DNA from: Basidiobolus meristosporus CBS 931.73
Taxonomy: Eukaryota > Basidiobolomycota > Basidiobolomycetes > Basidiobolales > Basidiobolaceae
DNA length: 64,000 nt
Assembly: GCA_002104905.1 (NCBI GenBank)
Contig: MCFE01000031.1
Location: 154,346 to 218,345 of the forward strand
Direction: 5' to 3'
Position numbers and translations under genes: made by a program. Under the pieces are notes generated by a model. It ran no database searches. It saw only the letters and a list, made by a program, of their open reading frames with translations, and was not told the origin of the DNA. This document shows positions 1-64,000 of the stretch, one piece after another (positions within the stretch are counted from its first letter, which is position 1; each line of letters starts with the position of its first letter).

Positions 1-94
1 ATGATTTAGGTAACATTGAATTCAAACCAATTTTATTTAGCATACATTCAAACTACGAGGAGAGCATGACTGCAGTCCACACAGTAGGTTCCAT

Positions 95-1726
95 TTAGGC
101 TCTACCAAGGCGTTTCTTGAGTTCCTGAATCATCTCGCTTCTAGAAATAGTGACACCACCGGCATTTTCTTGCTGTTTGGCTGACATATCTTTGATCTTA
201 ACGATTCCTTGCTCTAATTCATCCTTTCCAATAATAACTGCCCAGGGAATTCTGTCGCGATCACAGACGCTGAATTGTGCCTGGAGTTTGGGCTTGGCCT
301 TGTACATGTATTCTGCTTTAATGCCACTCTCCCAGAGTTCGGTGGCAATCTGCATACGCTCTTCAAGAAGACCATCACCGACTGCGATGACATATACTTC
401 GCACTCATTGGATTTAATGCTCTCCAATTGGCTTCTTCTCATGATGATGGAGAACACACGCTCGACACCAATGCTAAGTCCGACACAGGGGATGTTGCTC
501 TTTTTGCTACCACCGGCAAACATACCAACCAAGTTGTCGTAACGACCTCCGGCGGAAACGGATCCGATACGAGTTTGACTGTCATCATCACCAGCTTCCT
601 TGGCCTTCTTCTTCATTTCAGCGGTGATTTCTGGGAGAAGATTTTCTTCGACTACTGCCTCATAAATGACACCGGTATAGTAATCCAATCCTCTGGCAAG
701 ACTGAGATCAAAGGAGACATACTCCAAAACTTTGAAAATCTCAAGATATCTCAAGAATAGCTTCATGTCATTAAGACCAGCCTTGGCGCTAGCGTTGGCC
801 ATCAACACATCGTCTTGCTCCAATTTCTCCAAAAGATCCCGTCCACCCTTAAGTTTGACATATTCGCCAATCTTATCGGCAACAGCCCCATCGAGTCCCT
901 TATCTTGAGTCATCTCCTTACGGACATCAGCCCAAGGCATCTTATCCAACTTATCAACAGCAGAGGAGATGGTACGGATTTTGTCGGCGGGAACGCCACA
1001 AACTTCGAAGAGACCGTCGAGAATCTTTCTGTGGTTTACTTTAATGGTGAACTTTCCTACATCCAATGCGCTAAGGATCTCGACAACGATGCGGATGACC
1101 TCGGAATCAGGCACCATAGGCTCGTAGGTTCCGGCAATATCAAAATCGCACTGATAGAATTCTCTCATTCTACCCTTGGTCATAGCAGGCTGGTCACGAC
1201 GGTAGACCTTAGCAATTTGGTAGCGTTTGATGTTTTGGTAAGTAGTACCGTTCATTGCCAAGAAACGGGCAAAGGGAACAGTAAGGTCGTAACGAAGGGC
1301 ACATTTTTCACCACCTTGGTCTTCAAGATCGTAGATAAGTTTGCTATCTTCTCCGTATTTACCGGTCAAGATTTCTTTGAGCTCAAAGACTGGTGTATCA
1401 ATCGTGACACCACCGTGACGTTTGAAGACGTTGATGATGGTGGAGAAGATGTGTTCACGAATGGCCATTTCCTTGTCGTTGTAATCTTTGGTACCCTTGG
1501 GAGTCTTCAAAGTGAAGGCATTGCCCTTCTTCTTCTTGCCATCGGTGCTTTCACCTGTAAGTGCAGCAAGTTGCTTTTTCAAGCCCAGTAGGACGGCGAC
1601 TTCAGCATCAACCTCCGCCTTGTCAGCGTTTGAAATTTTGAGGGCACGTACTTTGTCCCCGACTTGGGTGATGGACTCTTTGAGGGATTCGACACTAGTC
1701 ATAACTGTAAGGCTACTTTGGGCCAA
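95..1726 (-). CDS. HTS1: Histidyl-tRNA synthetase, cytosolic type with N-terminal WHEP domain
   Basis: Single-exon 543-aa class II aminoacyl-tRNA synthetase that charges tRNA-His with histidine. Residues about 10-60 form a WHEP-type helical hairpin followed by a lysine run. The catalytic core starts near residue 75 (TPKGTKDYN). Motif 2 is visible as [14 protein letters not shown] and [17 protein letters not shown]. The histidine-specific motifs [12 protein letters not shown] and [13 protein letters not shown] are intact, and an anticodon-binding domain fills the C-terminus. A second in-frame Met at residue 9 could also start the protein; the first Met was kept because both give a complete WHEP domain. 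No obvious mitochondrial presequence is seen, so a mitochondrial form would need another start or another gene. Identification is secure. Confidence 0.96.
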
Positions 1727-2008
1727 AGTGGCTTCTCACTGTATGGCCGCCTTCTAGGGGAATTTTTTTTCATTTTTTCGATTTTTTTAACACAACATAC
1801 ACTCCGATTACCTTGATCAATCGATTTGTGAAGTCGGATAGCGCTAATCAAGCGACTGATCCATCAATCTCGGCAGATATCTTGGGTTGCCACACAATGA
1901 GTAATAATGAGAAAGACAAGATTCGCTTCAAGTGACGAAGTGATTTATTGAAATCTGTACAAAATATACCATGTGAGGTGTAGAACCAAGGTGCCAATAA
2001 ATGCGCGC

Positions 2009-3355
2009 TTATTCACGTCCGGTGAGCTCTTTGGTTTCTTGAACAGTGGCTTCAAGATCTTCACTGACGTATTTATCGAAAAGATCCTGCTTTCTTCTTC
2101 GGACAAGAAAGCCCTCCACATCCTTCTGAGATGGAACATCCACGTGGGCAATAAACTTCACTTCGGAGTTATCCACATCGCCCTCAGCCACAGAAATGCT
2201 GGCTGGCTCTCGGGAGATGCTTCCTTCGCCTCCTTTCCTCTTCCTGCCCTTGGCGGTTCCTTGGTCATACTCCACCAGTATAAGGTCGTTGCTTTCTTCC
2301 AACCTAGCCCTCACTTGAAGGGAAAACCGGGTTCAGTACGGAGCCTGTTTCCGAAGGTAAACAAGGATACTTACGCTCTTTCTCTTGCTTTTCCTCGTAT
2401 TCCAATAAAATACCATCGTCTTCATCGCGATAGCCGTAATAGTCGGCATTGACATTCTTATACATCTCGTAGCGCGACTTGGATTCTACCTCTTGAGCGG
2501 CTGGATTCACCCGTAGCGAAGTTGGCCGTAAGTACGCTATTCACTGATTGGCCAGATAAATACGTTACCTTCCACTTCAAACAACTCCTTCACCCCAGGC
2601 AGCTCTCTCGCTCGACCAAAGTACCTAGAAAAGATGAAAAGTGAGGGGCAGTCCACCGGCAAGCCTTAATCTCGGAGATTTTACTTGTATCCACGGTTCC
2701 CAGGCACCGATTTGCCTTCATTGTCAATTATTCGCGGTGCTATTCTCTAATTACGCGAATTGAACGTGAGCTTATTCTGGTGTTGACGAACAGTCGACTC
2801 GACTGAACTATACCCTATAATCCGGACCGCCTAGATCTTTTATCTGTCTTTCCCAATGACCCTTCTCTCGAATGAGCTTGTTGATCTCGTCGTTCATATC
2901 TCTGACCTGATAATCCGAAAGTCCGGCTGTCAATGAAAGAGGTAAAAGTAAGTATACGGCATTATGGCGGCCTCACTCGATACACTCCAGCCAAACTAGT
3001 ACGATCCTACTAGATTTATACATACAGTTCTGGATCTGGGTCACTTTGCGAGAAATTTCGTTGATAATTTGACGTCTCCATTTCTCTGCTTCCGGTAAAC
3101 TACGGCACTCTGAGGCTAGATAAGGTCTGCGCTCATTCTTGTTGAATCCTAGTTCTGCGGCTCTGGCATCGCGGAACCGATGGAGCATAGATCTGGAAAA
3201 TAAATTACACGCTTTCTTAGTAAACAATGGTCGGAATGGGAGCCAAGGTGGGCGGGTATTACTGAGCCTTTTCTTCATTACGTGCCTAGATAGGGTTAGG
3301 TAGGTATGTTTAGAGACATGTTTGGGTGTAACGAGTAAAACGGAGAACATACCAT
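2009..3355 (-). CDS. ISY1: Pre-mRNA-splicing factor ISY1 (Prp19/NineTeen complex), 8 exons
   Basis: Spliceosome component of the NineTeen complex. Exons (minus strand) are 3355-3353, 3285-3263, 3192-3026, 2926-2814, 2746-2685, 2624-2569, 2536-2375 and 2313-2009, giving 296 aa. All phases agree and no stop is created. The protein opens [18 protein letters not shown], followed by [55 protein letters not shown] and [11 protein letters not shown], all matching the ISY1 family from end to end. The first coding exon is the ATG alone, directly followed by the donor GTATGT, so the start codon is separated from the second codon by an intron. The last intron acceptor (CAAG before 2313) is the least certain boundary. 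It shares a 283-bp divergent promoter with the next gene. Confidence 0.93.
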
Positions 3356-3638
3356 CTCTACGATACAGGTTCGCTTGTACAAGCAACGGTGGAGGAAGTT
3401 GGATTAAAAGGGAGGTTTAATCAAAAACGGCAAGATATCCCGACTCGCAACAATCTAATCAACCTGCGAGCATTTCGTGACGACGGGCATCCCCTCCGAA
3501 ATTTTTGAATTTGAAATTTCCAAATCATGGGATTCCGAATTGGAAAAAAGATTTTGAATTTATTCGTCTAAGAAAAACTTTTGCTTAGTTGTGTTTGCCG
3601 AGACTCAAGCTTATCAGTACTTCGTCTTTATTTTGAAT
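3356..3638. promoter_or_regulatory. Divergent promoter region between ISY1 and MRPL4
   Basis: A 283-bp gap between two start codons pointing away from each other, so it must carry the promoters and 5' leaders of both genes. It is AT-rich and contains an inverted AATTTTTGAATTTGAAATTTCC-like stretch around 3499-3560. No clear TATA box was identified. Confidence 0.6.
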
Positions 3639-4245
3639 ATGAGTTTCGTTAGCAGAGCATTCCAAGCGATAAATAGGGTTAAATGCGCCGGTTTCAGACC
3701 CAGAGGGATGGAGGAATTTTTCGAGGGTGGCATGGCCCTTCCCAAGGAGCAGCCCAAGACCGGTAAAGTCTTTCTCTCTCTTCCCAGACAACCAGACATC
3801 CTCCTAACCACCAGCGTTCAACATGTATAGGCCGCTCTTGGAGAGCCGGAGAGTTGCGTAACAAGAGTTTCGAAGACCTGCATAAGCTTTGGTATGTTGT
3901 GCTCAAGGAACGCAACATGTTGGCCAGTCAAAATGAAGAAGCCAAGCGTTGGGGAATCACCGAGCAATTCTTCACCAACAAGACCAGAGTCATTAAGGTT
4001 TGTTGAGTGGTTTATTTCCTTTGCAGGGTTTCCGTGTGAACTTCTGGCTCACCCGGTGCTTTCGCTTTCTCTAGTGCAAGAAGACCATGGCCAGAATCAA
4101 GTCGGTCCTCAACGAGCGTCGCATAGAATGGGAGAAGGCACAGAAAATCGTCAAGCAAAATGCCAAGGATGAAGCACCCACTGTTACTGAAACCACTGGC
4201 CGTAAGAGCTCCAAGAACAGAACTAAGGGCGCTAAGCATCAATAG
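3639..4245 (+). CDS. MRPL4: Mitochondrial large-subunit ribosomal protein uL29m (MRPL4/MRP-L47 family)
   Basis: Exons 3639-3762, 3831-3997 and 4075-4245 give 153 aa. The conserved family block reads [21 protein letters not shown] followed by [19 protein letters not shown], typical of the MRP-L47/uL29 mitochondrial family. The C-terminal half is basic and helical ([17 protein letters not shown]), as expected for rRNA contact near the exit tunnel. The N-terminus ([16 protein letters not shown]) is basic and amphipathic, consistent with mitochondrial import. All three splice junctions are canonical (GTAAAG/TAG, GTTTGT/TAG). Several overlapping open frames here are only shadows. Confidence 0.9.
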
Positions 4246-6614
4246 ACATCCCCTTCATTATACATATACACAGTGAGATAATAACAATAAACACATTCAT
4301 CATGCATATTTGTTATAAAGATCGGTTCCATTGGTATGGCGGAGGTGTATTTATGGTGCTCTGTAGTGTTGAAATCATTCCTACAAGTCCTGGTACACAA
4401 GCATTGACCTGTCGGAAAAAACCAGTTAGCATCTTACAATTCTGTGATTAAAGCTGGCTCTAACATTGCTTGGCAATAATTGTTTGGAATCTTGAAAAAG
4501 CAAAGAGTGCCCTTGAACCCCTGCTACAATCTCATATAACCATCTCTATGATACAGCCTTAGCTCTGGTTCTGTGCAATTCATGCATTCACTTGAACCTT
4601 AGGTAACTTATCCACTAGAAAAGTATCAATTCACCCATTTGCAATACTCCTAAACCAGGTGGACAGTATGTACTTTTCCGGATCCTCAATAAAGCTCATT
4701 AGATTACATTCTCTGGCTGGGCGACGATGGGAACAAATTCACTTACACCTCATGTCTAAATGTTTACCATATCCGCATACAAAGGACAGCGCATCCAAGG
4801 CTGCCGATTAATAATATTGAGTTGATTCCGTTTTCGTGGTTAATTAAAGCCAACGATTTTATGATGCATGAGGCTCTTATCATGCCGCCAAGTTGGTCTC
4901 CATCCCAAACAACCCGCCGAAATGAATTTGGCTACAGGGCCTCATCCATTAGTGGAATAAGGGGGATCCGACGCTACCAGTTTGGTAGAATGACAATGAT
5001 CAAATGTGGAGCTCCTATTAGTGCGGCATCCCTATTCATGAAGAAAAATCGAGTTAAACTTAGGCTGCATTTGAAGAAAAAATGTTCTCACCGTGTGGGA
5101 TAGGAGTACTCAGATGTAGATTACTGTTTGCTAGCCCATCACCGCGCTGCCAAATCCGACCGTAAACGGGTACATTCCCATCTTCCCTGTCACTGACGAA
5201 TCTATACAAGATCGATATCTAGGATGGCACATGCTATGGTCAACTGATGGAAAATGGGAAATGATTATCTCGAATGTGTGACCAGTGTCACTTTACGTAT
5301 ATGTTCAAAAATGTCATCTCTGATGTGAACTCCAGATAAACTTTCACACACCTGCGAGCATACTGTAAGCTCCATCGGTGAGAAAATGCTGAAATCCGGA
5401 AGGCTTGGGATTATCCTTGCCCATCCGAGAATCCCCGAGGTCCAGTTTAACCATATGACAGGATGCCCGACTGCTTTTATAACCGGCTGGGGGAAGATTA
5501 TTCGCATACTCTCACTTCCACATGAAAATACATGGCTTGGCCACCAAGATTGACTGCAATCAAGATTCTCGCCATATAAGGATGCCTCATTAGGAGTCAA
5601 CTGATTGTCACCAAAGTTTTGCATTCCAAAGTGAACCATGGACTGGGATCAATCGAAAATCTCATGTGGCCTGGCGCGTCGAAATGGCAGTGTAACGCAT
5701 TGTGTCATACATCCATCAGTCATCTAATGTCAGCATTGGCTAGCTGTCACTTGAGTACTTTGACATCTCGGGGGGTTTCGGAAAGCCCTTATCTCTTATC
5801 ACCCGTATCGTCAGGCTCAGAAATACTAGTAACCTGTGTAACACAGATGATCTATCCAAGCGGCGTCTAGTCTAACAGGTCGCCCACTGCGCACCATTCA
5901 ATTCATCCATAGCAGTCGCAGACACAGTCCAACCTTAAAAAAGCAAGTCTTGCAAAATCCCGATAAGTTCCACTTTGATACATCGTTAATCTCTTGATTA
6001 TTAAGACAATTAGCAGCGGGTGGCTAAATTAATTGAGTCGCCAGCATTCGAGGCCAGAACAGTAGATCCTTTGTCTATTTGATGTTACTTGTTTGTGCCG
6101 AAACGGTCGATGGAGGCTGGAGGTTTTAATTAAGGTGCGGGCTCCTGGCACGCAAGTGAGCAATTTAGTGAAATGAAATGTGTAGGGGGAGGTTGAGCTA
6201 GGCGAGTGAGCTAGGAGGTAGTTCAGTTACATCCAGGCAATCCAGGATAATCCTGCACTTATCGGCACGGAGATACATAGATTAGCCTCAGAATCGGCGG
6301 ATTCCCATGATTATCCACGCCCTTCGGAAGCGGTGATCAAGTGAGACCCTCATAATAGCTGTCAAACGGTTTGCTGGAACTAAATCAAGTAATGACAAAA
6401 CGATAGTAGCCGTTTAATGGTGACCAACCGAGTCTACAAATGGATCTGACCCTGGTGCTTGTGAACGACTTGATTAAAATACAGTACTAGTGGTGGACGG
6501 GGTGAGGCGAAAATATCAACATGCAAGGAGCGGATATCATTACATTAGTGGGGAGGAGCGGGAGTTGTACAAGAGGATGGAGAGGTGGGAATATTCAATA
6601 TTATAATGTAATCT
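4246..6614. other. Non-coding stretch (about 2.4 kb) downstream of MRPL4 and of the homeobox gene
   Basis: No open frame here is supported by a recognisable protein or by consistent splice sites. The longest frames (4822-5103 plus, 5265-5639 minus) have unbiased composition and no family resemblance. It holds the convergent 3' ends of MRPL4 and the homeobox gene, with AATAAA-like signals near 4284. The rest may be regulatory DNA or an unrecognised non-coding RNA. Confidence 0.6.
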
Positions 6615-7349
6615 CTAGTATAGCTTCTGCTTCTTCAGGTAGGAGGACTTCTTTGATAAAGATCCCGAAGAATATCTACGCTTGCTAGAGCTGGTTTCCT
6701 CTCTTTGGGCCTCTCCGGAGAATTGTATCAATTCCAGGTCGCAGCCCTGTCTTCCGAGCTCGCCATTTGCCTGGGCACTTTCGATCATGGGCTGCAGGAT
6801 TCTTCTGCGAGCGTTGATGAACCAGTTGCTGATCTGATTCATGGTGAGTTTGGTTTCCATTGCTAGGGAGATCTTTTCATCTTCAGTGGGATATGGGTGC
6901 TTCACGTGCTTGGCCAGCCATGATTTCAAAATAGCGGTGACTGCTTTGGGAAGGTTGCCCCGACGCTTCTTTTGGTTTGGTTTGGTAGGGGTGGTGATCT
7001 CGGAGCTGTTCTCAAACGAGGATGGTGCTTCAGCGTATGTGGGTGATGGGGATAGGGATGCGCTGGAGCACGATGAGTCGGAGCTTACGCTTTCCCTGTC
7101 GGCCTCATAGTGGACAGGCTCAGGGGCGTAGCTGTAGCCAGTCCATTCTTTGGCGTTGTGGAAGAGCATCTCTTCAATGCGCTCTTTGTGTCCGCCAATG
7201 TAGCTACGAGGTTGCTGATCATTATGAATGATGACGACAGGGCTAAATACTCGTGGCTATTGATGGAAGATGGATTAGATGGAATGTTTACATGCAGAGG
7301 AGTGTTTCATGCGAACCTTAGAATCAGGGTAAGAAAGGTGAACGGCCAT
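6615..7349 (-). CDS. TALE-class homeodomain transcription factor
   Basis: Two exons (7349-7317 and 7256-6615) give 224 aa. The start [11 protein letters not shown] joins in frame to [13 protein letters not shown]; the intron donor is GTTCGC, also used in the Hook gene of this window. The homeodomain spans about residues 120-180. It begins [19 protein letters not shown], has the three-residue loop extension (HPYPTEDEK) and ends with recognition helix [11 protein letters not shown], whose WFINARRR core defines TALE proteins (Meis/Pbx/Cup9-like). Before it lies a Ser/Thr-rich acidic region that may activate or be phosphorylated; after it is a basic tail ([12 protein letters not shown]). Targets cannot be inferred. 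It is flanked on both sides by about 2.4 kb without genes, in contrast to the compact surroundings. Confidence 0.9.
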
Positions 7350-9778
7350 GTCAAGTGTCAGTCAATAATACGATGGAACAGGTGCGATGACTATGTCGGT
7401 TGAGGAGGCACAAGAATATGGGCAGCCTAGGAACCAACGGGCCTTTTTATAGATTCCATAGCGATTGTTGATTGATGCGTGTAGTAATTCATCATTAAAA
7501 TCAGTGTAATGTGCCACAAGCATCTAAGGTGTTAAATGGTAATTACAAGGAAATGTGATAATCAGCACTCAACCGATCACAGCAACGGCTCAGTGTTTTG
7601 AGTGTTTCATTCATCGCTAGTTGTGCCTTCAGAAACCAAGTTAATAATTCAATGCTCATGCACACCACCTGAGGAATTAGGGCAAAAGGGGCATTTGGAT
7701 TGGGGTGATGTCAAAATGCGTTTGAGTTTGGACTAACTCGGTTGTTTCGCAATATTTCTGCATACAGGAGGACATGCATTAGTGAAGAATTTGTTTCAAT
7801 CGTGTAAATTCGGGTGAAATGAGCTTGAAAGGCGAGCCGTGTAACACAGCAAATTTGTTCAACTTCAGACCTGCTACGGATGATAATCTAGGTGGTGATC
7901 TCAATGTTGCATGCAATGATTTAGTCGAAAGGTATTTACAATGTAAACCGACATGTATCTACAATGCAGGCCAAACAAGTGCGTTGGAGCAACTCCCGGA
8001 TTTCTACGCTGTCCTCGAACCGGTTGGTTTGGGTTTCTCATGGCCAATTTAGTGGGAATGTTCATCACCCAAGAATGCACCACCCGTGCATTCTGCAAGG
8101 GACTGGAGGCGTGTTATGAAATTCAGCTCATCTGCCTGGTAACTGCTGCTAACCCATCGCTTCATCTTGGCTCTCTAGTCAGTGTGGTTAAGCTTTTCTC
8201 ATAGCACTTGGTTAACCAACCTTAAACGAGCCAGAACTAGGGAATTTTGAGGCGTGTGACTCCCTTCCTAAAGAGTAGCTCGTACACCCCACTGATATAA
8301 TTGATAGTGTCATTCATAAAAATTGTGGAGCGCTGAAACCTTATCAACGAAACAACCCTTTGTGGCTCTTTATCAAGCAAATCTATCCTCAGCTGATGAC
8401 TTCTTTATCGATGCAAATAAAATCACGGATAAATTAGTTTCTACGAAGCTTGAGCGCATCTCTCGCCCTCGCCCTCACCAGTATTGCATGACCAAAATAA
8501 TCAATTAGTATTATACGTGTTGTTATATTACTCCAACCTTCCCAAAGTGGTTCGGGTTGGTCGATGGTGTTCGATGACTACTATTGCGGCATTCCTCTTG
8601 AATGATGACAGTTTGCCATTTTGGAGTGACACCTGTCATTTCTTTCCGCTCCCCGACAATCTCCGATGGCTTTCTGGTTTGTAAGCCTTTCCTATCTACA
8701 CCATTGATGTTTTGTCCGTGGGTGAATCTTGGCCGGTTGACAAATGAACAATCTTCATCTCGCATCTCGCATGTATAGTACAACACAAGTAATTGGTGTG
8801 CAACAGAAGGGTCTTCAGTGAGTGAGGTTCCGGTGTAACGGCTTCAGGCCACGAGAGATGATGAGCCACTCGGCGGATTTAAGCTTCTATTTACATTGAT
8901 GCGGATAATCTTGAGTAGTTACCAAGCAGAGTGACCACTTTTGTCTGTCAAAGTGTGGGTTTATCTGCCCAGTCTGTCCACAAATCAGTGGTCAGGGTTC
9001 CGTGACCCGTATTATTTTCGGAGGCTACTGATGTGTACTCTACCGATGTGACTGCCATGGAAAAATACTACTGCTAAATGTGCAGCCCATATCTATAATT
9101 CCGTTGGCACGGCACGTGCTTGACAATTGGGGATGCAAGTTATCTCCAAATATTTTGATGGGGCTGTTTGGTAGTATGAAATGAGTAGATGCATGTTGCC
9201 CAAGTGGAACTGGTTCAGTTTGAAGGCTCTGGAGGGGCACTCCACATTGAACAAAGGATCTTCAGTACTCTATTCCCAGGCTATAACACCCACATTGCTG
9301 ATACTGATATGAATCCTATAGCATGACTGCCCTTCACTTGAGCAATGTGGCACATGCACTATCTAGTAGCATAGCTGCAAGAAATTCAGAGGATTCAAAT
9401 ATAGACCCTAAATAGTGGTCCAATATGACTGGGCAGTGCCCAAATAGCAGCAAAACAGCCAGTATGACCAGTGATTTGAGAGGAGGTTGCTTCGAAGATA
9501 GGGGTGAGAAGGGAGTAGTTACTCATACCTAATTAAAATTGGATCCATCGACTATATACTATAGGCTGTGTCATTGGCCCCTGATATCCCCTCCTCTCCC
9601 CCTAAACATGACTTGAGGGTGCGATATGTGCGTAGTGTATAAATACAAAGGAAAATGGAGAGAATTATTTGCGATTTGAGCTGGTGAATTTGACTTCTTT
9701 GGTGTGTAGGCTTCGCGAAACCCATCTTTTCTCCTCAAGTAATCAGTCAAAATTCCGACCAACACTCACAAAGATAGG
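7350..9778. promoter_or_regulatory. Long gene-free region upstream of the homeobox gene and CCHC gene
   Basis: About 2.4 kb between divergent start codons (homeobox to the left, zinc-knuckle gene to the right) with no supported coding sequence. Open frames here are short and lack family resemblance. By position it is the regulatory region for the homeobox transcription factor. No specific binding site was recognised. Confidence 0.5.
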
Positions 9779-10320
9779 ATGTCCCAACGCAGGACTGGGT
9801 ATTCCATTTGTTATAATTGTGGCGCTCCTGGACACCAAGCGAAACAGTGCAGTAAGGCAGAACCCGTCTGGTAATTAGTTAATTTTCTCTAGGCCAATAT
9901 CCCAATCGTAACCAATGAACATCTACTAGCTACAACTGCAACGAGACTGGCCACCTTAGCCGGGACTGTGACGAACCAGTTGCTACCAAAAAGTGTTATC
10001 GTTGCGAGTCGACTGAACATTTGTCGCGAGACTGCCCTGTAACTCTAGCCGACGGACCCGAGTGCTACAAGTGCGGCAAGTCTGGCCATTATGCAATTGG
10101 ATGCCCCGAAAATGTTGGCAAGTTCAACAAATCGTGCTTTACTTGTGGTGAGTTTGGCCACCGATCCAAGGATTGCACGAACGAAAGCAAATGCTACAGC
10201 TGCGGTAAGACCGGACATATCTCCACCGATTGCTCACAAGTAGGCCAAGTCTGCTATGGATGCGGTGAGAATGGTCACATCAAGAGTGACTGTCCTGATA
10301 GAATGGCTAAGGTCAACTAA
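9779..10320 (+). CDS. GIS2: CCHC zinc-knuckle nucleic-acid-binding protein (CNBP/Gis2/Byr3 family), seven knuckles
   Basis: Exons 9779-9870 and 9930-10320 give 160 aa made almost wholly of seven C-X2-C-X4-H-X4-C knuckles. They are CYNCGAPGHQAKQC, CYNCNETGHLSRDC, CYRCESTEHLSRDC, CYKCGKSGHYAIGC, CFTCGEFGHRSKDC, CYSCGKTGHISTDC and CYGCGENGHIKSDC. Seven knuckles in about 160 aa matches yeast Gis2 and animal CNBP, which bind single-stranded G-rich nucleic acid and influence translation. The intron falls between knuckles 1 and 2: exon 1 ends in TG and the acceptor supplies C, restoring the first Cys of knuckle 2. An earlier GTAAGG donor was rejected because it breaks that knuckle. Confidence 0.95.
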
Positions 10321-10515
10321 AAGCAATTTCCCACCAATCCTAGCCCATAATTTATTCTTTTACCCAAGAGCCTCTTCATAAATAAATACTGGTTGAACGT
10401 TACTGACATCAATTATTGGTCCCATGACGAATCCCTGATCTTTCCAATTTGATTAGAAATTCTCTCACCAAGGACTTTGGGCAGTATTGTGCTTTAGGCG
10501 CTCACCTCCGCCAGT

Positions 10516-11333
10516 ATGATAAAGTCAGTGCTGATATTCAATAATCACGGGAAGCCTCGGTTGATGAAATTCTACCAGCAGATCGTAAGAACACTGAGTC
10601 TACCTCGAGCATCTTTCGAAACCATCGGTTTACTTACATTGGTTTCCCTCTTAGGATGTTACTATTCAACAAAAGATTCTAGAGGAAATATTCAGTCTGG
10701 TCTCTGAAAGACTAGATACCGAGTGCAACTTTCTGGAGGGAAGCACGCTTTTGGGGGGACCTGACACTCGCATCATTTATCGAAACTACGCGACTTTGTA
10801 CTTTGTGTTTGTGGTGGATTCCTCGGAGAGCGAGCTCGGAATATTAGACCTGATTCAGGTAAGTAGGACCCCCCTGTCGCTACCATATCCTTTTACTTAT
10901 ATAGAGCACGAAACAGGTGTTTGTCGAAAGCTTGGACCGCTGTTTTGAGAATGTCTGCGAGCTCGACTTGGTATTTTAAACACGACTTTAAGTTATTCCT
11001 CCCCTCTTTCTAATAGCTTACATCCCCCCCCCCTACCTGTAGATTTTCCATTGGGAGGAGGTAATTAATGGCAGTTGATATTTCTGTTCAACCCTCACTT
11101 TCTAATTCTCTGGTTTAGATTCATCATATTTTAGCTGAAGTGGTCACCGGTGGTATGGTAAGTGCACAATATCAGACAACATGAATATAAGCTAACACTG
11201 CCCTGTGCAGGTTCTTGAGACGGACCTTGAGAAGATTACCCTAGCTATCCGGGAGGCAAACAAGTTGAAGAAGTCCAGTAGCTATACAATGTCTTCCATG
11301 AAACTAGATCAGCGTAGAAACTTCATTGGATAA
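10516..11333 (+). CDS. APS3: AP-3 adaptor complex sigma subunit
   Basis: Exons 10516-10584, 10655-10858, 10917-10970, 11043-11060, 11119-11157 and 11211-11333 give 168 aa. The protein begins MIKSVLIFNNHGKPRLMKFY and contains ATLYFVFVVDSSESELGILD, IFHWEEIHHILAEVVTGGM and VLETDLEKI. This matches AP-3 sigma rather than AP-1 or AP-2 sigma (the IFNNHGKPR start and the DLIFH segment are AP-3 type). It is the small subunit of the AP-3 coat that carries cargo from Golgi/endosomes to vacuole or lysosome-related organelles. One exon is only 18 nt (11043-11060, IFHWEE). Its existence is required by the family alignment and both flanks carry GT/AG signals. Confidence 0.94.
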
Positions 11334-11819
11334 ACACGACATCTTGTAAAATATTCAGCCACTCCTTTGAGATGTAAAGCTTTAATCACCTAGAGGGATG
11401 TTATGTAAATCTTTGGCGCACTTCACTTTCAGAAAGTATAGATCCATCAAAATAAATCAGCGTCACTGAAAAATTTTTGGTCTTCAATCATGCATCCTAT
11501 CACGTGGGAGGGTGGTGAACTCCAAAGTGCGATGAATTTAGGTTAAAATCCCAAGGACAGGATTCAACTTAGGCATACTGCTAAACAAAGCATTCATTTA
11601 TTTGTGGGATTTTTTTTTACTCTATTAAAGCTGCACCATTCCCTTCTTTCTTTTCCCAAGGGCAGCGAATATACACGAATACAAATATACCATATTTTAA
11701 GCTATTTGGTAAGCCCCTAGAGATAAACCCTTGGTTTTTTTTCTATTTTCCTCCGGCGGTATTTTTATGAAGCCAAGTTACGAGCCATTCTAATCTCTCT
11801 CACACTCGATCGGTAGATA
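11334..11819. promoter_or_regulatory. Intergenic region, APS3 terminator and PABPN1 promoter
   Basis: A 486-bp region without coding sequence. It contains pyrimidine-rich tracts (CCCTTCTTTCTTTTCCC at about 11640, TTTTTTTTCTATTTTCC at about 11735) in the expected leader of the downstream gene. No conserved operator was recognised. Confidence 0.45.
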
Positions 11820-12792
11820 ATGTCAGACCAAGAAAACCCCACCTCCAGCGATGTCAATGGAGTTGAACCTGCTCAAGAGACCCCCGAAAACAACGTCGAC
11901 GTCGACGTCGCCGATGTAGACGAAGTACAGTTCGATTAACTCGCTCGCCAACGCCCACCAGAACGTGTCTAATGCAATCTTGATTTTTCTTAGGAACTAG
12001 AGGCGATGAAGCAACGTGTTCAAGAAATGGAGCAGGAGGCTGCTAAGCTAAGAGAAATGCAGGCCCAAGTCGAGCAAGAAATGAACATGAACGCCTCCTC
12101 TGGTAAAGAAGTCTTCAGTTTGAGTTTGATTCTGCACATCTAACGACGCGATCTACTTGCATCCTTTCAGAGGATCAGGAAACTCTCGATTCTCGCTCAA
12201 TCTATGTTGGGAACGTAAGCGGATCCAGGGTTGTTTATTTATTGGTGATGCGCTTTTAGCTAAACACCTTCATGGTATTTAGGTTGACTATGGCTCCACT
12301 CCTGAAGAACTTCAAGCACATTTTCAGTCATGCGGCACCATCAACCGTATTACTATTATTTGTGATAAATGGAGCGGTCATCCCAAGGGGTATAGTGTGG
12401 CATATTTTAGACTGGAAAATTCGATCATCCATTAATATCAAATTTACTTAGTTATGCCTACATCGAGTTCGCTGATAACTCTTCAGTCACTAATGCAATG
12501 GTGCTAAACGAGTCACTGTTCCGAGGCCGTTTACTTAAGGTATGTGAACCTTACACTCGGTTAGCTGATCCCAGCTTGCTCATTGTACATAAATCAGGTT
12601 ACGCCGAAGCGAACCAACATCCCAGGTATGACTCGTGGTCGAGGTCGCGGTAGAGGATTCCGAGGCGGATTTAGAGGAGGCCGTGCCATGCATAGGTTTG
12701 TACATGGAATGCATACTGGACTTTGGTGATCGCCACTAACCACGCTTCTGCGGGCATCCAGGGGACGTCGCGGCTATTTCTCTCCTTATTAG
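11820..12792 (+). CDS. PABPN1: Nuclear poly(A)-binding protein (PABPN1/Pab2 family)
   Basis: Exons 11820-11924, 11994-12102, 12171-12214, 12283-12389, 12452-12539, 12598-12695 and 12762-12792 give 193 aa. Layout: acidic N-terminus ([15 protein letters not shown]); a coiled-coil helix about residues 36-70 ([19 protein letters not shown]); one RRM about 80-160 with RNP2 SIYVGNVDY and RNP1 KGYAYIEF; then an RG-rich tail ([13 protein letters not shown]) ending RRGYFSPY. This order is that of PABPN1/Pab2, which binds nuclear poly(A) tails and controls their length and nuclear RNA turnover. The tail is the usual site of arginine methylation. The last exon is 31 nt and restores the family's conserved SPY ending. 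Confidence 0.95.
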
Positions 12793-13512
12793 GTACATTT
12801 GGTGTGGTTTCTGTGATTGCTTTTTGGAGAATATCAGCTCTCAAAATTGGTCCTTTCATTCAATATTTTCCTATATATATACTATTTAAAAATCCGGATA
12901 TTTTCCCAATATTTTTGCAACATTTAAAGAATATTTTAGACCACCAATGTTTGTTGTTCAGTTGTGTCAAAGGGGAGAGATGAACAGAAAGAAATGAGTA
13001 AAAACGCCAAGATTGACAAGTCCCAAGAAACCATGGGTTTGATAGATATTCGTCAAGATCGATTGTATATACACTCGCAATAAATCCCATCAATCAAGTT
13101 CAACATCCATGCAAGCCAGGTGGCATCTCACCTTAGATTGGGTCGCTTCCACTGGGATCGTTTTAGCCAGCTCAGCAATTATCGATCAACAATCTCTAAT
13201 TTTCTTTACTTGGAAATCGTTTTTCAAGCTGGTCGTGTGTTACTTAAACAGGCTTTATTGGAAGAGTTTCAAACGGGAAATACCTTTCCAGGCTGTTTAT
13301 GAGAAATTCCCTTATTCCAAAATGCCATATAGGGTAAGCTTGTAGAAGAATTACCAGTAAAGGAACCTGGATGTTTTAAAAGAACGAAATCGCTGTTTAT
13401 AGTCAACCCAACATCTAATTCTCTACGTATAAAAGCCTGCAGCAGGTGAAGGGCAAAGCCATTTTAGTGACCCCTCAAAGACCCTTCTAAGTGTTGTAAA
13501 TACTAAACAAAC
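12793..13512. promoter_or_regulatory. Intergenic region between PABPN1 and ureF
   Basis: About 720 bp, AT-rich near 12870-12950. An open frame at 13109-13345 encodes a hydrophobic 78-aa peptide but shows no family resemblance or codon bias, so it is not called. The promoter of the UreF gene must lie in the right half. Confidence 0.45.
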
Positions 13513-14303
13513 ATGAGTATCTTCACCGCCAACTCACAACACGAAAACTGGCTCTTGTGGATGATGGCTGATTCTGCCTTGCCAACTGGTGGTTTCGTAG
13601 CTTCCTCTGGTCTTGAAGCCTCCGTCCAAGCTGGTTATGTCCATAACGAGGAGACCCTCCTGAAATTCATTTCTTCGAGTGTACATAATTACGCACTCTC
13701 TACCCTTCCTTTCGTTACCAAGGCATATGAGATTTCCCAGTCTGAAAGTACCGATGATGAGAAGGTGGAGCAGCTCATCAAGCTTGACGATTTCTATGAG
13801 GCTTCCACTTCCAATGCCATCACCAAAAGAGCCTCCAAAGCCCAAGGAACGGCCATGTTGATGTTGTTGAGCAAGAGTTTCGGACAACTTTCCAAATCTG
13901 TGGTGGGGACCAAGCTGAAGCTACAAGTCAGATTGGGAAGAATTGGTGGTCATCTTCCTGTCTGTTTTGGTATGGCTTGTCAGCACTTGAACGTCAGTCT
14001 GAGTAAGTTGGAAGCATTTTCTTTGTCAGCGAAACCCAACAAACTAACCCTCCTCTTCTAGGCAATACCCAGGAACTTTTCCTATTCTTGTTCGTACGCG
14101 CCATCATCTCTGCTGCCGTACGTCTCAACCTGGTTGGCCCATACTACGCTCAAACCCTTTTGGCTCAATGCCAGGAATTCACGGAAGAAGCCTGGAAGCT
14201 TGGCCGTGATGTTCAACCAGAAGATGCCGCACAGTCTTCACCATTATTAGATATCATTCAAGGAACCCATGACCACCTTTACTCTAGAATCTTCAACAGT
14301 TAG
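13513..14303 (+). CDS. ureF: Urease accessory protein UreF
   Basis: Exons 13513-14002 and 14062-14303 give 243 aa, the usual length of UreF. The segment WMMADSALPTGGFVASSGLE near the N-terminus is the UreF signature. RIGGHLPVCFGMAC and LFLFLFVRAIISAAVRLNLVGPYYAQ form the conserved C-terminal helices. UreF works with UreD/UreH and the GTPase UreG to carbamylate and load nickel into apo-urease. Urease itself and the partners are not in this window, so this is a lone accessory gene, as usual in fungi where they are dispersed. The single 59-nt intron (GTAAGT...CTAG) sits inside the conserved helix region and splicing restores SNTQELF. Confidence 0.95.
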
Positions 14304-14810
14304 ATTAATGTTATCATACATGCCCTTCCAAGGAGGGATTTACGTAATTCGCTAATTGTATGTTATTAGAATTCGAGTACATATGTGTCTTTATCCAAAA
14401 CGTTTATTAAAGTTATCAACTGAACATTCGAGGTACATGATAATACCAACCGTTCTCTAAGCCTAAACCGCAAGCATCTAGCTAACCCCCTAGAGAAGAA
14501 ACTAGCCATATCGTCATATGAACCGGTCTCAGATACAGCATCCTACCATGTTGGCGAATGGCTCAGATCTGTAGTGGCAACCATGACACATTTGCCATAA
14601 TTGGAATTTTTCAAATTTCCCGTGTTGGGAATATTCTACTTGAAGCAACCTACGACGATCTAGTTAGAAATTCCATTGTTTTCGGATTTCCAAAATGATG
14701 GATATAGAAGGGAAGCTTTACCAGCAGATAGATGAGAATTGTGAGACCTTGTGGGTTCTATGAAGAACAGGGAAATGGGATGGGCTTTATTGAAAGTTGA
14801 AACTCAGCAG
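14304..14810. other. Convergent intergenic region between ureF and the ABC transporter
   Basis: A 507-bp stretch holding the two convergent 3' ends. A TTATTAAAGTTATC-like polyadenylation region lies near 14404. No gene is seen. Confidence 0.45.
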
Positions 14811-17370
14811 CTACAGCTCTACTAGATCCCGCGAGTTGCAAGCCAGATCAATTTCGAATCCCCCATAGCCATCAAATACCAAGGCGTTATGGTGATACTT
14901 TTGTAAAGCTGTGTTATGGCTAACGGTGACACATGTGATCCAAGATCCTGGCATCTACGGAACAAGCGTTCTTCAGTTTTCGCATCTAGGGAGCTGGTAG
15001 CCTCATCAAGAACTGAAGGGAACATGGTTGGTCAAATGTTGGTCTGGGGATAAGGTAGAATGTCACTTACTAGCAAACCGAGGCCTCCAGTAAAACAGCC
15101 GCGCAAAAGATAGGCGCTGTTGCTGTCCGGGCGATAAGAGTTTGTCCCAATTTTGGCCAAAGTCTTTATCAAATCCAAGACTCTCCTCGAGGCCACTGAG
15201 GTCGACCTCTTTCAGTAGATTGCGAGCCTCACCATCGTCAACTACGTTTTCAGGAAATTTAGTGAATTTAGATCATTGAGTTATCCAGCGCATAACCTAC
15301 TTGATACTAGTCTTCCGTCAGGATGGCCAGGATACACCATCTGATCCTTCAAAGTTCCAAACGAGAGGTAAGGAATTTGAGGTAGGAACAACACATCCCG
15401 GGCATTCGTTAGCGGCGGTGTTGATATATGTCCTATGAGATTGTGTTCAATGCAAAATACAAAAGCCAAACCTGCCGAGAAATCATAAATACCCTCACTA
15501 CATGGCCACAGGCCACAAATCATTCTCAGTAGGGAGGTTTTCCCGCATCCGTTTGGACCGGTAATAAAGAGGCTCTCACCCTGGTGAACTTCGAAACTCA
15601 ATCCTGATAGAAAAGCGTCAGTCGACGAATGTTTGTATCGTGTCTACCAACGAAAATACCTGAATATAATTGCTTTCCAGCGGGTGTCGTGCAGTTGACA
15701 TTTTTCAAAACGATCGAGTCGGAGTTGCGTCTAAGGATTGCATCGTCAGCAAATGCCAACAACTGGTCAACAGAAGTAAATGCTCACTCGAGGGTTTCAT
15801 GGTAAGGATACTCGATATTTCGGTTTTCAAGCTCATTGTCGATATCGTTCATTACTTCAAACATCTGGCCAATACGCGCGGTGTAGCCAGCTAAATCAGT
15901 AAATCTCTTTGCTTGTTGTACGACGAGGGTGAATTTGTAGTTGAGATACATGATGAGAAAAGCGTTCTAAACAATAAGATTGTCAGCATGAAGACTGTTT
16001 CAACCAAGAGATTGATGTAGCATTACCTTGCTGATTAATGCGCTTAGATCGGCATTGTCTATGGAATCGTATTTGTGGGTAATGAATATGGGTATAGCGA
16101 TGACGATATAGCTCAGAATGGTGCCAAAGTATGAGTACAGCTGAGTGCCACCTTTGGAAATTACAAAGTTAGAGTCATGCTGAGGCCTAGAGGCTATGCT
16201 AGAAAACCTACTATCCAGGAAAAACTGTTTCCTGACGATTTTCAGTTGACAACGTATCAACGATGAAAGGGATTGATCCATATGCTTCTTCTCTTGGTTT
16301 TCACCTCCGTAGAAAGCGATGGACTCGGCCATGGTTCTTGCACGGACGTGCATGTATCTGATCGGATATCTTAGTACGCTAGGTCTTTGCCGCAACGCGG
16401 TAACCGTGTTTACCTATAGTTTCCTTCATAATTCTCTTTCAAGTAGATGAATTTGACGATTGGGTCGATCAGACACTTGTTGGCAATGGAGCTAATTACA
16501 AAATAAGAATAGACAGCGAGCGGGCCCACAAATCCAGAGATTGACCAGCACTTGTAGGTATAATATACAATCATGAATGGCGTGATGATCGTATTCTGGG
16601 CTATCTCACTCATTTCAAAGGCGAACTTGTCTACGTCCTGTGTAATCCGTTGATCACTACCAAGCATGTCAGTGACACTTCAAGAAGAGCAAATCCATGC
16701 GATACTTACGGGTTATCAACACGCTCGTCGCTAATTAGCTTGTAAAATATCGATGGCTGTATATATTTGTTCTGCAGTGTTCTCGATAAGAGCTGGCGGA
16801 CTTTGACTTGGAAGCAGTTTCCAACGAATATCATGCTACTCTTTCCCTATTTGTGTGAATAGCTGTAAGATACCTGGTCTGCTCTGCTTCAGTGAAGCTA
16901 TAGTTTTGGCTTACCAATGCTGAAAAGGTTAGCAGACACCCTGAGTACATCAGGAGTACAAGGAAGCCACCGTAATCACGCTTGCCGAGTTTCTCGTAAT
17001 AATGGCTGGTGAGAGTACCCGTGAAATAAACCACCACTTCATTCAGAGTACTGACTATCAGCAGCCCAAGGAACAGGCTGGTGGTTATGTTTGGGCGTGG
17101 GAAAGAGAAAATGATTCGTAGGATTTTCTTGAAGCGCCTGAAAAATTGCTTGTTGATTTTGGGCCTATTTTCTTTCATGTCGTCCTCCAGTTTGTTATCT
17201 TCCGGCCTGTGTCTAGAGCTTGTTCGTAGAGTAAATATGGGCAAAAGTTTTTATGAGAATTCCTCGACTTACTTCGACCGGTTTTGTTGATACCCGTGGT
17301 CTTCGTCGATATCCATGCTTTCGAAACCAGTCGTTGCTGAGCTCTGTAAAGGTTGATATGCAGCAACCAT
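14811..17370 (-). pseudogene. ABCD4: ABCD-family half ABC transporter, closest to ABCD4, with an apparent 1-base frameshift near its C-terminus
   Basis: Twelve exons (17370-17273, 17212-16915, 16846-16710, 16656-16414, 16357-16212, 16151-16027, 15966-15788, 15730-15660, 15603-15472, 15432-15301, 15241-15071, 15012-14811) encode about 644 aa. A six-helix membrane domain comes first, with SDQRITQDVDKF and SYIVIAIPIFITHK typical of ABCD4. The ATPase follows: Walker [10 protein letters not shown], signature LSPGQQQRLSFARL, Walker B ILDEATSSLDA. ABCD4 acts in lysosomal cobalamin export in animals; other ABCD proteins are peroxisomal. In the last exon the frame shifts by one base near 14940 (a GG pair where GGG would restore ITCVTVSHNTALQKYHH). 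As written the protein loses the H-loop and ends differently. It may be a consensus error, since all eleven upstream junctions are intact. Confidence 0.85.
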
Positions 17371-17820
17371 ATTTGTCTGCGACTGCTGTCCGATATAAAC
17401 TGAAGTAGCAGGGGAGCACGTTATACGAACAGATTACTCACTATTGGTGTGGAAAAGTTGATATAAATTTGGTGAAACTGCTGAATCTGAAAGGTGGAAT
17501 AAGTGAAAACCGTTGGGATATATAACAGAAATCTACAATTTAAGCCAAGATCCATTCAAATAGCCACCATAAGGGTATATATACATATATACTGCCTTCC
17601 CCCTCAATAGGAAGGAGCTTGAATTATTCCACCATTTGACAATTCACCACACGTGTGTTGATTAGGTTGAGACAACGGTGGAAATCTACCAAGGAACAAT
17701 CTGGAACAGTTGGATTGCTTGCCATAAAAATGGTCTAATGAAGGGACAAGGCAGGATGTGTCAAAATAAGACTTTCACTTTATTGTGCTCATGAAAGAAT
17801 ACAGTTCTCGAACGTGCAAG
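17371..17820. promoter_or_regulatory. Promoter side of the ABC transporter gene and 3' end of RPL23
   Basis: A 450-bp region with AT-rich blocks (TATATACATATATAC at about 17577). The ABC transporter reading frame stays open for a short way upstream of 17370 but has no further ATG. No other gene is seen. Confidence 0.4.
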
Positions 17821-18347
17821 TTAAACAACGGTACCAGAACTGGAGGCAATTCTGGGCCAGAGATCGGCGCATTCCTTACCAACAGGACCAGTAATGGCGG
17901 AGCCCTTCATTTCACCCTTGGGGTTAACGATGACACCAGCGTTATCTTCGAAGTAGAGGAAGACACCATCGCGTCTGCGCCAGGCCTTGCGTTGACGGAT
18001 GACAACGGCGGGCATAACCTTCTTACGAAGATCGGGCTTACCCTTCTTGACGGTGGCCATGACCATGTCTCCAACACCAGCAGCAGGAAGACGGTTCAAT
18101 CTACCCTTGATGCCGGTGACGGCAATAATGTAAAGGTTCTTGGCTCCAGAGTTATCGGCACAGTTGATGACGGCACCAACTGGGAGACCGAGAGACATAC
18201 GGAATTTGTTACCAGCAGCTCCTCCGCGTCCTTTGATACATAGGTAGGGTTAGTACATGACGCTGGGAATCTATTTATGCGTTGATTCATCCATCAACAT
18301 GTCGGATAGGATGCATGATGCAAAGACTACATACCGCGCTTAGACAT
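17821..18347 (-). CDS. RPL23: 60S ribosomal protein uL14 (RPL23)
   Basis: Exons 18347-18335 and 18230-17821 give exactly 140 aa, the invariant length of eukaryotic uL14. The sequence starts [20 protein letters not shown] and contains [19 protein letters not shown], the [19 protein letters not shown] block and [19 protein letters not shown]. It binds 23S-like rRNA at the subunit interface. The first exon encodes only four codons plus one base (MSKR), the common intron position for ribosomal protein genes. An internal Met (MSLGL) is not the start because it would drop the conserved N-terminus. Confidence 0.98.
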
Positions 18348-18737
18348 ATTGATACGATAGGTGGTGGAAAAAGAAGGAAGCTCCTACTCCATGGCCGTCA
18401 TTTTGTTCTTGTGTGGATCCAACCCTCAAAAATTTCCACTAGTCACGGGACAGAAATTTTTTTCGTTTGGTCGCATTAGATGGTCGAAATTTTTGATTTA
18501 TCACGATCCAGTCACTTCACTCGGTGCATGGAACATGGGATATTGTGAGTTGATACAGTAAGGTAGGGTGGTAGGATAGCAAGATAATGTTAGAGTTAGG
18601 ACTGTAGCGTAGGGTATTGGGTGCGAGTTGGGTGCGAGTTCATGGATTTTATTGTAGACTGATGATATCTATTGCATGCAGTTGGTTCATTACAGAGATG
18701 TGAGAAGGGGATTAATCAGCAACATGATTAAACTTGT
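18348..18737. promoter_or_regulatory. RPL23 promoter and 3' end of the PDHX-like gene
   Basis: A 390-bp region upstream of the ribosomal protein gene. It contains a short direct repeat, GGGTGCGAGTT twice at about 18618 and 18630. No gene is seen. Confidence 0.45.
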
Positions 18738-20493
18738 TTACAAAATCATATTGATTGGGTTTTCCATGTAAAACTTGAACTTGTTCAAGAAGTCGCCAGC
18801 AATAGCTGCGTCAACAACACGGTCGTCGATGCTGAGGTTAACGGTCATGACTTGTCTGGTCTTCAGGTTGCCGTTAACTGGGGTATTGTAGGAGAACTTG
18901 GACTCACCAGAGAGATAATCAAATACATCTGGCTCGGCAACTGGCTCAACAGCGGCAACCTCGCTAGGTGTAATGAAGCTTTCATCTTCGATCACCTCGA
19001 TCTTGGTACCTCCGACGGCCATAATACAGGCCTGGGGTGGGTTAATGATGGCAGAGAATTGGCCAATTCCGAACATACCAAGGTTGGAGATACTGAAGGA
19101 ACCACCTTGGTATTCATTAGGCATCAACTTGCCAGCACGTGCCTTAGCTGCCAATTCTTTGACGGTCTTGGAAATGTCGGTCAAGCCGCGCTGGTCGGCA
19201 TTCTTGACGATGGGTGTAATAAGACCAGTTGGGGTAGCAACAGCAATGGAGATGTCGACGGAGTCGATGCTCTCGCCGGCTTCCTTGGCTGGGTTATAAC
19301 GAACATTAAGTTCAGGAACATCTCTCAAGGCAAGAGAGGTTGCGCGAACAATAAAGTCGTTGACAGATACGCTGATCTGATTATTCTCCTTCAATGTGCG
19401 TCTCAGCTTGTTGATCTCATCAACAACAATCTCTCTGGCTACGTATGAGTGGGGAACAGTGGATTTGGATTCAGAAAGGCGGGAGGCGATAATACGACGC
19501 ATGGTAGTAACGGGAATATCTTCATACTCGGCAGAAGAGCTGGGAGCTGGGGTTTGAGGAGCGTTAGAAGTGGCTGCTGAAGCCTTGGATTCGGCCTTAG
19601 GGGCTGGTGCACTCTTGATGAGACCAAGGTAGCCCAAGACATCTCCTTTAAGGATGCGTCCCTTGGGTCCAGTGGCAGGAACTTTGTTGATATCATCAAT
19701 CTTGTTGTTGCGAACAAGATGGGCAACAGCGGGACTAAGATAGTTATCACGATCAGCAGAGGCGGTGGCTGGGGTGCTAGCAGGGGCTAGATCGTTCAAG
19801 TATAGTGAATTAGAATCAAATCAAGTGAGCCGAGTCTAAAAACAATGTACCTTCACTTTGGACCGCGGGTTGCTCGGGGGCAGGTGTGGACGCAGGAGTA
19901 GCATCAGCAGGAACCTCAATGCTGCTGATATCGTCACCCTCCTCAGCCAGCAAAGCAATCAAGGAGTTGACAGCGACACCTTTAGTGCCGTTGGGAACCT
20001 ATTCCGAGCAATATCACTGTTCAGCAAACTCGCGAGGTTTAAAGCAACTCTTGGTAGTAACACGTACGATAATCTTGGCTAGAACACCGTCATCCTGGGC
20101 TTCAATTTCCATTTGAGCTTTGTCGGTTTCAATCTCAAGAATAATATCACCAGCTTCCAATTTATCGCCTGTAAGCAAGACAACATTCACGTGTTATCAC
20201 CCATTTCCGAGAAAGAGAGATAGCTTTTAAGCAAACCTTCGTTCTTCTTCCAGCTGGTAATGGTACCCTCAGTCATGGTGGGGGAAAGGGCTGGCATAAG
20301 CAACTTTGATACCGCATTACTAACTGACGAGTTGTGGAAGCCTATAAGAAGCGGTGGGGGAATAGTTAACGAAAGTGGTTGAGGAGGGGAAGCGTCTAAC
20401 TAGATTAGCACTATGGCACATACCACGTCTAAGAGCATTTCTGGGTACACCAGAGTTCAAAGAGCGGAAAACACCAGAACGAATACTGAACAT
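18738..20493 (-). CDS. PDHX: Pyruvate dehydrogenase protein X-like (E3-binding protein), an E2 paralogue lacking the catalytic histidine
   Basis: Exons 20493-20424, 20341-20237, 20168-20068, 19998-19851 and 19786-18738 give 490 aa. A mitochondrial presequence ([15 protein letters not shown]) is followed by a single lipoyl domain (about 35-115, [13 protein letters not shown], lipoyl Lys75 in ETDKA). A Pro/Ala linker leads to an E3-binding domain ([18 protein letters not shown]...[11 protein letters not shown]), then a full E2-type acyltransferase fold. At the active site, canonical DHRVxDG reads DDRVVDA (Asp463 for His, Ala468 for Gly), so acetyltransfer is not expected. One lipoyl domain, E3BD and a dead core are the layout of metazoan PDHX, which anchors dihydrolipoamide dehydrogenase in the complex. 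Yeast Pdx1 lacks an intact core domain. A catalytic E2 must be encoded elsewhere. Confidence 0.9.
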
Positions 20494-21384
20494 ATTGAGG
20501 AGGAAGCAAGAAAAGGCACTACTCGATCAAGCCAGGACGATTTTTTATTTCGAATAGATCCTCTACGAGGAAGCACCACAAGATAATCAAAATGGTTGGT
20601 CGCACTATATCTGTGATGTTGTCGTGTCTAGTCTACCCCACATCAACCGCCGCCATGATCTTATTTTTTTACCCAGCGGTGGTCAATTGGTGCCTTCAGC
20701 CTTTGAAAATCAATCCAGAAATGGAAATTAAATGGCAAAGTAATGGTTGATAACCGAAAGAATACCCACCGAGCCACAATTCAGTCAGAATTTCAAATCA
20801 TTCTCTGTGATTATCTGCCTCACAAAGGCCGAGCTGTTCCGAATAAGTAGTTTGATTCCTGTGGCTTGAGGGGGGATTTCGGATCTTGTGATGAAGCAAT
20901 ATAATCTAGGGAAAGATATTGGATTAAACCGCTTTGTGTTTAAACCGGGGTTTAAGTGTTTAGGATTAGGGTTAGGGGTTCTTTGCATGAATTGATCTTC
21001 TGGAATGCTTGGTTATTGGAGGTTTTCTGCATGAATTGATCTTCTGGAATGCTTGGTTGTTATGTGAGCTAGTTCAAGCTCAAGGCTATGGAGTTGGCTT
21101 CGTCGTGGTGTTGCACAAATTAGTGTCAAAAAACGTCTACGAGTAAATACATGCCAATCATCTTATTTCTTAATAATTCTTAATGATAAAGGCAGTCCCT
21201 CCTGAGTTTGCTACTGGATTTCTACTCGTAAGATTGAAACTTTCTATAATGAGCTAACTATGAGCTGACATGAATCAAATCAGGGAGGGCAGCATCAACT
21301 CCCTGAATAGGATAATACCAACACACTTTATTCAACCCAGCTATCTTCTTTCACTTGACCTCCACTCAACCATATTTATTAAGA
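20494..21384. promoter_or_regulatory. Divergent promoter region between PDHX-like gene and HOOK
   Basis: An 891-bp gap between two divergent start codons. It includes a telomere-like motif GGATTAGGGTTAGGGG (about 20962-20978) and a perfect 31-bp direct repeat listed separately. No gene is supported. Confidence 0.5.
20984..21058. repeat. 31-bp direct repeat in the PDHX/HOOK promoter
   Basis: The unit beginning TGCATGAATTGATCTTCTGG occurs at 20984-21014 and again, apparently without mismatch, at 21028-21058, separated by 13 bp. It lies just next to the TTAGGG-like motif. Confidence 0.85.
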
Positions 21385-24300
21385 ATGGACTTGGAGTCCA
21401 ACGCCGCTGGAATCATAGAATGGGTATGTTCTCACCGTCATCTAAATAACCTGTAGTCTTACATGTATCTTTCGCAGGTTAATACTTTCGGCTCTATTAC
21501 TCGTAAAGCTGAAACAATTGCCGATTTTTCTGATGGGATTCTCCTATGGGAGGTACTCGCTGAAATGTATGCTGTACTTCCAGGCTATTGCTTCTTCTCA
21601 CTACATGACCGGTTACTTATGCTTTGTTGAACGAACAGCGATCCTCAGTGGTTTAAACTCATTCGGTCTGCTGACGTTGGAGACAACTGGGTTCTAAAAT
21701 TCAATAACCTCAAAAAGCTATACAAATTAATTACCCGATACTACGAAGAAATCCTGGGCCACTCCTCAGACTTACTAGATGCACCCAACCTTACCTCCAT
21801 CGCCAAAGACGGGGAAATAAACGAAACCTTGAAGCTGGCTTCACTCATCGTTGCTTTGGCGGTCCAGTGCGAAAGCAACGCAATCTACATCGAGAAAATC
21901 CAATCTCTTACCCAGGAGGCTCAGCATGCTTTGATGTTGGCCATTGAACAGGTCATAGTTCTTTTTTGAATCGGGTCTGTTGACCACCGGCCACTAAACC
22001 GTTCTCTCGATAGGTCATGAGCAAACTTGGTGACGAACAAGCTGTGGAGAAAGTTGAGAATCCTCAGCTTATTGCGTAAGTAGTATTTGCGTGAAGTGAA
22101 GGTGGTGCGAGTTAACATGGTTGTGCCCGTATGTAGGGACCAGCAGATCCTTGAATTGGAGGCCGATAGGGCTCGTGTGATAAACGAGCATGAGGAGCTT
22201 AAGCATAACTACAACGAATTAATGGAGGACCATAAGCAGCTTGAGTACAAGATTGTCGGTATTCATTGGGATCTTTACGCAACTATTATTTATTCACATC
22301 CCTTATGATATTAGGAGGATTTAACGACCGAGAAATCCGACCTAACGAACAGACTACGGGATTTGGAGCAAGTAGTTGCGAGGGCTGACCAAACTGGCAA
22401 AGCAGATTTCTTGATGAGAACCGAAATTGACAATCTGAAGCAAGACTTGTATGGCTTTCTTAGTGACAGTCTAGATTGATTGAGTGCACCATACTTACTT
22501 CGTTCACTTCAGGGAACGGGCTGAGACTCAACGTCACGAGGCCGAGATGCTCTCCAGTCAACAGGAAGGCCTAATCAACGACCTTAACCGCAAGGTTCGC
22601 TTTTCTCAAAAACAATGGCATTCATGATTTCAGACTAACTTGTCAATCAGCTTGAGGATATTTCCAAGAAAGCCGATGAGGCGACAAAATTGAAGGATCA
22701 GTTGCAGGAATATAAGCACGCTGCTGAGAAGCTTCAAAAGACAGAGAATGTGATTGAGAAGTACAAAAAGAAGCTGGAAGAAAGCACCGATCTCCGCAAG
22801 CAAGTTAAGGTATGGGGCGTGGTAAAGCTGGGTTCGGGGCTCTGATATATACTAATGAGCCTATTAGACTCTGGAGGATCAAAACAAACAGTTGGTTGAG
22901 AGAAATCATCACATCGAAGAGGAGTATCGTAAAGTCAGCCAATTCAAGGCGTTAATGGATTCCTACAAAGATCAGATTGCGAATCTAGAAAGCAAAAACA
23001 ATCTTTTGGTGATCGAGAAAAACAAGCTGGAGTTTGAATTTGGAAAGCTCAAAGAGCAGTACGATATGCTTGAACTAGAGCGAAATAGCGACAACGAGCA
23101 ACTCCAAGTTCTTGAAGATCGCCTTCGTGAACTGGAGCTTGGCGGTAATTGTTTGTGAATAGTTTGCTGTACTCCTTGGTTTTAACGTTTAGTTCCCCAG
23201 GTGGAGGACTCGGTCTTGAGCTTAACAGAGCTCATAATGGAGATGGAGATTCTGAAGTTCCCAGCCAAGGTCTCAGTGAGGCGCTGGCGGAGTCTAGTGC
23301 CACAGAGCTGCAAGTATAGTACCGACTCCTTACTAACCGATAGTTGATAATAACTGGTGCATTTTTTCCAGGAAGCTCAAAGTAATGCGCCTGGAACGGG
23401 AAGTGCAGGCAATGCACCAGACAAGAAACGACCCTGGAAACGCCCAGCAAATAATTTTGTTGGAAAACCTATTGGAGGATTCCAACAGAATGAAAGGCAA
23501 ATTCGAGCAAGTATGTCACAGAATTCAGGCTTTTCGTTTACCAGCGTCCATACTAACCTGGCATTTTAGGACTATCTCAAAGCGCATCAGCAAAACCTTG
23601 TTCTTGAAAACGAAGTAGAGATGCTGAGAGCTGCTGCCTCCGGTGAAGATCCTGATCGGTATGACACAAGCTGAACCACCACTACAGACATCAGTAAGAT
23701 GCTGACACATTCCTGCATCTAGTGCCGCCAGCGATTTCGCCCTCACCCTGCGAATGAGACTGAATGATTCTGAGAAGGAGCTCTCTGAAGCGAAGGAGAA
23801 GCTTGCCGCAGCAGAGGCGAAGCTTGCAAGTGTTGAGAAAGAGCTGGTGATTTGTAAATCCGATCGTATCCTTTACACTACGAACCAGTGGTTTCACCAT
23901 CCAACCTGCATTCCTTGTTGTCCTTGATCGTATTTCACAGTGAACTTGGTCGGAAAAGACAAACTAGACGCTCTGGCGGCCATTCGCGAAGAGGCAGGTG
24001 CCGAGATCAACAAGCTTCAAAAAGAATACGATAGCTTGGTTAGTCGCAACCGCGAGCTCGACGCCGAAAACAAAAAGCAGATGCTCCAGATCAATGAGCT
24101 CCTCATCGAAAAGGATTCAGTTCAAACGCAGAACATCCAAAGCAAAGACATCTTGCTTGAAAAAGAGCGAATCAACAGGTATTGCTGAATTAGCCCGTCT
24201 CCAATTCTCCCTGCTGACTGATTACTGGGTTCCAAGTGAACTAAAGGCAACGCTTGCAGCATTGGAGAGTAAGAACAAGACAGGCGATGCGGAGCCTCTC

Positions 24301-24908
24301 AAGAACCAGCTGCTTACTGAATCCCAGAAAAATCTCAAGCTTCTCGAGGAGATTGATAAAAAGAACAATGACATCAACATGTTCTTGGCGAAGTTGAAAA
24401 AGGCCAAAGAGGTAGTTGTATGAGGCAAGTGCGTCCTGACGTTCATTTGCTTATTTCATTCGCTATAGTATATTCGCCATCAAGACTACAAGATGAAAAT
24501 GCTCAAGGAAAAGGCCGAAACAGTTCCCAAGGTTTGTATGAAGTGCCTTGGACCGAAGCCAGCCGGTACTCATCCTGCTGGATACATTTTCAGATGAATT
24601 ACGAGGAGGCTCTTACTTCTCTTCAAGCTGAACTCACCAATCGCGACAAAGAAGTGGGCAGATTAAAGGTAAGTCAAACTCGAAGCGTTCGCGTAATAGA
24701 GCGGTAGGCTAATCGAGAAATTTGCTTCCAGGCACTGGTCAACGAAACCCGCGTGCAGGCAAAGAGAGAGCAACAACTAATCATCTCTGCCTGGTACGAC
24801 TTGGCCAGACGCGTTCAGCGAGATGTAGCGGCACCGCAGAGAAATGGGCCGACTTCGTGGCTAGGTCAGCAGAGGCGTACACTGGATATCCCATTGAAAA
24901 GACGTTAG
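21385..24908 (+). CDS. HOOK: Hook-family dynein/endosome adaptor, 18 exons
   Basis: Exons: 21385-21423, 21478-21566, 21639-21951, 22014-22075, 22137-22254, 22315-22448, 22513-22594, 22651-22809, 22868-23144, 23201-23313, 23376-23510, 23570-23658, 23723-23865, 23941-24178, 24237-24411, 24469-24531, 24594-24668, 24732-24908; 826 aa, all phases consistent. Residues 1-150 form the calponin-like Hook domain (WVNTFGSI, FSDGILLWEVLAEI, NWVLKFNNLKKLYKLI) that binds dynein light intermediate chain. Residues about 165-720 are nearly continuous coiled coil. The end carries QQLIISAWYDLARRVQRD, the cargo/FHIP-binding type C-terminus. In filamentous fungi Hook links early endosomes to dynein and kinesin. 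The junction 23313/23376 uses acceptor GAAG rather than the upstream CCAG, which alone keeps LKVMRLEREVQ in frame. Confidence 0.93.
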
Positions 24909-25166
24909 CTCGCATCGTTTATTCACACAACCAATTAGTTATAGTTGGACTTATACCTCTGTAGCATAATAGCCTCAATTACATCCAGTTGAAGATCCAA
25001 ACTTGATGTCGGTTTATTCCTCAAGTCTATTTAATCCAATTCCAAATATAATGATGTTCTTGACTAGGGTGCTGTGACTGCATTGATGTGTAGGGGTGGG
25101 TATATGGAGATGAATTGGGTGGGAGTATGCAAATGGAAAGGAGTTGGAAGGGCAACAATCAAAAGA

Positions 25167-26690
25167 CTATGCGTTAACGGCTTGGAGCATCTCTTCAACG
25201 GAGGTCAATTTCTCACGGGGCTTGCCACGGGCAGCTCCCAAGTCAAACTCGAGCTTCTCGATGTTCTTCCAATCTTTATAAGAGACGGCACGAACGTTTC
25301 TCTCCTTCAAGAGGTTGGGTATGTCCCGGGAAGACTTTGTAGGCTGAAGAAAAGGTTTTCCGTTCTTGATGTCGGCAGCGATCGCGCCGGCAGTCTCGAA
25401 AGCGTCTTGCATGGTGGACACAATCACTCCAGAAGGGCCTCTCTTCAACCAACCGGAAGTGTACATTCCGTCCAAAACCTGCTCACCATCCATGATTCTT
25501 CCGCATACGTTTGGAACCACTCCTCTTCTGGCATCGAATGGAATTCCCTCGATAGGCGTGCTCTTGTATCCAATGCTTCTGAATACCAAGCCTGATTCTA
25601 TCTCTTCGTAAGACCCAGTGCCTAAAGCAACTTGCGAGTCGGTTGGGCCTTCCAAGGTATTGATCTCCATCTTGACGGCTTTGACTCGATTGCTTTCGGA
25701 AATAATTTCGACTGGGCTTCTCAAGAACTTCAATGACCAGAACTTCTCGGCGTCCTTGATGGCATCGGTTGGGATCTCCTTTTCGAGGACTCCTAGCAGG
25801 CGTTTCAATGCGCGATTTTTCAACAATAGAGATTGGCCGTGGGCAAGCTGATCCTTGAACAATTCTGTATCGATCTCCAGTTTGGTGTTGGGTAAGGCAA
25901 ACATCTCCCGCAGTTCTTTGGTAGTGAAGGAAACCTACGTGACTTTCTTGTTAGAAAAGGCCATCGAAAAGATGCCGAAAATGGCTCTTTGTACCTGAAG
26001 TGGCCCTCTTCTTCCGACAATATGAACACGCTTGATTCGGCTTCTGGATAGAGCCTCTAAGGCATGTTCGGTAATATCGGTCTTTCTAAGCTCATCGATG
26101 GGACTAAGCAACACTCTAGCCACGTCTAAAGCCACATTTCCTTGGCCAACAACCATGGCAGTATCGGTGGAGGTCAAGTCGAGGCCAATTTCACGATGTT
26201 CCGGATGTCCGTTGTACCAACCAACAAAAGAACGTGCTGAATATACACCCTCCACATGCTCATTCTTGATGTTGAGAACTCTGTCCTCACTTGCGCCATA
26301 AGAAAGCACGACCCCATCATATGTGTCTTTAAGTTCGTCTACAGAGATGTCCTTTCCGACAGTCACGTTCCCGAAAAATCGAAAATCAGGGGACTCCGCC
26401 ACTTCATCAAAACGATTCATCACTAGCTACAGTCAGGGAGTTCAATACGGTTCAATTTAGTGTGACATTCCCTGCAAAGAAACAATAGAGTTTACCTTGA
26501 CTTCGGGGTGGTCTGGGGCAACACCGAAGCGAACCAAACCATGTGGAACAGGGAGCGCTTCAAACATATCAACCTTAGTTCCGGGAAGCAGCTGCATAAC
26601 CTTGGCAGCTGTGTAAAAACCACCAGGTCCGCTGCCAACGATAGCAAGTGAAGGCGTTCTAGCAGCCTGAGTAACTAAAGTTCTAAACAT
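25167..26690 (-). CDS. ARH1: Mitochondrial NADPH:adrenodoxin (ferredoxin) oxidoreductase
   Basis: Exons 26690-26496, 26426-25995 and 25934-25167 give 464 aa. The FAD-binding Rossmann motif is SLAIVGSGPGGFYTAAKV near the N-terminus. PHGLVRFGVAPDHPEVK follows and is diagnostic of the FDXR/Arh1 family. The NADPH-binding segment is MVVGQGNVALDVARVLL with HIVGRRGPLQ, and GWLKRGPSGVI is near the C-terminus. The enzyme passes electrons from NADPH to mitochondrial ferredoxin for Fe-S cluster, heme A and coenzyme Q synthesis. The short basic N-terminus (MFRTLVTQAARTPS) fits matrix targeting. COQ2 further right is part of one pathway that depends on this reductase. Confidence 0.95.
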
Positions 26691-27037
26691 CGCCAGCCTC
26701 GAGGAATTCAGATACCGATTAACCGTAAAGGTGAGAGTATTTATAGTTACCCAACCCTTTCTCGAGAATTATCACATCAAATCACAGATTCTACCTCATT
26801 CATCACTGCCAATGTATTCCCGTGGCACCAAGTCAGGATCAATATAAGCACCATAAACGATTTTTCTGTGTACCCCTCGGCGTACCTATTTGGAAGACCG
26901 TAGCAAGCTGTCATCAAATATGCCGATTTATTACTAATGATAGCTCAGTGGATAGACTAGTTGAGATGATACAATTGGATTAAACACTGATTTAAGTAAA
27001 GTCCCTTAGTTTCAGTATGTTCCCTCTACCTTGTATT
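26691..27037. promoter_or_regulatory. Divergent promoter between adrenodoxin reductase and SPP2
   Basis: A 347-bp region between divergent starts. A TAGCTCAGTGGATAGAC string at 26942 resembles a tRNA A-box, but no acceptor stem or B-box follows, so no tRNA is called. Confidence 0.5.
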
Positions 27038-28169
27038 ATGTTCAAGATTACATTAAAAGGCAAAGACAGTCAGCCAACCTCGTCCAATTCCACCTCCAAC
27101 AAGTTCAGCTTACTGAAAGCAAAAAACAAACCAAAGCCACGACAACCGGAGATCGCAAAGAAGAGTGCCTTTGGTGAAGAAAGCAACAAACGCGAAAGAG
27201 ACGAAAATGAGATCGAATATGTGACCGGGCTTGAAGAGAACCAAATCACAAGGTATTTTCAACCAAGTGGCTTCCATCGTATTTCCGGTGCTAATACACT
27301 CTTTGATAAGTCTGAATCCCAAAGATACTGGCCCTTTGGTCATTCCCAAGCTAGAGAACGAGACTTTTGGCCGGAACAAGAAAAGGGCTCACTATATACC
27401 AGAGCAAGAACAGAAAAACAGCGATTCTGTGGAGGTCACCCTCTTGAACAACAAGCCTACCACATACGGTCTGCAGATCCCAACAAAAGCTTCAGCGGAA
27501 TCTAGCAAGAACACAACTGATCAAAACACCGCGACCGATGTCACAAAGGATGCCACTACCACACCGGAAGAAAAACCCGCTGTCAATGCTAATCCTGAAG
27601 AAGATTTAACTACTCAAGCCATAAAGGAACTAACTGGAGGTAGGCTTCCATAAAGCGAATCTACTTGAAGTACCTTAGAGTCTGATTGCTTCGATATATC
27701 TAGGAACATCAGAGGAAGGTGCAAGTTCGGAACAGAGAGTATTGCCAGCATTGGAATCCAACGACAGAGTTACCGAGGGAGAGCTATTTCGACAGGATGT
27801 CGCATCTAGGCCGAGAGAGGTAAGCTGGAGCATACGCGTACCAAACATGTCAACAACGCTCACACTTTTTTGTGGCTAGTGTACCCTCGAAGAATACGAG
27901 AACGTTCCAGTTGAGGAATTCGGGGCTGCTTTACTTCGTGGAATGGGCTGGAAAGATGGCCAAGCAATCGGTAAATCGCGAAAGAATGGGTACGTAACAA
28001 TGCTTAAAGCTACACTGGATGTTTTCACAGTTGTTCTAACCTCGATCCTCACAGAATGCTGAAGCCAATCGAATTCGCCCCACGCCCAAGTTTGCTCGGA
28101 TTAGGCGCTCGTCCAAAGCCACCGGAGTTGGATAACAAGAACAAGGGGCGTCGCAGGGTAATTGAGTAA
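27038..28169 (+). CDS. SPP2: G-patch splicing factor Spp2 (Prp2/DHX16 activator; GPKOW-related)
   Basis: Exons 27038-27252, 27311-27639, 27704-27819, 27880-27989 and 28055-28169 give 294 aa. The N-terminus MFKITLKGK is typical of Spp2. The middle is charged and of low complexity. A G-patch lies near residues 205-245 (EEFGAALLRGMGWKDGQAIG) followed by RPSLLGLGARPKP, the Spp2-specific block. Spp2 binds the DEAH ATPase Prp2 through the G-patch and is needed for catalytic activation of the spliceosome. Only one G-patch and no KOW domain are present, so it is Spp2-like rather than full GPKOW. An upstream in-frame ATG at 27017 would add MFPLPCI; the second Met was chosen to match family starts. Confidence 0.9.
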
Positions 28170-28399
28170 CCGATAGCTCTCTCGATAGGCGAAGCACTAA
28201 CCACGCTTTACGCTCCCATCTAGCCATAGAGATAACCAAGCAGCATGTAAATGAATTCGTCTACCCGGAGTTATTGTGAATCTTAATATATTTCTACTTC
28301 AATACACAGAAGCCATTTCTATAGAATACGATTCAAAAAGAACTGAGCTGTTGTTGCGACGCATGGAAACAATAATATTACAGAGTGATTATAGGTGGA

Positions 28400-30761
28400 C
28401 TACATCTGATTGGTCTCAGGAATAATGGAGTTTGAGATGTCAAGCAATGCCTCGATTGACGGTTGCAGTTGACCTTGATTAGCTTGTAGAATTAATTCGC
28501 ATATGTCAGCCTCAATATTGGGAAACATGTCTCTTAGTGTAGACAGTGCTTGGCTATATTCCTGGTATTGCTGTTCTTGCATCATGGCGTTATGTTGTCT
28601 TTGTATTTGGCTGAGGGCACCCGGATATGCTGGGTTGGTGGATGGATTGGGAGGGCTGGACTGTACTTGTGATCTGAGATACCCGCTGTTAGCGGACTGT
28701 CTGTGGTTTTGCTCATACTCATCATCAAAATCGGATCCAATGTCTGAGCCAACCGAGTCTCTAGCTTGAGGATGCAGATGGTTTTGCTCGGATTGGCCAG
28801 GGCGGAGAGTATCATCAAAGCTGCGAGATCTAGCCATAGGCTCTGAGGAGCATTGCTTCCGTGCAATTTCCTCGACTGCTTTATCGATATTTCTAATAGA
28901 AAATTGTTAGAGCAGAGATGTGTTGGACTGTACGTCGTACGTTGCGCTTGCCTGTTAAACTCTTCCTCAGAAATAGAAAGCTGCTTGTAGTCCATATTCT
29001 CGATGAAAGAGATAGCCCCCATCTATTCAAGGTTGGTTTCTATCAGTTAGAGCAATGAAACCAGTGCCAGGGTTCGATGTCTCTTACTAGGTTTGTCAAG
29101 TAGTACTCCGACTCGGCATGGAGCTTCTCAGGTCTTCTAAACCGTGATATGTACCTAAGGATAGCTAGTATCAGCACCGGGATAGTATAAGCCCCCCTCA
29201 TCGCCACTTACTGAACATTTGATACAAGTCGCTCCGGATTAGCGCGTAACACTACGAAGATCAGGATCGGAAGAAACTTATCGGCACCTGCTTCAGCATC
29301 CACATGCTTCAAAAAACGTGAGTCAAAGTTAAGGATACAACATATGACCACAACCAAGTCACACTAAGCACTGAAGGCAAAAGGATATCAAAGATCACAA
29401 TGCAACAATTCAGAATGCAGATAAGTTTGTCGCGAGGAGCCTTGTATGTATTTATCTTCGCGAGTTCTGATGATTATGGTGTTCGGATTAATACAACAGC
29501 TCCATGTATATAGTTTCGCTGATGATAGCTACATACCAGCTTGAGCAAAGCCCAGGAATGACTCGTTGTGCTTGTTTACGGGAATATCCAGATGCTCCTC
29601 TTTTATCCAGCGATAAAGCTGGACTTTCTGGTTAAGGATGTCGTCTTTCTCCACGTCGTCAGCAGTGAGAGGGCAGAAAGTGCTAGGGTAAGAAGGGAGC
29701 ATGAGAAAGAGCTTCTAGCCACTCGGAATAAAACCCAATATCTACTATTTATAGAGCTTGTTCATAATTAACTTTTCCATTCCCTCCAACGCATTTTCAA
29801 AGTCAACTTCGGAACATCTGGCCCAGACTTCACAGTTCCGCATATCGTACGCGATATCCTATTCACAGGTAGGTTTTAGCAAGGTGTTTGCTTTGTGCTG
29901 AAACGGGTCACTTACGTTCAAGAAGCCATGGATAGCTTGAATTTGCTCGTTTACAGTGTATGGTTTACGTTGAAAACTAGCCAGAAATCTAACCAAGTTT
30001 TAGCACTCGATTGTTATGGAACTGGTGGAAAGTGTAGTCACCTTTTTAGACTGCGTGCAACAGGAACGGCACTTCTATGTCGGATTTGGTCCAAAAAGCG
30101 ATGATACTCGAATTGGTCGGTTTTTTGAGTATTCTCCGGGCTGTCCGGTGCATTGAGAGCCTTATCATGTTGCATACCAGAAGTCGAGCTAGGCGTACCA
30201 CCGTAGGAGATTGATTTCTGTAAACTTTCGCCTCGAATTCTTCTTTTAGCAGCTGTTTTACTCTTGGCTTTTGTTGATTGCTCGTCTGATACTTCGGTAG
30301 GAAGAGTTATTGAGTCCTCCGAACTCGCTTGGATCGTAGGTTTTTCTGATGGATGATGGGTTATTAACAAAGGAGAGGGAGCTGAATACGCAAAGAGAAG
30401 AATCTCAACCATTTTCCAGATTGTTGAGTGGATCGAATTCAGCCACCAGGTCGTTTCTCGCCTTATGGCCGGAGCCAGATGATGGAGATTTCTGTTGGTC
30501 GAAATCATCTGGAATGTCAGGGAAGGCCTCTATATATATTTTCGGCGTCAAAGCTTGACCATCTCTGGAGGAATTCAAAATGAATGCGAGTTTTCTCAAA
30601 TAAATGCTGAGAGGAAATACTAACTGCATAGTGCTCTCGTTAGAATCATCAGTCTCCTGGGGTAGCAAAGTATCCTGCCCCGTATTCAGTTGGAGTTTCT
30701 CTTTTAGTTCGGCAGATACACCGTTATCCTCAAAGCTTTCGGGTTGCACACTCGACTCCAT
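28400..30761 (-). CDS. VPS9: Vps9-type Rab5 guanine nucleotide exchange factor with C-terminal CUE domain
   Basis: Ten exons (30761-30410, 30345-30042, 29988-29916, 29858-29746, 29682-29537, 29466-29372, 29306-29212, 29154-29088, 29022-28952, 28892-28400) give 602 aa. An acidic N-terminal region is followed by a helical bundle (RFLASFQRKPYTVNEQIQAI) and the VPS9 domain (about 260-430): ADDVEKDDILNQKVQLYRWI, KAPRDKLICILNCC, ADKFLPILIFVVLRANPERL and NMDYKQLSISEEEF. The C-terminal 45 aa form a CUE ubiquitin-binding domain (LSTLRDMFPNIEADICELIL). The same layout occurs in yeast Vps9, which activates Rab5/Vps21 on endosomes. The intron after 28952 appears to be GC-AG: the GC donor gives EEEFNRNIDKAVEEI, while a GT donor further on would insert QAQRTT. 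Confidence 0.92.
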
Positions 30762-31119
30762 ACTAATAATTCCTAAGACTCCTGAGCATAAAGCTCTGAC
30801 TTCAATAAAAATGAAGTCTGGACGATGAAATTGGATAATTTACGTGTTGGATTTTCCCTAATCTTGATTAGACGTGCTGACGAACTCCTAGTTTGTGACA
30901 GTTTTAATGGGTAAATGTAATTCAAGTTTTCACCGATAATAATCAAGTTAAGTTGTGACTTGATATCTATTCCAGACGAATATGTTCCGAATAGTTTCGC
31001 AAAGAACATGAAAAAAAGATTGCTAAAAAAAATACCGTTCGAAGAATCGTGATTCAAGGTAATATACACTAGTAAGTTCGGTGTATTGGAGTATCGCAGC
31101 GTGACAATAGATAAGAGAC
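30762..31119. promoter_or_regulatory. Divergent promoter between VPS9 and RIX1
   Basis: A 358-bp AT-rich region between divergent start codons, with an A-rich run AAAAAAAATACC at about 31025. No specific site was recognised. Confidence 0.5.
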
Positions 31120-33996
31120 ATGTCGAACTCGGAGCGTATACTGGTCGAACACGCAAAGCTTCTGAATTCCCTGATAAACCATTATTTATCGACGGAAACC
31201 GCCGTTGGTACCCATGTACCATACATTCTAGAGACTATCACCTACCATGGCTTACTTGAAAATGACAGAAACGACGAATTAGACGAGGCGATTCATAAAT
31301 GGGAAACTCGTGTTACCTCCCTCCTGCAATCCAAAATTGCTAGCGCCAGATGGGCTGGTGTTTCGTTCGTGAAGATTAGTTTGGACAATAACGAGCTCTA
31401 TAATCAAAATGTTACTCACTGGGTATCCGCATTGTTATCTTCAGTGATGGTTAGTGCTTTTGAATCCCTCGGAATTGATGTATTGTACTGTTGACACATA
31501 TTTACCGCAGAGGCCCGAGCCCACCCCAGTACTCGAGAGTATTATCACTACTCTCTCCGAGCTTTTTAAACGTACGGCTCGCAAACCGGAATTCCAACGC
31601 GAAGTTACCACCGCATTTTTGCCCCGCTTTAACGTATGCTTATTGAGCCTGTCCGAAAACCAAGAGTTGCTTGTTCGTACTTTAAAATTATGAGGACCAT
31701 ATTCAGCGCGACTAACGAAAGCATTGCTACCTTAATCTAGCCTTGCATCCTCCGCACACTGCGCACTTCCGTTGAAACGTTCCCCTCTATATTCAAACCG
31801 TCCATCGACAAGACGCAAGCTCTTTGCTTGAGACATTTGGATGGTAGTATGGACAGTCAGAGTGCTATTGTAGCGGCTGCCAGCGCTTGCTTGGTTTCAC
31901 TGCATAATGCAAGCGGAAAAGTCAACTCTGTAGATGCTTGGAGAGCGACCAATGTTAGATTGATTGGTTCCATCCACCAAGCATTAGATTTGCTATTTGA
32001 CAGTGTAGAAGAAGGTGAGATGCAGCAAGCTTTTAATAGAGAATTGGTTGTTAACCGAGTGTTTATTGTAGATTATCAGAAGAAGGATAATTTGCTCAGT
32101 TATGATTTCATGGAGCTGCCCTCGGATTACGTCCAGAAGTTCCCTCTCTTATTCAACAGGGTTAAGGCTCTACTCCGCTCCTTGAGTGCTTCATTGAGGT
32201 AGCTACATGTTGCATTATCTAATATCCATGTTTATCGCAATGTAGTAACTGTGTTGATCATAGCTGCAAAGCTGAAAGACCAGTTAGCATTCCGGTTAGC
32301 TCTTTGATCGATTTGTTCTGCAGGATTTACAATGTATCCGATAGCTCAGTCGTAAGTTCAGAAGCCTACAATTCTATACATTTTCGGTTACTTACCTGCT
32401 TGGTGTAGATGAGCGAAGATAAAGACAAGAGCGAATTCCATGCGTTAATGGCTGGTATCCCCAGCTTACATGTGTCAACCACGTCTACTTTGGAGAGCCT
32501 TGTTACTGCGTAAGTATTAGCCAGAAGCCTACATAGCTGCACGAATATTCAATTTGATTTCACATGACAGCGCAGGCGATCATCTACTTTGTTACTCCAA
32601 TACCTTATCAAGTATGATCCTCAAATCCCTCAATCAGCACAAAGGAAAAGAGTAAGTGATTTGCCAACGAGCTACGATGGCTTGTAGATCTAATGGCATG
32701 CGACCCTAGGTTTGCTCGTGTCTCGGCATATGGCTTGGCTACAGTGTGCATCGAGACCTTTGGATTCGGATTTTCTTCGATCATAGACGCCTCAATCATC
32801 AAGATCATTCTCCAAGATACCAAAGCGTTAGAATTGAAGGCCGAAGATATTTTAAGTAAGAAGGAGAATAACACCAGCAAAGTATGGCTTACCGACACCT
32901 ACATTGCCCTGCATCCGTACTTATTAATGATTATCCTACCACAGAAGCAGCCCAAGAGACGCAAGGCCAACGTTACCAATTCCGATGCTCTTACTGCCCA
33001 GCACAAGATAGTGATCCCTTCTTCTGCACTTCAGCATGCTGCTCTGAGAAGTAAGTCGCTCAAATGTCAAATCCTAGCCGCCGATTGTATTGACACTTGG
33101 CCCTGTTTAGCTTTGAAAGCTGTAATCATTTCGTCAGGATCGTCGATTGCTCCTCAGCTGCGCACTGCAATCGAGTCCACCTTGATCTCCCATATCTTAA
33201 CCATAGCTCAAGAGCCATCAGAAAGCGCGAACGAAAACATTGAGAAATTCAAGCTCTCTTTATACGACTGTCTTCTCAGCGTGGTTATTTCTCCAGCTCA
33301 ACAGATCCCCTTAGTTCTACCTTACGCTCTCAAGCTGTTCAACCAAGGCTTGAACGACAGTAGCTATATGGTAAACAGTTTCTTGTTGCAAGCTCGATTC
33401 TCCTGGAATGGCTACTTACATTACTGCTCCATAGATCCGTGCTTTTTGCTCAAACGCTGTCTTGCTGTGTGATCTGATTATTCACCCTAGATTGCCACCC
33501 ACCCTAAAATCCCCTCCTAAGGACGATAAGCCTCCCAACGGGCTGCAACCGTCTCTGGAACATAGGCCAGCAGCCACTGATTTTGGCCAGAGCAGCTTTG
33601 TTGAATTTGCACAAACCAAGGCTGAGCCTGCTATACCAGAATCGGTCTCCTCTGTTAAGGAAGTATCCACTCCGTTTGGAAATGAAACCACGAATCAAAC
33701 ACCGGTGTTGCAAGCCACTATGAGCCAAACAACCAAGCCCTCTGCACCGTTAGCACCTGTCGCGGCGAACAACGTAAAGCTAATATGAGATTAAGTTAGA
33801 TGCTGCATGACTGACATTCTCCCTCCTATAGAAACAACCCACGCCACCCAGATCAGTCAAGCGCCCATCCTCCGAAGAGCCAGAGCAGCCTACCAAGCGA
33901 TTACAACCAACCCTGCCAGTTCCCAAGCCGGCAGAGGTAGATTCGGACGACGAGGAGATTCCTGAGATTGATTTGGAGGGATCAGAAAGCGAATAG
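31120..33996 (+). CDS. RIX1: Pre-60S processing factor Rix1/Ipi2 (PELP1 family)
   Basis: Ten exons (31120-31449, 31511-31672, 31741-32198, 32246-32351, 32409-32509, 32571-32651, 32710-33050, 33111-33370, 33435-33773, 33832-33996) give 780 aa. The N-terminal RIX1 domain (about 1-190) contains VPYILETITYHGLLE, KWETRVTSLLQSKIASARWAG and FLPRFNVCLLSLSE; helical repeats follow to about residue 610. The tail is proline-rich and ends in an acidic stretch (VDSDDEEIPEIDLEGSE), as in PELP1/Rix1. Rix1 with Ipi1 and Ipi3 recruits Rea1 to pre-60S particles for ITS2 processing. The donor at 31672 (GTTCGT) is a choice; GTATGC at 31633 is an alternative. Intron 33051-33110 is 60 nt and in frame, so retention would not break the protein. 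Confidence 0.85.
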
Positions 33997-34743
33997 CCAA
34001 GCGAATAGCCAAGCGCGTATTCCACCTGCCTAGGTTGATGCAGATCGTGTTCAAATAATTAAATAACATTCCATATAATAGAATAAACGAATTTTCGATC
34101 AAATGTAGCGCGACTCTAATTGTTTCAATTGTGTAAGCATAGATTCGTCTAAACGCGATGAAGTTTCGAGTCATGACGTGGTTGTTTCGTATCTATTCTA
34201 CAGAGCAGTGTATCCTAGAAGGAAACCAATGCTGTCAAACATGCGCACAAAAACAATCTGTGGTGAATTTGTGGTGAATTTGTGGCGAATTTGTGGCGAA
34301 TTCGTAGCAGTATGTAAGTTACTGTCTTTGCCCTATAGCTGCCTACATTTTTTGTTTAGTTTCATGTTCTTCAATGGGTTGATCGATTCGATTCCACGAG
34401 CTATGGTTGTAGCCCCTTCAAGATGGTGTTCCGTGAGTTAAAGATAAGCACTACATTTATATACCAAGAGTTCAAAATAAGCATGAAGTGCTTAGATACA
34501 CACTAAATGGGGAAGTCTGCTCGATAACCCACGAGCCGAATATACAATGCGCGACAACAACCGCCTGCATGTAAATAAGACTGGTTGAGTATTTTACCAA
34601 CACTCACTATCATTACAGTCATAAATGATATCAACGTGAGTTTCATTCCCGTTTCATCATACAAGTTGGTTGGAGATATAAACCGACCCTCCCCCATTGA
34701 GCATACTGCAAAGGAGTTTGTTCTGAGTGTATACAGCTTTATC
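33997..34743. promoter_or_regulatory. Intergenic region between RIX1 and the 2-hydroxyacid dehydrogenase
   Basis: About 750 bp without a supported gene. Near the left edge AAGCGAATAGCC is doubled just after the RIX1 stop. An 11-bp tandem repeat at 34259-34302 is listed separately. Confidence 0.45.
34259..34302. repeat. Four tandem copies of an 11-bp unit
   Basis: The unit TGTGGTGAATT occurs twice, then TGTGGCGAATT twice, in perfect register (34259, 34270, 34281, 34292). The paired T-to-C change suggests duplication of dimers. Confidence 0.9.
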
Positions 34744-36148
34744 ATGTCGAATAGAATCTTATTTCTCGGTGAGGTTGAGTTTGCAAACAGTTACGTCGAG
34801 GAGCTACGCAGTAAACATAAGCATGACTTGATGGTAAACCACGGTTCTCTAGACCCTTTCTCGAGCTAGAATTGACTCTGTCTTTGCCAACTGCAGATTG
34901 TCCTTCCCCGTAGCCGACAGGATTTTCTGAGAAAGCTCAAAGAGGGCGAGTTCGGAGAGTGTGCCGGAGTTGTTCTATCCTGGGCATTTAAATTGGTACC
35001 TTTTGGATGAGCATCGATTTGTTAAATGATAATAATATTAATAACTCGCCTAGGCTTGTGGACGATTCGATACCCAGGTGATTGACCTGTTTGGTCCCTC
35101 ACTCAAGATTATATCTAGCACTGGTGCAGGCTATGATGCTGTCGATGTCGAGCATGCAACCAAGAGAGGTACGGTGCATTATGCATATTTGAAAGTTGGA
35201 CGATACTGGAATGTCATCATTACAGGCATCTGGGTTTCAAATACTCCCGGAGTTGGGGATGACGCGACTGCCGATATAGCAATGCTCCTGATTCTCAGCA
35301 CCACCAGAGATATCTACGAAGCTCAGCAATCATTGAGACAAGGTGAGGGTTTTCTATGCTCCCAGTATAAACTGTATATTAACTGACCATTAGGCAATTG
35401 GAAGGGCGATCTCCCTCTGGGCATTGACTCTAGAAGGTTAAAACTTGGCATATTAGGCTTGGGAGGGATCGGAAAGGTAGCCAACATACATCATGGTTTC
35501 GTGATTTCGTATTCATCATGTGCTCCTTTTAAGGCCTTGGCTCAACGTGCACATGCATTTGGCATGGAATTGTATTATCACAATCGTAATCCTGTACCAA
35601 ATGAGGGTGAGCTTGGATAGGTTGTCCTCTAATGCACTGTTTATTCACTAATGTTCTCTTTAGTTGCCAATGCATACCATATCAGCTATCTGCCATTTGA
35701 CGATCTACTTAACACTGTGGATGTTCTTTCGATCCATGTACCTCTCTCCAGCGTCACTACCAAATTGATTGGAGCCAAAGAGTTCGCCAAAATGAAGGAT
35801 GGCTCCATTCTGATAAATACTGCCCGGGGTCCTGTGGTTGACGAAGATGCGTTGGTGGAGGCGCTTGATTCCGGGAAGCTGAAATCTGCTGGGTTGGACG
35901 TGTATCAGAACGAACCAGAGATTCATCCCGGGCTACTACGAAACACGAAGGTACAATTGCTACCACATATTGGGTCCTGTACCAAGGGTACCTTCGAGAA
36001 TATTGAGGTAATTAAGAAACTCTAATGAAAAGCAATTGAACACCCACTGAAGAATCCTTTCTAATAGCTTTTGGCCTTGGAAAATTGTCACTTGACCATT
36101 GTCCAAGGCAAACCGAGAACCCCGGTAAATGACTTGATGCTGCCCTAA
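34744..36148 (+). CDS. NAD(P)-dependent D-2-hydroxyacid dehydrogenase (glyoxylate/hydroxypyruvate reductase-like)
   Basis: Exons 34744-34833, 34897-34995, 35054-35168, 35226-35342, 35394-35476, 35534-35606, 35664-36007 and 36068-36148 give 333 aa. STGAGYDAVDVEHA and the Rossmann motif LGILGLGGIGK are present. The catalytic Arg is in NTARGPVVDEDAL, Glu in DVYQNEPEIHPGLL and His in LLPHIGSCTKGT. After the second beta strand the sequence is YYHNRNPVP; an Arg there usually favours NADPH, as in glyoxylate reductases. The family reduces glyoxylate, hydroxypyruvate or related 2-keto acids, and the substrate cannot be fixed from sequence. The start MSNRILFLGEV was chosen over longer in-frame starts because it begins at the first beta strand. 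Confidence 0.9.
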
Positions 36149-36732
36149 GTCCCTCTTCCATACATATCCACTGAAGTCAATGCGCAGAAATTTTACTATT
36201 AAACATACATGAAATGTGATAGAAATATCATGTGTGCCCCCGTGTCTACTATACAACGATCTCAAGGTGATATTTTGCATAGCATCGGGGATTTTACTGT
36301 TTGATGTGCTTCATGTATGTTATCGAGATGGGATCACATTTCCTTTAATATTCTTACCCTCTCCGGCTACTATGCATACCGTGACTGTTGGCATGATTAC
36401 CACATGGTCCAAGTCAAGTCTGGGGCTGGTTACAGCAGCCAATGTGCCCATGGTAGCTAATTAGATAAATGAGAAAGCCATGGAATTAGTCACAAGATTG
36501 GCACAAAAGCCCGAGCGATTAATACTAAAGTAAATTGACGAGGTTTTCGAATTAAGAATTAAACTAATTGATCGATTTGTGCTTACATCGCATCCTTTTT
36601 TTGCTTCCATAAAATTGATACTAAAAAAAATCATCAACGAGACTGCTCATCAATTGACATTCACTTGGACTTTTTCTCTTCAGCAAATCTTCTCGTAGGA
36701 GACGTTCGATACAGTAGTCAACCTCTTTCACC
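36149..36732. promoter_or_regulatory. Intergenic region between the dehydrogenase and NOL12
   Basis: A 584-bp region with no supported gene. An open minus-strand frame from 36621 to 37034 overlaps NOL12 and is a shadow. Confidence 0.4.
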
Positions 36733-37645
36733 ATGTCGGATAACACCGCCATACTAACAGCTGGTGCACGCGTATACTCACAAAAGAGAAAGAAGAGGAA
36801 GGAACAGATTCCCGAGATCCTTTTTGATGAGGATTCTAGAAGGTGATCATCCTGTTTTTTTCTCTTGAATAGCACGCTACATCGGCCAAGAGCTTTAGAT
36901 TTTGTACACGCTAGTTTCCGTAATCTCGAGTTAACCCTGGGCCTATATTTCTTAGAGATTATCTGACGGGCTTCCATAAACGTAAACTCGAAAGAAGAGC
37001 CAAAGCTCAGGAAATCGCTAAGGCCAAGGCTCACGAAGCAAAACTTGAGGCTAGAAAAGAGGTACTCGTACTGTCTGGATCACCTAGAAAGAACAGCTCA
37101 GCTTACCAGAATGTTTTGGTCATTAGAGACGTCAAGCAGCTAGAGATTTGGCAGAAGAGAAGTTGAGGCAATTTAATGCCAGCTTTAATGTTGGTAAGTT
37201 TGTTTAGAGTATTGTATGGACAGCCCGATGGCATATATTAAAATCACTCGACAGTGCAAGACGCTGATGACTTGGAAGATGGAAATGAAGAAGAGGAAGA
37301 CGATAACGAGACCAACACACAATCCGAGTATCGTACACCCAGCACTTTAACTACCGTTACGGTGATCACTGAAATGGATTCGGATACGGAGGAGCCTGCA
37401 CCTGCACCTAAAGTACCAAAGGTACTATTCAAGATGCTATGTTCATAGTTGCGCCAGGCTTCGATTTCTAAAACAGGGTGATTCTATAGGTAGAGACTCC
37501 AGAAGCTACTACAGCTAAACCAGCTAGACTTCCTAAGCCAAAGCCAAAGAAATTCCGTTATGAGAGCAAAAGGGCTCGAAAGGTTGAACAAGCCAAGACC
37601 AAGAAACATAAATTGGCCGCGGCGGCCAGAAGAAAGAAAAACTAG
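36733..37645 (+). CDS. RRP17: Nol12/Rrp17 nucleolar rRNA-processing protein
   Basis: Exons 36733-36842, 36956-37061, 37127-37193, 37255-37421 and 37490-37645 give 201 aa. The conserved block QIPEILFDEDSRRDYLTGFH followed by KRKLERRAKAQEIA is the Nol12 (Nop25) signature. The centre is acidic (EDGNEEEEDDNETN), and the C-terminus is very basic (FRYESKRARKVEQAKTKKHK), as in nucleolar RNA-binding proteins. Yeast Rrp17 is described as a 5'-3' exonuclease that trims pre-60S rRNA. Functionally it belongs with the RIX1 gene 2.7 kb to the left, but each has its own promoter. Confidence 0.88.
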
Positions 37646-37972
37646 ACTATATATAGAATGTATTTGTTTGAATTGATCTTTCCTGTAGTGCCGTCAAATT
37701 TGTAATTTAATAAAAATACGAGTCCACAGTTGCTACATTTGTGGTGTTGCGAAATAACTGCACGTGTACACCTCTGCTACTGACCTCGAAGTTGGATATA
37801 GTTCCTGGCCAGATGCTATAATGTCGGTAACATTGCCTTTTTTAGTCAATGTCGCAGATATCGGCTATGTGAAAATCAATTGCCGACTGTGCGGCAATGG
37901 AAAATTTGTTTCTTCCCACACAAACTGGAGAAGCATCTTTTCAGTAAGACCACCTCTCGAGAGTATTCCCTG
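37646..37972. promoter_or_regulatory. Intergenic region between NOL12 and COQ2
   Basis: A 327-bp region holding the NOL12 polyadenylation region (TTTAATAAAAATAC at about 37705) and the COQ2 promoter. The COQ2 reading frame remains open upstream of 37973 without a good Met. Confidence 0.45.
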
Positions 37973-39458
37973 ATGTCTTTCTTCAACTGTGCACGTTCGT
38001 TACGCCCAGCTTATTTAGCCGGTAGACTGCAACCAATCCCGTCAGTGTTAACACGAGGCTTGGTTCCCGGAAGCAAGGTACTACCATTGCGTGCCTTTCA
38101 CCAAAGAGCTTTGCTCTCGAAATTCTCTTCCGGCCTATCTACTATACGCCCTCATGTGTTTACAAAGAGCCGGCCTGCATTCACCCAATGCTTGACTTTT
38201 TCGACCAAAACCAGCACGGAACAGGAACAACCTGAGGCACAGCCGAAGAAAAATGTGTACTCCACTTGGATTGACCGCTTACCAAGTTCTATTGCACCCT
38301 ATGCCTACTTGACTCGAATTGACAAGCCCATTGGAACTTGGTTGCTTTATTGGCCTTGTAGTAAGTGTTTACTCTTTGTTTTCTTCTGGTAACAAAGGTT
38401 CTGATGGAGTCTATAGCTTGGAGTATTTCGATGGCCACCTTCGCTCACAATTTACCAATCCAAGACTCACTTAAAATGATGGCATTATTTGGTATTGGAG
38501 CAGTGATTATGCGTGGTGCTGGATGCACAATCAATGATATGTGGGATAAAGACTTCGATAACAGGGTAAGAATAAGATGCACTTCCTCATAACTGATTGG
38601 AGTGAGGTAGCTAATGCGCTGCAGGTCGAACGAACCAAAACAAGACCAATTGCGTCAGGGGATGTTACCCAGTTCCAAGCATTGTGTTTCCTTGGTTTAC
38701 AGCTTAGTGCGGGATTGGGTGTCCTCACCCAGCTCAACATGTACAGGTTAGCCATTCAGACACAAAATAGCTTGCTACATGCCAGCCTAGAGCTTTTGTC
38801 AGTATCCTTTTAGGTGCTTCCTCGATGGGACTGGTTATCACTTATCCGCTTATGAAACGAGTTACCTATTGGCCACAGGTGGTTCTTGGTATGTATCCAA
38901 CCTTTCCGCCCAAAGTGAAAATACATTAATGCGTCGCCTTTTTCCCAGGACTCGCCTTCAATTGGGGAGCCTTACTTGGCTGGTCAGCTATGGTTGGAAG
39001 CAGCAACTGGGAAGTTACTCTGCCGCTCTATGTCTCAGGAGTGTATTGGACCCTGTTCTATGACACCATTTATGCGCATCAAGTCAGTATTTTATACCGA
39101 AATGTCGCGAGTTGGTGGACTGATGCTTAATGTTGATCGTTAGGATAAAAAAGACGATATTCAGATTGGAGTGAAAAGCACAGCACTTCGGTTCGGAGAA
39201 AAGACTCCCGAATGGCTGACCGGGTTCGCGGTCAGCAGTGTGGGTTTGCTAGGATTGGCCGGCTATATGAACGGGCACGGACTTCCATTCTACATGGGCT
39301 TATCGGCAGCGGCTGCTCACTATGCTTGGCAATTGAAGACTGTGGATTACAATAGCACCCAGAGCTGTTGGGCCAAATTTACATCGAATACGCAGCTTGG
39401 TGGATTGATATTCGCCGGTATCTGGGGAGACATATTGTTGCAAAGAATTTGCGCCTAA
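37973..39458 (+). CDS. COQ2: 4-hydroxybenzoate polyprenyltransferase, mitochondrial
   Basis: Exons 37973-38360, 38417-38565, 38625-38746, 38803-38888, 38949-39082 and 39144-39458 give 397 aa. About 100 N-terminal residues (basic, Ser/Arg-rich, [15 protein letters not shown]) are a mitochondrial presequence. The UbiA core has [14 protein letters not shown] and the first Asp-rich motif [19 protein letters not shown]. It continues with [28 protein letters not shown] and the second motif DTIYAHQDKKDD. The enzyme attaches the polyprenyl tail to 4-hydroxybenzoate in ubiquinone synthesis at the inner membrane. The start MSFF was preferred over the longer open frame. Confidence 0.96.
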
Positions 39459-39607
39459 TGCAAGCATCATCATTCTCAGGAAAAGCCTCTAGATTTATTG
39501 ATAAGATTGCGTATTTAATTAAATGTACAAAGCCAGTGAATTGATTTTCCAGAATCTATAGCAAACACGAGGAAGGCAAAGAAAAGGTTGGCCAGTGATA
39601 CAACCGA

Positions 39608-40828
<1,221 letters not shown>

Positions 40829-41692
40829 TTCAAACTTTACGAGATAACGTAGGTATTAAGAAAATCGAGGTGTGTTATCGAACCAAAATATCACAACTAA
40901 ATTACTTTGACAGGACACCAGGGACCGAGGCTCTTGGGAGGTATTTTATAAACGAGAGAAACCTCACACCACAAAAACTACCGATTAGCAACTGTTTATC
41001 ACTTTTTCACATAGCTGACAGAACACCAATCATCTAGCGAGCCCCGATAAGATTGATCCAAATGCCTAAAATAGCATTAGAGCCACAGATTATTTCCTGA
41101 TTGTATAAATGTATTGCTTCTTACACGGAACTCGGGCATAACATGAGTACGCTTTAACCACGTTCAACTAGCTTCCAGCGACAACGGATGGGATCCATTG
41201 CTTGCTTCCGATGGATATCCAAATCGGGCCACCCACACCATGCCAATACGCTTGCCAAAACCATTTAAAACCCGATGAAGAGCGCAAATAATTCACATTC
41301 AATGGGAGATCTTGTGCTGCATATGCGACAAATGTAACATGGATGGATGGTGAATTAGTCATACGCTTGGGTTAGGGCTACCATCGTTTCAAGGGTTGAT
41401 GCTTGGGTTAGGGTTGCCGTTGTTTCATGTCTGTTTCTTGGCCTCCAATCGTCATCCATCCCCCTAGACTGATGCAATATGGACAATGAGCCTACTATAC
41501 ATGATTAAGGTTACCCTACTGCTACAATGCCTTCATGTGATTCCGATGATTTAGCAGTCCTCTAGTTATTTCAAGTTGACAATGAATTCTCTCACTGATT
41601 ATGTAGACTTTCTCATATCTCCTTCACCCCCGCATACTCTCTTTTACTATTGTTCCGCCGTCGACTTTGTACAGAAGCCTTCTCTTGCAAAT
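40829..41692. promoter_or_regulatory. Divergent region between NMA1 and the J-protein, with TTAGGG-bearing direct repeat
   Basis: About 860 bp. At 41365-41377 and 41401-41413 the 13-mer GCTTGGGTTAGGG occurs twice at a 36-bp period, embedded in related sequence (CGTTTC/TGTTTC). An open frame begins at 41582 and joins the J-protein frame; it could be an N-terminal extension but was not used. No other gene is seen. Confidence 0.55.
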
Positions 41693-42680
41693 ATGACCAC
41701 GGCACATATCCACAGTGATAATTCAAGCTCGGCATCTGCTCATAAATCAAAGCTTTCTAGACGGGAGGCACTACGTTTAGTGGAGGAGATCCTGGCTGAA
41801 AGTAATCTCTACACGATCCTTGGTGTAGTAAACACCGCTTCCACAGAGGAAATCCGCAGAGCATATATTTCCAGGAGTAGAATATGCCATCCTGACAAAC
41901 TCCCAGGAATTTCCAAGGCTACTGAAGCATTTCAAAGTAGGTGAACCTCTCCAAGCCACTTGGTTTGCTCTATCCTAACATTGGACCACCTAGAAATCTC
42001 AACCGCCTACGAGACATTATCGAATTCCAACAGCAGAAGAAGTTACGACCAGAATGGAACAAAGATTAACAGCCTGAGCAGTGACGAGACTCTGATTAGT
42101 GCGCTGCTTCAGATATTCAATGAGTTTATGGACGGAGATTTTGAGCATTTGCTCTCAATCGTAGGTAAAGTATTGTATCGGTATCCAGTCTGCTGATAAT
42201 GCCACTAATCAAACATACCAGAATTCATAAACATCCAAAACCCAGATCTCAATATTGACAAGGAGAAAGCCAATCAGCTCTTTGCCCAAGTGAGGGAAGG
42301 GTTCTTAGGTGATTACGGTTGTGTTGTGTGGTGCTGAATATCCGTTTACTCACATCGCATTTGATGCTATAGTTGCCGGGAAGTACCTCAATGAGGTCAA
42401 GTTCGAGGTGATGAAGATCTACGAGATCCAGAGCGAGCTTCGTACTCTTTCGTACTTTGATGTGTTTGGCCGACTTCGGCTCAGTATTCAGCTGAGTAGG
42501 ATCTTCTTCAGCATCCCCGTCAAAATGAACAACGTCGCGGCCGACAAACAGATCGTCAATAACCAGCTGTTTAGGCTTTTGAGTGAGTTGACTGGCCTGT
42601 TGGAGTTTTCCGAGCATACCGTTGGAAAAGTGGATACCTGGGTGGCAAATTGCTGGAGAACCTTGCCCTTAAGTAGCTGA
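41693..42680 (+). CDS. J-domain (Hsp40) protein of unassigned subtype
   Basis: Exons 41693-41936, 41994-42164, 42222-42308 and 42373-42680 give 269 aa. The J-domain (about 38-105) has LYTILGVVNTASTEEIRRAY, the HPD tripeptide at residues 66-68 (RICHPDKLPG) and ISTAYETLSNSNSRRSYD, so it should stimulate an Hsp70. The C-terminal 150 residues have no Gly/Phe region, zinc fingers or obvious transmembrane segment. They read as a helical domain (FGRLRLSIQLSRIF, LFRLLSELTGLLEF) that I do not recognise, somewhat like the type III J-proteins Caj1/Djp1. An in-frame ATG at 41582 would add 37 residues. Confidence 0.8.
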
Positions 42681-43026
42681 TGTTGTTTACCCACCAGCAC
42701 AATTGATACGATCTACCGTTACTATGAGCTCTTTATATATTTCCTCCTACTTTGATAATGTATATAATTAACCATCTGTGTATTTCACCGGATGTGTCGC
42801 TACTGAAATTCCCCTCAATATATCGAAGTGCAACCAGAAATCTGGCATTCTTTAGTTTGTACAATTTACTTTATTTACATCCAGAAGCATTCATAGGAAA
42901 TGTACCTGGAAGTAATGGAACTGAAGCTAAAGAGAATGAAGTAGTTGGACTGACATAACTAAACAGAAGAATTCAGTGAAATTAGAAATGGCCCGCAAAG
43001 TATTTAACAGGGAGGGTGCATGCGAT
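42681..43026. other. Convergent intergenic region
   Basis: A 346-bp AT-rich stretch between the 3' ends of the J-protein and the DAP1-like gene. Nothing else is seen. Confidence 0.4.
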
Positions 43027-43338
43027 TTAATGATTTTGAAGTCTAGGTTGAGTAATCTTTTCTCTGGCCTGGTTCTTCGGAGGTGCTACTGGAGTTCGGT
43101 TCTGCTCCAGTTGGTGGGCTCTCTGGCCCGCCGCGATTTGCGCCTCGAGCTCATGTTCGCGTAGACTTTTCCGGCGTTGATGTTGGACCTCTTCGTCGTC
43201 GAAGCTGTTCTGCGAAGAGTCTATTCTCTGATGGTCGTTCTTCTTAAGAGGGGCAGGGGTTTCTTTACCTTCCTTATGTCTGACACCGGCGGCCTTGGTG
43301 GCTGGGGGGTGTCCTGCTTTGAGTTCTGTGGAATTCAT
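43027..43338 (-). CDS. DAP1: DAP1/DAPL1-like small protein (death-associated protein family)
   Basis: Intronless 103-aa hydrophilic protein. Near the N-terminus it reads LKAGHPPATKAAGVR, closely resembling the animal DAP1 core KAGHPPAVKAGGMR. It ends REKITQPRLQNH, comparable to the DAP1 C-terminal IQQPRK, and the length equals that of DAP1 (about 102 aa). In animals DAP1 is a proline-rich regulator of autophagy, and a paralogue was reported in the exit tunnel of dormant ribosomes. The middle is highly charged and probably unstructured (DDEEVQHQRRKSLREHELEA). The frame is open upstream (MMLTGQIFILVIF) but that hydrophobic lead is probably untranslated leader. It lies 513 bp from the ubiquitin-ribosomal fusion, divergently. 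Confidence 0.7.
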   Translation of the reverse strand: MNSTELKAGHPPATKAAGVRHKEGKETPAPLKKNDHQRIDSSQNSFDDEEVQHQRRKSLREHELEAQIAAGQRAHQLEQNRTPVAPPKNQAREKITQPRLQNH

Positions 43339-44470
<1,132 letters not shown>

Positions 44471-44956
44471 TTGACATTGTATGTATTTTTTATCAATAAA
44501 CTGAACCATCGTAGATATTATAATACATCATTCATTGTATCAGTCTGCTTTGAGATATTTGCTTGTCCGTAATGTGCCTAGATGTGTTCATGCAAGTTGG
44601 ACGTGGCTGTCAGTTTGATTAGCATTACTCCAATCGTTGGGATTTGAGGGGAATTTATTGGCCAATGGGAGGTCGAGTAGAATCATCGTAGATGAATTTG
44701 ATTGAGCTACGTAAAATTGATGCTCCGAGTATTGATGTGAAAAATCTTTGATGACGGGAACACCGCATGGAATATAGACATCCACAAAATAGCCTTCATT
44801 CTTTCTACTCACTTAGCATTATCAGCCAAGGGAATTACTAGTAAGTAATCTCGATATTTTTCTTTCTGTTTTACGCAGAGATGGATGGATCTCGAATACA
44901 ATGGATGCCATCAACCTTTGTCACGATGCATATTTTAATTTTCTTCTGTCTTAGAA
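44471..44956 (+). promoter_or_regulatory. NAC alpha promoter and probable 5'-UTR intron (44841-44954)
   Basis: The strong donor GTAAGTAAT at 44841 and acceptor TCTTAG ending at 44954, two bases before the NAC alpha ATG, define a likely 114-nt intron in the leader. An ATG-rich segment between them would otherwise sit upstream of the start. No other gene is seen. Confidence 0.6.
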
Positions 44957-45511
44957 ATGGCCACTACTGAACAGCAACCTACCGTCGAAGAAGTCGTTGA
45001 GGACGTCAAGGTCGAGGAAATCGACAGTGATGTTGAGGGTGAAACCAACGCCGATCAAACCATCCACAGCCGTACCGAGAAGAAGGCCCGTAAGGCCATG
45101 GCTAAGCTCGGCTTGAAGCCTGTCGACGGTATCAACCGTGTCACTTTCTGCCGCCCCAGAAACATTTTGTTCGTTATTGCCCAACCCGAGGTCTACAAGA
45201 GCGGAAACTCCGACACCTATGTTGTTTTCGGTGAGTGCAAGATCGAAGATCTCAATGCTGCTGCCAAGGCCGCCGCTGCTCAACAACTCGCCGCTGAACA
45301 AGCTGCTGCTGCCCAAGCTGAAACTGCCGTTGAAGCCGCTCCCGCTGCTGAGGAAGCCGAGGAGGAGGAAGATGTTGATGAGGAAGGTGTTGAAGCCAAG
45401 GACATTGAACTTGTTATGCAACAAGCCAACGTTTCTCGTGGTAAGGCTGTCAAGGCTCTTAAGGCCAACAAGGGTGATATCGTCAACGCTATTATGGAAC
45501 TCACCATGTAA
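44957..45511 (+). CDS. EGD2: Nascent polypeptide-associated complex subunit alpha
   Basis: Single coding exon, 184 aa. The NAC domain (about 38-105) contains [36 protein letters not shown] and [17 protein letters not shown]. An Ala-rich linker ([20 protein letters not shown]) and an acidic run lead to a C-terminal UBA domain ([20 protein letters not shown]). NAC binds ribosomes at the exit tunnel and shields nascent chains. Codons are strongly biased, as expected for a highly expressed gene. The large minus-strand open frame over the same bases is an artefact of that bias. Confidence 0.98.
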
Positions 45512-45753
45512 AGTTGCCATATAACGCCACAGTATACCCCAAAACTCCTGTTTGGTCTTTCATAACTAATAAATACAAGTCCTCGACACTTTTGTTCTTA
45601 ATTTTATGATGGTTTGTCAAGTGGGTGAGCTCATCGTGGTCTGAAGTATTAGAATGATCATATTATTTATGCTATTGCTGGATGATAGTTTAGAAGAAAA
45701 TCCCAGTTTTGGGTTTATGGAAATGTTTATACGAACGTTCGGGAAAATACAAA

Positions 45754-46382
45754 TCATTTTGACGAACCGCCACGAACATATTGGGCGACAATACTGGTGA
45801 AGTACTCTCCTTGATGAACAGCTACCTCCAATTCCTTGGCTGATGGCATTCTGGAGCCATCTCCATTAGTGATGGTTCCAGCACCATAAGCACTTCCACC
45901 AATCACCTCGCTGTTGTCACTCAGGTGTGGTGAGGTGAAGCCCAATGGCACGTAGATGATCCCATGGTGGGTAAGGGTGGTGAGGGAGGTCAAGGCTGTG
46001 GTCTCTTGCCACCGTGTTGGGATGCGGTGGAGAAGAAGAAGGTGGCCATCTTCTTGGCGTAGGCACCGCGAGCCCAGAAGGCACCAGTAGCATCCCAGAA
46101 TGCTCTCCATTGGCCTGGCATGGCTCCGTATCTGGTGGGTATACCGAAGATGAGGCCATCAGCCTCCTCCATGAGCTCTGGTGTGATCACTGGAATGTCG
46201 GGCTTGGGTGGAGCATGCATCTTGTCAAGAATCTCCTGCGACAGGGTCTCGGGCACCTGGAAGATTGACACCTCCACATTGTCGACCTTCTCAACACCCT
46301 CCTTGATGGCAAGGGCGAGTTTGTAGATGTGATGGTAGACGGTGTGGATGATGATGAAGATCTTTGTCTTTTGGGAAGCCAT
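45754..46382 (-). pseudogene. Flavodoxin-fold NAD(P)H:quinone reductase (WrbA/Pst2-like), copy 1, with 1-base frameshift
   Basis: Nearly identical to the intact copy at 46984-47607 but inverted. It begins MASQKTKIFIIIHTVYHHIY and matches copy 2 up to STASQHGG. There it has lost one base (GGTGGCAAGAG against GGTGGCCAAGAG in copy 2, near 46008), which shifts the frame. The rest (ETTALTSLTTLTHHGIIYVP to the end) continues in another frame, intact. With the base restored it would be about 209 aa and end VRGGSSK instead of VRGRE. The WrbA family reduces quinones by two electrons with FMN and protects against oxidative stress. The shift may be real (young pseudogene) or a consensus error in a duplicated region. 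Confidence 0.85.
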
Positions 46383-47598
46383 GATGCAGAGTGATGGTTG
46401 AGAGAGTAGTAGTGAGAGATGCGCCACTTGTTTGATAGTGTTTGGTGATACTACTTGACATGCTTTATATTGTCAAATCTGAATCCGAATATTCGTGCCC
46501 CGGAGCATTATCCCAATTGACAGGATGTGATCGGATATTACACCTGTATGGGGAAATCGTCAGATAGCATTTGAAATTAATCCCAAAAAATACGTACCAA
46601 TGCGTTTGTCGCCATGTCAACCTATACACCAAATGTACCTGACATCAAGTGACATTGCTGTGTGTGACTACTTCTGAAATGTATATCACATCAGAGTGCG
46701 ACTTGAATCTGGTTAATACAGAGCTCATAATACTCCTTAGGTTGCTGCTTAATGCTGCTATGCGATTTTGCAAATTATGTAATACAATATCATGAAATTA
46801 ATCGCAATTTATCCGAATTCACCCGACATAATCCGTTGGAAAGCTTAGAAATAGAGAAATACTCCGATGGAGGAGCGCTCAAACTCTGAGTGCCTATATA
46901 AAGCATGCCAAGAAGCGTCACCAAACACTATCAAACAAGTGGCGCATCTCTCACTACTACTCTCTCAACCATCACTCTGCATCATGGCTTCCCAAAAGAC
47001 AAAGGTCTTCATCATCATCCACACCGTCTACCATCACATCTACAAACTCGCCCTTGCCATCAAGGAGGGTGTTGAGAAGGTCGACAATGTGGAGGTGTCA
47101 ATCTTCCAGGTGCCCGAGACCCTGTCGCAGGAGATTCTTGACAAGATGCATGCTCCACCCAAGCCCGACATTCCAGTGATCACACCAGAGCTCATGGAGG
47201 AGGCTGATGGCCTCATCTTCGGTATACCCACCAGATACGGAGCCATGCCAGGCCAATGGAGAGCATTCTGGGATGCTACTGGTGCCTTCTGGGCTCGCGG
47301 TGCCTACGCCAAGAAGATGGCCACCTTCTTCTTCTCCACCGCATCCCAACACGGTGGCCAAGAGACCACAGCCTTGACCTCCCTCACCACCCTTACCCAC
47401 CATGGGATCATCTACGTGCCATTGGGCTTCACCTCACCACACCTGAGTGACAACAGCGAGGTGATTGGTGGAAGTGCTTATGGTGCCGGGACCATTGCCA
47501 ATGGAGATGGCTCAAGAATGCCATCCGCCAAGGAATTGGAGGTAGCTGTTCACCAGGGAGAGTACTTCACCAGTATTGTTGCTCAGTATGTTCGTGGT
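45770..47598. repeat. Long inverted repeat: two ~700-bp arms carrying the quinone reductase copies
   Basis: Arm 1 (45770-46470) and arm 2 (46897-47598) are reverse complements over about 701 and 702 bp, the one-base difference being the frameshift. The homology starts just upstream at the TATAAAGCATG region and covers leader and coding sequence to the last four or five codons, where the copies diverge. The spacer is about 426 bp. Confidence 0.9.
46383..46983. promoter_or_regulatory. Shared divergent promoter region of the duplicated quinone reductases
   Basis: Copy 2 has TATATAAA at 46895-46902, about 82 bp before its ATG. Copy 1 has the equivalent TATAAA on the minus strand at 46469-46464, at the same distance. 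Leaders are the same in both (TCACCAAACACTATC...). These are the clearest TATA boxes in the window. The central spacer is unique sequence. Confidence 0.65.
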
Positions 47599-47607
47599 AG
47601 AGAATAA
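46984..47607 (+). CDS. Flavodoxin-fold NAD(P)H:quinone reductase (WrbA/Pst2-like), copy 2, intact
   Basis: Single-exon 207-aa protein. The FMN phosphate loop region is HTVYHHIYKLALAIKEGV, followed by GLIFGIPTRYGAMPGQWRAF and the second FMN loop FFFSTASQHGGQETTAL. The segment THHGIIYVPLGFTSP...GSAYGAGTIANGDGSRMP is typical of the WrbA family (fungal Pst2/Ycp4, plant FQR1). It reduces quinones with NAD(P)H without forming semiquinones. The open frame extends upstream to 46867 but the family start and the paired copy show MASQKTK is the start. Lack of introns and biased codons suggest high or induced expression. Confidence 0.93.
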   Translation: MASQKTKVFIIIHTVYHHIYKLALAIKEGVEKVDNVEVSIFQVPETLSQEILDKMHAPPKPDIPVITPELMEEADGLIFGIPTRYGAMPGQWRAFWDATGAFWARGAYAKKMATFFFSTASQHGGQETTALTSLTTLTHHGIIYVPLGFTSPHLSDNSEVIGGSAYGAGTIANGDGSRMPSAKELEVAVHQGEYFTSIVAQYVRGRE

Positions 47608-47718
47608 GCAACTATTCATGTTACTCCATCTTGTAATTTAAATGCCCTGTGTGACTTAGAGCTCTTGATAATACTTTCTCCATGCAATAAATATACTTTT
47701 CTCGAGTGATCTCCTTTT

Positions 47719-48050
47719 TGTTGTAAAAATTCGGAATTCCACCTAAATATTCACCTAACTTAGTCACTTAGATCTTTACCTTCAAATCCCAGAGAAAACT
47801 GACCAAATTCCTTGTCAGGATTTACTTGGAATATTTACCCAGAACATGAAAATTCTCAAAGTTGTCCAAACAGCCCCAAACTTTGCACACATGTTCTTGG
47901 GACCTTCCTTAACCTATTCTATGTGTTTGTTATGCCAAGACCATGTAAAAGTATAAATACTACTTTTACATTCAATAAATTGCTAAGTGAAAACCACATA
48001 ATCTACTTGTTCTCCCAATCACTTCCAATATCTCCAAGACTCCTACTACA
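47719..48050 (+). repeat. 5' LTR of degenerate copia element A
   Basis: Begins TGTTGTAAAAATT and ends ACTACA. It contains TATAAATA inside AAAAGTATAAATACTACTTTT, the likely promoter. It is 332 bp because it lacks a 16-bp segment (CACCAAAATACCAGGT) present in the LTR at 57291-57638. Confidence 0.85.
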
Positions 48051-50808
48051 GATTATGAGCCCCGAGCTGGCACTATCTGCAATGACTACTACTGCTATTA
48101 CTGGAAGTTTCCCCTCTGCTGAAATTTTGGATGGATCTAACTACCAAGTGTGGAAGGTGAAGATGAAGATGCTGCTACAAGAAAGAGGCCTTTGGGATAT
48201 TGTCTTGGGAGAAGAATGCCCTCCTAAAAATGCGGGAGAGGAAGCCTTAAAGTACCAGAAGAAAGAACAAAGTGCCTTTAACTGCATTTGCCTTAATGTT
48301 AAGGACAAATTACTAATTCAATGCTCAAGAGCAAAAACAGCAAAGAATGCCTGGAAGGCATTAGAAGACACCTACCAGTCATGTTCAGCTACTAAGAGAA
48401 TGTATCTGAAACAAAAATTCTTTACTACAAAGATGCTGCCAGGAGAAGAAATGAAAATCTATTTAACAGAATTACCCCACTGGTAGATGAGATGGAATCT
48501 GTGGGCGTACCAACTACTGATGAGGATGTGATAGTTACCATCCTGAATAGCCTGACAGACAAGTTTCAGGGCCTTGTATCAGCCCTAGAGTCCAGAACTG
48601 AAGATTTGACCTTAACTTACATATATGGAGGCTCCTGGATGAAGAATTAAGAAAATCAAGCGCCAATAAGAAGGAAGAAGAAAATGCTTTAATAAGCAAT
48701 GATAACCAACAAAGGAGGTACCTAAGACCTTACAAAGGCAACAGCAACCTGTTTTGCAACTACTGAAAAAGGAAAGGACACACATTGGATTGGTGCCTCA
48801 AAAAGAGAGATAGTCAGCAGAAAAAGCCTGAGTATGGAAATGCTGCAACAACTGAAGATAGACTACTCATATCAGCACTAAATATGACCACAAACAAGAA
48901 TTCTCAGACATGGTGTATTGACTCTGGAGCATCTCAACATTTTACATACCAAAAAGAACTTTTTACCCAATATCAAGAAATCCCAATTAAGAAGGTATTC
49001 ATGGGTGACAATAGACCACTTAATGCAGTGGGAGAAGGACCTATCCAAGTAAACCTAAGAAGCAGTGAAGGAAGCCATACACTGACCTTTAAAGAAGTAC
49101 TTTATGTACCAGAAATAGCCAAGAACCTACTATCTGTAAGCAAGGCCACAGCAGAAGGACTCTGTTTGAGCTTTGACATTTCTGGATGTAAGATCACTGA
49201 TCAAAATGGTGTCCATATTGCTTCAGGTATCAGAGATCTGAATCTATACAAGCTGACTTATATTCCATCATGTCTGGAAGCCAGTATAAGTAACTTAAAT
49301 GAAGAAATACCAATGCTTTGGCACAGGAGATTTGGGCACATCAATTTTGATTATTTGTGCAAAATGATCAAAGATCAGCTAATTTCCAGAGTAAAAATTG
49401 ATCCCCCAGCTAGTTTGGAGCACTGTGAAGCCTGCATATATGGGAAACAAGCCAGACAGCTGTTCAAGAGCTCTTGATTAATCAAAACTAAGAAAAACTA
49501 GATCTAATTCACTCAGATCTGTGCAGGCCTATGCACAATTTATCCTTAGGTGGAATGAAGTATTTAATCACTTTTATTGATGATTATACAAGATACCTGT
49601 GGGTTTACTTCATGGAGAGAAAGGAAGAAGCTCTGTCTAAGTTCAGGGAGTTCAAAGCCATGGTGGAGAGAGAAACTGGTGAAAAAATCAAGAAAATATG
49701 CTCTGACAATGGTGGAGAATATACCTCAAAACTCTTTATCCACTTCTGCAAAATTCATGGGATAAAGCAAGAGACTACTGTGCCATACTCCCCACAGCAA
49801 AATCAAGTAGTAGAAAGTGATAACAGATCAATAATTAGCATGGCCAGATCTATGATCCATGATCAAGAATTATCCTATGAATTTTGGGTGGAACCAGTTG
49901 CCACAGCTTTACACCTTAAAAATAGGAGTTATAGCGTAATACTTTGTGATACTACTTTATTTGAAGCATGGTATGGATACAGACCAAGTGCAGAACATCT
50001 AAGAATATCTGGGTGTGCAGCATATGCCCTGAAATCAGTCAAAATTTGAGCCAAAAAATGTAAAATGCATATTTTTGGGCTACTGCAATGAGAGTAAAGC
50101 ATACAGACTCTACAATACCAAAGCAAAGAAGCTAATCAAGTCCTGGGATGTGTTGTTTGATCAAGATTCCAAATTTTCACAAAAAATGACATCAGATGAT
50201 GACAAGAATCTGATCCCAAGTCCACCAATTGTCAGGATTGAATCAGAGCAAAACAATGAAGATTTTTTCACTCCAGAGGACTCCACAACCATGGTTCTGC
50301 CAGAATCAGTGCCCAGGAATATCCCAGAAGTGATCATTCCAGTGTCAAATGCCTGGAGATCCAATCAGACAAGAAATAGCCCAAATTACAATATCAATGA
50401 GGGTACAAACTTAGCCTATGCTTATTCAGTCCATATTGATGAGCCTTAGACTGTAAAAGAGGCCCCAAATAGCCCTCAGAAATAGTTTTAGAGATCTGCA
50501 ATGACTGAGGAATATTAGGCCATGATGGAAAATCAAACCTGGGACTTAGTCAATTACCAATCAACCAAAAATCAGTTGGATGCAGATGGGTCTGCAAGAC
50601 AAATACAAGGCTGATGGTACAATTGAAAGTTACAAAGCAAGACTTGTGGCCAAGGGATACTCTCAAACAAAAGGACTTGACTATACCGAGACCTTTGCAC
50701 TGGTAGCCAAGTTTAATTCCATCAGATTGATATTGGCAATTGCAGCCAAATACAAGTTTTTTATACATCAAATGGAAGTAAAAGCTGCATTTTTAAATAG
50801 AGAACCTA
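47719..50808 (+). mobile_element. Ty1/copia retrotransposon copy A, decayed and lacking its 3' part
   Basis: Homologous over its whole length to copy B. Gag is recognisable from 48056 (MSPELALSAM) with a frameshift near 48460. The zinc knuckle has an in-frame stop (about 48764). Protease DSGASQHF, the integrase HRRFGH...CEAC zinc site and SDNGGEYTS are present but separated by stops and frameshifts (about 49478, 50047, 50447). Reverse transcriptase stops at [10 protein letters not shown], where the sequence passes directly into LINE 3' sequence at CCTAGGGGGG. RNase H and the 3' LTR are missing and do not resume to the right. It is non-functional. Confidence 0.9.
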
Positions 50809-51745
50809 GGGGGGAGACAGTCACCAACAGGTGATATCTTTATTTCAGTTGAAACATAGAAGTCAGCACTACTTTTATAGCTTTGATACTGTTGTAAGAG
50901 TCTTGGAGATATTGGAAGTGATTTGGAGAACAAGTAGATTATGTGGTCTTCACTTAATGATTTATTGAATGTAAAAATAATATTTATACTTTTACATGGT
51001 CTTGGCATTACACACATGTAGAATAGGTTAAGGAAGGTCCCAAGAACATGTGTGCAAAGTTTGGGGCTGCTTGGACCACTTTGAGAATTCTCATGTTTTG
51101 GGTACCTGGTATTTTGGTGAAAATATTCTAAGTAAATCCCGATAAGGAATTTGGTCAGTATTCTCTAGGATTTGAAGGTGATGATCTAAGTGACTAAGTT
51201 AGGTGAATATTTAGGTGGAAATACAAACTTTACAACAGATACAAGAGTGTGTGGCTGAGGGGAATATGTAGGTAAGTTAACAAGAAGTGATGATAGTTCT
51301 TCAGTGCTCAAGACACTGTTCAGTGGGAAGGGGGGTAGCAAGAGGGGTAAGAATGATTTGTGAGCAACATTAATGAGGGGAATAAGATAAGGATTGATAT
51401 TTATCATAAAGGGAGTGTGCTGCTTCAGATATTGCTGCCAAAGGTCTGTCAAGTACTTCAGGTAGGCCAGCTTGGGTTTTTCTGACTGCAGAATATAGCA
51501 AACTTCTTGACTTCAGGATTGCCAAGTATAGTTCTCCAGCAGGAGTCAGGTGTAGTGTGGTGTGTTCTCTTCCAGGCCTTGATTAGTGGGTTGTTGCAGT
51601 GGTGAAGTCTGAGATATAATCCAGTTCTAAGGTACAGAAGTCTGATCTTATAGGGCATAAACCCAAAAGCACCAAGAATAGCATGTCTGTAGGGGCATTC
51701 AGGCAGATGAGGCACCAGGGATGTAATGCACCAGACTGCAAACTT
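50809..51745 (-). mobile_element. 5'-truncated LINE, family 1 (reverse transcriptase C-terminal part)
   Basis: Minus-strand LINE whose 3' end abuts the truncated copia A (CCTAGGGGGGAGACAGTCACC on the plus strand). Translated pieces at 51452-51186 and 51715-51458 (MPHLPECPYRHAILGAFGFM) match the post-RT region of the copy at 56129-57290. It is split by a solo LTR at 50890-51237 and damaged by frameshifts. The 5' truncation point is at about 51745, followed by the 42-bp GTTAGGGTGTAGG block. Confidence 0.88.
50890..51237 (-). repeat. Solo copia LTR with 5-bp target site duplication
   Basis: A 348-bp LTR in minus orientation (plus strand TGTTGTAAGAG...TTTACAACA), the same length as the LTR of copia B. 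It is flanked by GATAC on both sides (50885-50889 and 51238-51242). The uninterrupted LINE copy at about 56210 reads GCTTTGATACAAGAG, exactly the empty site. It arose by LTR-LTR recombination after insertion into the LINE. Confidence 0.95.
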
Positions 51746-51787
51746 GTTAGGGTGTAGGTGTTATAGTAAGGGCTAGGAAAAGGTTAG
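51746..51787. repeat. 42-bp TTAGGG-like block, copy 1
   Basis: Identical to 56093-56134 (starts GTTAGGGTGTAGGTG, ends AGGAAAAGGTTAG). In both places it lies at the 5' truncation point of a LINE-type unit. It may be degenerate telomere repeat or a remnant of another element. Confidence 0.8.
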
Positions 51788-53100
51788 AAGAGCAGGGGGT
51801 CTGGAAGAAACAGTCCCCTAGAGCATAAAAAAGCAAGGGGTTTGGGGGATGCAATCCCCCATACTGCTCCCATACTTTTTAAATTCCCTTTGGATTACTT
51901 TTCTCTCATTCTTAGTTCTGGTCCCTTAGGGTTAGAATTCCTCCTCATAACCCTTATCACCCTAACCATAAATATTTTTACCCTTGTTGTATCCAAGAGA
52001 AAGTGTAATAAAACTCTTGAATGATTTAACTGAACCAAAGGGACAATTAAGTGCAGAATCTTAGAATTGTCAGAGAGTGGCGGAAATATTAGCAGAAAGA
52101 TTCTGATCTAATATTGGTCTTGGATATAGCTGGGTTGGCTATAAAGGCAATGATATTTGTTTGCTAGGCAGGCTAGGCTTGGTGTTCTTTGGAGTGCTAG
52201 ATATACTAGGCTTGGATAGAAACTAGAACGGAATTGTTGGATTCTTATTTTTGCTGAGACAGAATCTTAATTTCGTTGAGACACACACTAAACCAAAAGG
52301 TTCAGTAAACTTTATTTATACTTTTCTGATCAAGTTGAATTAGTCAGCGCCAAGGGACTGGATTGATTGAAATCAATTTGGGTGTTCATAGGTGCATAAG
52401 ATAAATGAAAATTACATCATCAATCAACTGATGTCTTGGCAACTGCACAGTGGTTGGATAGATCTCAGATGACTAATCACCTGGGAAGGCTTGGCAGATA
52501 GGTTGATAACGTAATGACCATTTGGAAATAGATCAGGTGTGATAGCTAAAAATAGATTCTGAGGTGGGATAAAATAAACTGTAACTGGGATTTGTTATGT
52601 TTGGGTTAGGGAAAATCAGTTAGGGTACTAGATTTTCAAACGGAGTAAAATTGGCTAAGTTTTAAATGTTGATGCACAACAACCCTACAATTGGCACATT
52701 GTCTGCTCATATAGTGGGCAAGTCTAGGCCAATATTTATCTCCCTGTACTGTCCATATGCTCTGTATAAATCTTAATGACTGTTTAATTAATAAATTGTT
52801 ACTTTTAATGTATATCTAATAATTAATGGGAATCATCCCAAACTGGCCACAATCCCATATTTTGATAAGCTTTGGGCACCATAAATTGCACGGCCCTAAT
52901 ATGATAAAAAATTCATGGCCAATACAAATTTTCTGTAACCCAATTGCTTTTACCAAATATAAAGTGTATCCCAAAGTTCAATATATATTATGGCTATAAT
53001 AGAAACTTTATTTGACACCATTGCAACTACTACTTGTGTTCTATGTGCACATGTATCCTGCAGGAATCGTAAAACTTAGCCACATAGTACAAAAGTGTTT
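51788..53100. other. AT-rich non-coding subtelomeric-like stretch with scattered TTAGGG motifs
   Basis: No gene is supported. TTAGGGTTAG occurs at about 51929-51938 and GGGTTAGGG at about 52611. A GGGGGA...TCCCCC hairpin lies at about 51847-51865. Part of it (52235-52681) may be another solo LTR, listed separately. Confidence 0.5.
52235..52681 (-). repeat. Possible solo LTR of a second copia-like family
   Basis: 447 bp bounded by TGTTG and CAACA. On the minus strand it has GTATAAATAAAG placed like the TATA region of the copia LTRs. Flanks (GGAAT and ACCCT) give no target duplication and no internal region is seen, so this is tentative. Confidence 0.35.
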
Positions 53101-53565
53101 TTATTTTTCATCATGATAGTTTTACATGAGTTCCTAACGCACTTTGGAAGTACACAGTAGCCATACCCCAACAGGTTTTAAGGATGTCCACTAGCTACGT
53201 CTACTTGTGTCTAACAAGAGCCATCAATCATCAGCTGTGTGATACTGAAATGCTTTTATTTTTCATCATACTAGTTTTGTATGAATCCCTAACGCACTTT
53301 CATAGTGCACGGTAACCATACCCCAACAGGTTTTAAGGATACCCACTTGCTATGTTTACTTGTGTCTAGCAGGAGTCATCAATCATCAGCTGTGCGGTAA
53401 TAAAGTGCTTTTATTTTTCATCACAATAGTTTTACATGAGTCCCTAACGCACTTTCATAGTGTGCGGTAACCATACCCCCAGAAAGTAGTGTGGATGCTT
53501 ACTTTAAACGCTCACTTGTGTATTGTAGGGACTATCAACAAACAGCCGTGTGGGAATGGAACATC
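53101..53565. repeat. Three tandem copies of a 155-bp satellite-like repeat
   Basis: TTATTTTTCATCA starts at 53101, 53256 and 53411, exactly 155 bp apart. Conserved segments are CTAACGCACTTT, GTAACCATACCCC, ACTTGTGT and ATCAATCATCAGCTGTG. Copies 1 and 2 are most alike; copy 3 decays in its second half. Confidence 0.92.
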
Positions 53566-54012
53566 ATAGAAAAGTATTGCTTTGTTGTTAGCAAGTATTG
53601 ATGCGCAAATATTGGTACAATGTGAATTATTGAGTAACTATTTACTTTAGTTGGTTCCATGATATTCCTAGACAATATGCTCAAAATCAATATTAGCATC
53701 AATAGCTTGCTCTTTGATCACTAAACCACCGCACCCAATATGTGGTGGTCTTGGTTTTGTCTAGCCATCAAGGAATGAAACCAGAGTACAGTCACAAGAG
53801 AGGCAAAAGTGAAATGTGATGAAGTAAGTGTATATGAAAGTAATATAAATCTACAGGACAGAAGAGAACAACTAGTAGTTGAACAGCACTCACTGACACT
53901 CCACCAAGTAGAGCACCAACACGGACAATAAATAAGCCATGAGGGGAAAGCTTAAGGACCGCTACTTGGGGATCAAGACCAAAAGAGGAAGCTGCCTCTA
54001 CCATAGCAGTCC
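53566..54012. other. Non-coding stretch between the satellite and decayed ORFs
   Basis: AT-rich, with no supported gene. The minus-strand open frame 53792-54184 is a shadow of the plus-strand frame that follows. Confidence 0.4.
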
Positions 54013-54399
54013 TTGTGCTCCAAAGGAAGACCAAGAGTCTACTATAGACAAAGATTGTGGCAAGAAGAGCAGTACAATTACCAGTCTGGTAGTGGTACCT
54101 TTGGAAGTCCCAAATACCTGGAGAAAACTTGGAAAAAATTGGCAGATGACTCAGTTGCCCTGAGGAGAAAACAAACCAATGCAATTGAGCAGTTCCAAAA
54201 TGAACTTCAGCTTAGTTCTTCTTTGCCTCACTATAAAGTACTCCAAGTGGCTTATTTGGATTATAAGCGTATGAAGGAGAATCAGGCAGAGACTGATAAA
54301 TTAAGTGATAGTCAATTGCATCACTTCTTAGATCAGGTAGAGAAACAGTTGCACAGCCAAGAGACGGAACAAGAATTGACAATTACAGAAACTAAATAA
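54013..54399 (+). pseudogene. ORF fragment of unidentified mobile element (128 aa, coiled-coil-like)
   Basis: Open frame with helical, charged sequence (KYLEKTWKKLADDSVALRRK, HHFLDQVEKQLHSQETEQEL). I do not recognise a family. It lies among retroelement debris with similar base composition, so it is more likely a remnant of a transposon protein than a host gene. The open frame starts without a clear promoter. Confidence 0.35.
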
Positions 54400-54630
54400 T
54401 TTTGCCAATGTAGTTTTGCATATTAATAAAATAAAAGGGTGTTAATAAGAACAGAATAAAGTTAACTATGTGTACATCAAATGATTCAAATACTGGCTAG
54501 ATGGATGTTACATAGGAGCAAGAAGCTCAGTAACCTCAAAGGAAAGATATGATAAATGGGCCACCAACATCATCCAAATGAGTATAAAAGTGGAGAAAGT
54601 AGACATAATCCTTCATAAAAAACAAGAAGC

Positions 54631-55068
54631 ATGGAAGCAGGCAGTAGCCAGGTAGATGCCAGGAGTGAAGGTAGAGTACAAAGAGAGCAAGGAAGGGGAC
54701 AAGGATGTGGAAGAGGACGCAGAACTGGGCGCAAAAGAGGAAGAGGGCAAGGAAGTGGCCAAATCCAAGAGGAGTGTGAAGGAGGTGTTGCAGCAAATGT
54801 GAATGATGCTGAGCAAGTTGCTGTTGTCACTACCAGGCAGCCGGTTAACCAAGTTTCCCAAGCATTATCAAAGGTTTGACAAGAGCTTCTGGAATATAGG
54901 ACAACATTGCACCATGAGATATTGCAACATATGTGCCAGGAGATTAAGCAGAGGAGGGGTGATATTGTAAAGCTAAATCAGGATATTGCTGGACTTCAAG
55001 CCCAGATTGATTTCAGTTTCCACCATTCTACTGAGGCATTAGTGGCACAAATGGTGGAAAAGTTTGCC
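54631..55068 (+). pseudogene. Decayed ORF with Arg/Gly-rich N-terminus, one in-frame stop, cut off by a LINE tail
   Basis: From the ATG at 54631 the frame encodes an RG-rich basic region (GRGQGCGRGRRTGRKRGRG). A TGA stop follows at 54878-54880, after which the same frame continues (QELLEYRTTLHHEILQHMCQ...DIVKLNQDIAGLQAQ) until it runs into TTAGGGTTAGGG at 55069. The family is unknown; an RNA-binding Gag-like or transposase N-terminus is possible. Confidence 0.4.
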
Positions 55069-55107
55069 TTAGGGTTAGGGGGGAGACAGTCACCAACAGG
55101 TGAGATC
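55069..55107 (-). mobile_element. Minimal LINE family-1 3' tail between TTAGGG units
   Basis: TTAGGGTTAGGG (55069-55080), then GGGAGACAGTCACC, loop, GGTGAGATC, then TTAGGGTTAGGG again at 55108. Only about 27 bp of a family-1 3' end is present, i.e. an extreme 5' truncation bounded on both sides by telomere-type repeats. Confidence 0.8.
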
Positions 55108-55363
55108 TTAGGGTTAGGGGGGAGGGAAAGTCACCAAGTTGGTGAAATCTTTATTTGAGTTAAGAACTAATCTAAGTACAAATAGAGAAGCCAATTTAGA
55201 GGTCTAGAATCTCTCTAATAAGTAATCTAATTTATGTTTTGTTTCATCTCTAATGTTTGTTTCAATAGAGTAAAGCTCATCAGGGGTAAATATAAAATTC
55301 AGGAGTTTTGGGGGAAGTACAAATTGTAGATGTTTCTGATCAATATAATCCAAGACTGGAACC
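55108..55363 (-). mobile_element. 5'-truncated LINE family-2 3' UTR fragment
   Basis: TTAGGGTTAGGGGGG followed by AGGGAAAGTCACC...GGTGAAATCTTTATTTG and about 220 bp nearly identical to the 3' end of the RT element at 60741-61000, up to GACTGGAACC. There the next TTAGGGTTAGGG begins. It includes the last codons of the RT ORF frame only. Confidence 0.85.
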
Positions 55364-56092
55364 TTAGGGTTAGGGGGGGGATGATAATCACCACAGGGTG
55401 AAATCTTTATTTAAATCATAAATAAAGAAGCCAAATTTGAATAAGAATAGTTGAGATGCAGAAAGCCTACAAGATAAACTTGGACTTTGCTGTATCCCAA
55501 ATATCCTCAATATTGAAGTCTAGAGGAGAATGTAGCAAAACTGCTTGTTCACTGTAGTATTTCTTGAGGAAGTTTGTGACTTGAAGGTAAGGAGAGTTTT
55601 TCAACAAGCTGGTAAACCTTTTGAGGAGTTCTTTCTCCAGAGAGAATGGTACAAAGAGTGGAATGTCCAAATGATGTCTGAATATATGCTCTGAGAGCTC
55701 CCAATCCAGCATATTTTTGACTTCTTCTGTAAAATCTTCAACAATATCTTTGTCAAGAATAACTTCCAAGAGATCCCTGGCAATGTACTGAATGTTAATA
55801 ATCTTAGGCATATGAATACCTAGGACCTTGAGGTAATTTTGTTGTTCTGAAATTGGGAGATAGCCAGCATTTCTGAAATAGCAAACAGCCCAATTGGCAG
55901 TGGGAGGAGTATCAGGGCTGACAGGGAATCTTCTTCTAGCTTTAGGGTGCACTGGCTTAGGTGACTGTCTTGTTGAAAGGGCAGCTGGCTTTGGATGAGC
56001 TTGAAGTGCTTGGGAGTATGTCAGAGTATGAATGGCAGGAGTTGCTGGTTGCTGACAGTGGTCAGATTGACTGGAAGAAGAGCTGGTTGAGG
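55364..56092 (-). mobile_element. LINE-like unit ending in an ORF1 (Gag-like) frame, family 3
   Basis: Starts at TTAGGGTTAGGGGGGGG (3' end of the element), with the stem-loop ATCACC...GGTGAAATCTTTATTT. A minus-strand ORF runs from the 5' truncation point (about 56090) to the stop at 55467. Its conserved part (NWAVCYFRNAGYLPISEQQN, LLEVILDKDIVEDF, LLHSPLDFNIEDIWDTA) matches the ORF1 at 62952-63677. The 3' tail follows directly after the ORF1 stop; no RT frame lies between. ORF1 proteins of LINEs bind element RNA. Confidence 0.8.
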
Positions 56093-56134
56093 GTTAGGGT
56101 GTAGGTGTTATAGTAAGGGCTAGGAAAAGGTTAG
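56093..56134. repeat. 42-bp TTAGGG-like block, copy 2
   Basis: Identical to 51746-51787. Here it separates the 5' end of the ORF1-type unit from the 3' end of the next LINE (TTAGGGGGGAGACAGTCACC). Confidence 0.8.
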
Positions 56135-57290
56135 GGGGGAGACAGTCACCAACAGGTGAAATCTTTATTTCAGTTGAAACAAAGAAGCCAGTACTACTGT
56201 TGTAGCTTTGATACAAGAGTGTGTAGCTGAGGGGAATTAGTAGGTAAGTTAATAAGAAGTGATGATAGTTCTTCAGTGCTCAAGACACTGTTCAGTGGGA
56301 AGGGGGGTAGCAAGAGAGGTAAGAATGACTTGTGAACAACATTAATGAGGGGAATGTGATAAGGGTTGACATTCATCATAAAGGGAGTGTGCTGCTGCAG
56401 ATATTGCTGCCAAAGGTCTGTCAAGTACTTCAGGTGGGCCAGCTTGGGTTTTTCGGACTGCAGAATAAATTCAGCAAACTTCTTGACTTCAGGATCTCCA
56501 AGTATAGTTCTCCAGCAGGAGCCAGGTGTAGTGTGGTGTGTTCTCTTCCAGGCCTTAATCAGTGGGTTGTTGCAGTTGTGAAGTCTGAGGTATAATCTGG
56601 TTCCAAGGTAGAGAAGTCTGATCTTATAGGGCATAAACCCAAAAGCACCAAGAATAGCATGTCTGTAGGGGCATTCAGGCAAATGAGGCACCAAGGAGGT
56701 AATGCACCATACTGCAAACTTGTCAAGCTTAGTGCAGTCTCTAGAAGTAAGAGAGAGAAGTGGTAAGCCAAATTCCAGGACAGGGAAGACAAACGGCTTG
56801 AGTAGAAGAAGGCAGCTGGGAGCTGAAGTTGTAGGAGGAGTAACAGCCAGTAGCTTGTGGAGTGCCTGTCTTGCCAGGATAATTCTCTTCTTCAGGTGTG
56901 CTCCAGAGTCTAGTCCAGTAGAAAGGAAAGGAAAGCCAAGATATGTAGAAGAAACCTGAGCAGGTAGAGTGGAGTTCTCCAAGTTGATGGGAGAGCCCAA
57001 AGGAACTGTCTTTGCAATGGAAAGCTGGAGATTATTCTTCTGCAGATACTGGTGGATGGTCTGGGAGTCTTGTTGCACATTGGAGGAGGATATTCTGATG
57101 TCATCAGCAAAGAGAGTAACCAGGCAGTCAGCTGAGAGTCTTGGGAAATCATTCAGGAAGATGGCAAACAGTATAGGACCAAGCACAGAGCCTTAAACCA
57201 CTCCATTAGGAACTGAGAACACAGCTGATTGCTCACTTGGGTGCAGAATTCTTGCTTGTGGATCCAGAAACAGAGACCTGACAAGGAGGG
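56131..57290 (-). mobile_element. 5'-truncated LINE family 1 with reverse transcriptase ORF
   Basis: 3' end TTAGGGGGGAGACAGTCACC...GGTGAAATCTTTATTTC. The RT frame ends at 56194. Visible are motif B (VVxGSVLGPILFAIF, its Gln codon now TAA at 57195-57193), motif C LFADDIRISS, QLSIAKT and YLGFPFL. A long C-terminal domain ends in a Leu-rich region (FLPLLLPPFPLNSVLS). Upstream the frame continues to 57290 (SVPNGVV), where copia B is inserted. The premature stop and truncation make it inactive. Confidence 0.9.
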
Positions 57291-57638
57291 TGTTGTAAAA
57301 ATTTGTAATTCCACCTAAATATTCACCTAACTTAGTCACTTAGATCATTTCCCTCAAATTCTAGAGAATACTGACCAAATTCCTTGTCGGGATTTACTTA
57401 GAATATTTTCACCAAAATACCAGGTACCCAGAACATGAAAATTCTCAAAGTTGTCCAAACAGCCCCAAACTTGCACACATGTTCTTGGGACCTTCCTTAA
57501 CCTATTCTACGTGTTTGTTATGCCAAGACCATGTAAAAGTATAAATACTACTTTTACATTCAATAAATCATTAAGTGAAAACCACATAATCTACTTGTTC
57601 TCCCAATCACTTCCAATATCTCCAAGACTCTTACAACA
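57291..57638 (+). repeat. 5' LTR of copia element B
   Basis: 348 bp from TGTTGTAAAAATTTG to CTTACAACA, with TATAAATA at about 57540. The left flank is LINE sequence ending GAGGG. The right LTR is absent because the element is cut off at about 60744. Confidence 0.9.
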
Positions 57639-57656
57639 GGTTATGAGCCCCGAGCT
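57639..57656 (+). promoter_or_regulatory. Primer binding site for a half-molecule of initiator tRNA-Met
   Basis: Directly after the LTR comes GGTTATGAGCCCCGAGCT. Its complement contains GGGCTCATAACC, the anticodon stem-loop of fungal initiator tRNA-Met including anticodon CAT. Drosophila copia uses the same kind of internal cleaved-tRNA primer (its PBS is of the GGTTATGGGCCC type). The ATG of this PBS is also the likely Gag start codon. Confidence 0.7.
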
Positions 57657-60600
57657 GTCACTCTCTGCAATGTCTACTACTGCTATTACTGGAATTTTTC
57701 CCTCTGCTGGAAAGTTGGATGGATCCAACTACCAAGTGTGGAAGGTGAAGATGAAGATGCTGTTGCAAGAAAGAGGCCTTTGGGATATTGTCATGGGAGA
57801 AGAATGCCCTCCTAAAAACGTGGGAGAGGAAGCCTTAAAGTACCAGAAGAAAGAACAAAGTGCCTTTAACTGCATTTGCCTTAATGTCAAGGACAAATTG
57901 CTAATTCAATGCTCAAGAGCAAAAACGGCAAAGAATGCCTGGAAAGCATTAGAAGACACCTACCAGTCATGTTCAGCTGCCAAGAAAATGTATCTGAGAA
58001 GAAAATTCTTTACTACAAAGATGCTGCCAGGAGAAGAAATGAAAAATCTAATTATCAGAATTACCCTGCTGGTAGATGAGATGGAATCGGTGGGCGTACC
58101 AACTACTGATGAGGATGTGATAGTTACCATCCTGAATAGCCTGACAGACAAGTTTCAGGGCCTTGTATCAGCCCTAGAGTCCAGAACTGAAGATTTGACC
58201 TTAAATTATGTATATGGAAGGCTCCTGGATGAAGAATTAAGCAAATCAAGCGCCAATAAGAAGGAAGAAGAAAATGCTTTAATAAGCAATGATAACCAAC
58301 AAAGGAGGTACCCAAGACCCTACAAAGGCAACAGCAACCTATTTTGCAACTACTGCAAAAGGAAAGGACACACATCAGACCGGTGTTTCAAAAAGAGAGA
58401 TTATCAGCAAAAGAAGCCTGAATATGGAAATGCTGCAACAACTGAAGATAGACTATTCATATCTGCACTAAATATGACCACAAACAAGGATTCTCAGACG
58501 TGGTATATTGACTCTGGAGCTTCTCAACACTTTACACACCAAAAAGAACTTTTTACCCAATATCAAGAAATTCCAATTAAGAAGGTTTTCATGGGTGACA
58601 ATAGAACACTTGATGCAGTGGGAGAAGGAACTATCCAAGTAAACCTTAGAAGCAGTGAAGGAAGCCATACACTGACCTTTAAAGAAGTACTCTATGTACC
58701 AGAAATAGCCAAGAACCTACTCTCTGTAAGCAAGGCCACAGCAGAAGGACTCAGTTTCAGTTTTGACAATTCTGGATGCAGGATCACTGATCAAAATGGT
58801 GCCCATATTGCTTCGAGCATCAGAGATCAGAATCTATACAAGTTGACTTATATTCCATCATATCTGGAAGCCAATATAAGTAACTTAAATGAAGAAACAC
58901 CAATGCTTTGGCACAGGAGATTTGGACACATCAATTTTGATTATTTGCGTAAAATGATCAAAGATCAGCTAATTTCTGGAGTGAAAATTGATCCCCCAGC
59001 TAATTTGGAGCACTGTGAAGCCTGCATATATGGGAAACAAGCCAGACAACCGTTCAAGAGCTCTGGGTTAATCAAAACTAAGAAAAAATTAGATCTAATT
59101 CACTCAGATCTGTGTGGACCTATACAAAATTTATCCTTAGGCGGGATGAAGTATTTAATCACTTTTATTGATGATTATACAAGATACACATGGGTCTACT
59201 TCATGGAGAGAAAGGAAGAAGCTCTGTCTAAGCTCAGGGAGTTTAAAGCCATGGTGGAGAGAGAAACTGGTGAAAAAATCAAGAAAATACGCTCTGACAA
59301 TGGAGGAGAATATACCTCAAAACTTTTCATTCACTTCTGCAAAATTCATGGGATAAAGCAAGAGACTACTGTACCATACTCCCCACAGCAAAATGGAGTA
59401 GCAGAACAAGCTAACAGATCAATAATTGATATGGCAAGATCTATGATCCATGATCAAAAATTATCCTATGATTTTTGGGCGGAATCAGTTGCCACTGCTG
59501 TATATCTTAAAAATAGGAGTTATAACAGAATACTTCGTGATTCTACTCCATTTGAAGCATGGTATGGATACAGACCAAGTGCAGAACATCTAAGAATATT
59601 TGGGTGTACAGCATATGCCAAAAAACTGGCCGGAAATCAGTCAAAATTTGAGCCAAAAAGTGTAAAATGCATATTTTTGGGCTACTGCAATGAGAGTAAG
59701 GCATACAGACTCTACAATACCGAAGCAAAGAAGCTGATCAAGTCCAGGGATGTGTTGTTTGATGAAAATTCAAAATTTTCACAAAAAATGACATCAGATG
59801 ATGACAAAAATTTGATCTCAAGTCCACCAATTGTCAGGATTGAATCAGAGCAAAACAATGAAAATTTTTTCACTCCAGAGGACTCTACAACCGTGGTTCA
59901 GCCAGAATCAGTGCCCAGGAATATCCCAGAAGTGATCATTCCAGTATCAAATGCCCGGAGATCAAATCGGACAAGAAATAGCCCAAATTACTATATTAAT
60001 GAGGGTACAAACTTAGCCTATGCCTATTCAGTCCATATTGATGAACCCCAGACTGTAAAAGAGGCCCTAAATAGCCCTCAGACGAAGTTTTGGAGATCTG
60101 CAATGACTGAGGAATATCAGGCCCTGATGGAAAATCAAACTTGGGACTTAGTCAAATTACCAATCAACCGAAAATCAATTGGATGCAGATGGGTCTTCAA
60201 GACAAAGTACAAGGCTGATGGTACAATTGAAAGATACAAAGCAAGACTTGTAGCCAAAGGATACTCTCAAACAAAAGGACTTGACTATACTGAGACCTTT
60301 GCACCGGTAGCCAAGTTTAATTCCATCAGATTAATATTGGCTATTGCAGCCAAATATAAGTTTTTTATTCATCAAATGGATGTAAAAACTGCATTTTTGA
60401 ATGGAGAACTTGCTGAGGACGTGTATATGGACCAGCCTGATGGGTTTGTTGACCAAGATAACCCCCATTTGGTCTGCAAGCTTAAAAAGTCACTATATGG
60501 TCTCAAACAATCACCAAGAGCCTGGAATTGCAAGATAGATTCTTATTTGGAATCTTTGAGTTTCAAAAGGAGTAATGCTGACTATAGTATATACTATAAG

Positions 60601-60771
60601 CCAGATAGAGCCAATCCAGTTCTATTAGCTCTATATGTGGATGATCTTATTATAGCCACCAATAACCTAGAAACATTGGAAGAAACTAAATCCAGCCTAT
60701 CTAAGGAGTTCAAGATGTCCAATCTAGGAGAACTTAGTTACTTAGGGGAGGGAAAGTCACCAAGTTGGTGA
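57643..60771 (+). pseudogene. Copia element B Gag-Pol polyprotein, intact to reverse transcriptase, then truncated
   Basis: Open for more than 1,040 codons. Gag comes first (KLDGSNYQVWKVKMKMLLQE), with zinc knuckle CNYCKRKGHTSDRC and protease DSGASQHFTH. Integrase follows with HRRFGH...CEACIYGKQ, FIDDYTRYTW, SDNGGEYTS and NGVAEQANR. Then reverse transcriptase has [34 protein letters not shown] and LYVDDLIIATN. It ends abnormally at LGELSYLGEG, where LINE 3' sequence begins, so the end of RT, all of RNase H and the 3' LTR are missing. The frame is also open back through the LTR to 57451, but the Met at 57643, aligned with copy A, is the likely start. Young but incomplete. Confidence 0.92.
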
Positions 60772-62812
60772 AATCTTTATTTGAGTTAAGAACTAATCTA
60801 GGTACAAATAAAGAAGCCAATTAAGAGGTCTAGAACCTCTCTAATAAATAATCTAATTTATGTTTTGTTTCATCTCTAATGTTTGTTTCAATAAAGTAAA
60901 GCTCATCAGGGGTAAATATAAAATTCAGGGGTTTTGGGGGAAGTACAAATTGTAGATGTTTCTGATCAATATAATCCAAGACTGGAACCCAGCCTGGGAT
61001 TAGGTGTAGTAGGAAAGGTGTGTGGACTTGTAAGTAGCTCTGCCACATAGATCTTAGATGGTCCTGAGCCAGTAGTCTTGGTTTCTCAGCTTTTTGAAGT
61101 TTTGAAGCAAGCTCTGTTACTACAGCAGAGCCAACCAGGGTGTGCCAGCAAGAAGATTTCAGGGAGGAGTTAGATTGAAGCCATTGTTTGATGGAGGGGT
61201 TATGTGATTTCTGAAGTTTGACTAGGAAGGAAGCACGGAGATAGACCATTTGGATTTGGTATGGGTAGAAGCCAAAGGCTCCATTAGTTGCATGGATATA
61301 GGGAGATACTGGAAGATAAGGTACCAAGGATCTGATACACTGATGGAGAAATTTATCCAGGCGGTGAAGTTCTCTGGAGGTTAGGGGTATAATGTGGAGA
61401 CCAAACTCAAGTACCGGCAGTACATACTGCTTCAGAAGTATAGGGATCTTTTGAAATGGAGTGTCTGGAGTGACTACTACCAGAAGCTTTTTGAGAGCCT
61501 GTTGAGCAAGACGGATCCTATTATTCAGGTGGAGCTTTGAGTCAATCCCATGTTGACAAAATGGCAGACCTAGATATATTGCAGTTTGTTGTGGCAGAAT
61601 GGTAGTGTTCTGTATAGTTGTAGTGCATCCAATTGGGACTGTCTTGGAAATTGAGAGTGAGAGGTTGTTGGCAGCCAAGTACTTCTCAATGATGGCAGTG
61701 TCTGCTATGGGATTAGGAGTAGCAATCTTGATATCATCCGCATAGAGAGTTAGTAGTGGATAGGGAGAGTCTGGTGAGGGGCCTTTTGGAAATAAAGGAA
61801 AGTCATGTAGGAATATCACAAATAGTAAGGGACCTAGTACAGATCCTTGGACTACTCCATTTGGAACCTCATAAGTCTCTGATGTACAACTTGGATGCAA
61901 AATTTTGGCTGAGTTCTCACAAAATAGAGAACGTACAAGAAGGGTCATTGGTAGTGTGGTAACTGCTAATAGCTTTCTCCAAAGCAGAGCTCTGTCCACA
62001 GAGTCAAAGGCTTTAGTAATGTCAAACAGAATGGTTGGCAATGAGAATTGAAGTGAATGATCATGGCTTAGCACTACAGCCATATCCAAGGAGAGTTTGG
62101 GCAAGAAGCCAAACTGAGAAGGATGGAATGGATATAGTTGAGATTGCAAGGATCTTGCAATTATAAGCTCAAAGATTTTCCGGCAGGTTGGCAGGAGTGA
62201 AACTGGCCGGTAAGAACCTGGGAGTGAGTGTTTCCCCTTCCCTTTGTATAAGGGTATTACATTTGCCTGTGACCAGGCCTTTGGGGTAGTCAATTGTTGG
62301 GCACAGATAGAGTAGAATGGGAGAAGTAAGTGACTCATTTTGGAGTAGCACACCCGGAGTAGATCGCAGGTAATCAAGTCATGTCCAGGTGCAGTATTTG
62401 CAGGAAGCTTCTTTAAAATTTTCTCCAGAAGCTTTGCTGAAGCCAAAATTGGAGATGTTGGACTGCTAGATATGTTACCAGTATGGTAGAAAGGAGGAGT
62501 GGGATGCACGGTTGAATCAAAGAATATAGGGGCCAGTTTGTCTGGTGATGGTATACTCCTTGCTTGGGGTCTCATGGCTTTATATACTCTTGATATGGAC
62601 CTTGTGGTGGCATTCATATTTACTAAGGGCAAGGTATCCATGATATGAGCCCATAATCTAGTATGCTCAGTGATCTGTAGTGACTTGGAGTAGGAGATTG
62701 CGCTTTCCAGGAGGTTCTGTGTTTTTGGGTTAGGGAAACATAGGTAGCTGGAATTTAAGGCAGAAATGATGGATTTCCATTTAAGTTGGTTTGCAGATGG
62801 CTTTTGGTAGGA
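60741..62812 (-). mobile_element. 5'-truncated LINE family 2 with long reverse transcriptase ORF
   Basis: 3' end CTTAGGGGAGGGAAAGTCACCAAGTTGGTGAAATC joined to copia B; 5' end at about 62812, followed by CTTAGGGGTTAGGGG and the tail of the next unit. It holds the RT region without a visible endonuclease; the linker before RT (NQLKWKSIISALNSSYLCFP) is where the element is cut. The 3' UTR shares blocks ACAAATAAAGAAGCCA and AAATCTTTATTT with the ORF1-type units. Confidence 0.9.
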
Positions 62813-62842
62813 CTTAGGGGTTAGGGGAGGGAAAGTCACCAA
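60830..62842 (-). CDS. LINE reverse transcriptase ORF (670 aa), N-terminus supplied by the upstream element's tail
   Basis: Uninterrupted 670-codon frame. RT motifs in order: VIPLYKGKGKHSLPGSYRPV, the motif A region LFDITKAFDSVDR, motif B VVQGSVLGPLLFVIF, motif C TLYADDIKIAT, LSLSISKTVPIG and YLGLPF. A C-terminal helical region ends LDYLLERF. No apurinic endonuclease or RNase H is visible. The first residues MVTFPPLTPK are encoded by the stem-loop and CCCCTAACCCC tail of the neighbouring unit, i.e. the frame crosses an element junction. The intact RT core suggests recent activity, but the N-terminus is artificial and the native protein was longer. Confidence 0.88.
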   Translation of the reverse strand: MVTFPPLTPKSYQKPSANQLKWKSIISALNSSYLCFPNPKTQNLLESAISYSKSLQITEHTRLWAHIMDTLPLVNMNATTRSISRVYKAMRPQARSIPSPDKLAPIFFDSTVHPTPPFYHTGNISSSPTSPILASAKLLEKILKKLPANTAPGHDLITCDLLRVCYSKMSHLLLPFYSICAQQLTTPKAWSQANVIPLYKGKGKHSLPGSYRPVSLLPTCRKIFELIIARSLQSQLYPFHPSQFGFLPKLSLDMAVVLSHDHSLQFSLPTILFDITKAFDSVDRALLWRKLLAVTTLPMTLLVRSLFCENSAKILHPSCTSETYEVPNGVVQGSVLGPLLFVIFLHDFPLFPKGPSPDSPYPLLTLYADDIKIATPNPIADTAIIEKYLAANNLSLSISKTVPIGCTTTIQNTTILPQQTAIYLGLPFCQHGIDSKLHLNNRIRLAQQALKKLLVVVTPDTPFQKIPILLKQYVLPVLEFGLHIIPLTSRELHRLDKFLHQCIRSLVPYLPVSPYIHATNGAFGFYPYQIQMVYLRASFLVKLQKSHNPSIKQWLQSNSSLKSSCWHTLVGSAVVTELASKLQKAEKPRLLAQDHLRSMWQSYLQVHTPFLLHLIPGWVPVLDYIDQKHLQFVLPPKPLNFIFTPDELYFIETNIRDETKHKLDYLLERF

Positions 62843-63653
62843 GGTAGGTGAAATCTTTATTTGATTTCAGACAAGTCTAACTACAAATAAAGAAGCCAGT
62901 TGGGAATAGAAGATTCCCAAAGTATAAACACTAAGTTGAATATGAATAAATCTAAGCTAAAGTTAAGGCAGTATCCCAGAGTACACTGGAGTTCAGGTTC
63001 ATGGGGGAGTGAAGTAGATAAGCTTGAGAGATATAATAATCTTTGAGGAAGTGGGTAACAGCAGGTGAAGGGGAGTTTTTGATAAGTAAAGTGAATCTTG
63101 AGAGCAGAGATTCCTCTAAGGAGAAGGTCTTGTAAACCGGAGAATCAGGAAACTCTTTAAAGGCATGGTCAGTAGGTTCCCAGTAAAGCTGGTCAGAGAC
63201 ATTTTGAGAGAACTCTTTAGCAATACTTTTGTCAAGTACTACCTCCAGAGTATGATGGTTGATAAATCTCATGTTAACAATCTTGGATAAGTTGTAACCT
63301 TGTTGCTTGAGATACATCCTATGCTCAGATATAGGAATAAACTCCACATTGGCAAAGTAGCAGACAGCCCAGTCAGTAGCAGGAGGCAAATTGGAAGTGG
63401 CAGGAAACTTTCTTTTAGTCTTGGGAGGAGCAGCAGGATGTCTTGAGGAAGCAGGAACAGGCTTTTTGACAGCTTCAGAGTAGGAAGAGTGAGCAGGAGC
63501 AAATGATTCTTGGGGAGTCTTGTTGACAGGAAGAGCTGGCACAGGGACAATAGATTCTTGCAGATCAGAAAAGGCAGAAAACAGCTTTTGAACTTGTTTC
63601 TTGAGTAAAGCATTTTCAGCTTCAACAAGTGCAAGCCTTTCCTCAAGGAAGGA
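62813..63653 (-). mobile_element. ORF1-only LINE-like unit, family 2 tail
   Basis: 3' end CTTAGGGGTTAGGGGAGGGAAAGTCACCAAGGTAGGTGAAATC. The tail resembles that of the RT element at 60741 (shared stem-loop, AAATCTTTATTTGA, ACAAATAAAGAAGCCA). It is followed immediately by the ORF1 stop, with no RT frame. The 5' end at about 63653 meets GGTTAGGGG of the next copy. Confidence 0.85.
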
Positions 63654-63677
63654 GGTTAGGGGAGGGAAAGTCACCAA
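62952..63677 (-). CDS. LINE ORF1 (Gag-like) protein, 241 aa, N-terminus supplied by the upstream unit's tail
   Basis: Starts MVTFPPLT from the neighbouring unit's stem-loop and CCCCTAACC tail. Then a coiled coil (FLEERLALVEAENALLKKQV), a Pro/Ala linker and a folded domain: ATDWAVCYFANVEFIPISEH, LSKIVNMRFINHHTLEVVLD, LYWEPTDHAF, LLHSPMNLNSSVLWDTALT. This resembles the RNA-binding C-terminal part of LINE ORF1 proteins, and matches the frame at 55467-56090. No zinc knuckle is visible in this part. Confidence 0.8.
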   Translation of the reverse strand: MVTFPPLTSFLEERLALVEAENALLKKQVQKLFSAFSDLQESIVPVPALPVNKTPQESFAPAHSSYSEAVKKPVPASSRHPAAPPKTKRKFPATSNLPPATDWAVCYFANVEFIPISEHRMYLKQQGYNLSKIVNMRFINHHTLEVVLDKSIAKEFSQNVSDQLYWEPTDHAFKEFPDSPVYKTFSLEESLLSRFTLLIKNSPSPAVTHFLKDYYISQAYLLHSPMNLNSSVLWDTALTLA

Positions 63678-64000
63678 AGTAGGTGAAATCTTTATTTGAT
63701 TTCAGACAAGTATAACTACAAATAAAGAAGCCAGCTGGGAATAGAAGATTCCCAAAGTAAACACTAAGTTGAATATGAATAAATCTAAGCTAAAGTTAAG
63801 GCAGTATCCCAGAGTACACTGGAGTTCAGGTTCATAGGGGAGTGAAGTAGATAAGCTTGAGAGATATAATAATCTTTGAGGAAGTGGGTAACAGCAGGTG
63901 AAGGGGAGTTTTTGATAAGTGAAGTGAATCTTGAGAGCAGAGATTCCTCTAATGAGAAGGTCTTGTAAACTGGAGAATCAGGAAACTCTTTGAAGGCATG
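63654..64000 (-). mobile_element. Second tandem copy of the ORF1-only unit, cut by the window edge
   Basis: Over about 340 bp it is almost identical to 62817-63165 (stem-loop, 3' UTR and C-terminal ORF1 codons), in the same orientation, directly head-to-tail with the previous unit. It continues past the window. Confidence 0.88.

Follow-up and report, generated by a model that had tools for sequence, protein, structure and literature searches.

Telomere-associated LINEs have been described in two ascomycete fungi, namely MoTeR1/MoTeR2 of Magnaporthe oryzae and FoTeR of Fusarium oxysporum, all of which group with Cnl1, SLACS and CRE. The first-pass annotation of the DNA studied here knew of no fungal LINE family with its layout, but MoTeR and FoTeR, as described in PMC7367193 and PMC12857005, have the same head-to-tail, 5'-outward arrangement with TTAGGG between elements. 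These sources also describe 5' truncation and telomere formation on truncated ends; PMC7367193 presents MoTeR2 as an RT-less partner in which an unrelated stretch replaces the RT, and PMC12857005 describes tandem repeats (VNTRs) upstream in FoTeR. The Basidiobolus elements share with these systems head-to-tail arrays, outward 5' ends, intervening (TTAGGG)n, 5' truncation, an RT-less partner and upstream tandem repeats. They differ in their enzyme. MoTeR and FoTeR carry a C-terminal restriction-like endonuclease (RLE), whereas Basidiobolus families A and B have an N-terminal APE-type endonuclease, and no CCHC/RLE motif was found (4/4 ORF2 proteins scanned lack both CCHC and R(K/P/A)D). Furthermore, ORF1 remains open in the RT-less Basidiobolus partners, families C and E, a SINE-like member is also present, and the host is a Basidiobolus rather than an ascomycete.

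HeT-A of Drosophila has an oligo(A) 3' end, a feature that is absent from the Basidiobolus elements. HeT-A, TART and TAHRE comprise RT-coding and ORF1(Gag)-only elements, for which the endonuclease is held to be dispensable for end addition, in a host described as having neither telomerase nor canonical repeats (PMC4700185). Basidiobolus resembles this system in combining RT-coding and ORF1-only elements that probably add at the chromosome end, here with putative mobilization in trans, but unlike Drosophila it has a TERT-like gene and TTAGGG caps. SART1 of Bombyx is reported to have a poly(A) tail and to need at least three TTAGG units (PMC7265360). In contrast to TRAS/SART (R1 clade), poly(A) is almost absent from Basidiobolus junctions, and the extra telomere sequence there mostly falls short of one unit. 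Penelope-like elements encode a Penelope-type RT, with a GIY-YIG endonuclease or none, and families A and B do not belong with them because they combine an APE endonuclease with a LINE-type RT. Zepp (Chlorella), GilM/GilT (Giardia), Tx1-1_ACar (Anolis) and the Athena Penelope-like elements of rotifers are also described as telomere-associated retroelements adjoining telomeric repeats (PMC10088271), and we liken them to the Basidiobolus elements by description only.

We analyzed a window of 64,000 nucleotides from Basidiobolus meristosporus, together with the whole 89-Mb assembly (1311 contigs). The right-hand part of the window had been read as an array of one LINE. Instead, it contains pieces of families A, B, C and E together with Copia DNA (two copies and one solo LTR), and in the genome the array is a consortium of at least five related families (A–E) in one orientation with ends joined through TTAGGG. 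At the left, a 5'-truncated family A 3' piece with ~600 bp of element (50807..51747, minus strand) is split by the solo Copia LTR (50890-51237), which is flanked by a ~5-bp repeat of element sequence, and its 3' end is joined to a broken Copia copy. Two perfect TTAGGG units (55069..55080, plus strand) precede a family A 3' end of only ~30 bp (55078..55107, minus), no copy in the window being shorter. Two more perfect units (55108..55119, plus) precede a family B 3' piece of ~246 bp (55118..55363, minus), and a third such pair (55364..55375, plus) leads into a 5'-truncated copy of the ORF1-only family E (55375..56095, minus), in which frame P0003 (55467-56093) covers the C-terminal portion of this family's ORF1-like protein.

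TTAGGG units and 30-40 bp of further telomere-adjacent repeat (TGTAGGTGTTATAGTAAGGGCTAGGAAAAGG) follow at 56088..56133 (plus), the last letters being GGTTAGGGGGG. The adjoining family A 3' piece carries a C-terminal RT frame, P0002 (56131..57292, minus), and a Copia LTR retrotransposon (57290..60742, plus) is inserted in this A copy. The next LINE junction truncates the locus, which therefore lacks the distal part of this Copia and the remainder of the A copy. The Copia element, which the B junction at 60745 cuts off, accounts for the large plus-strand frame at 57439-60771. The B 3' piece (60745..62815, minus) contains RT frame P0001 (60830-62866; RVT_1, E 8e-21), whose first ~14 residues derive from the adjoining next element. 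Beyond junction TTAGGGGTTAGGGG (62813..62823, plus) lies a 5'-truncated copy of the ORF1-only family C (62821..63653, minus), with its ORF1-like protein in frame P0004 (62952-63701), and finally a second C 3' end that runs off the contig (63656..64000, minus). A search for an allelic empty site with window positions 44500-48400 gave only repeats and the same contig.

All eight LINE-type 3' junctions proposed by the first-pass annotation are present, at or within a few bases of their reported positions (50808, 55078, 55118, 55375, 56131, 60745, 62821 and 63656), and all face the same way. The claim that TTAGGG precedes each of them holds at seven of the eight; the junction at 50808 has only CTAGGG. 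Likewise, the two telomere units proposed at four sites are perfect at 55069, 55108 and 55364, and the fourth site, at 62813, reads TTAGGGGTTAGGGG. With one mismatch or fewer allowed, the window contains 10 matches to (TTAGGG)2, where shuffles predict 0.23; seven of these matches fall within 50805..64000, of which one is minus-strand and another (62724) lies within the B element. The A-type 3' end GGGGGGAGACAGTCACC occurs seven times at three mismatches or fewer (0.11 expected), and the eighth junction, at 55375, has an E-type end. Among junctions parsed across the genome, at least TTA stands to the left of the G-run in 44/59 and 74/83, compared with 2.3% in shuffled sequence. Chance occurrence of TTAGGG at junctions is rejected on these counts, both in the window and in the parsed junctions. 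The chromosome end had been placed to the right, which fits because the window stops exactly at the right end of the contig (218,345 bp), but the contig has no telomere cap.

A 3' hairpin is common to families A–E, as is a C-rich end abutting TTAGGG, and most copies are 5'-truncated. Single-strand folding predicted the hairpin at all five family 3' ends, and its CACC/GGTG stem letters are nearly invariant between families. The LINE families A and B have two ORFs each and encode both an APE-type endonuclease and a reverse transcriptase. RVT_1 was found in ORF2 of both, and Exo_endo_phos_2 scored at cut-off in the relative P0010 and below cut-off in A and one B copy. An AlphaFold2 model of B ORF2 matched the RT of L1 ORF2p/R2 and the endonuclease of TRAS1/R1Bm, a fold match that does not place the clade; the RT has 89 homologues, almost all of them unnamed. 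The endonuclease motifs N, GDxN and SDH are retained, and a conserved Glu is Asp in 3/3 covered members of the clade but Glu in 20/20 other aligned LINEs. Among the matches listed, a 949-aa frame is open in 14/66 B places and a 922-aa frame in 34/121 A places. These open frames are 94-99% alike, and crude omega values for element frames are 0.25-0.45.

Families C and E have the 3' end common to A and B and code for an ORF1-like protein alone, with a predicted coiled coil and probably an RRM-like fold. Foldseek with the ORF1 fold returned nothing at or below E 0.001; VIA gave middling matches, largely to RRM, and Pfam gave weak matches only, mostly of coiled-coil type. The family C protein has 146 matching places, most of them stop-free across the matched part, with a crude omega of 0.45 and a 50% homologue in B. 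ranarum. Family D is a SINE-like element of ~540 bp without a long frame. A B box, GGTTCAAATCC, was present in 9/9 D copies viewed and an A-box-like TAGCCTTGTGG in 7/9, which we take to be tRNA-like from the A/B box consensus; ARAGORN and Rfam searches for a tRNA or other known RNA in D gave nothing usable. A further LINE, H, with RVT_1 in two frames, follows GGGTTAGGG at four places.

Clustering of copies at contig ends, which the first-pass annotation suggested checking, was borne out in the assembly. On contigs >50 kb of known length, with subterminal defined as <20 kb from an end, 45/45 sampled B-type junctions are subterminal and face the near end (median distance 4.1 kb, maximum 17.4 kb), and nearly all coding copies are subterminal with the 5' side outward (A 68/70, B 27/27, C 30/31). 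Mapping of the 3' hairpin gave 129/166 exact B-like copies with TTAGG within 14 nt. The first-pass annotation would have been refuted by a majority of internal copies at non-TTAGGG sites with poly(A) tails and target duplications, but the genome shows the contrary pattern; only 4/147 junctions have at least four consecutive Ts (poly(A) in sense) within 22 nt at the 3' end. A (TTAGGG)n array of ~160-240 bp terminates 17/35 contig ends examined, or 13/31 without four ends that were picked by telomere. At 16 of the 17 capped ends, an A, C or D element lies with its 5' side outward no more than 26 nt before the array, and on contig C1 ~40 unmatched bp separate a short telomere tract from the long cap. 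The presence of caps after truncated or complete elements supports the earlier suggestion of re-capping and repeated cycles. A TERT-like gene is present, with two Telomerase_RBD pieces above cut-off, and no long frame was seen in this 3-kb locus; a genome search with (TTAGGG)5 gave 6978 forward and 73 reverse matches.

We consider it probable that the window region forms the terminal zone of a small Basidiobolus chromosome, made by repeated telomere-directed retrotransposon addition through end priming. A chromosome end would first lose nearly all of its telomere, and the remaining G-strand 3' OH (a partial or single TTAGGG) would pair with an element RNA at its 3' end (...CCCCUAA), the RNA being bound by ORF2p via the 3' hairpin. 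The paired end would then serve as primer for reverse transcription toward the chromosome end, for which a nick would hardly be needed, if at all, and telomerase would re-cap the new end. Later erosion would trim from the 5' side, telomerase would leave a short seed, and the cycle would repeat, with C, D and E using A/B ORF2p in trans. Several features of the junctions are consistent with this scheme. Interrupted elements resume past the addition in 0/52 informative cases (from 86 junctions, 62 with known flanks), whereas the interrupted element does continue on the other side at four further interruptions in these loci. The outer copy is nearer to the reference in 27 pairs and less near in 6 (p=1.6e-4, with pairs that are not independent), and on this measure outer copies appear younger. 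At most junctions the extra telomere sequence amounts to less than one unit, and additions thus seem to be made on ends with almost no telomere. The subterminal placement with outward 5' sides, the caps, the many distinct breakpoints, the open ORF2 frames, the TERT-like gene and the Glu-to-Asp change in the endonuclease likewise speak for this scheme. We infer that priming was by the TTAGGG 3' end, that is, end-primed reverse transcription at eroded ends.

ORF2p could instead nick a standing (TTAGGG)n array and insert by target-primed reverse transcription, in the manner of TRAS/SART or MoTeR, with the proximal tract shrinking later. This alternative, which we regard as unlikely, draws on the APE-type endonuclease with its retained motifs and its fold match to that of TRAS1, and on MoTeR, for which PMC7367193 describes tracts that likewise vary (from half a unit to >20) and interstitial tracts that break easily within arrays. 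Hits at random sites in an array should, however, leave long proximal tracts, and the observed tracts are short: caps measure ~160-240 bp, yet the telomere sequence left of the G-run reaches 12 nt in just 11/142 parsed junctions (3/59 and 8/83). Many breakpoints lie within LINE or Copia DNA with only TTAGGGG, and the Glu-to-Asp change at a conserved endonuclease position also argues against nicking.

Subtelomeres generally recombine. Arrays might grow mainly through recombination or break-induced replication between ends rather than by new retrotransposition, as described for MoTeR arrays (PMC7367193). We consider this very improbable in Basidiobolus, where 146 distinct junctions fall at 139 distinct breakpoints and element order differs between loci; the only recurrent breakpoints are the 5' end of full-length D (7) and one repeat piece (2). 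Array duplication as the main route is disfavored by these unique breakpoints. Least credible of all is that these are ordinary LINEs at chance or hotspot TTAGGG targets whose terminal position merely reflects assembly breaks in repetitive DNA. Repeats do lie at contig ends, and 18/35 ends are seen uncapped, but such an artifact is rejected as the sole cause because element direction is fixed, while Copia pieces in the arrays face both ways, and caps follow the elements, with TTAGGG at nearly all junctions.

A broader possibility is more tentative. In a fungus that has telomerase and many very small chromosomes, a HeT-A/TART-like division of labor between RT-coding LINEs with an endonuclease altered at a conserved, catalytic-type position, ORF1-only partners and a SINE-like passenger may provide a permanent reserve for repairing eroded ends by direct end-primed reverse transcription, after which telomerase completes the cap, and its origin may be independent of the CRE-clade fungal elements and of those of insects. 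If so, telomere-directed LINEs arose at least twice in fungi by differing enzyme types, and the fly scheme of RT carrier and ORF1-only partner coexists with telomerase repeats. Because a single genome preserves well over 100 junctions, the succession of erosion, re-capping and addition would be directly readable, and the choice between retrotransposition and telomerase in end healing thus becomes testable in one organism. This may bear on end maintenance in a fungus with very many small chromosomes.

G-quadruplex motifs are few in the elements, and GGG runs favor the telomere G strand in B (57 vs 12), A (62 vs 9) and C (26 vs 5), while the first 48 kb of the window has 377 vs 357 by strand.

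We found that all eight 3' junctions that the first-pass annotation had placed at window positions 50805 to 64000 are real and lie in a single orientation. The accompanying claim of TTAGGG at every junction held for seven but not for 50808, where only CTAGGG is found. Because contig C547 totals 218,345 bp, the right edge of the window (G000:C547:154346-218345) is the contig end. Histidyl-tRNA synthetase lies at the left end; its top-scoring relatives besides itself are two long vertebrate-labelled entries (55% identity), and the next are early-diverging fungi (~67-71%). All genome-wide counts come from a single assembly (G000; 89,006,234 bases in 1311 contigs) with many uncapped ends, and PMC7466969 names PacBio as the sequencing platform used for B. 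meristosporus CBS 931.73.

Five element families (A-E) have in common a TCACC-loop-GGTGA hairpin near the 3' end, with a short C-rich terminus after it. Two are LINEs with an APE-type endonuclease: family B (~4.6 kb), with an ORF1 of 497 aa and an ORF2 of 949 aa, and family A (~4.5 kb), with an ORF2 of 922 aa and an ORF1 frame directly upstream. Family C (~1.5 kb or more) encodes a single 242-aa ORF1-like protein, family E (~1 kb) is ORF1-like only, and the SINE-like family D (~540 bp) lacks a 120-aa frame in its L019 and L022 copies. The ORF1 proteins of A, B, C and E can be aligned in their C-terminal domain, and the sole database relative of family C ORF1 at an E-value of 0.01 or better is a Basidiobolus ranarum "hypothetical protein" (50% identity over 60% of the query). 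The head-to-tail, 5'-outward arrangement of the arrays is closely like that of MoTeR from Magnaporthe oryzae and FoTeR from Fusarium oxysporum, so the statement that no described fungal LINE family shares it was too strong; the enzyme class, however, differs. Among the entries listed in searches of the open-access literature, with most subscription papers outside, no title or abstract opening dealt with Basidiobolus telomeric retrotransposons or with a fungal telomeric LINE of the APE type, which does not prove their absence. At its 5' end, family C carries tandem copies of a 101-bp unit (5.5 and 9 of them in two loci). This repeat can adjoin the telomere cap directly (L010:6713-7623, L012:4554-5106) and resembles the variable repeats that lie upstream in FoTeR. 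A further LINE, H, is preceded by GGGTTAGGG at four places.

A hairpin pattern with up to three mismatches matched the whole assembly 210 times forward and 32 times in reverse, and the reversed pattern, used as a control, gave 0 matches. For place and direction we took 60 of the 100 listed hairpin places, 45 of which are on contigs longer than 50 kb. In all 45 the 5' side faces the near end, at a median distance of 4083 bp and a maximum of 17,408 bp. The 15 places on short contigs were excluded, four of them with the 3' side nearer an end. Coding copies were counted on contigs >50 kb of known size, comprising 70 of 121 listed places for A, 27 of 66 for B and 31 of 146 for C (total copies at least 121, 66 and 146). 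Among these listed places, 68/70, 27/27 and 30/31, respectively, point 5'-outward within 20 kb of an end; the exceptions are on contigs C558 (one A and one C place) and C726 (one A place). The 218-kb C558 carries pieces of D, E, A and C in an array away from its ends (L113; G000:C558:94500-99500), which could reflect contig chimerism, a past fusion of ends or a truly internal location. Across the assembly, (TTAGGG)5 has 6978 forward-strand versus 73 reverse-strand matches; nearly all contigs are apparently written telomere-right, probably through a habit of the assembly program.

(TTAGGG)n forms the terminus of 17 of the 35 contig ends examined, including four (C1, C2, C21 and C22) chosen for their telomere. 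In sixteen of these cases an element of family A, C or D, 5' side outward, comes before the cap, with at most 26 nt between its matched part and the array; at the remaining capped end, on C524, no family matched before the array. On C1, a short TTAGGG tract sits on the element, and ~40 bp without a match lie between this tract and the long cap. The constant 5' end of family D joined to TTAGG occurs without mismatch 164 times in the genome, 158 times on the forward and 6 times on the reverse strand.

At the 3' side, TTAGG lies within 1-14 nt of 129 of 166 exact B-like hairpins. Two junction samples (61 and 86, of which 59 and 83 were parsed) had at least A before the G-run in 58/59 and 82/83 cases, at least TTA in 44/59 and 74/83, six or more telomere nucleotides in 15/59 and 41/83, and twelve or more in 3/59 and 8/83. 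TTA precedes 2.3% of G-runs in mono-shuffled sequence and 17.8% in the unshuffled loci, junctions themselves included. Because the tracts before the G-run are short, the usual junction telomere does not exceed what an RNA ending in CCCCUAA could supply.

We asked whether interrupted elements resume to the right of a junction. Among 86 junctions in long loci, 62 have a known element as left flank, and 52 of these are informative, with at least 60 bp of the interrupted element remaining. None of the 52 resumes, with a median of 4.2 kb of sequence visible to the right (≥1 kb in 45/52). Four other interruptions do resume, among them a solo Copia LTR in the window. Also in the window, the next B junction truncates a Copia that had inserted into A, and beyond this junction neither that Copia nor that A copy reappears. 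In 27 of the 33 same-family pairs the outer copy resembles the reference more than the inner one does (p = 1.6e-4, with non-independent pairs). This closeness, which serves as the measure of age, has a positive trend in 12 of 14 loci; references were single copies rather than consensus sequences. The 146 distinct junctions fall at 139 breakpoints, with recurrence confined to the 5' end of family D and a single piece of repeat. We infer that the elements join by addition at chromosome ends, not by insertion.

Two other repeats occur in these arrays. One, starting with TGTAGGTGTTATAGTAAGGGCTAGGAAAAGGTTAG, directly follows TTAGGG (window 51748-51985 and 56096-56128, and the terminal stretch of L017); in two loci it is broken at its own internal GGTTAG, as if this had served as a seed. 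The other, of ~697 bp, is found in both orientations in family H and elsewhere (L010:3266-3962, window 51985-52681 and other loci); it is an ordinary mobile element, usable as an orientation control.

Substitutions in the element frames are mostly at third codon positions. Rough omega estimates, with copies treated as independent, are 0.18 for B ORF1 (3 HSPs), 0.35 for B ORF2 (18), 0.25 for A ORF2 (24), 0.45 for C ORF1 (9) and 0.45 for E (3; codon-position test not significant, p = 0.08). Changes that create stop codons show no depletion in either C or A. Because a B-like ORF2 relative (P0010, 64%) and an A-like one (P0011, 44% to B) occur on short contigs from other public data, both lineages may predate this genome.

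Five contigs have outward-facing element arrays near both ends and therefore look like near-complete chromosomes of ~150-310 kb: C424 (312,558 bp), C979 (267,059 bp), C591 (205,623 bp; left end uncapped), C735 (196,824 bp) and C370 (153,305 bp). Of the ends examined on C735, C979 and C370, only the right end of C370 is capped. These sizes fit microscopy of Basidiobolus, in which small chromosomes were counted in numbers from 60 up to many hundreds (PMC3281927).
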